A stretch of 28,681 nt of DNA from a virus, in the IMG/VR virus record IMGVR_UViG_3300032316_000635, positions 1-28,681 of that record; one strand, given 5' to 3'. Numbering within the stretch: the first letter of the stretch is position 1; the number at the start of each line of letters is the position of its first letter. The position numbers and the translations under genes are program-made. Shown here piece after piece: positions 1-28,681 of this stretch. A model generated the notes under the pieces. It had not been told where the DNA came from. It worked only from the letters and a program-made list of their open reading frames with translations, and ran no database searches.

Positions 1-116
1 ACATCACCACAAGCAGGTGCTCCTACCATGCCTGTGCCAACAGTATCATCTATGTCAAACTTGCCCACATTACGTGGGTTTTCATAGTGATCAATTACTT
101 TTTGTGAATAGGCCAT
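1..116 (-). CDS. iscU: IscU-type Fe-S cluster scaffold, 5' part only (runs off the window)
   Basis: The minus strand from the ATG at 116 reads 38 residues before the window edge. They begin MAYSQKVIDHYENPRNVG and later contain VGTGMVGAPACGDV. This matches the N-terminus of bacterial IscU very closely, including the first cluster-ligand cysteine in APACGD. IscU is the cytoplasmic scaffold on which IscS-derived sulfur and iron are assembled into 2Fe-2S clusters for transfer to apoproteins. A strong Shine-Dalgarno (GAGGAG) lies 8 bases before the ATG, and a perfect sigma-70 promoter lies just upstream, so the start is well supported. The other two ligand cysteines and the LPPVK chaperone motif would lie outside the window, so intactness cannot be judged. 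The gene is out of place among phage structural genes and is best read as an auxiliary metabolic gene taken from a host with an ISC system. Confidence 0.93.
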   Translation of the reverse strand, partial: MAYSQKVIDHYENPRNVGKFDIDDTVGTGMVGAPACGD

Positions 117-133
117 GTGATATCTCCTCGCTA

Positions 134-162
134 ATTATAGCGTATTTACTGATGTTTGTCAA
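134..162 (-). promoter_or_regulatory. Consensus sigma-70 promoter for iscU
   Basis: On the minus strand, TTGACA (157-162) is followed after exactly 17 bases by TATAAT (134-139). Both hexamers match the sigma-70 consensus without a mismatch. The element begins 9 bases after the stop codon of the upstream gene. It leaves a leader of about 10 to 15 bases carrying GAGGAG before the iscU ATG. The host RNA polymerase should read it without phage factors, so iscU could be expressed from the start of infection although its neighbours look late. Confidence 0.9.
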
Positions 163-171
163 TAAAATTGG

Positions 172-525
172 TTATTGATTCATTCCGCGTTGCATGGCGG
201 ATTTGGCTGAAGCTGCCACAATGTCTTGTGCCTTGTTCACAGGCATTTTGATTGGATCTGTTGGTCCGGCACCTTTGTACTTGATTACGCTAGGATTTTG
301 TGGATCCATTGGTTCTAACACCGAATCCAGTGGGGGCTGACTCACAATACTCACAATATTTCTTTGTCCAATAGGAAATCCCAAACTGCGAGCAGCATTT
401 ATAAATGCATCAGTGCTGATTTGTTTTTGAGCATTTTCATCGTCGGCACGACCAGCAAGAAAATTCACCAGACCCATCAGTTTGCTAGGGTCTGGTGTGT
501 TGTTCTCAACTTCATCAATTCTCAT
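172..525 (-). CDS. Hypothetical protein, 117 aa, in late/structural block
   Basis: I do not recognise this protein. It is 117 residues, soluble, without membrane segments, and rich in Ala, Asn, Pro and Lys. It has an N-terminal acidic stretch (MRIDEVENNTPDPSKLMGL) and a C-terminal Ala/Ser/Lys-rich helix-like tail. The ATG at 525 shares one base with the stop of the upstream gene (TAATG), so translation is probably coupled and the start is well defined. It is the last gene of the 172-1882 run; the iscU promoter follows directly, so the transcript would continue into iscU unless terminated. Context suggests a virion or assembly role, which is inference only. Confidence 0.75.
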   Translation of the reverse strand: MRIDEVENNTPDPSKLMGLVNFLAGRADDENAQKQISTDAFINAARSLGFPIGQRNIVSIVSQPPLDSVLEPMDPQNPSVIKYKGAGPTDPIKMPVNKAQDIVAASAKSAMQRGMNQ

Positions 526-1433
526 TATCTACGGGCTCTGCCCAATGCTGCACGAGGAGGCTCGGCGCCTGTTTCAACATCAGCACCAACATCAGCACCT
601 ATGTCTGCACCAACATCAGCACCTATGTCTGCACCAAGTTCTTCCCCGGGCACAGGGGCAGGAACTGCTCCAGGAACGCCACTGGCAGCCATGCTGGTGT
701 CTAGAGCAGCAGGTTGTCCTGTGACCACACCCAGTGCTGCTTCTAGTTGTTGTTTTGCACCTTGCAGATTTTGTACCAAGCCTTGCAATGCTGCGGTGGC
801 ATCAGTGTTAAATTGTGTGGCTTGTTCAATGCCAATTTGATTGCGGATTGAATCTACCAGAGCAGGCAGTTCTTTGAACTGCATTTCTGTGGTGTCTTCC
901 AACATGCTTTGCATTTTGTCTACCATGTCTTGTGCAGCCAAAACAACTTGAGCCTGTTGTACTTCTGATTCTTTTAAAAATTGATATGCTCGGCGCAAAC
1001 GACTTTCAGCAGTCATCAATGCCTGTCCGGCAATGAGTTTTTGTTCGTCAGGTGTGAGATTTTGTCCTGCTTGACTTTTCTTTAGTGCCGCAGCAACTTT
1101 TGGATCTTTGATATCTACTGTGGCTTGTTGACCATTGGTAGGTTGTCCAGGTTTGGCTTGTGTGGGAGGAGCAACTGGTATTGCTTCTTCTTTTACGCGA
1201 AGAGTCAAGGCCTGTTCCATCATTACCAATTTTAAATAGGCCGGATTGCGTTCACTGACATGACGAGTGGTCATGCGTTGATGTTCGGCAATCACACCGC
1301 GCACACGTTTCAACATGGCCTGTGCTTCCTTTACAGTTAGGCGGTTCACAGGCATTTTTGTACCAAAGTAACTTTCAAATACTCGGGCTACTTGGCGGCT
1401 CTTGTTTGGTTGGGCCAGTTCGGTCAATTTCAT
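525..1433 (-). CDS. Hypothetical protein with Ala/Asp/Gly repeat tail, probable virion-associated
   Basis: This 302-residue protein is not recognised. Residues 1-95 are basic and helical. Residues 95-210 are Gln/Ala/Lys-rich and probably alpha-helical or coiled. The tail from about residue 245 is low-complexity, with Pro/Ala-rich sequence and then GAD(I/V) repeated five times (GADIGADVGADIGADVGADV) before a basic end, ALGRARR. The tail repeats are visible in the DNA as near-identical 12- to 30-base units around 577-636. The N-terminal MKLTELAQPNKSR resembles leaders of many virion proteins in aquatic T4-like phages. The start ATG overlaps the upstream stop as ATGA (1430-1433), and the stop overlaps the next start as TAATG. 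Role unknown; placement suggests late expression. Confidence 0.75.
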   Translation of the reverse strand: MKLTELAQPNKSRQVARVFESYFGTKMPVNRLTVKEAQAMLKRVRGVIAEHQRMTTRHVSERNPAYLKLVMMEQALTLRVKEEAIPVAPPTQAKPGQPTNGQQATVDIKDPKVAAALKKSQAGQNLTPDEQKLIAGQALMTAESRLRRAYQFLKESEVQQAQVVLAAQDMVDKMQSMLEDTTEMQFKELPALVDSIRNQIGIEQATQFNTDATAALQGLVQNLQGAKQQLEAALGVVTGQPAALDTSMAASGVPGAVPAPVPGEELGADIGADVGADIGADVGADVETGAEPPRAALGRARR

Positions 1434-1882
1434 TTGGAAAATCCTCTTAGTTGTAAATATTTAGCCGAATTTATACATTTTTCCAATTCTTGATTCAGCA
1501 AGGTAAGGTTCTCAATTTTGAGTGCCAATTTGGTGTGTACTATTTCACGGAATTCTGGGCGGCTGCTACGGTCTGCTTGCCCACGTCGACAATAGATATC
1601 AGCAGTGAGTGATTGTTTTTTGTGGTCTAATATGCGGATGTTTTGTGCCAATTGGAACTGTTTCAAGTGATCAGCCACACAATATGACATGGCATTTTTT
1701 TTACTGCTGAATACACTCACAAGATCATCGCTGTGATATACAGCAAATCCTGCTGATTCAGGGCGCAGATAATAATGACCAAATGCCACGTAACCACCAT
1801 ATTCATCGTCAATGATAAGTTCAGTGTACACACGTTTGAGTTCACGCTCAGCAAAGCGTTCTAATTTTTGATCACGTGTCAT
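1430..1882 (-). CDS. Hypothetical protein, 150 aa
   Basis: I do not recognise the family. The chosen ATG at 1882 forms an ATGA overlap with the stop of the upstream gene, which is the usual junction in this block. An in-frame ATG at 1912 would add ten residues and a 34-base overlap and is less likely. From 1882 the protein starts MTRDQKLERFAERELKRVY. The first half is mixed alpha/beta with many aromatic residues (GGYVAFGHYYLRPES, FAVYHSDD). The second half (about 95-150) is helical, with a Leu-rich stretch that could form a coiled coil. It has no signal peptide or membrane segment. It is co-transcribed with the flanking small genes. Confidence 0.75.
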   Translation of the reverse strand: MTRDQKLERFAERELKRVYTELIIDDEYGGYVAFGHYYLRPESAGFAVYHSDDLVSVFSSKKNAMSYCVADHLKQFQLAQNIRILDHKKQSLTADIYCRRGQADRSSRPEFREIVHTKLALKIENLTLLNQELEKCINSAKYLQLRGFSK

Positions 1883-2145
1883 AGTGTCTTGATGTAGTGA
1901 GAGCCAAGCCATCCCACCATGCCCAGTAATGCACCAATGATGCCAATGCCCCAGGCAATGATTTGATCGTTGCGTTTTTCGCCCATCTGATTTACCATAC
2001 TATGCACATCTGACACCATGATTTTGACTTCGCCAACTTCACGTTCCACTGTTTCTATTTTGAGTTCCAGCATGCGGTAACGCTCTGCACACAGTTCAAC
2101 GTGTGCTTCAAGACTTTTCTTTTCAATATCTGTAGTGTCAACCAT
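1879..2145 (-). CDS. Small coiled-coil protein with C-terminal membrane anchor, XhlA/holin-like architecture
   Basis: The 88-residue protein has a charged helical N-terminal part (about residues 5-60) containing heptad-like EIK/VERE/VGEVK spacing. One hydrophobic segment, about residues 63-83 (IIAWGIGIIGALLGMVGWLG), and a short C-terminal tail follow. This layout, amphipathic coiled coil then a single C-terminal transmembrane helix in about 90 residues, is that of XhlA-type phage membrane proteins that assist holins. The family call rests on architecture, not on a clear motif, so an inner-membrane anchor or spanin partner is possible. The start overlaps the upstream gene by 8 bases. A CATAAATA late-type box lies at 2164-2171, 18 bases before the ATG. 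Confidence 0.72.
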   Translation of the reverse strand: MVDTTDIEKKSLEAHVELCAERYRMLELKIETVEREVGEVKIMVSDVHSMVNQMGEKRNDQIIAWGIGIIGALLGMVGWLGSHYIKTL

Positions 2146-2581
2146 GTTCGGGCTCCAATGACTTATTTATGGCAGTAAACCAAATGTTCTGATTGGTGCC
2201 TTGAGCGTGCAGTGTTGCTGTGACCAATGCCACTTCGTCAAGCCCTGTGACCATGGGCACACCTTCACAGTCTCCTACAAGTCCTGCTAAGTCATCGCTG
2301 TCTGCATTGCTGCTGAGCACGCCTTCGGCTTCTACGTCAAATTCAAAATGCCAACCGTCTTTTTGTTTAGCTGGTGTTATCACATTCATGGGTTGTGTAC
2401 GTAAACTGATGATCTGCAATAAACTTTCCCAGTTGCGCTGTTGATTGCGACTGCGATTCCATTGTTCAGCAGTATCAATCACCAGGCCTGTTTTGGTGGT
2501 AAATGGCAATTGCTGTGGCCGAAGATGTCCTGTGACACCGGTGTAGGTACAATCAAAAAGGGTGCGGCACAAGACTTTCAT
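2138..2581 (-). CDS. Conserved phage hypothetical protein, 147 aa
   Basis: I recognise the type only as a conserved protein of aquatic T4-like phages with no known function. The likely start is the ATG at 2581 (MKVLCRTLFDCTYTGVTGH). Upstream in-frame ATGs at 2590 and 2602 would place the N-terminus in or against the terminator T-run at 2601-2605. The N-terminal half is basic with Arg/Asn/Gln-rich text (EQWNRSRNQQRNWESLLQII). The middle holds an acidic, Ser/Asp-rich loop. There is no membrane segment or recognisable catalytic motif. No clear Shine-Dalgarno precedes any candidate start. It is the first gene downstream of the terminator of the 2653-3081 gene, so read-through or an unseen promoter must feed it. 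Confidence 0.72.
   Translation of the reverse strand: MKVLCRTLFDCTYTGVTGHLRPQQLPFTTKTGLVIDTAEQWNRSRNQQRNWESLLQIISLRTQPMNVITPAKQKDGWHFEFDVEAEGVLSSNADSDDLAGLVGDCEGVPMVTGLDEVALVTATLHAQGTNQNIWFTAINKSLEPEHG
2164..2171 (-). promoter_or_regulatory. Possible T4-type late promoter box (CATAAATA)
   Basis: CATAAATA on the minus strand is one mismatch from the T4 late consensus TATAAATA and lies 18 bases upstream of the ATG at 2145. The same variant occurs at the same kind of distance before the 11394 start, which supports it. It lies inside the 3' end of the upstream coding region, so it would give a secondary late transcript. Confidence 0.4.
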
Positions 2582-2600
2582 TATGTACATATTTAATGCC

Positions 2601-2635
2601 AAAAAGAAACCCTGGATTTTTTACGTCCAGGGTTT
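2601..2635 (-). terminator. Rho-independent terminator after the 2653-3081 gene
   Basis: A perfect 10-bp stem (AAACCCTGGA at 2607-2616 pairing with TCCAGGGTTT at 2626-2635) encloses a 9-base loop. On the minus strand it is followed by a run of five T (2601-2605). It lies 18 bases after the stop codon of the small virion-like gene, as expected for a single highly expressed transcript that ends here. Confidence 0.82.
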
Positions 2636-2652
2636 GGTTGGAACTAAACTGA

Positions 2653-3081
2653 TTACAGGTTAGTGAATGTTGCACTAGCAGCAACGTTGGCAGTTGGGAT
2701 ACCAATGTTCAAGCCGCCTGTGGCATTGGCTGTTTGAGCAGCAGCAACCAACTGAGCAGTTGTGTAACCACCAGCTGGATAGATAGCCAAGTTGATAGTA
2801 CCGGCTGTGGCACCTGCTTGATAGAAAGCAACTGTACCACCGGGCACTGTCAAGCCAGCACCTGATTGCACTGCTTGCAACACATTGTTCAAGTAACCGT
2901 TGACGTTACCAGCATTGGTAAGTGCAGCGTTGGCTGTGAGTGTGAAGAATTGCAGTTGTGGACCAGACAACATCACTGGGCCTTGGGCCGCAACGTTGGC
3001 TGTTCCTGAGATTGAACCATTGGCCACGTCCAGTGCAAATACTGGTTGTGTGGTTCCGTTTGTTTTTGTAAACTGTGCCAT
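2653..3081 (-). CDS. Small virion-type protein, possible head decoration or tail component
   Basis: The 142-residue protein is made almost wholly of Ala, Gly, Thr, Asn and Val and has no Cys, His or Trp. This composition is typical of beta-rich virion proteins. It starts MAQFTKTNGTTQPVFALD. The C-terminal half contains GGYTTAQLVAAAQTANATGG. It is monocistronic in appearance: a late promoter TATAAATA lies at 3124-3131, a Shine-Dalgarno (AAGGA) precedes the ATG, and a strong terminator follows the stop. Such isolation with a dedicated late promoter fits an abundant structural protein. The exact role (decoration, tail or neck) cannot be read from the sequence. Confidence 0.8.
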   Translation of the reverse strand: MAQFTKTNGTTQPVFALDVANGSISGTANVAAQGPVMLSGPQLQFFTLTANAALTNAGNVNGYLNNVLQAVQSGAGLTVPGGTVAFYQAGATAGTINLAIYPAGGYTTAQLVAAAQTANATGGLNIGIPTANVAASATFTNL

Positions 3082-3123
3082 GATAATTTCCTTTAGGTTA
3101 AGTGGTCTCGGTGGACCTGCTTT

Positions 3124-3131
3124 TATTTATA
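3124..3131 (-). promoter_or_regulatory. T4-type late promoter (TATAAATA)
   Basis: An exact TATAAATA, the sequence recognised by the T4 late sigma factor gp55 with the sliding clamp, lies on the minus strand 42 bases upstream of the ATG at 3081. The leader between contains AAGGA. It sits just outside the stop codon of the upstream gene (3145). Confidence 0.75.
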
Positions 3132-3144
3132 CAATCGGTAAAAA

Positions 3145-5067
3145 TTATGCCTGTTGTGGATTATTTTTAGCCGCATTTCTTGCTGTAAAGTCAAATCTAT
3201 TCACTGCTTTGCCGTAGCCTGCAGGGGTGGCCATGACCCAGCCTTCATGTCCAGGATCTTTCAAATCCAGTTGACGCAGTACATCCAACTTCAAATCATG
3301 CAACAACAAGAACAGGGTAAATGCCGCTGCCAAGCCTTCTGTGTTTGAAGTAGGACTCTGTAGGTATTCCACAATGTTGGCGAATTTGCGTGGAGTTACC
3401 TTGGTCTGCAGCCAGTTACCAAACCCTGACAGCAAGTTGTCAAAGTTACCCCCGGGTTGTCTGATTCTATAATTGATATAGTCCACACACAGTTTTGCTA
3501 GATCTGTGAGTTGTTGTCTTCTTAGTTCAGCAGGATTGAACAAGATGTCAATTGCGGCACCTTTGTCTCGCACCAGTGCTTTGATTTGTTTTGCAAGATC
3601 TGTGTTTGGCACCATTTCTTTGGCAAAGATAGGTTCAATCAACAACAAGCCCGGAACATCGTTGAACTTCACACGCCGCAATGGTTGTTTGGGATCACCT
3701 GCATCTGAGTACATGGTGTGCATGGCAATGCCAATTTCGCTGTTGCCAATGCGTTGACCCAGTGAGCTTTTTGCAGGAATGCGATACTGCACAGTGTTGG
3801 GCTTGAACACATAGTTGCCGGCTTCCAGTGGAGGTGTGGCTTGATACAACAAATCACCTTGTACATAACCACGGAAGTTGGCTGGCAATGCTGCTTCTAG
3901 TACAGGAAATAATCTAGCGTAAGTTTGTATCAGCGCAGATCTATCTCCCGAACGTGTGCGTTGTATATCAGCCATCATTCGGGGACTTGTGGCCAGGCCA
4001 TCATAACCTTTGGCTTCAAATCCAGATCCATCTGTGAGCACAAACTCACCTGTTTCAGGTTTGCGACCAAAGTACACAGCAGGCATACCGTCCCATTTCA
4101 CACTGGTTGTGGTGCCTGGACTGGCAGCAGCCTGGTCCAGTATGCTCAATGCTTCTGCAGCACCACGTGATCCTTTGCGAAACACCAAATCTTCCAGGTG
4201 TTCAATGCCCTTGGCTCTACCACCCACATTGCCTTCGTCAGCTTCATAAATTTGATAGGGATTAGCACTCTCACGTTCTACCGAGGGTTGCATGCCTTGG
4301 TTTACAATTCTATCACGCAGGCGGGCCAGGAAATAAGTGTCAGCATCTTCTTTCACAGCGTCTGGTTGTTGCATGCCTTCTTTGGTCAAGTATTCACGAA
4401 AGTCTTTGACTTTGACTTCTTTGTCTCGGTCCTTGGCTAATGCAGCAAAGATAGTTTCTACATTTTTAAGATCTTTTCTTGTGCGGCCTCGCCCCAACAA
4501 TGCCTGTGCCACATAGTCAGGATCCATGCCACCATCCACAAGTTGGTTTGTGGCACGACTGAACATGCCATTGGCTCCTACTTTGAGCCCCAGTTGTTTG
4601 GCAATGCTTGACATCAGCACATTGCGATTCATGCCTTTGTAAGCAGAGTCTTCGCCGCCCGAATAAAAGAATGTGCCCCAATCCAAGTTGGGAAAAAACA
4701 TAAAGTCTGTTTGCACATAGCCCAGTTCAGGACGTCCTTGTATGGGTGTTCTCAAGTGAACTTCACCGCCCTTTTTGATCCATTCAGCCGGCGGCAGTTT
4801 GTGACTCACAACCCATTGCATGAGTTTGGCGGCCAACTGATCTTTTGACATTTCGCCGGTGTCCACAGCCAAGTCCATGTCTCCAGATGTGGCAGCTCTG
4901 CCGGTTGAGCCCAGCCAACGATCACGTGGAAATTCCAACCCAGTGAGTTGTTCAATCCAGGCCACTGTGGCAGGCACATCGCTTTGATTGATACGACCGG
5001 TGAGTGGCTGTCCGTCGGCATCTTTGAATACATTGCCGCCTTCCAGCAGTGTGCGCAGACTTTTCAT
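3145..5067 (-). CDS. Two-part protein: Pol-beta-type nucleotidyltransferase signature plus KxDG ligase-like region
   Basis: The 640-residue protein shows two separable signatures. Residues 50-125 contain LGSTGRAATSGDMDLAVD, that is GS (53-54) with DxD (63, 65), and then VQTDFMFF with Asp121. This is the pattern of Pol-beta-fold nucleotidyltransferases with three carboxylates. Residues 318-360 contain TTSVKWDGMPAVYFG, with Lys324-Trp-Asp-Gly327 matching motif I (KxDG) of covalent nucleotidyltransferases such as DNA/RNA ligases. Later elements resemble motif III (RGYVQGDLLY, 399-408), motif IV (HEGWVMAT, 607-614) and motif V (GKAVNRFDF, 619-627). Homologues appear to exist in aquatic T4-like phages as uncharacterised proteins, from my memory of such genomes. 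It lies in the late block, overlapping the upstream gene as ATGA. Substrate unknown; a polynucleotide end-joining or tailing role is inference. Confidence 0.72.
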   Translation of the reverse strand: MKSLRTLLEGGNVFKDADGQPLTGRINQSDVPATVAWIEQLTGLEFPRDRWLGSTGRAATSGDMDLAVDTGEMSKDQLAAKLMQWVVSHKLPPAEWIKKGGEVHLRTPIQGRPELGYVQTDFMFFPNLDWGTFFYSGGEDSAYKGMNRNVLMSSIAKQLGLKVGANGMFSRATNQLVDGGMDPDYVAQALLGRGRTRKDLKNVETIFAALAKDRDKEVKVKDFREYLTKEGMQQPDAVKEDADTYFLARLRDRIVNQGMQPSVERESANPYQIYEADEGNVGGRAKGIEHLEDLVFRKGSRGAAEALSILDQAAASPGTTTSVKWDGMPAVYFGRKPETGEFVLTDGSGFEAKGYDGLATSPRMMADIQRTRSGDRSALIQTYARLFPVLEAALPANFRGYVQGDLLYQATPPLEAGNYVFKPNTVQYRIPAKSSLGQRIGNSEIGIAMHTMYSDAGDPKQPLRRVKFNDVPGLLLIEPIFAKEMVPNTDLAKQIKALVRDKGAAIDILFNPAELRRQQLTDLAKLCVDYINYRIRQPGGNFDNLLSGFGNWLQTKVTPRKFANIVEYLQSPTSNTEGLAAAFTLFLLLHDLKLDVLRQLDLKDPGHEGWVMATPAGYGKAVNRFDFTARNAAKNNPQQA

Positions 5068-5864
5068 TTTATCAGTCCCATGTGGCGCAGTAGATCATCC
5101 ATCACTGGGTTGCCTGTGGCTCGCACTGGTGTGGGATTTTGTTGTATCAATTGCGCAAGACCCTGCAGATCTTCATCTCTCACGCCCAGCGCACTCATGG
5201 CTTTGGCCACATTGCTGGTAGTAGGACCAGATTTAACAACACTGCCAACAGCACCGCTGCCGGCGCGATTTGTATTGGGCTGGCCCTGAAAGGTCATTAA
5301 AGATGCTGCATTGGCAATGCCTTGACTGAGATTCAACCAAGCAGTATTCAACTTGTCAGCATCTTTGGCAGTGACTATGGCCAGCAGCGCATCATCCACT
5401 TGCTGTAATGTGCGATCAATGTCTCTAGACACTGTGGTATCACTGTTGTTGACAATTTGATCTGTAAAGTCATCCAGAGTGGGCACTGGCACCCCTGCTT
5501 GATTATCCATGGTGGCCTTGAGTCCGTGCGGACGCAACATGGACTCAAACTGTTTCATCAAAGTATCAGCCAATTCTTTGGAGTCCAACTCTGACAATCC
5601 TGCATTCTTGGCAGTATTTTTCATGGTTTGCACAGTTCTAGTCCACAACTGTTGTTGTTGTTGTGCCTGTTGTTTGATCACTGGCTCTGACAATTTTTGT
5701 GCCTGCTGCTGAGATGCCAGGCCTTGTACCTGAGTTGATTGTTTGGGCTGCATGCCAAAATATTCTCTAGTGGCCGCGCCGGCTGCCTGGGCCAGACCTC
5801 GTCCCACAGCACCGTAGTTGATTTCTGTGATTTTTTTGATCTGGGTAATTTCAAAAATCTGCAT
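5064..5864 (-). CDS. Hypothetical Gln/Ala-rich protein, 266 aa, probable late/structural
   Basis: Not recognised. The N-terminus MQIFEITQIKKITEINYGAV resembles the hydrophobic-acidic leaders that many virion proteins of aquatic T4-like phages carry. Residues 45-75 are strongly Gln-rich (two QQAQ blocks and five consecutive Gln) and probably helical. The rest is a soluble, mostly helical region with Asp/Thr-rich segments. The C-terminus GNPVMDDLLRHMGLIK ends in an ATGA overlap with the next gene. The start overlaps the upstream gene by 14 bases. No catalytic motif or membrane segment is visible. Confidence 0.72.
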   Translation of the reverse strand: MQIFEITQIKKITEINYGAVGRGLAQAAGAATREYFGMQPKQSTQVQGLASQQQAQKLSEPVIKQQAQQQQQLWTRTVQTMKNTAKNAGLSELDSKELADTLMKQFESMLRPHGLKATMDNQAGVPVPTLDDFTDQIVNNSDTTVSRDIDRTLQQVDDALLAIVTAKDADKLNTAWLNLSQGIANAASLMTFQGQPNTNRAGSGAVGSVVKSGPTTSNVAKAMSALGVRDEDLQGLAQLIQQNPTPVRATGNPVMDDLLRHMGLIK

Positions 5865-6138
5865 GAGTTCGTTTCATTGATCGGTTAAATTTACCTGTGT
5901 CTCTCAGGCGTATGGCATTGAGAAATTTGCGTTGTAGATTTTCAGCTTGTTCGGCTGAAAATTCACTGTCAATCTGTTCCATCAAACGAATAGCAGATTC
6001 TATAATGTTGTGAGCGCGAGTTTCAATCACAGTTTTACGATCCCGCTCAACATAGAGGCTGTCTAGTTCTTCTAATATGCTTTTGGTTTTCTTTTGCATT
6101 TGCTCAAAGGCCTTTGGATTATTTAGCGAAAATGGCAT
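5851..6138 (-). CDS. Small helical hypothetical protein, 95 aa
   Basis: The protein is highly charged and almost entirely helical, with a likely coiled coil across residues 10-80 (EQMQKKTKSILEELDSLYVE and following). It has no Cys and no membrane segment. It is the first gene of the 3145-6138 minus-strand run and overlaps the next gene by 14 bases. No Shine-Dalgarno is visible before the ATG at 6138, and no clear late box was found on this strand within 60 bases. Function unknown. Confidence 0.7.
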   Translation of the reverse strand: MPFSLNNPKAFEQMQKKTKSILEELDSLYVERDRKTVIETRAHNIIESAIRLMEQIDSEFSAEQAENLQRKFLNAIRLRDTGKFNRSMKRTHADF

Positions 6139-6141
6139 TGC

Positions 6142-6149
6142 AATAAATA
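6142..6149 (+). promoter_or_regulatory. Possible late promoter box for the tail-fibre gene (AATAAATA)
   Basis: AATAAATA on the plus strand differs by one base from TATAAATA and lies 20 bases before the ATG at 6170, with an AAGGA Shine-Dalgarno in between. Position and spacing fit a late promoter for a virion gene, but the motif is imperfect in an AT-rich context. Confidence 0.4.
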
Positions 6150-6169
6150 TCTAAACAAGGAAATAGTAT

Positions 6170-7870
6170 ATGACCAGTCAAATCAATCCCAACGATATCA
6201 ACGGTGAATATCCCGTAGCAGGTGTCAGTAATAACACTCAAGGCATGCGTGATAATTTTACCAATACCAAACAGAATTTTCAATATGCTAAATCAGAAAT
6301 AGATGATCTGCAGGCCAAAGCAGTGCTGAAATCTGCGTTGACAGGCACCACGCTGGACAACAACATGGCCAATAATGTGATTTATAACGCACAAATTCGT
6401 GGTTTTTCTGGCACCGTTGTGGCCATTGCTGCTACGTCGGGCAGCATTGCTGTTGACTACACAGCTGGCCACTATCAAACCATTGTGATGGCTGGCAATG
6501 TGAGTTTGAGTTTTACCAACTTTCCCGCTGCTGGTACAGCCGGCATGTTGCGCCTGCGAATCACTGTAGATGCTGCAGGTCGTACATTGACTTTGCCTTC
6601 CGCTGTAAGTGTGGGCACTGTGGGTGTGCAAGGATATGCAGCCAATGTGATTACCTTTGCAGCAGCTGGTATATTTGAATTTGGGTTTGTTACTACTGAT
6701 TCGGGCACTACTATCACCTTGTTTGATTTGAATCGTCCTCTCAACTACTACACCAATACCGTGACCATTGCAGCCACTACTAGCAGTGTGAGTTCAGGAT
6801 CAGGTGCGTTGATAGTAGCTGGTGGCGTTGGCGTGGCCGGCAATCTCTATGTCAGCGGTAACATTGTAGGCAGCATAGTGGCCACGGGCAACACATTTGT
6901 GGGCAACACCACAGTGGGCAATTTATTGACCAGTGGATTTGTCAGTGCTGCTGGCAACGTCACTGGTGGCAATGTCATCACTTGTGGATTTGTCAGCGCC
7001 ACCGGCAATGTTACAGGCGGCAATCTAAACGCCACAGGTTTGAGCCTTTCGGGAAATATTGTCAGTGCTGTGAATCTCACTGCCAATGTGACCACCACAG
7101 CCAACATTGCTGGAGGCAATGTCAAAACTGGCGGCATCATGTCAGCCACAGCCAATGTCACTGGTGGCAACATACTCACTGGTGGATTGATTTCGGCCAC
7201 CAGCACTATAACATCAACTGCCAACATCACTGGTGCCAACATACTCACTGGTGGATTGATTTCGGCCACTGGCAACATCACCTCAACTGCCAATATCAGC
7301 AGTGGCAACATACTCACCAGTGGATTGATTTCGGCCACTGGCAACGTCACTGGTGGCAACATCTTGGGCGGAGCCAATGTCAATGCTACCACTCACACAG
7401 GTGCTACAGCATCGCTGAGTGGCAACGTCATAGGCGGCAACATTTTAACTGCTGGATTGATTTCAGCCACTGGCAATGTCACAGGCGGCAACATTTTAAC
7501 TGCTGGATTAATCAGTGTCACTGGCAACATCACTGGCGGTAATATCAGTGCTGCAATTCACACAGGTACTACAGCCAGCTTGAGTGGCAACGTCACAGGC
7601 GGTAACGTATTGTCATCTGCTTTGATATCTGCTGTGGGCAATGCCATGATACTTTCTGGTACTGCCATGCCAGCTGGTGGCACAACAGGCGCAGGTTACA
7701 AATTGTCTACTACCAACAATTTTGGTATTTTCTTTGGGTCAGGTGCACCTACCTTGTCTGCGGCGCAGGGATCACTGTATTTGCGTAGTGACGGATCAAC
7801 AACAAACAATAGAATGTATGTCAACACCAACGGCGCTACCACATGGACTGCTGTGATCACTGCGGCTTAA
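6170..7870 (+). CDS. Repetitive tail-fibre-like virion protein, 566 aa
   Basis: Residues 1-57 form a conserved-looking N-terminal attachment segment (MTSQINPNDINGEYPVAGVS, then NTQGMRDNFTNTKQNF). Residues about 60-200 are a beta-rich domain. Residues about 210-490 are repeats built on GN(V/I)(T/L)GGN-ILTGGLISATG with 17- and 23-residue periods, a pattern expected for a trimeric beta-helical fibre shaft. Residues 505-566 end with GSLYLRSDGSTTNNRMYV and TTWTAV, a C-terminal module common in phage fibre and tail proteins. The gene stands alone on the plus strand, with an AAGGA Shine-Dalgarno before the ATG. Its stop overlaps the stop of the convergent helicase gene by four bases. A receptor-binding or fibre-shaft role is inferred. 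Confidence 0.88.
   Translation: MTSQINPNDINGEYPVAGVSNNTQGMRDNFTNTKQNFQYAKSEIDDLQAKAVLKSALTGTTLDNNMANNVIYNAQIRGFSGTVVAIAATSGSIAVDYTAGHYQTIVMAGNVSLSFTNFPAAGTAGMLRLRITVDAAGRTLTLPSAVSVGTVGVQGYAANVITFAAAGIFEFGFVTTDSGTTITLFDLNRPLNYYTNTVTIAATTSSVSSGSGALIVAGGVGVAGNLYVSGNIVGSIVATGNTFVGNTTVGNLLTSGFVSAAGNVTGGNVITCGFVSATGNVTGGNLNATGLSLSGNIVSAVNLTANVTTTANIAGGNVKTGGIMSATANVTGGNILTGGLISATSTITSTANITGANILTGGLISATGNITSTANISSGNILTSGLISATGNVTGGNILGGANVNATTHTGATASLSGNVIGGNILTAGLISATGNVTGGNILTAGLISVTGNITGGNISAAIHTGTTASLSGNVTGGNVLSSALISAVGNAMILSGTAMPAGGTTGAGYKLSTTNNFGIFFGSGAPTLSAAQGSLYLRSDGSTTNNRMYVNTNGATTWTAVITAA
7168..7338 (+). repeat. Coding direct repeats in fibre gene (69-bp period)
   Basis: A 33-base stretch beginning CAACATACTCACTGGTGG at 7168 recurs without mismatch at 7237 and with two mismatches at 7306. 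The spacing is exactly 69 bases, that is 23 codons. A second repeat type with a 51-base period (17 codons) begins at about 7432 and 7483. The repeats keep the reading frame, so unequal recombination could lengthen or shorten the fibre shaft without disrupting it. Confidence 0.88.
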
Positions 7871-9312
7871 CCAGTTTTGATCTTGCCCAAAAGTTGTTTT
7901 AATTTGGCGCTTTGAACATCTGCTGTGACTTTGGGTGCCGCTAGTTCAAAACCTTCTCGGGCTTGTGGTCGTTCCCAAGGCACAGATTTATCGTCATCTG
8001 CGGCTGCATTAACTTGGCTTTTTGCTTTGATCGAGTCCATGATACTTGTACTGGGCTTTTTGCTGAACCCGTTTTCGTTGTCATCCCCACCTTCATCAGT
8101 AATGCGCATGGTTTCAATGTTGTACTCCAAATCAATTTTTTGACCAACGCCGGTCGAGCTTCGTGACTTCATACACTGTATTTGGTATTTGCCACGTTCC
8201 TTCATTGCTCGGCTTGTGAAAATGCCGAACACGTTATCTGCTGTGTTGATCTTGGAAATACCACCCGAAATATGCGAGTGATCAAATTCAATTTCTTCCA
8301 CAGCGGATCTGTTCAACTGCGATGCAGTTACCATTAGGATTCCTAGCTCTTTGGCTAAATTACGGAGTTCTTCTGACACATACTTGTCTTTCACAAACAA
8401 GTCGTTGGGCGAAACTTTTGCACTCACTGGCATCAACAAGTCCAAGTAATCAATCATCACAAAGTCCACACGTTTGCCAGTTTGAATTTGATATTCTTTC
8501 AAATAAGCACGGATGTCATTGATGTTGCTCTGTGCCGGCAAGCCTTTGACTTGATAGTTGCCCGACTTTTTGGCCACCAGTTTGACCTTGAGTTCTGTAG
8601 TATCAATGTCTCGGCGAATGTCCTTGGTGCTCATGTTTGTGAGCATGGCATCTGTTCGCAAACTTGTGAGTTCTTCACTGAGTTCCAGTGTGATGTACAC
8701 GCCACTCAACCCTTGTTGCAACCAGTTAAGCGCAATGTTCATCATCACAAGACTCTTGCCCGAGCCTGATCCTCCGGCAAAGATGTTGAGTTCACCGCGA
8801 CTGAACCCACCATACAACAATCTGTCCAGTTGTGGCCAACCTGTTGATACCTGTCCACCTGAGTTAAAATATTTGTTGATGCGAGCCGCTGGATCTGCAA
8901 AATAGTCTGTGCCCATGTCTCTAGTCAACGATATCTGTACCGCATCCTTGATCAGTTTTTCCACAGGTTCAAAGTCGCCTTTTTCCAGCATGTCTGCGGC
9001 TTTTAAAATGGCACGTTCTAGTTCCTGGCGGCGAGTGAATGCTTCAAACTCACCCATGAACCAATCAAAGTGCCCCTCATTCAAATCTGGCACAGCCTGT
9101 AATTTAACGCCAGTGGTGGCCGAAATCTGCATACGGTCAGGCAAGGTCTTGTGTTTTTCTGAATGTTCTTTGATGAACTCAGCCGCAGGCCTCAGACTCT
9201 TGTCAAAATTTTGCGGGTTGTAGATGTTTTGAACACGCACATAGCTCTGTGCGTCCTCCAACATCATTTCTAGAAACAGGCGTTGAACATCAGTGTTGTA
9301 ATCTTTTAACAA
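7867..9312 (-). CDS. Replicative DNA helicase, DnaB/T4 gp41 family
   Basis: The 481-residue protein has a RecA-type ATPase core: Walker A GGSGSGKS (180-187), the catalytic Glu in YITLELSEE (Glu210), and a Walker B strand VDFVMIDYLDLLMP (Asp288 region). The segment ILMVTASQLNRS matches the DnaB sensor region. The length agrees with T4 gp41 (475 residues). It acts as the hexameric replicative helicase at the phage fork, with the primase encoded immediately upstream. The start is a TTG at 9312, supported by AAGGA about nine bases upstream and by the natural N-terminus MLKDYNTDVQRLFLEMML. It overlaps the primase gene by 23 bases. The C-terminal 80 residues are polar and low-complexity. Confidence 0.94.
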   Translation of the reverse strand: MLKDYNTDVQRLFLEMMLEDAQSYVRVQNIYNPQNFDKSLRPAAEFIKEHSEKHKTLPDRMQISATTGVKLQAVPDLNEGHFDWFMGEFEAFTRRQELERAILKAADMLEKGDFEPVEKLIKDAVQISLTRDMGTDYFADPAARINKYFNSGGQVSTGWPQLDRLLYGGFSRGELNIFAGGSGSGKSLVMMNIALNWLQQGLSGVYITLELSEELTSLRTDAMLTNMSTKDIRRDIDTTELKVKLVAKKSGNYQVKGLPAQSNINDIRAYLKEYQIQTGKRVDFVMIDYLDLLMPVSAKVSPNDLFVKDKYVSEELRNLAKELGILMVTASQLNRSAVEEIEFDHSHISGGISKINTADNVFGIFTSRAMKERGKYQIQCMKSRSSTGVGQKIDLEYNIETMRITDEGGDDNENGFSKKPSTSIMDSIKAKSQVNAAADDDKSVPWERPQAREGFELAAPKVTADVQSAKLKQLLGKIKTG

Positions 9313-10276
9313 GTGCTTTCTTCCTTAACTCAATTTTAATTCTACTGGTCTCTCGTGATTGCATTATAGTTAGTAGGGCACCTAGTCGTCCCAACTTAAT
9401 CACAGCATCGTTGACATCTTTGCAGCCCACGGGCCAGTCAGGTATGCTCACTGCACAACCCAGTTCCACAGCACGGTCAATTAGTTCTACGCCTGCTCGA
9501 TCCTGATCCGGCACTATAGTTACCTCTCGTCCGAGGCTGCGTATCAATCTGGCCTGTGCATCTGACACAGTGTTGTGCATCACAGCCACACCGCCAATGC
9601 TGAGTGCATCAAATATACCTTCAGTTACAATCACATGTTGCCAATCTGTGGGTTGCAAGTCTGTGCCAAACACATAACCTGGTTGACTGTCACTGATGAA
9701 CTTGGGTTGCTTGTCATCTAAAAATCTGCAAGTGTATCCCACAATCTTGTTGTCATACGTAAATGGTATAACCACATGCGGGCGTGTCCAATGTACCCCG
9801 TCATTCTCTATCTGCACCATGGCAGGAAAGTCTTTGGGCACATGTCTAGCACGTACATACTCCCAATATGGTCCATGCTCAGGCATCAACAATTCAGCAT
9901 ATGGTGGTAAGTCTCGTTCTTCAAATGTAATACCTGCTAGTGTATTCCATGTTTGTTGTCGATCTTGTATGATTCCATGTATGCTTCGATGCCGCAGACT
10001 TTCTAAGTTCAGCATCTCTATTTCTGTTTCTGGCACACCCATCCAGCCCAACAGTTTACGTGCTTTGTAACTTACACTGCGTCCTAATATAAAACTGGCT
10101 GTGTATGCACAATTGAAACAGTGATAACTCCATCCTTGATCGGTGGCTTTGAGTCCGCCACGCCCTCGTCGATCCTGCGTTGATCCATTGTGCTGACAGC
10201 ATACTGCATTGAAACTCAACCACCCAGAGGGTGTTGGTTTCTTTTTTGCAGGCAGATAAGCAAGGATATCAAGCAT
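9290..10276 (-). CDS. DNA primase, T4 gp61-like (zinc finger + TOPRIM)
   Basis: The 328-residue protein has an N-terminal zinc-binding region with Cys26, Cys27 and His29, and then His52, Cys53 and Cys56 (YHCFNCAYTASF). A TOPRIM domain follows, with VIVTEGIFDALS (Glu219) and the paired aspartates in TIVPDQDRAG (Asp257, Asp259). This order and length match T4 gp61 (342 residues), which makes RNA primers with the gp41 helicase; that helicase gene overlaps the 3' end. The ATG at 10276 lies only six bases after a TATACT -10 box and has no Shine-Dalgarno, so the mRNA may be leaderless. The C-terminus is basic. Confidence 0.93.
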   Translation of the reverse strand: MLDILAYLPAKKKPTPSGWLSFNAVCCQHNGSTQDRRGRGGLKATDQGWSYHCFNCAYTASFILGRSVSYKARKLLGWMGVPETEIEMLNLESLRHRSIHGIIQDRQQTWNTLAGITFEERDLPPYAELLMPEHGPYWEYVRARHVPKDFPAMVQIENDGVHWTRPHVVIPFTYDNKIVGYTCRFLDDKQPKFISDSQPGYVFGTDLQPTDWQHVIVTEGIFDALSIGGVAVMHNTVSDAQARLIRSLGREVTIVPDQDRAGVELIDRAVELGCAVSIPDWPVGCKDVNDAVIKLGRLGALLTIMQSRETSRIKIELRKKALVKRLQH

Positions 10277-10282
10277 CTGTTG

Positions 10283-10311
10283 AGTATAACAGATTTGTCA
10301 CGCAAACGCAA
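10283..10311 (-). promoter_or_regulatory. Sigma-70-type promoter for primase-helicase
   Basis: On the minus strand, TTGCGT (10306-10311) and TATACT (10283-10288) are separated by 17 bases. The -10 box ends six bases before the primase ATG, placing the predicted transcription start at or next to the A of the ATG. The element fits in the 38-base gap between genes, which supports it. Confidence 0.65.
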
Positions 10312-10314
10312 TGC

Positions 10315-11394
10315 TTAACGATAAAGTATATTGGTAACGTAACCAGTTGTGATCAGCACAGTCACAGCCTGTGCTTCGGTGCCACCAAAGTTCAAAGGCA
10401 AGTAACCCGAACCGCCGTTGGTAACAGTGATTTGTCCAATACCGCTGGGTCCTGTAAATGGTGCGGCAATGGCTGTGGCGCCAGCACCATTGCCCAAAAT
10501 TTGCACATAAGGTGCAGCCATATATCCCATGCCAGCATTGTTCACAGCAATGCCTGTGACCACACCGTTGACCACTGTGGCAGTGGCTGACGCACCATAT
10601 CCTTGACTGTTGTTGATACCTAACCGTAGCAATGGATGGAAGCCCACAACATTGATGTAAAAAGTTCCAGACTCGTCAAAGTACTCGCGACTTTCTGTGA
10701 CATCTACCCAAACAGCTTCGTAGTCCTGAGCGGCCTGCACCTTGACAGTGCCGGTGTAGTGTTCCAAATCATACTTGATTGTGGTCAAACTGGCGCCGGT
10801 GGTGTTGATATAACTTGAGTAATATTCTGTGAGATAATTGCGTGACAGCGGTTGTGGGTTCAATGCCCAGTCTGGATAGGAACTTGGCCCGGGTTGCGGC
10901 CAAGAATTTTTGCCATTTATTGTGGGGATTGAGACAGGCTGGCTGGGCATAAACTGTGGCAGCACACTGTCCACAATGTCGCAGTCGGCTCTAGCACCTG
11001 CATTGTCGTCTGTGAATGCTGCCTGTACATAATTGCCTTGTGTGCGCTCAATGCTGTAACTGCCGGGCTGTGCTAGAATGTTGATGGTATCTGCTGTGTC
11101 CAGCACAACTTTGACTCGGCCCAGACTGGCACTAAGTACAGTCATGTCTTTTTCTAACAATAATTCATCGCCGGTTTGGTTCAACAATCTAAAGCGGAAT
11201 GTGCTGCCTGTGACGTTCACAGGTTTTTGGTCTTGGTTGATGAATTCAAACAACAGCACGTTGTCTACACCTTTGTTAACAGTTAAAGTTTTTGCGTACA
11301 CTGGGTCATACCTCGCAGTAAAGTATCCACCACTGGTGTCAATCAAAAGTACCCGAATGATTTGTTGATATAAGTAAGCAGTGGTTGAATACAT
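10315..11394 (-). CDS. Baseplate/fibre-type virion protein with BppU-like N-terminal region
   Basis: The 359-residue protein has an N-terminal beta-rich region (about 30-130: KTLTVNKGVDNVLLFEF, GSTFRFRLLNQTGDELLLEK). It resembles the N-terminal domain of phage baseplate upper proteins (BppU type), in which parameters of a polymer-like linear term are set out as short strands. The centre is Pro/Ser/Tyr-rich. The C-terminal third contains Gly-rich repeats (GYGASATATVVNGVVTGIAV, GMGYMAAPYVQILGNGAG, GSGYLPLNFGG) common in phage tail appendages. A CATAAATA box 15 bases before the start and GAGG near the ATG fit late expression. The family call is moderate and a virion role is likely. Confidence 0.75.
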   Translation of the reverse strand: MYSTTAYLYQQIIRVLLIDTSGGYFTARYDPVYAKTLTVNKGVDNVLLFEFINQDQKPVNVTGSTFRFRLLNQTGDELLLEKDMTVLSASLGRVKVVLDTADTINILAQPGSYSIERTQGNYVQAAFTDDNAGARADCDIVDSVLPQFMPSQPVSIPTINGKNSWPQPGPSSYPDWALNPQPLSRNYLTEYYSSYINTTGASLTTIKYDLEHYTGTVKVQAAQDYEAVWVDVTESREYFDESGTFYINVVGFHPLLRLGINNSQGYGASATATVVNGVVTGIAVNNAGMGYMAAPYVQILGNGAGATAIAAPFTGPSGIGQITVTNGGSGYLPLNFGGTEAQAVTVLITTGYVTNILYR

Positions 11395-11409
11395 AGGATC
11401 CTCGATACG

Positions 11410-11417
11410 TATTTATG
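11410..11417 (-). promoter_or_regulatory. Possible T4-type late promoter box (CATAAATA)
   Basis: CATAAATA on the minus strand lies 15 bases before the ATG at 11394, with GAGG between. It overlaps the start codon of the divergent plus-strand gene at 11415. The same variant is seen at 2164-2171 before another late-type gene. Confidence 0.5.
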
Positions 11418-11792
11418 GGTAATAACATCTTTGAAAAACTGGCGGAAAAATATCCGTTTATAACTCTTTGCATTTACGCCAGCAACGAGTATATAGGTAT
11501 AGTTCAAAACAGAGACGATGCTGTTACAACCATCTACGACTTTGGTGCTGTGCTCACACAACAAGACAAGCTGGAGTTCTTGGAACTGGCCAACAATTGG
11601 TGGTGGGAAAGCAATAGGAGCATACCCATCAACATATTCTTGCGTGGAGACTGGGAAAAGTTCCGTTTTACCCTGCGCACATTCTCCAACAAAGATCTAG
11701 AAATCTTACACGGACCTGTGTGCAGCCTAATAGACATTGCTCGCAAAAAATCCAAGCGTAAATCTATTACACTTGTGCGTCGGATTGATTGA
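11415..11792 (+). CDS. Conserved phage hypothetical protein, 125 aa
   Basis: The protein begins MGNNIFEKLAEKYPFITLCI and has a central WWWESNRSIPINIFLRGDWE block. It is the kind of small conserved protein I associate with aquatic T4-like phages; no function is known to me. It is soluble, mixed alpha/beta, with a Lys/Arg-rich C-terminus (ARKKSKRKSITLVRR). It is divergent from the baseplate-like gene and convergent with the DnaE-like gene, overlapping that gene's 3' end by 26 bases. No Shine-Dalgarno lies within 15 bases of the ATG. Confidence 0.78.
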   Translation: MGNNIFEKLAEKYPFITLCIYASNEYIGIVQNRDDAVTTIYDFGAVLTQQDKLEFLELANNWWWESNRSIPINIFLRGDWEKFRFTLRTFSNKDLEILHGPVCSLIDIARKKSKRKSITLVRRID

Positions 11793-12345
11793 GCAAATTC
11801 ATGTGCAGGGCCACCAAGGCTGCATAACTCACAGCATGTGACTTTTTAAACGTATAACCACGCGATTCGTCCCCATCCCACACTTCGGCAAACACTTGAT
11901 CCCAGGGCCGTCGCTGTAGGTGTGCTTTGCCTGGTCTAATAATTGATATAAAAGCAGCCATCCTGGGTATGGAGTCAGGTTGCATTGTGGCCAACAAATC
12001 CACATAGTTGCCCACGTGAACCAACTGACCGGTCCAGGTTTGGTCTGTCCATAGTCGCGACCACGGAGGGGTTGCTGACAACATGGCTTCATAGTGTTCA
12101 GGATCACGAATCAACTGATACACACTCATGTTCAACAGGTCAATTTTGAAATAGCCACGCTGCTCTGCTGACTCATAGTCTATGGCTGCACAGCCGTGTT
12201 CGAGATCTTCGGGAATGTCTGTGACATAGACGCCTGAATTGTGCCGGCGTGGTCGACCATCCACAACCTGTCTAGCAGGAGTATGCCGGATCAGTTCTAG
12301 TATTTTACTACGATCCGGAACATCAATGTCAATGTCTGCACTCAT
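11767..12345 (-). CDS. Miniature DnaE-like (Pol III alpha palm) protein, 192 aa
   Basis: Short segments match bacterial DnaE in the right order. MSADIDIDVPDR aligns with the palm motif PDFDVDF (Asp6 and Asp8 correspond to the catalytic pair). RRHNSGVYV (His35) aligns with KHAGGVVI. GYFKIDLLNMSVYQLI (Asp69) aligns with VKFDFLGLRTL, carrying the third catalytic aspartate. MQPDSIPRMAAFISIIRPG aligns with the QPD...ALFRPGP segment, and GYTFKKSHAVSYAALV with GYGFNKSHSAAYAL. DnaE has about 1,160 residues, so the intervening DNA-binding parts, PHP domain and C-terminal domains are missing. The ATG at 12345 forms an ATGA overlap with the upstream stop; an ATG at 12360 is less likely. All three carboxylates are kept, so it may not be inert. 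Enzymatic activity is unproven. Confidence 0.8.
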   Translation of the reverse strand: MSADIDIDVPDRSKILELIRHTPARQVVDGRPRRHNSGVYVTDIPEDLEHGCAAIDYESAEQRGYFKIDLLNMSVYQLIRDPEHYEAMLSATPPWSRLWTDQTWTGQLVHVGNYVDLLATMQPDSIPRMAAFISIIRPGKAHLQRRPWDQVFAEVWDGDESRGYTFKKSHAVSYAALVALHMNLLNQSDAQV

Positions 12346-13250
12346 GTGAAATAGTTCCAACTTAATTTGGCATTGATATATGCTTCTTCGATCAAATTTA
12401 CATCAATAACGTTTGGCGTGGTATTACTGCGTATTTGTTTAATAATCTCATTGCATTTAAATTTAGAATCTTTGTATGGCTGTCTTTGCAAAAACTCATT
12501 GTGCAATTCCTCAATGTCACTTTGACAAGTATACGATATTTCTGCCCATTCAGCAACCTTTTTGATTTCTTGCAAAAACTCTGTCATGTTGTAAAAGCAT
12601 CGAAATGGCCACTGATATACTTGTTTGGTTGTATTGTATTTTGCTTGCTGTTGTCTAACAATAAATCCGTGTTGCTCTGGATGTAAAAATCCAATCTGAA
12701 AAAATTCTCGCAGAATTGATCTTGGGCAGTTGGGTTGATCTGGTGATAATTCTAGCAACTCTAATTTGTGTTGCTGTATGCATTCTTGTTTGATTTTTGT
12801 TGGCAAATTTTTAAATTCATCTAATGTAGTAACCATGGGCCAAGACGGATCTTTGACTGCATTGTAACTGTCTTGAATTTGATTGGTAAAAAAATTCTGT
12901 ACAATATTTTCCAACACCCATTTATATCCTGGATTATTAAGTTTGTTATAGGTGTTGATTTCTAGTTGATTGTTATCGAACCCAAGATCTCCTGCTCTAA
13001 GCAAACTGATTTGTTGAAGTTGTAGCAAATCATCTACATCAATATGTATATCAATTACTTTGTCAAACACCAGTGGCTTGGGCCAAAAGGAATAATGATC
13101 TGCAAAGAATATTTTGTTACCAATGTATTTTTTAGCATGCGATGCACCATGTTCGTTGAATGGTGTTCCTGCAGTTATTCCTACAATTTTATTGCACACA
13201 AACTCTAAATAATTGCCATGTGCGCCGCCTTGAAAATCAATGTGTATCAT
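12342..13250 (-). CDS. AT-rich hypothetical protein, 302 aa, accessory cargo
   Basis: I recognise no family with confidence. The N-terminus MIHIDFQGGAHGNYLEFVCN carries a Gly-Gly-x-His-Gly motif after a beta strand, which recalls a nucleotide- or PAPS-binding start, but it is not a standard P-loop. The rest is rich in Asn, Gln, Ile and Lys, mixed alpha/beta, without membrane segments. The DNA is clearly more AT-rich than the uvsW or structural genes and similar to the adjacent radical SAM gene. Both junctions are ATGA overlaps. It sits among radical SAM and accessory genes, so a modification or transferase role is conceivable but unsupported. Confidence 0.75.
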   Translation of the reverse strand: MIHIDFQGGAHGNYLEFVCNKIVGITAGTPFNEHGASHAKKYIGNKIFFADHYSFWPKPLVFDKVIDIHIDVDDLLQLQQISLLRAGDLGFDNNQLEINTYNKLNNPGYKWVLENIVQNFFTNQIQDSYNAVKDPSWPMVTTLDEFKNLPTKIKQECIQQHKLELLELSPDQPNCPRSILREFFQIGFLHPEQHGFIVRQQQAKYNTTKQVYQWPFRCFYNMTEFLQEIKKVAEWAEISYTCQSDIEELHNEFLQRQPYKDSKFKCNEIIKQIRSNTTPNVIDVNLIEEAYINAKLSWNYFT

Positions 13251-13600
13251 GTTCTACACAATGCCACAACAGTTTTCAATTGCTGTTCGGCCTCACGCAC
13301 AGCCCCCAGGGCATCGGCCACAGCAGGATACTGTTCAGCCATGCGCCGGGCTTCTGCTTCTTTGTCACGCTGTTCTCTCACCCAGTCAAGTAAAAGTTCA
13401 GCATCTGGGTTGAGTCCAACCCAGCATTGACCTAGACTGAGCGGTTGCCAACCAGTACCGTTGTACACTTCCAGTCGTTGAGAGCTGGTATTATATTGTA
13501 ACTGCCCCACACCCATGTAACCAGCGTTGTTGATATAATTACTACCAGTGCTGTTAGCAACTGTCACATACTTGCCAGTTTGCGCAATATTTCCTATCAT
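13247..13600 (-). CDS. Small virion/fibre-like protein with helical tail, 117 aa
   Basis: Residues 1-55 (MIGNIAQTGKYVTVANSTGS, GQLQYNTSSQRLEVYNGTGW) match the short beta module found at the ends of many phage tail and fibre proteins, where a line of text like LRYNTTTGRLEVYDGTGW recurs. Residues 60-117 are a charged helix, probably a coiled coil (REQRDKEAEARRMAEQYP). It is joined by ATGA overlaps to a radical SAM gene upstream and the AT-rich unknown downstream. Whether it is incorporated into virions or was carried in with the accessory genes cannot be told. Confidence 0.75.
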   Translation of the reverse strand: MIGNIAQTGKYVTVANSTGSNYINNAGYMGVGQLQYNTSSQRLEVYNGTGWQPLSLGQCWVGLNPDAELLLDWVREQRDKEAEARRMAEQYPAVADALGAVREAEQQLKTVVALCRT

Positions 13601-15102
13601 GTCAATTTCCTTGCTGCTTCTAATTCTGGAATATAATCTGCCAATTTGATATTTCTTGACTGATCCAATTTGTCATTGAATTCAAAAAAGGCGTTGAGTT
13701 TTTCCAAATCCAATTTGAAATTTTTGTCATAGTGCATTATAACACCGTCAATAAAACTTTGCAACAATAAATCATTACGATAACATTTTAATTGTCTAAT
13801 GCGTACCAAACTTTCTAATATCAAATTCCTATCTGGAAAATTCAATGCAGAAAATAGGTCATTTGTTGAATTGGCAAACTGACAATGTACCAATGTTGCA
13901 GAAAATTCTTGATCAAAAAATACCAACAGATCATACAATCGAAAAATATTGTATATGGATACTGTTGTATTAAATGATACCACATGGTTTTGTTCTTTAA
14001 GATATCTAACGTTGTCAACTATTGTTTCCCATTTGCTAGGCCAACGTATGTAATGATTTAATTCACCAAGCCCGTCAATACTGATAATAAATTGAAAGTT
14101 GGAAAATTCTTTAAGTTGTTTTTTAAATTTATCGCTGAGTTTGGTACCATTTGTGTTAACAACAAATTCAAAATTTGTCTGTTTGGTTTGTATGCACTTT
14201 TCAACAAAATTATAAAATTCCGGCATTGCAGTAGGTTCGCCGCCGGCAACATACAATTTTTTAATATTTTCAAGTTTAACAAAATCAAAATTTGCATAAT
14301 TTTTTTTGTTGTAGTCAGTGATCAAATTAATTTTTTTATATTCTTGTGCTATTAGGTTACTGCTGTCTGGTCCACAAGTTCTACACTGTAAATTACAGGT
14401 GTTGCCTGGACGAACTTCATAGTACACTGGATGTTGTAAATTATTTAGATCATCAATGCTATGTAAATTCAACCTGTTGGCCCATTCAACAGTTTCTTGC
14501 ATTCTTGCACTCAAGATGCCGCGTTCTTCAAGATTGTAACAGCTAAAACAGTGCTCGGGCATGAGTATCCCCGACAACATGTTGTTTCTTATTTTTTGAT
14601 AGTGTGGATCTGTTTTAAAATCTACAATGTCCGACAACAATGTTATTGGTGTATTTGATCTACAACACACTGTTGTTTGACCATTGTTTGCTAATAATTC
14701 TATAAATGGAAAAATGCAAAAACTTTTATTTGTTTTTGTTAGATCTTCAAAAAATGTTATATTGGTGTTGTATGTTGAATCTAAGTATACCACTGGTACT
14801 GTGGCATTGATTTGTTTGGCAGCGCGAATAGTTTTATAAAATGCGTCAGGATGAGAATATTGTTCTCGTGACTGATCTAATATCACAATTTGATCAAATT
14901 CTTGTGCTAAATCAATCAGTCGATGATATTCTAAATCATACACGCTAGAATGATAATAACCTGGATATTGTATTAATTCTAAGTCAATCACATGATCAAG
15001 TTCAGAAATTAATCCGTGACACTGGACTGATTGTTGTTCGGCCAGTCGACGAGTTTTGGCATCAGTGTCTTCAGTGTTATTTCCAAGGCATAAAATTCGC
15101 AT
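13597..15102 (-). CDS. Radical SAM protein with N-terminal twitch-like domain, 501 aa
   Basis: The radical SAM core contains CNLQCRTC (Cys236, Cys240, Cys243; CxxxCxxC) for the 4Fe-4S cluster that binds SAM, then VAGGEPT (GGEP at 287-290) and ISIDGLGE. Upstream of the core, residues 128-190 hold further cysteines (FCIFPFIELL, TVCCRSN, HCFSCYNLEERG). They resemble the auxiliary-cluster ligands of SPASM/twitch domains but lie N-terminal. The first 120 residues are a separate alpha/beta region. The start ATG at 15102 overlaps the upstream stop as TAATG; a longer frame to 15201 exists but would overlap by 100 bases. The gene is AT-rich. The substrate is unknown; peptide or protein modification is typical of twitch-bearing relatives. 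Confidence 0.88.
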   Translation of the reverse strand: MRILCLGNNTEDTDAKTRRLAEQQSVQCHGLISELDHVIDLELIQYPGYYHSSVYDLEYHRLIDLAQEFDQIVILDQSREQYSHPDAFYKTIRAAKQINATVPVVYLDSTYNTNITFFEDLTKTNKSFCIFPFIELLANNGQTTVCCRSNTPITLLSDIVDFKTDPHYQKIRNNMLSGILMPEHCFSCYNLEERGILSARMQETVEWANRLNLHSIDDLNNLQHPVYYEVRPGNTCNLQCRTCGPDSSNLIAQEYKKINLITDYNKKNYANFDFVKLENIKKLYVAGGEPTAMPEFYNFVEKCIQTKQTNFEFVVNTNGTKLSDKFKKQLKEFSNFQFIISIDGLGELNHYIRWPSKWETIVDNVRYLKEQNHVVSFNTTVSIYNIFRLYDLLVFFDQEFSATLVHCQFANSTNDLFSALNFPDRNLILESLVRIRQLKCYRNDLLLQSFIDGVIMHYDKNFKLDLEKLNAFFEFNDKLDQSRNIKLADYIPELEAARKLT

Positions 15103-15791
15103 TACCATCCTGCCTGTTTCAATATTAGTTTTGCGTATTCTGTGTCTGCGGCATAGTCTGAGAATTTCTTTTGCCACACATCTGAATCTATGTAAGGCCA
15201 TATCATGCCCACCTGATCAGCAGTGAGTTCGCCCAGGAACTTTTGCCCCGACTCTGAATTGTATATCACCCAAGGACTGATGCGTCCGGTAGTGATAGCA
15301 TGGCACATGGCATGTGTACTACCGTAACGCAAACAATCATGTGGCGAGGCCGAGTGTTTTTCACTCCAGTCTATGCCAAACTCCACTGCTCGTGCCAGTG
15401 CATCTGCCACTGCTTCTACCTTTAGGTAGTCCAGCAAGTATTCGGTATAGACTTTGTCACTGCCCCAGTTGTCAATCTTTTTGTTGTGTTTCAGCAACCA
15501 TTCTGTGAACTGTCTAGGATTGATTACCTTTGTGGCCACACAGTATCTGCCAAATTTTACAAATGCTCGGTAGTAAGGTGAGTCAGCAAAGTCATCAAAT
15601 GTTTTGAGTCGAGCCGAGCCTTGTGCAATCTCATAGAAACGCAAGTAGGATTGAAAGCCCAGTTCAACACCACGTTCACTGCGTTCTTGTCGTCGTCGTT
15701 TGGGCTCACACATGTGAACCACAAGACTTTCTGCACGACGAAATGTTTTCTTGCAGTAACCGCAGGTCAGTTCACTTGATGTCTCGGCCAT
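15102..15791 (-). CDS. Zinc-finger-containing conserved phage protein, 229 aa
   Basis: The N-terminus carries a C2H2-like finger: CGYCKKTFRRAESLVVHMCE, with two cysteines, a spaced His and a further Cys, followed by a basic patch (PKRRRQERSER). The remaining 180 residues are helical and soluble, with motifs such as FVKFGRYCVATKVINP and WVIYNSESGQKFLGEL. I know it only as a conserved type in aquatic T4-like phages. A nucleic-acid-binding role is suggested by the finger. The start overlaps the upstream gene by 20 bases, and the stop forms TAATG with the following radical SAM gene. Its composition is closer to the core genes than to the AT-rich neighbour. Confidence 0.82.
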   Translation of the reverse strand: MAETSSELTCGYCKKTFRRAESLVVHMCEPKRRRQERSERGVELGFQSYLRFYEIAQGSARLKTFDDFADSPYYRAFVKFGRYCVATKVINPRQFTEWLLKHNKKIDNWGSDKVYTEYLLDYLKVEAVADALARAVEFGIDWSEKHSASPHDCLRYGSTHAMCHAITTGRISPWVIYNSESGQKFLGELTADQVGMIWPYIDSDVWQKKFSDYAADTEYAKLILKQAGW

Positions 15792-16221
15792 GGTCTCGAA
15801 TGTGTTGATCTAGTTCTTTCTTTGTGGTCATTGATGCCAGCATGGCTATTTCATCTTCTTTGTATGTGGGAAATAACTCGGCCAACTGTTTTCTAATGCT
15901 GCTTGCTCCTGCACCTGTTTCTTTCTTCTTGGGCGAGATCCAGTTGTGTCTGGGTGTGCCCATGTCTGGACTCACTGTGGTAGCACACAACCATTGCAGT
16001 TCAGGATGACGGCTGATGTTGAAGAAGTGTTTGTTCAATCGCTCGTTGGTGGAAATCAAATAAAATTCTTGCATCTCCTTGGAACCTTCCACACATGATG
16101 CCCAACGAATCATGAGATAGTTGGAGAACTTCTTGCGTTCCTCATCTGTGAGATCACGATAGAAGTTTCTGTTTTTGCGATCCAGTTGTCGCATCTCATT
16201 GGCAATGGTCAGTTTATCCAA
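15772..16221 (-). CDS. Conserved phage protein, possibly clamp-loader small subunit (gp62-like)
   Basis: From the chosen TTG start the protein is 149 residues: MDKLTIANEMRQLDRKNRNF, then LTDEERKKFSNYLMIRW, NERLNKHFFNISRHPELQW and a PKKKE basic patch. Proteins with this pattern in aquatic T4-like phages are, as far as I recall, sometimes annotated as the clamp-loader small subunit; no diagnostic motif proves it. The start is uncertain. TTG at 16221 overlaps the upstream stop by 8 bases and gives the most natural N-terminus. An ATG at 16194 loses nine residues, and an ATG at 16281 adds a 68-base overlap. It is co-transcribed with the zinc-finger gene, overlapping it by 20 bases. Confidence 0.7.
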   Translation of the reverse strand: MDKLTIANEMRQLDRKNRNFYRDLTDEERKKFSNYLMIRWASCVEGSKEMQEFYLISTNERLNKHFFNISRHPELQWLCATTVSPDMGTPRHNWISPKKKETGAGASSIRKQLAELFPTYKEDEIAMLASMTTKKELDQHIRDHGRDIK

Positions 16222-17272
16222 TTTGTAACGTCTCTCTGTATATACTGTGTTTGACCGGCAAATTGTCAAACCATTTTTCATTTCGATAATTGTCTTGTAT
16301 CATTTGCTGGGCCAAGAAACGATACCAGTTGGTTTCATTATAACGTTGATTGCGCAAAGCGTCAATTGCTCTTTGCATGTTGAACTTTTCAGCAAATTTT
16401 GACTGTTGTAACATGTTTATTAGAGCAGGACGGTATTGATCTGGAATGCTTCCTAGTCCAATAATAGAGTCCGCATTGGCCAACACTGGTTCAAATTGAT
16501 TTGGAGTTAGCCATGCAAAATATTCTAACAACTCAGAAAACCACCAAATATTAATAGCACTGATCACCGTGGCAATTTTAATATTACAGTTTGTTTGGGT
16601 GAGAACCCATTTTAAATTAGACTCCACTGTGTTCCAGTCACTGCCACTGCGCACTATGTCTGCATACTTGCCCACAGCATCTATACTTGCATGAACATTA
16701 ATACAACTAAATGATGGCCATAGATCTTTCACATGTTTTGATTTGGCTCCCAACACAGTCATGTTGGTACTGTACATGATTGCAGGATCAGCACCTTGTG
16801 CAATTAATTTTTCAAGCACTTGGTAATGTTGCGGGTTTAGCAGTGGCTCACCACCTGCAAAATAAATTTGTTTGCACTCACTTAGATCCATGTCTGCCAC
16901 ATTGATTGGATTGTACAAACTTATGTCTTCTACTCCGGCTTCACTGGCCCAGCTGGTACTGAATCCTGGACCGCAACTGCGACACTTTAAATTGCAAAGA
17001 TTGTTGTTGCGAAAATCTAAAAATTTTATCTTGTGTGTGGCATAGTCTGTTTCATAATTTTTATACATTCCTCGCCAGCCTTCGGCATCTGGAGGACAAG
17101 AATTTGCACATTCACGAGGAACTTCTCCCCGTAGAAACGCACCACCCACCTGCGCAGTCATTTCCTCGCGGCTGCTGAACTGTGGGCCGTTCCAGGCACA
17201 GCAAGGTGTGTATTTGTTGCCGGGCATGTAACACACACTGGTCCAAGGTGCTTTACAAAAAACTTTATTCAT
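16214..17272 (-). CDS. Radical SAM protein with N-terminal twitch-like cysteines, 352 aa
   Basis: CNLKCRSC (Cys93, Cys97, Cys100) provides the SAM-binding 4Fe-4S cluster. FAGGEPLLNP follows (139-148), and ASIDAVGKYAD fits the later core strands. The N-terminal 60 residues carry Cys6 (FCKAPWTSVCYMP), Cys24-Cys25 (TPCCAWNG), Cys55 and Cys59 (ECANSCPPD), the ligand pattern of a twitch/SPASM auxiliary cluster placed before the core. It is a shorter, distinct relative of the 501-residue radical SAM protein three genes downstream. The ATG at 17272 overlaps the upstream stop as ATGA; a longer frame to 17365 is less likely. Substrate unknown. Confidence 0.9.
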   Translation of the reverse strand: MNKVFCKAPWTSVCYMPGNKYTPCCAWNGPQFSSREEMTAQVGGAFLRGEVPRECANSCPPDAEGWRGMYKNYETDYATHKIKFLDFRNNNLCNLKCRSCGPGFSTSWASEAGVEDISLYNPINVADMDLSECKQIYFAGGEPLLNPQHYQVLEKLIAQGADPAIMYSTNMTVLGAKSKHVKDLWPSFSCINVHASIDAVGKYADIVRSGSDWNTVESNLKWVLTQTNCNIKIATVISAINIWWFSELLEYFAWLTPNQFEPVLANADSIIGLGSIPDQYRPALINMLQQSKFAEKFNMQRAIDALRNQRYNETNWYRFLAQQMIQDNYRNEKWFDNLPVKHSIYRETLQIG

Positions 17273-17577
17273 TTTACTTTGACTAATTTGTATATCATTA
17301 TAGCACGTTCCAGTGCGTCTTGTAAAGCAGGTGTGGTTTTTGCCAGTCTGTGGATGTCGCCCCACATCTTGCTTTCCATTAGATGATCATGTAAGAGTCT
17401 GCCATCGGGTGTTCGTTTATCGTAGTCTATTTTATGACCAGATACCGGATCGTATTCCGTACCAGATTCATATCCTACCACTTGGCGTGTGCTAGGATCT
17501 GCTCCAAACTCTCGAGCATACACAATGCCGTCGGTACGCTCGTAAATGTATGTGGCGTCGGGTTTAAGGCTGCCCAT
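17269..17577 (-). CDS. Conserved phage hypothetical protein, 102 aa
   Basis: From the ATG at 17577 the protein starts MGSLKPDATYIYERTDGIVY, with AREFGADPSTRQVVGYES and a helical C-terminus (LQDALERAIMIYKLVKVK). I associate it with small conserved proteins of aquatic T4-like phages; no function is known. An ATG at 17598 would add seven residues and increase the overlap with the preceding small gene from 14 to 35 bases, so 17577 is preferred. The stop overlaps the radical SAM start as ATGA. Confidence 0.75.
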   Translation of the reverse strand: MGSLKPDATYIYERTDGIVYAREFGADPSTRQVVGYESGTEYDPVSGHKIDYDKRTPDGRLLHDHLMESKMWGDIHRLAKTTPALQDALERAIMIYKLVKVK

Positions 17578-17710
17578 ATTGATAACCGTATTGTGCATGT
17601 GCCCAGCGCAGGAATCGCTCTAGTCCTTCACGGTCGTTGGGGTAACTTTCCAGATACACTCTGGCCAGGCGATTGATAATTTCAAATATTTCAGGTTCAG
17701 TGTACGCCAT
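17564..17710 (-). CDS. Small hypothetical protein, 48 aa
   Basis: The 48-codon frame starts at the ATG at 17710, three bases after the stop of the upstream gene. It reads MAYTEPEIFEIINRLARVYL and then a segment ending WAHAQYGYQYGQP. It is amphipathic and mostly helical. It overlaps the next gene by 14 bases. Tight packing on both sides, absence of any alternative gene here and sensible composition support it as real. Function unknown. Confidence 0.65.
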   Translation of the reverse strand: MAYTEPEIFEIINRLARVYLESYPNDREGLERFLRWAHAQYGYQYGQP

Positions 17711-17713
17711 ATG

Positions 17714-18214
17714 TCACCATGCTTTGTTGTAGTCCACAACTTCGCAGTTGCGACTGATGTCTTTGACAAAGTACACACAGTCAGGGTCCGGATCATCATT
17801 CAAGGGCACAGCAAGTAGTTGGCCATTCTTTAACTTGGGTGCGTACCATGCCACTTCATGATATACATCTAAGATTTCAATATCTGGGAAGCTGGGGCGG
17901 AAACTTGTGAGTGGGTTGAACTGAAACACTCTAAATCCACGGTCGTTGATTGATGTCAATGGTAGCACTTCCAAGTCACCTATTTCGGGTTCACCAATGA
18001 GGATTTGCCAGTCCATGGGCATTTTGATGGTGTTCTCTCCAATGCGTAGCACAAGAGCAGGTGCATTGAAACTCTCCAAAAAAATCAAGGGTATAAAATG
18101 ATAGTCCGGCTCTGCTGGATTTGAATTGTCTAAGATGGCAAACCGCATGTCATCTACCTCTTCGGGCAAATGGTCTAGGTCATAATGAACGTTGTCTAAT
18201 GTTAATATTCGCAT
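17714..18214 (-). CDS. Conserved T4-like phage protein, 166 aa
   Basis: The protein begins MRILTLDNVHYDLDHLPEEV and contains IPLIFLESFNAPALVLRIG, MPMDWQILIGEPEIGD and a C-terminal YFVKDISRNCEVVDYNKAW. It is a highly conserved type near uvsW in aquatic T4-like phages as I recall it, with no assigned function. It is beta-rich and soluble. The start at 18214 is chosen because a TATACT -10 box ends six bases before it and homologous-looking text begins there; the frame stays open further upstream but through the SGNH gene. No Shine-Dalgarno is present, so it may be leaderless. Confidence 0.85.
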   Translation of the reverse strand: MRILTLDNVHYDLDHLPEEVDDMRFAILDNSNPAEPDYHFIPLIFLESFNAPALVLRIGENTIKMPMDWQILIGEPEIGDLEVLPLTSINDRGFRVFQFNPLTSFRPSFPDIEILDVYHEVAWYAPKLKNGQLLAVPLNDDPDPDCVYFVKDISRNCEVVDYNKAW

Positions 18215-18220
18215 GTTTGT

Positions 18221-18249
18221 AGTATATAGGATTCTATTGCAAAAGTCAA
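18221..18249 (-). promoter_or_regulatory. Sigma-70-type promoter inside the SGNH-uvsW chain
   Basis: On the minus strand, TTGACT (18244-18249) and TATACT (18221-18226) are separated by exactly 17 bases. The -35 overlaps the stop codon of the SGNH gene. The -10 ends six bases before the ATG at 18214, so the transcript should start at or beside that ATG. It gives the genes below uvsW their own early transcription. Confidence 0.78.
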
Positions 18250-18959
18250 TGCCAATCCAAGGTAAGATCAAATAATATTTGACAAAATTCTTTGTGTGCC
18301 CAGGCAGGATTGTGTGTTGCAGTGTAACGAATTGGTGTTTCCCAATTTGATGGACCATACGGCATGTCATAAGGAGACTGTTTGGTAGTAGGCCACACTC
18401 GATCAACCCAGTTCCAATTGTGTTGTGACATCCATCCAGGAATTAACACAAAAGGAATACCAGATTTTGTTAGTTGTTCCAGCCCATTACAGATCATGTA
18501 GTAATCTTTTTGTGATTGTAACGCAGGATCATGTAGGCAAGCAATGTAATGTTTGAGTGCGGCCAGTTTCGAATCGCTTAATAAATCGGTATGTTGTTTT
18601 TCAATTAGGTTATTGAATGTGTCTGAAATTACTTTTACGTCAATAGAAGTCACATGTTGTTGGGCAGCACATCTATAGTTACGATAATCAATGTCGGTCA
18701 GTTGATACAGCTGATGTTGGCTGTCTAGTGAAACGTCAAAACGATCTGAACTAGTAAGTCCTATCACAACATAATCAGCTTGTTCACTTATCGCACGATC
18801 TATTTGCAGGCGAATACAAAAGTTAGTGGCGCCGGGTCTGGCCAGACTGACATGAGTGAAGTTTTTACGCCTGGAATACAATTCATTGAAACTGACAATG
18901 CCATCATCAGGGCAGTCAGTGGTCATAAAACTGTCGCCTAGACTAAAAAACTTTTTCAT
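18246..18959 (-). CDS. SGNH/GDSL-type hydrolase-like protein, 237 aa
   Basis: MKKFFSLGDSFMTTD carries a GDS block I motif with Ser10. RPGATNFCIRLQID follows, with Gly43 and Asn46 placed like blocks II/III. ADYVVIGLTSSDRF corresponds to the strand before the usual G-x-N-D block, and ATHNPAWAHKEF near the C-terminus supplies His216 or His222 for the catalytic dyad. Such enzymes remove acyl groups from polysaccharides or other esters; the substrate here is unknown. The ATG at 18959 forms an ATGA overlap with the uvsW stop. The 3' end contains the -35 of the next promoter. Its position within conserved genes and its AT-rich text suggest inserted accessory cargo. Confidence 0.78.
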   Translation of the reverse strand: MKKFFSLGDSFMTTDCPDDGIVSFNELYSRRKNFTHVSLARPGATNFCIRLQIDRAISEQADYVVIGLTSSDRFDVSLDSQHQLYQLTDIDYRNYRCAAQQHVTSIDVKVISDTFNNLIEKQHTDLLSDSKLAALKHYIACLHDPALQSQKDYYMICNGLEQLTKSGIPFVLIPGWMSQHNWNWVDRVWPTTKQSPYDMPYGPSNWETPIRYTATHNPAWAHKEFCQILFDLTLDWH

Positions 18960-20425
18960 TTGATCTTCATCCACTCAAGTTTTTCTTGAGTAAACGGATA
19001 GTTGGCTTCACGGTAAAACTGTTTGCGCTTGGTCAAGTGACGCTTGGCAAACTTACAAGTTGAAGTTATGTCCCAGATTTGAACATGGTCTTTGTCTTCT
19101 GCTTTTCTGATACCCCGGCCAATGCTTTGGATGACTCTAACAAAACTTTTGCCAGGCTCTACTAGCACAAGGTTGAAAATTCGAGGTATATTGATACCAA
19201 CTGCTGCTACACCATATGTGGCCACAATAATTTTATCAGTTGACTCGGCCACTTCATCATATTCAGCTTGTCTCTTTGTGCCTTTGGTTGCGCCTGACAC
19301 AAACACTGCTCGATCTCCCAGTCTTGCAACCAGTTGTCTACCGCATTCAGTACGATCCACCAATACCAATGTATTGCCTGTTTCGTTGACCTGCCGCACA
19401 AGGTCAGCCATGGTGTCCAAGCGCCCTGATTCTTCCAGCAGGTATTTGAGTTCGCTTTGGTAGTCTTTGTACTCCACATGGTCTATCAACTGCACAATGT
19501 TCACATGACAGTTGGCCAGCACGCCTTGCTGTTGCAGTTCACTGGCACTGAGCCGACCAATCACAGGACCAAGACTCACCAGCAAGGCTTGGCTTTCAAA
19601 CTTTTCTTTGGGCACAGTTCCTGTCAATCCCCAGCGAATTGGCACTGTGGACATTACACCTGTTAGCAAGGTCTTTAGTGCATCTGCCTTGGCCATGTGA
19701 ACTTCGTCCACAATAACGCACACAACATCTTCAAGAAACTCACCTATGGTGCAGTCGCCTATGCCGGCCTTGGTGTTCTTCAACAAGTTGTTTAGGCTCT
19801 GCCAGGTGCATATGGTGTGTTGACGTCCGTATTCTTTTCTGTCGCCAAAGTACACACCAACGTCTTGTTGCATGTTGATATAGTCTGCTTCTGTTTGTGT
19901 CACAAGACTTTTGTTGGGCACAATCACAATGCTCCGACCATAAGGTGCCACAGCATTGCTCAAGGCTGCTGTCATAATGGTCTTGCCTGCACCTGTGGCC
20001 ACTTCTTGTATGCATTGTGGATTGGCCAGAAAGTTGTTGATGATCTCCACTTGGTAGTCACGCATCATTATGGATTCACCCACAGCCGGATGTCCTTTGG
20101 GCCAATGTACATGTGCAAATGATGTTTCTGTTACTTGCTCAAAATTGAATGTGTTTGAATAGTCGCGCTGATCATCCAATTCAATATCATAGTCAAACCT
20201 CTCCAATATAGGCATGATCTCAGGCAACAGGTTTACATAAGTTGATCCACCCAGTTGGAAGTACGCTACCTTGCCGTCCCACCGTCCCAGGCGCACTGCT
20301 GGCAAATAACGTGCGGCAGGGTTTTCATATTTGAAAGCCGTGACCAGAGCCTTGCGAGCATCCAAGTCTAGTCCTTCAATCTTGATGTTTACTTCATCAC
20401 GTATTATAATTGTTGCTGTTGGCAT
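18956..20425 (-). CDS. uvsW: UvsW-type recombination helicase
   Basis: The 489-residue protein is a superfamily 2 helicase: motif I ATGAGKT (143-149), motif II DEVH (240-243), motif III LTGTVP (268-273) and motif VI QSIGRGIR (434-441). The N-terminal 110 residues (RLGRWDGKVAYF, a small DNA-binding-type domain) match T4 UvsW, as does the overall length (T4 UvsW 503). UvsW unwinds branched DNA and R-loops, resolves stalled forks and shifts T4 from origin- to recombination-dependent replication. It is the first gene of a long minus-strand chain. A TTGACA/TATACT promoter lies 30 bases before the ATG. No Shine-Dalgarno is evident. Confidence 0.95.
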   Translation of the reverse strand: MPTATIIIRDEVNIKIEGLDLDARKALVTAFKYENPAARYLPAVRLGRWDGKVAYFQLGGSTYVNLLPEIMPILERFDYDIELDDQRDYSNTFNFEQVTETSFAHVHWPKGHPAVGESIMMRDYQVEIINNFLANPQCIQEVATGAGKTIMTAALSNAVAPYGRSIVIVPNKSLVTQTEADYINMQQDVGVYFGDRKEYGRQHTICTWQSLNNLLKNTKAGIGDCTIGEFLEDVVCVIVDEVHMAKADALKTLLTGVMSTVPIRWGLTGTVPKEKFESQALLVSLGPVIGRLSASELQQQGVLANCHVNIVQLIDHVEYKDYQSELKYLLEESGRLDTMADLVRQVNETGNTLVLVDRTECGRQLVARLGDRAVFVSGATKGTKRQAEYDEVAESTDKIIVATYGVAAVGINIPRIFNLVLVEPGKSFVRVIQSIGRGIRKAEDKDHVQIWDITSTCKFAKRHLTKRKQFYREANYPFTQEKLEWMKIK

Positions 20426-20455
20426 ATATGAGTATTTTCAATTGCGTTTGTGTAC

Positions 20456-20484
20456 AGTATAAATATTTTTATGATAGATGTCAA
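20456..20484 (-). promoter_or_regulatory. Sigma-70-type promoter for uvsW
   Basis: On the minus strand, TTGACA (20479-20484, perfect) and TATACT (20456-20461) have a 17-base spacer. The predicted start lies about 25 bases before the uvsW ATG. The element overlaps the first codons of the plus-strand oxygenase gene and the TATAAATA box on the other strand. Confidence 0.8.
20458..20465 (+). promoter_or_regulatory. T4-type late promoter box, possible leaderless start (TATAAATA)
   Basis: An exact TATAAATA on the plus strand is followed after five bases by the ATG of the oxygenase gene. T4 late transcripts start about six bases downstream of this box, so the message would begin at the ATG. It shares bases with the divergent uvsW -10 box, so occupancy of one side should exclude the other. 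Confidence 0.55.
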
Positions 20485-21088
20485 TCTCAATTGTGGAATT
20501 ATCAATAATTTCTTTTCTGCAGAAGAATCTACTAAATTAATCCAAACGTTTCAAAAGTTGCAACCAGTGGATGGGGCTGGCAACAATTGTTATGGAATAG
20601 ATCGAAAACATTTGGCCTTCAACTGGTTTAAAAAGATTTTTTTAAACGCTTTGGCTAAAAAGTTTGATCCAAATCTCAAACTTATTTTTGGAATGCTACT
20701 TGATTGTACAGTTCCATTTGATATACACAGCGATATCAAACCACTTCCAGAAGTAAATGGCAAAAGTTACATGAGTTGTTTGTTACCATATAGTGTAAAC
20801 TACGATACTGATTTGTGTAATCAAGCATCAACAATAATATTTAACGAACAATGGGGCCCATTGGATCAATTACCATTGGTGGAAAACAATATTTCAGATA
20901 TTTATGAATCAATGATCAGCCACACTTCTCCTGAATACTGTGATCGATTTAGTGTTAAATTGATAGCAAACTGGAACATAGGTGATTTGATCTGGTGGGA
21001 TAGTCGACTGGCTCATGTCAGTAATAACTTTATTTCACAGGGGTATCAATCTAAACAATGCATTGTGGTTCACACTTATGTACTCTAA
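20471..21088 (+). CDS. 2OG-Fe(II) oxygenase-like protein, 205 aa
   Basis: The protein contains [12 protein letters not shown] with an HxD pair (His86, Asp88), and a distal [11 protein letters not shown] with His182. Lys195 and VVHTYV follow at the spacing where 2-oxoglutarate-binding Arg/Lys usually lies. This is the facial-triad layout of the 2OG-Fe(II) dioxygenase superfamily in a double-stranded beta-helix of typical phage length. The substrate is unknown. The ATG at 20471 is preferred over one at 20450, which lies before the late box. The gene is AT-rich, has no Shine-Dalgarno and overlaps the aminotransferase-like gene by 11 bases, so the two are probably one unit. Confidence 0.78.
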
Positions 21089-21908
21089 AGACCAGTTGTT
21101 GAGTGGTAATCTTCCACCATTGAACGATCCGTTGTTTGTTGCGTTTCAACAAAGTGCTCTTCTTGACAGTAATTTATATCAAGGGGCGAATCCCCACAAT
21201 ACATTCATCAATGCTTGCCAAGAATATTTTTTGTCATCAAAAATTAATTCGTTGTCTGGATTGGATATGATGGCATCAACTGACATAATTTTAGGATGTC
21301 ATCACTTTATTGACAACTTGATTTTAAAACACGGGTTAGATAATCTACAAATTTTCCAACACGATTACAAGTACTACAGTAGATTGAATCCTACTATAAC
21401 TTACAGCAAAGTTGGCCAGTTGGTTCCAGGTAAACCAGTGCTGATTGCAACACCATTTCCTGGAGCACTGGGTCTACATTCTGATTGGGGGGAAATTTTA
21501 GATGAGTGTGACCAGAAAAACATTCCAGTTCATATTGATGGTGCTTGGTACAGTGCGGCAAGAGACATACATATAGATTTGACTCGTACTTGTATCCAAA
21601 GCATAGGCATAAGCCTTAGCAAAGGCTGTGGGTTGCATTGGAATCGAGTTGGTGTTAGATGGTCTAAAACTCAAGATCCAACAGACTCAATAACCATTAT
21701 GAACAAATTTAACATGATACCCGAAGCGGTTGTACGAATTGGATTGTCAGCATTGACCACTGTTCCAATTGACTACTTGTGGAACAAATACGAAAAACAA
21801 TATCAACAAATTTGTCGAGAACTTTTTTTACGCCCATCAAACATTGTGCATGCGGCATTCAGTATTGATAGAAAAATTCTCTATGGACTACACGATTGTT
21901 TTGTTTAA
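21078..21908 (+). CDS. PLP-dependent aminotransferase-like protein, short form, 276 aa
   Basis: Fold-type I PLP enzyme signatures appear in order: [32 protein letters not shown] with Asp154 (pairs with the pyridine nitrogen), and [19 protein letters not shown] with Ser181-Lys182 as the candidate Schiff-base lysine and Arg190. Typical class I/II aminotransferases have about 380-420 residues. This one ends soon after the large domain, so most of the C-terminal small domain is missing or replaced. The ATG at 21078 overlaps the oxygenase gene by 11 bases; a longer in-frame ATG at 21015 is less likely. It is AT-rich like its partner. Activity and substrate are unknown. Confidence 0.78.
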
Positions 21909-21927
21909 TAAGTCTTCTCGCTGACCC

Positions 21928-22006
21928 AAAAAAAACAGGGACCGAAGTCCCTGTATAAAGCCCGGGCCGGAGCCAACCAATGCCCGGGTTAACCCTAGAG
22001 GGTTAA
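21928..22006 (-). terminator. Three-hairpin terminator block with UUCG tetraloop
   Basis: Three stems lie in tandem between convergent genes. ACAGGGAC/GTCCCTGT (21935-21954) is closed on the minus strand by the stable C(UUCG)G tetraloop and followed by eight T (21928-21935), a strong rho-independent terminator. CCCGGGC (21961-21967) pairs with GCCCGGG (21982-21988). TTAACCCT pairs with AGGGTTAA (21989-22006) and includes the stop codon of the last early gene. The minus-strand early transcript ends here. Confidence 0.88.
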
Positions 22007-22218
22007 TCTTTTGAGTTAACCGATGTCTTAAACAAGAAGCCACACAGGATAGTGATGCCCCAGGCCTGCAACCAGGTAACTTCTTTGACAGAAGGCACTG
22101 CATCAACCAAGCAACCATTCCACAGCATGTACACAGGCCAGCTCAGTAAGAAACTCAGTAACAGAACTCCTACAATGGCAATCACAATGGCACCAACAAA
22201 CACTCCAAATTTTTCCAT
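22003..22218 (-). CDS. Small membrane protein, 71 aa, early
   Basis: From the ATG at 22218 the protein begins MEKFGVFVGAIVIAIVGVLL and continues through a hydrophobic segment to about residue 31. A polar loop (NGCLVDAVPSVKEVTW) precedes a second hydrophobic segment (about 50-64, AWGITILCGFLF). The two-helix hairpin predicts an inner-membrane protein. A GGAG Shine-Dalgarno six bases before 22218 supports that start over the ATG at 22230. It is the last gene of the AAA+ transcript, directly before the terminator block. Function unknown; an early membrane protein could alter the host envelope, which is inference. Confidence 0.78.
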   Translation of the reverse strand: MEKFGVFVGAIVIAIVGVLLLSFLLSWPVYMLWNGCLVDAVPSVKEVTWLQAWGITILCGFLFKTSVNSKD

Positions 22219-22219
22219 A

Positions 22220-22336
22220 TTATGCTCCATAGTATTCTAAACACTTGACTGTGAAGCCTGCTTCACGCTGTTCATCTGCTTCATACTCAGTGTCCACCGA
22301 GTACAAGTACAAGTCACCATCCCAAATTTCATACAT
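22220..22336 (-). CDS. Very small hypothetical protein, 38 aa
   Basis: The 38-codon frame starts at the ATG at 22336, two bases after the TGA of the AAA+ gene, and ends one base before the chosen start of the membrane gene. It reads MYEIWDGDLYLYSVDTEYEA then DEQREAGFTVKCLEYYGA, an acidic, Tyr-rich beta-hairpin-like sequence. It fills the gap exactly, has sensible codon use and lies between two real genes. Function unknown. Confidence 0.65.
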   Translation of the reverse strand: MYEIWDGDLYLYSVDTEYEADEQREAGFTVKCLEYYGA

Positions 22337-22337
22337 A

Positions 22338-23366
22338 TCAGGCACTCTTCATGCAAGTGGTCTCTGCAAGACGCTTCCAGTTGCCTGCAAAGCTCTTGCG
22401 CAAGTCTGCAATTTTCAGCGCCATGCGCAGGCTCATTTCACGCAAACGATTTTGGTGTGCTTCCATGAACTCAATGATCTCGTCCTGCACACACTCTTCA
22501 AAATCATAGTCTGCAAACAACACGCCGTCCTTGGCAATTTGTTTGATACGCAGGACCTTGTCACGCATGGTGTCCAGGGTCAAGTCCAGGTAGTGACAAC
22601 GACTTTGCAATGCATCCAAGTGATCGCGCAACTTTTGCGATTTCATTTGGTCGAACTTCAAGTTAGTGATAAAGATTACACTACCTTTGAATTCGAAACG
22701 ATCTGGGATGCCTTCACGACGCAGAGTGCTAGACTCACTCAACCATGAAATGGTACGCTTCTTGCCAGAGTCCAGGGCACCTTTCAGCAAGTTTAATGCC
22801 ACGTCATCCAGCAGGATGCTGTCACAGTCATCAAACACCAACACACAGTTGTCGTCTGAATATTTGTACAAGGCTTGATACAAGCCAATGGGTGTGGCTG
22901 AGCCCTTGACAACTTCGGCACGGAGTCGCTTGCCGGCCAGTTTATCAAACAGTGTGGCCTTTTCAATCTCTTGCTCAACGCCAAACGATTTGCCAACTCC
23001 AGGAGGACCTGACACAATCATTGCACGGATGTCACCGTTCACACAGGCCTTTGTCATCTCATGCAAGATGTCAAAACGCTCACGAATACGTGCCATGATT
23101 TGTTCTTCTGTTTCGGCCTCTATTTGAGGCTTGGCAAATGCCACTGTATTTTCTTTGCTCACTGCATCTCCATTGACATACTCGATGTCGCTGATGTTGT
23201 TGACTTTGATACGGATGGTGTCGGGGCAATTGGGAAATGCACCGTTGTTTTCTACTGTCACGAAATTGCCTTTGGCGCCAGATTGAAAGCCTGACACAAG
23301 ATTGAAAGCGATGTTGCGCACGGGTCGGTTGCGATACACACCACTAATAACACGAATTGCACTCAT
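22338..23366 (-). CDS. AAA+ family ATPase, 342 aa, early
   Basis: Walker A is GPPGVGKS (120-127), Walker B is CVLVFDDCDSI (174-184), and VIFITNL supplies the sensor 1 Asn. IPDRFEF precedes it, as in AAA+ proteins with an arginine near the subunit interface. The first 85 residues form a separate beta-rich domain (NRPVRNIAFNLVSGFQSGAK, TIRIKVNNIS). The C-terminal part is helical. It is not the T4 clamp loader gp44 by its motifs and I know no specific function. The start ATG at 23366 has an AAGGAG Shine-Dalgarno and a sigma-70 promoter about 44 bases upstream. It heads an early unit with two very small genes. Confidence 0.88.
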   Translation of the reverse strand: MSAIRVISGVYRNRPVRNIAFNLVSGFQSGAKGNFVTVENNGAFPNCPDTIRIKVNNISDIEYVNGDAVSKENTVAFAKPQIEAETEEQIMARIRERFDILHEMTKACVNGDIRAMIVSGPPGVGKSFGVEQEIEKATLFDKLAGKRLRAEVVKGSATPIGLYQALYKYSDDNCVLVFDDCDSILLDDVALNLLKGALDSGKKRTISWLSESSTLRREGIPDRFEFKGSVIFITNLKFDQMKSQKLRDHLDALQSRCHYLDLTLDTMRDKVLRIKQIAKDGVLFADYDFEECVQDEIIEFMEAHQNRLREMSLRMALKIADLRKSFAGNWKRLAETTCMKSA

Positions 23367-23409
23367 TGTTGGCTCCTTTGAAATGCGGTTGTTTACTGTT
23401 TATGTCTCT

Positions 23410-23438
23410 ATTATAGCAAATGTTGAATTAATGGTCAA
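23410..23438 (-). promoter_or_regulatory. Early promoter of the AAA+ unit (extended -10)
   Basis: TTGACC (23433-23438), 17 bases, TATAAT (23410-23415), preceded by TGC, an extended -10. The -35 overlaps the last codons of the upstream gene. First of four near-identical cassettes in this cluster. Confidence 0.85.
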
Positions 23439-23610
23439 CCGGGGCAAACATCTCTTGGCCTTGTTGCATTAAAACAACAAACGCTTCCATTGTGCGTTCA
23501 CTGTACATCATGCGACCATGTTTTTGAATGTCTTGCAGTGTGTCCAAAAAAGGCATACCCTGAAAGTCTGCTTCTTTGTGTAGGTGTTTAATTGCTGTGG
23601 CTATTTGCAT
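23428..23610 (-). CDS. Small early hypothetical protein, 60 aa
   Basis: The 60-residue protein (starting MQIATAIKHLHKEADFQGMP) is helical and Met- and Gln-rich toward the C-terminus. CGGAG precedes the ATG at 23610 at good spacing. It has its own promoter at 23640-23668, and its last codons form the -35 box of the next promoter. Such single-gene early units are typical of host-takeover genes. Function unknown. Confidence 0.78.
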   Translation of the reverse strand: MQIATAIKHLHKEADFQGMPFLDTLQDIQKHGRMMYSERTMEAFVVLMQQGQEMFAPVDH

Positions 23611-23639
23611 TCTGACTCCGTTTTGTTAATCTATGCTAT

Positions 23640-23668
23640 ATTATAGCAAATTGGCATTTATTCGTCAA
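23640..23668 (-). promoter_or_regulatory. Early promoter of the 60-aa gene (extended -10)
   Basis: TTGACG (23663-23668), 17 bases, TATAAT (23640-23645) preceded by TGC. The spacer AATAAATGCCAATTTGC is nearly the same as in the neighbouring cassettes. Confidence 0.85.
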
Positions 23669-23670
23669 CC

Positions 23671-23805
23671 TTATTGTTCCATCGGATCACCAAGTGTATA
23701 ACTGGTAATATATTCTATTACAAAAGTTTTACCTTGATTTTCTTGCAGGAATTTGTCAAGTGCTTGGATGTTGCGAAAAAGCAACGAATTCTCTACTCTA
23801 TACAT
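23671..23805 (-). CDS. Very small early hypothetical protein, 44 aa
   Basis: The 44-codon frame starts at the ATG at 23805 (MYRVENSLLFRNIQALDKFL) and ends at the TAA at 23671, two bases before the -35 of the next promoter. AAGGAG lies seven bases before the ATG, and a matching promoter lies at 23836-23864. The complete cassette (promoter, leader, Shine-Dalgarno, frame, next promoter) makes it a real gene despite its size. Function unknown. Confidence 0.75.
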   Translation of the reverse strand: MYRVENSLLFRNIQALDKFLQENQGKTFVIEYITSYTLGDPMEQ

Positions 23806-23835
23806 TTGTAACTCCTTTTTGCTTTGTATGCCACT

Positions 23836-23864
23836 ATTGTAGCAGATTGGGATTTATTGGTCAA
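23836..23864 (-). promoter_or_regulatory. Early promoter of the 44-aa gene (extended -10)
   Basis: TTGACC (23859-23864), 17 bases, TACAAT (23836-23841) preceded by TGC. It shares AGTACTTGACCAATAA with the 24119-24147 promoter. Confidence 0.8.
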
Positions 23865-23878
23865 GTACTACCAAAGTA

Positions 23879-24088
23879 TTACTTTTTGAACTGTTCAAAG
23901 AAACGGGTATTTATTTCGTCCATTTCTGCCTGCTCCACATAGAAGTCAGTGGTGGGATCGTAGTACTGACCCTCTTTGTTGTCATAATACAACACACGAC
24001 CTGAGAAGTTGAATGGACCTTCCAGTCCTGCACGAGCACTGTATTTGTTGCGCATGACATCTATGGTGTCAACTACACGATATCCCAT
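23879..24088 (-). CDS. Small early conserved phage protein, 69 aa
   Basis: The protein starts MGYRVVDTIDVMRNKYSARA, contains GPFNFSGRVLYYDNKEGQYY and ends with an acidic helix. I recall similar small proteins in T4-like phages but no function. AAGGAG precedes the ATG at 24088, and a consensus early promoter lies at 24119-24147. The stop is 14 bases before the -35 of the next cassette. Confidence 0.82.
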   Translation of the reverse strand: MGYRVVDTIDVMRNKYSARAGLEGPFNFSGRVLYYDNKEGQYYDPTTDFYVEQAEMDEINTRFFEQFKK

Positions 24089-24118
24089 TGCTGGCTCCTT
24101 TTTGCTTGGTATGCCTGT

Positions 24119-24147
24119 ATTATAGCAAATTGGGAATTATTGGTCAA
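24119..24147 (-). promoter_or_regulatory. Early promoter of the 69-aa gene (extended -10)
   Basis: TTGACC (24142-24147), 17 bases, TATAAT (24119-24124) preceded by TGC. The leader GGCATACCAAGCAAAAAGGA is almost the same as that of the 44-aa gene. Confidence 0.87.
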
Positions 24148-24165
24148 GTACTACTAGAGTACTAC

Positions 24166-24915
24166 CTAGCACCAGTTGTTGGCAATTATGGGATCAGCCA
24201 CACACTCATGCGGCTTGGGCTTGCCGTGAAACACCAAGATGCTGGTGTCACCAGTGAGATACGGTCCGGCGCCAGTCCCGGGTCTTTTTGCTCTCCTGCC
24301 GGCAAAGTCATAGCCACCATCGGCCACTTGCCAGCGCCAGCTCTGAATATGTTTGGCATCAAAGTGACGCCTGTCAGGCACAGGTATTGCCGACCCAATG
24401 TAGTCTTGATCACCGGCATAATATCGCACAGTTTGTTCAATGTCTTTTTTTATAAAATCTTGCCACACATGAGCAAATTTTGGCACATTCCACCACATCA
24501 CGCTGGAGTTCATGCCGGTATAGGTTTTTTTCTGCAATACCCTAAAGTCTTGTATGGTCCAAAAATTACTAGTAGACAACTGACCAATCCAATTTAGATC
24601 ATTGACAATCACACAGTCAAGATCAATGTACAACAAATTGCCGGCGTGATGTTCAGGATTGAACAACTGCATTTTGTACCACCAACTTTTTTTAGGTCCT
24701 GCAATGCCAGGCCAATCTTGAAGACAATGTTTGATCATGTGATCGGGCACTGATCTTTCAGGTTCGGTGTATACATGGAACCGAATTGGTCCATTGAGTT
24801 TTTTGGTCACTGAATTGTACAGGTGCTCTACATAGATCCAATCATAGCCTGTGTGGTGTATCACACAGGCCACATCAGTCACACCGTCAGTGCTGTTGCG
24901 ATTCTTTTTAGCCAT
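24166..24915 (-). CDS. GT-A glycosyltransferase-like protein (GT8-type), 249 aa
   Basis: LLYIDLDCVIVNDL carries a DxD metal/sugar-nucleotide motif (Asp98, Asp100) at the end of a beta strand, as in GT-A enzymes. TGMNSSVMWWNVP, GDQDYIGSA (about residues 168-176) and VFHGKPKPHE near the C-terminus match the acceptor-side and final His/Lys motifs of GT8-like enzymes. It probably transfers a sugar from a nucleotide sugar; donor and acceptor are unknown. AAGGA lies just before the ATG at 24915. It overlaps the end of the preceding minus-strand glycan gene by 37 bases. Confidence 0.82.
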   Translation of the reverse strand: MAKKNRNSTDGVTDVACVIHHTGYDWIYVEHLYNSVTKKLNGPIRFHVYTEPERSVPDHMIKHCLQDWPGIAGPKKSWWYKMQLFNPEHHAGNLLYIDLDCVIVNDLNWIGQLSTSNFWTIQDFRVLQKKTYTGMNSSVMWWNVPKFAHVWQDFIKKDIEQTVRYYAGDQDYIGSAIPVPDRRHFDAKHIQSWRWQVADGGYDFAGRRAKRPGTGAGPYLTGDTSILVFHGKPKPHECVADPIIANNWC

Positions 24916-25730
24916 AGTCCTTGTCTTAGTTCTTCCACAGTGTATTCAGTGTGGCAAATCTTGATCAACCACGATTCCCTGTCTACATTATAAGATTGTT
25001 CAATGTCAGCATAGCCCACTGCCACTGGGTATGCCAAACTACTGTGTGCCACAATGGGTCTGCAACCTGCAATACCTGCCTGTATTCCCGGTCCTGAGTT
25101 GTGATTCACAACAGCATGATAATTAAAGTGCATGTCAAAACTGTCATAGGTATTGGCCACAGGACGTGCAACTTCTATGGTGGTATTTTGGGGCAAGTAT
25201 GGCATTTGTAACGGAGATCGAGGATGTGCTCGTATGCATATGGGGCGATCAGTGGAGTTTCGTAATTGTTGAATTTGCATCAACACCCATGATTCCATGC
25301 TGTCAATGCCGGTAACTTGCAGACTATTACGATGCTGTGCGGCAATTATAATTTCTGGTCTAGGATTAACTTGTGTGGCCAAACTTATTTGCAATTGTCG
25401 TGGACGGTCCCAGTCTAAATTGCATTCGTGTCCGTAGTAACCATCCCGGGTGATGTGATTTACTGCTAGTTTCCAGGTCTGTCCACGGTACAATGCACCA
25501 ATGTCTATCACAATCACAGGTTTGCCTTGGCTGCGATAGTGTTCGTACACCCCTTGATTGGCTCGCATTCTGCCGTGCCATAGCACTGACCAAATTACCG
25601 CGGCATCTGCTGTCCGAGAGTTTTCTTGTGTTTGTATGCCCGCAGCCTGACAACAATCCAAGAACGCACTCATCACAGGCTTGGAATTCAATGCACACTG
25701 AGCAGGAAAATAGGCTATGCTTTTGATCAC
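24879..25730 (-). CDS. GT-B/capsule-type glycan protein, 283 aa
   Basis: The C-terminal half contains CIRAHPRSP, FDMHFNYHAVVNHNSGPG and IQAGIAGCRPIVAHSS. This is the donor-binding pattern of GT-B-like capsule/CDP-glycerol-type transferases, in which a conserved His and a glycine-rich turn face the nucleotide. The same layout occurs in the plus-strand 268-residue protein at 26523, so the two are related. The N-terminal half is a second alpha/beta domain (AVIWSVLWHGRM, VIVIDIGALYRG). The start is probably the GTG at 25730 (MIKSIAYFPAQ); an ATG at 25766 would overlap the divergent gene. Substrate unknown. Confidence 0.72.
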   Translation of the reverse strand: MIKSIAYFPAQCALNSKPVMSAFLDCCQAAGIQTQENSRTADAAVIWSVLWHGRMRANQGVYEHYRSQGKPVIVIDIGALYRGQTWKLAVNHITRDGYYGHECNLDWDRPRQLQISLATQVNPRPEIIIAAQHRNSLQVTGIDSMESWVLMQIQQLRNSTDRPICIRAHPRSPLQMPYLPQNTTIEVARPVANTYDSFDMHFNYHAVVNHNSGPGIQAGIAGCRPIVAHSSLAYPVAVGYADIEQSYNVDRESWLIKICHTEYTVEELRQGLWLKRIATALTV

Positions 25731-25738
25731 TGTAAATA
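25731..25738 (+). promoter_or_regulatory. Possible late box, leaderless spacing (TGTAAATA)
   Basis: TGTAAATA, one mismatch from TATAAATA, ends five bases before the ATG at 25744, the same spacing as the exact box before the oxygenase gene. It lies in the 13-base gap between divergent glycan genes. Confidence 0.4.
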
Positions 25739-25743
25739 CACTT

Positions 25744-26526
25744 ATGAAATACACTGTAGTTACCACTTTTAATGCCGAGGGATATAACTCTTACGGCCAA
25801 AGAATGATTCAAACTTTTTTGCAGACTTGGCCTCAAGACGTCATGCTCCGAGTGTACGCTGAAGGTTGTCAAGTGACCGAAGCTGCACCCAATCTTGAAG
25901 TATTGAATCTAGAAGGGGTCAGTGCTGATCTTGTAGCATTCAAAAACAAGTGGCGCAATGTGCCCAAGGCCAATGGCAATATTGGACCAGGCAGTGAACG
26001 CAAGGCATTCAAATGGCAAGCAGTGCGTTTTGCTCACAAAGTATATGCCATATTCCATGCAGCCCAGCATGCCACAACAGATTGGTTGATTTGGATGGAC
26101 GCTGACATGGTGTGTCATAGCCCAATCACTGTGCAATGCATCGACAAATTCTTCCCGGTGGACAGAGAACTGTGTTATGCTGGACGCAGTAACAAGTTCT
26201 CTGAATGTGGACTTTATGGTATGAATTTAAAACGTGACCCGGTGCTGAAGTTTCTTGCAGAGTTTCAGCGCATGTATGACGATGCTGAACATGGTATCTT
26301 TACACTCAAAGAATGGCACGACAGTTATGTGTTTGATGATGTCAAAAACCGCAGCGGCCTAGCAGAACTAAACTGGTCAGCAGGCCTGATCAATGGCGAA
26401 GGGCATCCCTTGATCAACTGTGAGTGGGGCGCATACATTGACCATCTCAAAGGCAAACGCAAAAACGATGGTCGTAGCAAAGCCAAAGACCTTGTGGTTC
26501 GTCGCACTGAACTATACTGGCAATGA
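25744..26526 (+). CDS. GT-A glycosyltransferase-like protein, 260 aa
   Basis: MKYTVVTTFNAEGY begins with a typical GT-A first strand. TTDWLIWMDADMVC carries DxD at Asp119-Asp121. EWHDSYVFDDV and a late NCEWGAYIDHLKG follow, where the acceptor-side residues usually lie. The basic C-terminus (KGKRKNDGRSKAKDLVVRR) could bind a phosphorylated glycan or nucleic acid. The start is the ATG at 25744; the frame is open upstream to 25717 but overlaps the divergent gene. No Shine-Dalgarno is present. The stop overlaps the next start as ATGA. Donor and acceptor are unknown. Confidence 0.82.
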   Translation: MKYTVVTTFNAEGYNSYGQRMIQTFLQTWPQDVMLRVYAEGCQVTEAAPNLEVLNLEGVSADLVAFKNKWRNVPKANGNIGPGSERKAFKWQAVRFAHKVYAIFHAAQHATTDWLIWMDADMVCHSPITVQCIDKFFPVDRELCYAGRSNKFSECGLYGMNLKRDPVLKFLAEFQRMYDDAEHGIFTLKEWHDSYVFDDVKNRSGLAELNWSAGLINGEGHPLINCEWGAYIDHLKGKRKNDGRSKAKDLVVRRTELYWQ

Positions 26527-27329
26527 TATTCCTGAGCAAGAATGGCGATGACGAATACATTGACATGTATGCACATGGGCTTGGGCTACAAAGCACTCCG
26601 TTGGAGTCCTGGCGCTACGAGGACAGCACAGAACCACTCATGCTACGCGGCATTATGAAACACAAGATCATCAAACAGTGCTGGGCCGATGGCAGACCAT
26701 TTAGATACATGGACTCAGGATATCTGGGCAATCGTCCCAGTTCAAAAAATCCTCATGGCTGGAAACACTGGCACCGAATTGTGCCCAACAACTTACAACA
26801 CGATCAGGTCATACCACGACCCAGCGACCGTTGGAATCAACTGGGTCTGGAAGTGGCCAATCGTCGTCGAGGCAGCACTGTGTTGATTGTGGCACCTGAT
26901 GAGAAGCCTTGCAAATTTTACGACATTGAACTAGATGACTGGTTGACAGAAACCGTTGCTACTATTAAACAACACACTGATAGACCCGTTATTATACGTG
27001 AACGCAATCGAAGTCGCACAGATAGAAAAACAAATCGTGTGGAAAATGCCTTGAATGATGTGCATGCTGTGGTAACATTCAACAGCATAGCAGGCACCGA
27101 AGCCATCTTGGCAGGTGTGCCTGTGTTTGCCATGGCACCCAGCAATGCAGCCAGGCCGGTGAGCAACACAGACTTAACAAAAATAGACAATCCATGGTGG
27201 CCTGACCGTGATGAGATCCTGGCCTGGGCATATCATTTGGCCTATGCTCAGTTTCACATAGACGAATTCAAAAACGGACAAGCAGAACGCATACTTAAAC
27301 AAACAGAGGAAATGCTGTATGGGCCGTAG
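26523..27329 (+). CDS. GT-B/capsule-type glycan protein, 268 aa
   Basis: The C-terminal half has PVIIRERNRSRTDRK, HAVVTFNSIAGTEAILAGVP and FAMAPSNAARPVS, the donor-site pattern of capsule-type GT-B transferases and a clear relative of the minus-strand 24879-25730 protein. The N-terminal half (FRYMDSGYLGNRPSS) is a separate domain. It is translationally coupled to the GT-A gene by an ATGA overlap, so the two probably act on the same glycan. No membrane segment is present. Confidence 0.75.
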   Translation: MIFLSKNGDDEYIDMYAHGLGLQSTPLESWRYEDSTEPLMLRGIMKHKIIKQCWADGRPFRYMDSGYLGNRPSSKNPHGWKHWHRIVPNNLQHDQVIPRPSDRWNQLGLEVANRRRGSTVLIVAPDEKPCKFYDIELDDWLTETVATIKQHTDRPVIIRERNRSRTDRKTNRVENALNDVHAVVTFNSIAGTEAILAGVPVFAMAPSNAARPVSNTDLTKIDNPWWPDRDEILAWAYHLAYAQFHIDEFKNGQAERILKQTEEMLYGP

Positions 27330-27367
27330 ACCACTTAACATTGCAACCATTTGTGTTTGAATATACT

Positions 27368-28063
27368 ATGAAATCGTTTATAATTAGATTAAAACACAAT
27401 AAAATTTCCGAAGAACAAGCCCGAGACTGTGTTGAACAAGCCCAAACATTCAACATAGATGTTGAATACTTTGATGCTATAAACGGACTTGAACATCAAG
27501 CGCATTGCAAAAAATTAAACATACGGCCGTTAAAATTCTTTAAGAAAGGTCTACCAGGAGTGTATGGTTGTTTGTTGAGTCATTACTATCTTTGGTTAAA
27601 ATGCGTAGAACTAAATGAGCCCATAGCAATACTGGAACATGATGGTTATTTTATTAGGCCATTGCCCAATGATATTTTAGATAAATTTCAAGACGTGTTA
27701 AAATTAGATTCAGTAAATCCTTACGATCCAGAGTATTCAAAAATCATACAAGATTCATTCCATGATGATTATGAGCTAGAAATTACTGAAATCAACAACA
27801 ATGAAAAATTACATAATGACGCTGGCTTTTATTCCTGGGGATCTTATGCATATATCATCAAGCCCCATGCCGCGCAAAACATAATTAACTGGATCGCTGT
27901 ACATGGATTTTTGCCATCAGATCATCAATTGGGCACACGAGTAGCACGTATAGAAACTTGCCGTCCAACCATGGCAAGATTGCATCCATTTTATGCTGTA
28001 GACAATAACATTAACACAATGTCACTGACCAGAAATACAAAATTTTTGTCAAATCAAGAGTAA
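27368..28063 (+). CDS. GT25-family glycosyltransferase-like protein, 231 aa
   Basis: MKSFIIRLKHNKISEEQARD is the N-terminal strand-helix of GT25 (LPS/collagen-type) transferases. GLPGVYGCLLSHYYLWLKCV matches the conserved G-C-x-x-S-H segment. IAILEHDGYF (Glu90-His-Asp92) stands where most members have EDD. The C-terminal part GFLPSDHQLGTR matches the (D)xxL acceptor-site region. The gene is AT-rich compared with the two preceding glycan genes. The start at 27368 follows a 38-base gap without a clear Shine-Dalgarno. It probably adds galactose or glucose to a glycan; the exact sugar is unknown. Confidence 0.8.
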   Translation: MKSFIIRLKHNKISEEQARDCVEQAQTFNIDVEYFDAINGLEHQAHCKKLNIRPLKFFKKGLPGVYGCLLSHYYLWLKCVELNEPIAILEHDGYFIRPLPNDILDKFQDVLKLDSVNPYDPEYSKIIQDSFHDDYELEITEINNNEKLHNDAGFYSWGSYAYIIKPHAAQNIINWIAVHGFLPSDHQLGTRVARIETCRPTMARLHPFYAVDNNINTMSLTRNTKFLSNQE

Positions 28064-28078
28064 ACAAGGAGATATCAA

Positions 28079-28681
28079 ATGTATGAATACCAAGGGTGGT
28101 GGTTCCCAGATGCCGAATCACATTTTCCAAAGATGCTGAAGAAAAGCATAGACAAAGGCGGACCGGCTGAATATCAATATCAGGTGCGTGACCGTAGCAT
28201 GACACACGCTAAGAAGCGCGGTGTTGCACTGGACATCGGAGCCAATGTAGGGTTATGGAGTCGTGGTCTATGTAAAAACTTCCGCACTGTTGTGGCGTTT
28301 GAGCCAGTGGCCATGTTTCGTGAGTGTTTGATCCGTAATGTTGTTGCTGACAACTTACAGGTCAAAGACTTTGCACTGGGTGATAAACGCACACAGGCCA
28401 CCATGATCATCACAGAAGGCAACACCGGTCATACACACATTGATCCCGACACATTGGGCACAGGTGATACTGAAGTGTATCGATTAGATGATTTAGAATT
28501 AGATGAAGTAGACTATATCAAAATGGACTGCGAAGGTTACGAATATCGTATATTACAAGGTGCAGAACAAACTATCAAGCAATGTCGTCCAGTTGTGGTA
28601 GTAGAGCAAAAACCGCACGATGCCTACAGTGATCAGTATGGGCAACATGCTGCCATTGAACTCATGAAAAGTTGGGGCATG
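28079..28681 (+). CDS. FkbM-family methyltransferase, 3' end cut by window
   Basis: 201 codons are visible from the ATG at 28079, which is preceded by AAGGAG eight bases upstream. ALDIGANVGLWSR (51-63) is SAM-binding motif I. VVAFEPVAMFRECL follows (motif II with Glu). YIKMDCEGYEYRILQGAE is the FkbM signature strand. VVVVEQKPH comes near the edge. FkbM enzymes O-methylate sugars or other hydroxyls; here it follows glycosyltransferases, which suggests methylation of the same glycan. The C-terminus is outside the window. Confidence 0.9.
   Translation, partial: MYEYQGWWFPDAESHFPKMLKKSIDKGGPAEYQYQVRDRSMTHAKKRGVALDIGANVGLWSRGLCKNFRTVVAFEPVAMFRECLIRNVVADNLQVKDFALGDKRTQATMIITEGNTGHTHIDPDTLGTGDTEVYRLDDLELDEVDYIKMDCEGYEYRILQGAEQTIKQCRPVVVVEQKPHDAYSDQYGQHAAIELMKSWGM

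Follow-up and report, generated by a model that had tools for sequence, protein, structure and literature searches.

A single 640-aa phage protein that joins a DNA polymerase family X-like (Pol X-like) nucleotidyltransferase (NTase) domain to a ligase-type domain of the family DUF6267 is best read as a two-domain fill-and-seal strand-repair enzyme, a predicted activity to which we give somewhat better than even chances. The gene lies at positions 3145..5067 on the minus strand of the window, which is the whole 28,681-nt stretch analyzed here (positions 1 to 28,681 of IMG/VR record IMGVR_UViG_3300032316_000635), and opens with an ATG start codon. Its product consists of the Pol X-like NTase (residues 1-~235), a low-confidence linker (~239-282) and the DUF6267 domain (residues 284-640). 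The basis for the fill-and-seal reading is sequence, conservation, predicted folds and gene linkage.

Domain composition of the 640-aa protein

By sequence, the protein is a member of DUF6267. Residues 288-631 match the Pfam family (PF19782) at 109.4 bits, where the cut-off is 27, covering positions 4-371 of the 376 in the model, and this score, together with the invariance among homologues, indicates that the motif pattern is not a chance one. The protein also matches PHROG 455, which like Pfam DUF6267 is labeled as being of unknown function. The ligase-type domain (3148..4218, minus strand), delimited from the Pfam match, the structural model with its fold search and residue invariance, contains K324 (motif I), D405 (motif III), E608-G609 (motif IV) and K620/R624 (motif V). 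Among 192-195 distinct C-terminal sequences, K324, D326, G327, E608, G609, K620 and R624 are 100% conserved, H450, N532 and K593 are also invariant, and residue 405 is D in 99% and E in 1%, with D standing where E is usual for motif III. Motif V takes the form KxxxR, not KxK. A helical insertion of six helices (~489-603) separates motifs III and IV and holds the invariant N532 and K593.

Modeled alone with AlphaFold, the C-terminus reached a pLDDT of 92.1 and a pTM of 0.87, and in this model and in fold searches residues 284-640 resemble the core of ligase-type nucleotidyltransferases. DNA ligases led the Foldseek matches (6wbo with E 2e-3 and prob 0.97, human Lig1 and T4 ligase), and the VIA matches were Naegleria RNA ligase (Z 9.1 over 181 residues), TbREL1 (7.6), human Lig1 (7.5) and T4 Rnl1 (7.5). 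As the Foldseek E values are modest (1e-3 or above for every PDB match) and the VIA Z scores of the C-terminus lie barely above the range of unrelated matches, motif order and invariance bear much of the weight. The modeled fold and the motifs place the DUF6267 core, by a modest fold margin, with the covalent nucleotidyltransferases (ligase/capping). In the models the chain ends about 16 residues past motif V, in a helix, so that an OB domain and motif VI are absent. Rnl1/Rnl2-type RNA ligases have no OB domain; to our knowledge, DNA ligases need an OB domain with motif VI. A Pfam scan of the window protein gave no match to the PF01068, PF01653 or PF09414 profiles, and no NCBIfam family matched the protein. 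Searches of PDB sequences by phmmer and by profile brought up nothing credible as a relative of the window protein, DUF6267, the NTase or the jumbo-phage ligases described below; the matches listed for A5 and A7 in these searches were helical chance matches.

The Pol X-like domain (4363..5067, minus strand; residues 1-235) was assigned from Foldseek and VIA matches to Pol beta/lambda/mu, from residue invariance and from profile-profile alignment to bacterial PolX. It contains G53, S54, D63, D65 and D121 and a thumb-like region at ~139-204. G53, D63, D65 and D121 are 100% conserved across 118-119 distinct NTase sequences, with S or T at residue 54 throughout. No Pfam family was assigned to the first 280 residues in the Pfam scan. 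In the AlphaFold model and fold searches, residues 1-204 resemble family-X polymerases, with Pol lambda, mu, beta and TdT as the top Foldseek matches (prob about 1.0, E 3e-3) and a VIA alignment to Pol beta 5v1f (Z 10.7, 164 residues, 3.5 A) that sets model residues 8-204 on Pol beta 101-335. The modeled likeness to Pol beta covers palm and thumb; no VIA alignment reaches back beyond Pol beta residue 91, and the 8-kDa lyase domain is absent. The minimal PolX of ASFV likewise has no 8-kDa lyase domain (PMC5537341). The Pfam PolX palm and thumb profiles each matched one of 29 members, below cut-off (E 0.077 and 0.006), and PF14791 was not found in the phage records. In a single hhalign comparison with collected bacterial PolX, the GS, the DxD, the third Asp and the thumb were colinear (E 2e-3). 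Hhalign against bacterial RlaP yielded no alignment, and the RlaP family PF10127 had no Pfam match in the window protein; RlaP was dropped as the NTase family because PolX aligns colinearly and RlaP does not.

The original prediction had read a Pol-beta-type pattern and a KWDG motif with ligase-like motifs III-V in this one protein, and Pfam, fold searches and homologue invariance all agree with it. Its motif positions were exact (G53-S54, D63-M64-D65, D121, K324-W-D-G327, GDLLY at 404-408, EG at 608-609 and K620-A-V-N-R624), the fold searches that it proposed for the separate halves led to family-X polymerases at the N-terminus and ligase nucleotidyltransferases at the C-terminus, and the catalytic residues, for which variation among homologues would have spoken against function, are invariant or nearly so. 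The full-length AlphaFold model has a mean pLDDT of 87.9 and a low-confidence linker at ~239-282; with a pTM of 0.58, the relative placement of the two halves is uncertain. Purifying selection acts on each half (dN 0.05-0.17, dS 0.8-1.5).

Gene setting and timing of expression

The 640-aa gene is the last of three overlapping genes that run in the same direction. The run begins with a 95-aa gene (5851..6138, minus strand), which matches PHROG 11854, 'virion structural protein', and continues with a 266-aa gene (5064..5864, minus strand), which shares 4 bases with the beginning of the 640-aa gene and whose relatives sit directly upstream in some 60 of the loci collected. Past one opposite-strand gene lie the gene for a DnaB-type replicative helicase (7867..9312, minus strand), a conserved upstream neighbor, and that for a TOPRIM DNA primase (9290..10276, minus strand). 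Helicase, 95-aa-type and 266-aa-type genes recur in the upstream regions of relatives. The opposite-strand gene between the helicase and 95-aa genes (6170-7870, plus strand) encodes a repeat-rich 566-aa protein. Elsewhere the window holds two genes for radical SAM proteins (13597-15201 and 16214-17365, minus strand) and glycosyltransferase-like genes (25717-26526 and 27341-28063). A one-pattern scan of genome contigs found two loci in metagenome-assembled genomes, one with phage-like gene order; a contig in a Methylophilaceae metagenome-assembled genome (L260) has the same order of primase, helicase and NTase, a hint to the host group.

A T4-type late promoter sequence, TATAAATA (3124..3131, minus strand), is found 13 nt past the stop codon of the 640-aa gene and ahead of a 142-aa gene (2653..3081, minus strand). 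The same sequence occurs at the identical 13-nt spacing past the stop codon in 52 of the 76 fused relatives with enough downstream sequence, and these 52 are its sole same-strand occurrences in ~625 kb of the relatives' loci. Within 1300 nt upstream of the gene it was not found in any of the 76 fused relatives' loci. Judged by this single exact motif, a late unit would start downstream of the 640-aa gene. Pointing the opposite way on timing are the virion label that PHROG gives the 95-aa gene and the detection by mass spectrometry, according to its annotation, of the NTase relative in phage PA5oct. The original prediction had set the gene in a late block among virion genes, a placement that the late promoter sequence after the gene and the primase/helicase setting do not support and that is partly right at most.

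These observations also bear on whether the protein might be a virion-associated enzyme acting on incoming genome ends, or a structural protein, which we consider improbable. The PA5oct NTase relative (EST35_0231; L088, 5902-6615) and its neighbors are annotated 'structural protein, ESI-MS/MS', and the 95-aa gene of the run has its virion PHROG, in keeping with such a role; against it, the ligase-like protein of PA5oct (EST35_0228) carries no virion-detection mark and the late promoter motif occurs only after the gene. The invariance of the catalytic residues makes a merely structural role unlikely.

Fused and separate relatives in other phages

An IMG/VR search, from which the best 80 of 465 stretches were kept (best-segment identities of 76-90%), was widened with profile searches that added cyanophage-type DUF6267 proteins and separate NTase genes. 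In the assembled set, NTase and DUF6267 are fused in 94 virus ORFs besides the window, a number that leaves out the window and its database copy (L001). The NTase stands alone in 69 ORFs (66 from IMG/VR and three from annotated phages), and a ligase-type ORF is present in the same locus for 66 of these 69 loci, or 63 of the 66 from IMG/VR. Of these 66 ligase-type ORFs, 52 overlap the NTase gene (34 by 4 bases and 12 by 1), nine lie at 141-151 nt and five at 922-1255 nt. A ligase-type ORF was not found in three IMG/VR lone-NTase loci, one of which (L247) ends soon after the NTase gene. The fusion and linkage counts include near-identical sequences. Many loci carry a conserved helical-looking protein after the ligase gene (for example L234:6005-6883, L082:8845-9522 and L087:6806-7594); this cluster of 46 ORFs has no Pfam or PHROG match.

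In the jumbo phages Phosso, Atu_ph07 and PA5oct, the same NTase is paired with another ligase-like protein. This group aligns with DUF6267 around motif I (hhalign prob 93%) and matches Pfam RNA_ligase (PF09414) weakly: four of six members match it, all below the cut-off, with a best E of 9.5e-4. That weak match is among the observations that would fit RNA end repair, in which nucleotides lost from a cleaved tRNA, or from another RNA, would be restored by the Pol X-like domain and the break resealed by the OB-less DUF6267 domain, countering host RNases. This proposal is modeled on the role put forward for RlaP plus Rnl pairs, NTase plus RNA ligase being a proposed phage strategy (PMC7824862), and it is also consistent with the missing OB domain and with the RNA ligases that head the VIA matches (Naegleria and TbREL1). 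We consider it possible but less likely, as the NTase profile aligns with PolX and not with RlaP, the neighbors are a replicative helicase and primase, and the C-terminal Foldseek list is headed by DNA ligases.

Four ORFs continue past DUF6267 into a third domain, a HIGH-type nucleotidyltransferase, and in about 49 further loci a gene for it lies no more than five genes downstream. The four fusions of NTase, DUF6267 and HIGH-type domain (L217:3817-6006, L218:2078-5362, L233:4929-8414 and L249:4944-8759) range from 730 aa, in an ORF cut off by the end of its contig, to 1271 aa. A firm identification of this partner as an NMNAT was given up, since no NMNAT model reached its cut-off, and it was kept as speculation. 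In S-PM2 (L089, AJ630128; 5980-7759), the annotated DUF6267 gene p138 is ended early by a stop codon and another frame continues the DUF6267 sequence into the HIGH-type domain of p139, so that p138 and p139 seem to be one gene split by a frameshift or sequencing error. A 591-aa S-PM2 protein is present in BFVD. The frequency of the HIGH-type partner, together with the transfer of NMP groups by both folds of the window protein, could be taken to suggest a modifier of proteins or small molecules with AMPylation-like or guanylyl-type chemistry. This appears very improbable, given that the nearest folds are those of nucleic-acid enzymes and the setting is replicative.

A DUF6267 relative was found in 467 phage records, nearly all of them from cyanophages or related marine phages. 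The cyanophage members retain the invariant set of K, D, G, D, E, G, K and R, and those examined either stand alone or are joined to a HIGH-type nucleotidyltransferase, without the Pol X-like domain; the ligase part thus does not always need the polymerase part. PF01068, PF01653 and PF09414 had no match in seven cyanophage-type records with a standalone DUF6267 (P-TIM40, S-RSM4, HTVC008M, Melnitz, S-PM2 and two long IMG/VR cyanophage-type records). Homologues of g30 were not found in cyanomyoviruses, for which the host ligase was proposed to serve (PMC2984593), and in jumbo subgroup 2.1, which includes cyanophages, most phages are without any known ligase (PMC7824862). AAX44695.1, the lone ligase DNA-binding domain mentioned in PMC7824862, proved to be another gene, a small one of P-SSM2.

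The breadth of DUF6267 in these phages, the seven records without a recognized ligase and the published absences are compatible with DUF6267 being mainly a nick-sealing ligase for replication or recombination in phages without g30, with the NTase as an accessory gained in some lineages. We regard this as possible, short of probable, and as compatible with the fill-and-seal reading. Against it, a canonical DNA ligase is present in some carriers as well: a PF01068 ligase was detected in 7 of 18 records (four near kin of the window, two more distant IMG/VR records and PA5oct), and Phosso and Atu_ph07 have an NAD+-type ligase. Moreover, the host ligase could serve (PMC2984593), and the IMG/VR records searched for ligases may be incomplete. 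Since near kin carry PF01068 ligases, the idea that the 640-aa protein serves the window virus as its replicative ligase was given up as the main reading; with a canonical ATP-dependent DNA ligase in these kin, it is probably auxiliary there.

Proposed function and comparison with known systems

Under the fill-and-seal reading, the Pol X-like domain would bind metal through D63, D65 and D121 and a triphosphate through G53-S54, with thumb-like helices alongside, and would add one or a few nucleotides to the 3'-OH at a gap. The DUF6267 domain would form lysyl-AMP at K324, hand the AMP to the 5'-phosphate and then seal the nick, using D405, E608, K620 and R624. Both steps may take place in sequence on one substrate, presumably gapped or nicked duplex DNA and not RNA, and in the window's kin the protein would have an auxiliary repair role beside the canonical ATP-dependent DNA ligase. 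The Pol X fold and the replicative surroundings favor DNA over RNA as the substrate; the lack of an OB domain and the likeness to RNA ligases leave some room for RNA repair. Counted for the fill-and-seal reading were the confident models, the invariant catalytic residues, the fusion or linkage of the two parts, the nearby replication genes and the precedent of PgVPolX. Counted against it were the absence of an OB domain and motif VI, the modest Foldseek E values and C-terminal Z scores, the missing 8-kDa domain, the Pfam palm and thumb scores below cut-off and the cyanophage DUF6267 proteins without an NTase.

PgVPolX of Phaeocystis globosa virus, a 1093-aa fusion of a family-X polymerase to an NAD+-dependent DNA ligase whose polymerase, lyase and ligase activities in base excision repair are proven (PMC5537341), is the closest characterized protein. 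The pairing that the original prediction had called unusual therefore has a giant-virus precedent. Both proteins join a family-X polymerase to a ligase; PgVPolX has an 8-kDa lyase domain and NAD+-dependent ligase homology, whereas the phage protein has neither and carries DUF6267 instead. By analogy, the phage protein plausibly works like PgVPolX. With Naegleria RNA ligase, TbREL1 and T4 Rnl1/Rnl2, DUF6267 shares the nucleotidyltransferase core and ligase motifs (VIA Z 7-9), but it differs from them in having no recognizable sequence similarity to solved structures, a helical insertion between motifs III and IV and almost nothing past motif V. With DNA polymerase family X (Pol beta/lambda/mu), the phage NTase shares the palm and thumb fold and the order of GS, DxD and D, but it has no 8-kDa domain and does not reach the Pfam palm and thumb cut-offs. 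As in the RlaP plus Rnl pairs (PMC7824862), an NTase is paired with a ligase in a phage; here the NTase is not RlaP and the parts are fused or encoded by overlapping genes. Since the defining features that were looked for were not found, the phage protein falls outside the PgVPolX type, the canonical DNA ligases and the Pfam-defined PolX family.

The literature searched contained no paper on DUF6267 or on a phage PolX-ligase fusion, and no activity of any DUF6267 protein, although an earlier description in the Burroughs and Aravind RNA-repair paper is possible. This suggests that the assignment of DUF6267 as a ligase and its phage fusion with a Pol X-like domain are new here. Whether cyanomyoviruses possess a distant DNA ligase or lack one was left undecided in papers on them (PMC2984593, PMC7824862), and DUF6267 would be a concrete candidate. 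If the proposed function is true, PgVPolX of the giant virus would have an equivalent in phages, a Pol X-like domain fused to a ligase part that is smaller and of another kind, and this fusion would inform the question of whether sealing needs an OB domain. A bolder and rather unlikely extension is that DUF6267 is an unrecognized family of OB-less nucleic-acid ligases that serves as the sole ligase of cyanophages without a known one, and that, joined to the Pol X-like domain and sometimes to an NMNAT-like HIGH domain with a possible role in regenerating NAD+, it makes a single chain into a self-contained gap-repair machine.

Two further gene types were observed around DUF6267 in marine phages. 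Genes directly upstream of DUF6267 in cyanophage-type phages (L096:1895-2998, L085:4911-5969 and L084:6829-7980) have D...K patterns that recall PD-(D/E)xK nucleases, and in Pelagibacter phage HTVC008M a P-loop kinase with a zeta toxin/AAA_33 profile (L085:7706-8368) is encoded two genes past DUF6267.

Follow-up and report, generated by a model that had tools for sequence, protein, structure and literature searches.

An overlapping gene pair for a probable 2OG-Fe(II) oxygenase and a short fold-type I PLP protein in viral DNA

Gene pair and late-promoter motif

Two overlapping plus-strand genes, flanked on both sides by minus-strand genes, lie within a 28,681-base viral record; the whole of this stretch is referred to here as the window. 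The upstream gene (P0001; 20471..21088, +) encodes a probable 2OG-Fe(II) oxygenase of 205 aa with H86, D88 and H182 as its metal set and K195 as the likely 2-oxoglutarate anchor. The downstream gene (P0002; 21078..21908, +) encodes a short fold-type I PLP enzyme of 276 aa that carries D154, W157, S179, K182 and R190. The two ORFs share an 11-nt overlap. A helicase-like gene (18956-20425, minus strand), presumably UvsW-like, flanks the pair on one side, and an AAA ATPase gene (22338-23366, minus strand) flanks it on the other. GC content is 0.34 for the oxygenase gene and 0.38 for the PLP gene vs. 0.46 for the flanking helicase-like gene. An earlier note on this DNA had described an AT-rich overlapping pair at 20471-21908, and its ORFs, coordinates, base composition and quoted residues (H86, D88 and H182; D154 and K182) were all confirmed. 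Both ORFs and their overlap are common to homologues. We conclude that the two ORFs are real genes, beyond chance, on the basis of the shared ORFs and overlap, the low dN/dS ratios and the conserved residues.

Two terminator-like hairpins follow the pair: one with a T tract (21935..21954, minus strand) would serve the convergent, minus-strand side, and the other (21986..22009, plus strand) lies 3' of the pair. Both were called by a consensus scan alone, in which three such sites were found vs. 1.3 expected. Neither P0001 nor P0002 has a match above the cut-off in Pfam, PHROG, NCBIfam or the PDB, or any match in INPHARED, and in a search of four proteins against the PADLOC-DB models no family was matched at E 0.1.

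The T4-type late promoter motif TATAAATA is present at 20458..20465 (+), one of two copies in the window (0.54 expected). Across 17 distinct tandem loci, counted as one per near-identical set and excluding L018 and L049, in which the oxygenase lies on the other strand, the motif lies 60 nt or less ahead of the oxygenase start in nine (vs. 0.32 expected from shuffles) and was not seen in the remaining eight. It precedes 4/297 of the other ORFs in the same loci, a baseline that includes frames possibly not genes, and is found near 9/64 unpaired PLP ORFs over a wider stretch. The nominal probability of the enrichment before the pair, 3e-13, overstates the case because the loci are related by descent. 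The spacing of the motif varies (-13, -18, -31, -41 and -42), which speaks for its repeated retention.

In four loci (the window, L002, L003 and L024) the motif occupies precisely positions -13 to -6 relative to the oxygenase start codon. In T4, the late motif takes up the same positions, -13 to -6, relative to the transcription start, according to the passages on late promoters in PMC1524935. Since the motif-to-ATG spacing in these four loci equals the motif-to-transcription-start spacing in T4, a leaderless mRNA is predicted for them by analogy. The same passages place putative late promoters of the compared phages only before orthologues of T4 late genes (PMC1524935), so that an accessory unit under a late promoter would be unusual. 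Judged from the motif, the pair is apparently expressed late in infection.

The oxygenase and the PLP protein

The HxD...H set H86/D88/H182 is invariant in 25/25 distinct oxygenases, and K195, the predicted 2OG anchor, is kept in all 24 alignment rows that have a residue at that position. 2OG-Fe(II) oxygenases carry a basic residue about 8-13 positions after the distal His, which serves 2OG, and the residues of P0001 sit in what we take to be the C-terminal pattern typical of these enzymes. The fold could not be modeled (pLDDT 37), and profile searches of Pfam, PHROG and the PDB gave no supporting match. The sole PDB profile match, a cyclodipeptide synthase (0.17), was taken as chance. Comparison with PF05118-type neighbors by hhalign revealed no likeness, and the oxygenase of L018 had no match in INPHARED. 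From its conserved residues, P0001 is very likely a 2OG-Fe(II) oxygenase; the same call in the earlier note holds as probable on the invariant motif.

Key residues of the PLP protein are conserved as well. In an alignment of 74 distinct proteins, one row of which is cut, D154 is kept in 74/74, K182, S179 and R194 each in 73/73, and W157 and H152 each in 73/74, while the R190 position holds 71 Arg and 2 Lys. The Schiff-base Lys and the Asp facing the pyridine N are thereby present in the SxSK...R context of the PLP family. None of the losses in homologues that the earlier note had envisaged, of K182 in the PLP protein or of H86, D88 or H182 in the oxygenase, was seen.

An AlphaFold model of the PLP protein was built from a four-sequence alignment (pLDDT 53). 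With this model of pLDDT only 53, Foldseek returned fold-type I structures (best E 5.4e-6), and VIA-align placed it in the aspartate-aminotransferase superfamily with Z 10.5-12.0 over 151-191 residues. The top structural matches are tied among ACC synthase, aminotransferases and the O2/PLP enzymes Plu4, RohP and MppP. A 36-member profile compared with the PDB matched ACC synthase 7 (0.013), L-allo-threonine aldolase (0.054-0.056) and aspartate aminotransferase (0.058); the lysine motif lines up in the printed alignments, and both the Lys and Asp motifs align with ACS7 and threonine aldolase. P0002 itself matched only Beta_elim_lyase in Pfam (0.16), and the best PLP-type match family-wide is Pyridoxal_deC (0.0031; 2/13 members). 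The weak matches are to amino-acid PLP families only, which is the reason for proposing amino-acid chemistry below.

The solved enzymes mostly extend about 100-120 residues beyond the aligned part, in the entries' own numbering, and the family is short throughout (271-322 aa, median 284, in 71 complete members). The C-terminal small domain with its substrate-carboxylate Arg is absent from the family. Because it is missing across the whole family, the protein is a native short form and not the product of decay in the phage. The earlier description as a fold-type I protein lacking most of the small domain is borne out by the superfamily match (Z about 12), the fully kept D154 and the early end of the matches, and the word "truncated" is replaced by this native short form; there was no sign of a second protein completing the active site, an idea also raised there. 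R265, a candidate substrate-carboxylate Arg, is kept in only 18/74 rows, and no family-wide carboxylate arginine is evident. As a guess, R194 may stand in for R265.

Judged from its motifs and predicted model, P0002 is a fold-type I PLP protein on a divergent short branch of the superfamily, and we do not file it as an aminotransferase. The short proteins were found here in viral contigs only, plus a single MAG contig one end of which is probably viral, and they form an undescribed family with at least 240 viral relatives in one search. Two PLP paralogues per contig were observed in L030, L036, L040, L051, L053 and L058.

Joint exchange and gene neighborhoods

Both genes are under purifying selection, with NG86 dN/dS values vs. 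L002 of 0.115 (oxygenase) and 0.101 (PLP), although some dS values were uncomputable or saturated. The overlap is 8 or 11 nt in tandem pairs with clear starts. In L018 and L049 the pair is convergent with a 27-nt overlap, so that adjacency is maintained even when the gene order changes. Pairwise distances for the two genes agree across 19 loci (Spearman 0.78; 0/302 permutations reached this value). Nine loci also contain the helicase, and there the oxygenase-PLP correlation is 0.93 vs. 0.58 and 0.68 against the helicase. The window helicase is nearest to that of L003 (95% identity; 84% to L002), but both genes of the cassette are nearer to L002 (83/80%) than to L003 (67/67%), which argues that the pair moved as a block. 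The oxygenase and PLP genes behave as one unit that is exchanged jointly relative to the helicase.

The PLP search returned 240 viral relatives, of which the best 80 were taken; together with earlier matches they gave 83 viral contigs including the window, plus L018. Several are near-identical in these genes (L006/L007/L008/L012; L023-L025; L027/L028). The oxygenase adjoins the PLP gene in 24/83 of the viral contigs and in L018, fractions that favor close relatives because the loci represent the best 80 of 240. The two genes are always adjacent in close relatives of the pair. The earlier note had named frequent separation of the two genes as counting against its reading. The adjacency in close relatives speaks for that reading, but in the wider survey the genes do separate: 59 PLP contigs (of 83, with the window uncounted and L018 counted) lack this oxygenase among the best 80 of 240 plus earlier matches, and the PLP gene is present in 17/22 untruncated oxygenase contigs, the five exceptions being L096, L097, L100, L101 and L102. 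A single paired clade was not rejected in the PLP tree (AU p 0.673, from a quick search with long branches).

The partners of each gene differ among contigs and are thus exchangeable. Of the 59 contigs without the oxygenase, 57 carry cluster C0 within 2.5 kb of the PLP gene, 41 the hydroxylase-type clusters C1/C15 (those members that were tested belong to PF05118) and 15 a PP-loop-type gene. C0 is called radical-SAM-type because two window proteins with PF04055 matches resemble it. In L015 the gene that overlaps the PLP gene encodes a different oxygenase (PF13640, 0.00029, below the cut-off). Conversely, an 11-nt overlap joins the oxygenase to a non-PLP gene in L097 (427-2572) and L102 (7965-10077); this gene reads to us like a B12 (cobalamin)-type radical-SAM enzyme. 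In 5/24 paired loci a convergent third gene, cluster C31, then follows the pair. A C31 remnant in the window was considered and dropped, as it amounted to an 11-residue resemblance (21888-21950) missed by blastp. Around the PLP homologues of L033, L035, L042, L052, L057, L079 and others, in viral contigs of up to 353 kb, genes of radical-SAM type and hydroxylase-like genes of HxD type are very densely packed and resemble biosynthetic clusters.

In L018, the stretch 6897-8738 at first looked like an aspartate-kinase-PLP fusion. The Nitrosopelagicus sequence of L018 agrees with five other genomes as far as nt 7876-7880, where the agreement breaks off within the kinase gene and the viral PLP gene is joined on; the kinase orthologues are mostly open frames of 454-494 aa, and the PLP part occurs in 1/31 genomes of the genus. 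L018 is probably chimeric through assembly, with one end of viral origin, or else carries a recent insertion, and was not used as evidence of fusion.

Known systems and proposed role

P0002 shares the fold, the D...SxSK(x7)R motif and the Asp-Lys arrangement with fold-type I enzymes of the AAT superfamily (ACC synthase, MppP/RohP/Plu4 and L-allo-threonine aldolase), but at about 280 aa it has no small domain and falls in no curated family above the cut-off. The phage 5-aminolevulinate synthase vAlaS is, we assume, of the same PLP fold type and larger. It too is a phage PLP enzyme in a co-located cassette, although the partners named in the vAlaS passages are heme oxygenase and bilin reductase, not a 2OG enzyme (PMC11480375). 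The 2OG-Fe(II) oxygenase auxiliary genes of pelagiphages are of the same proposed catalytic type and also have co-located partners, which in the account of these genes are ferrochelatases and not PLP enzymes (PMC9599517). Unlike those genes, the window oxygenase is matched by no family library.

Among cultured phages, the only INPHARED match to PLP relatives is in Pelagibacter phage Mosig EXVC030M, whose Mosig_00079 (QOI69043.1, "putative aminotransferase") is a 262-aa PLP homologue (profile E 4e-18) with 26% identity to an unpaired relative. The overlapping gene upstream of it is annotated FA_desaturase, and other neighbors, beside tail fibres, are annotated Asp_Arg_Hydrox, taurine dioxygenase, MoaA-like, carbamoyltransferase and nitroreductases; the oxygenase family has no match in this cluster. 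The metabolic cluster of Mosig corresponds to L108 282-16886. In the Mosig genome announcement, a term search gave no hit for oxygenase, aminotransferase or radical (PMC7892664). No described phage system matching the pair was found in the open-access literature searched, in agreement with the earlier note, and we conclude that the pair is an undescribed variant of known enzyme superfamilies.

We put at about 0.4 the probability that the pair is a mobile, late two-enzyme tailoring cassette of T4-like phages with a shared amino-acid-type substrate. The upstream product would be a 2OG-Fe(II) hydroxylase and the downstream product a compact PLP enzyme with its catalytic residues kept, both translated together and acting on the same amino-acid-type compound. 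Whatever their order, one step would hydroxylate this substrate and the other would perform PLP chemistry at its amino-bearing carbon, of transamination or retro-aldol/lyase type. Because the PLP site is open, the substrate may well be large, or attached to a carrier, peptide or glycan, and not a small free amino acid. The product would most likely serve the late phase, as a host-surface or virion decoration or as a small metabolite; of these candidate purposes of the cassette, decoration of the surface or virion ranks first.

A more specific form of decoration, in which an amino or hydroxy-amino acid group is placed on LPS or on tail or capsid glycans and alters superinfection or adsorption, is conceivable if somewhat unlikely. 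The late promoter fits it, as do the glycosyltransferase-like genes of the window (24166-28681), which include PF01755 "LPS biosynthesis", and the position of the Mosig homologue in a cluster adjoining tail fibres. The same run presumably contains an FkbM-like methyltransferase. The discussion of pelagimyophage host recognition in PMC7029224 reads glycosyltransferases as modifying the O-chain and describes radical-SAM cassettes there. These glycosyltransferase-like genes are, however, about 2.3 kb or more away and outside the unit, no sugar aminotransferase family match was seen for the PLP protein, and no glycan gene recurs beside the pair across loci. Hypermodification of DNA, in which hydroxylated bases would gain an amino group by PLP chemistry and protect the phage DNA, is very unlikely, although such pathways are established in phages in the parts of PMC9599517 and PMC12783734 that treat them, and replication-type genes flank the pair in many loci (C9 in 13/24, C12 in 10/24). 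Neither protein matched any modification family, and the nucleobase substrate offered by the earlier note gained nothing DNA-related; the promoter, late-type and not early, and thymidylate synthase in only 2/14 contigs, possibly fragments, are mildly against it. One thymidylate synthase gene was observed in G034 (the 302-kb contig of L029) at 140020-140748, less than 1 kb downstream of the paired PLP gene.

That the two genes encode independent accessory enzymes, in a common operon only because they travel together, is unlikely. The radical-SAM-like partner joined to the oxygenase by an 11-nt overlap in L097 and L102 favors independence, as do the 59 contigs with the PLP gene and without this oxygenase among the best 80 of 240 plus earlier matches, but adjacency is held in two gene orders, the gene distances agree strongly, and PLP homologues elsewhere lie near other hydroxylase-type genes. 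That catalysis disappeared along with the small domain, leaving the PLP protein as a dead or regulatory relic, is highly improbable: that domain and an evident family-wide carboxylate arginine are absent, yet the Lys, Asp, Ser and phosphate Arg are nearly invariant in 74 proteins and dN/dS is near 0.1. A bolder extension of the tailoring cassette, to a new class of phage peptide or protein tailoring systems whose PLP site, with the small domain gone, would admit side chains of a folded or ribosomally made substrate, is quite unlikely. Late in infection, the PLP enzyme and its interchangeable partners (this oxygenase, PF05118-type hydroxylases or radical-SAM enzymes) would install an amino or keto group once hydroxylation has taken place, and the window pair would be the smallest version of the large arrays in contigs of up to 353 kb.

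Its small size and self-contained nature make the pair a worthwhile target for testing. Such a compact cassette could be expressed and would offer a route to the products of the many hydroxylase and radical-SAM genes that are orphans in aquatic phages; if it acts on a peptide or a surface glycan, this would be late-phase phage chemistry not yet known.

Two radical-SAM genes (PF04055) occur elsewhere in the window, both on the minus strand. One lies in an AT-rich island (12342-15201, GC down to 0.32) that is absent from the matching stretch of L002, which instead holds a gene that we take to resemble KdsA. The other (16214-17365) has about 26% identity with the 420-aa type found after the PLP gene in many unpaired contigs.
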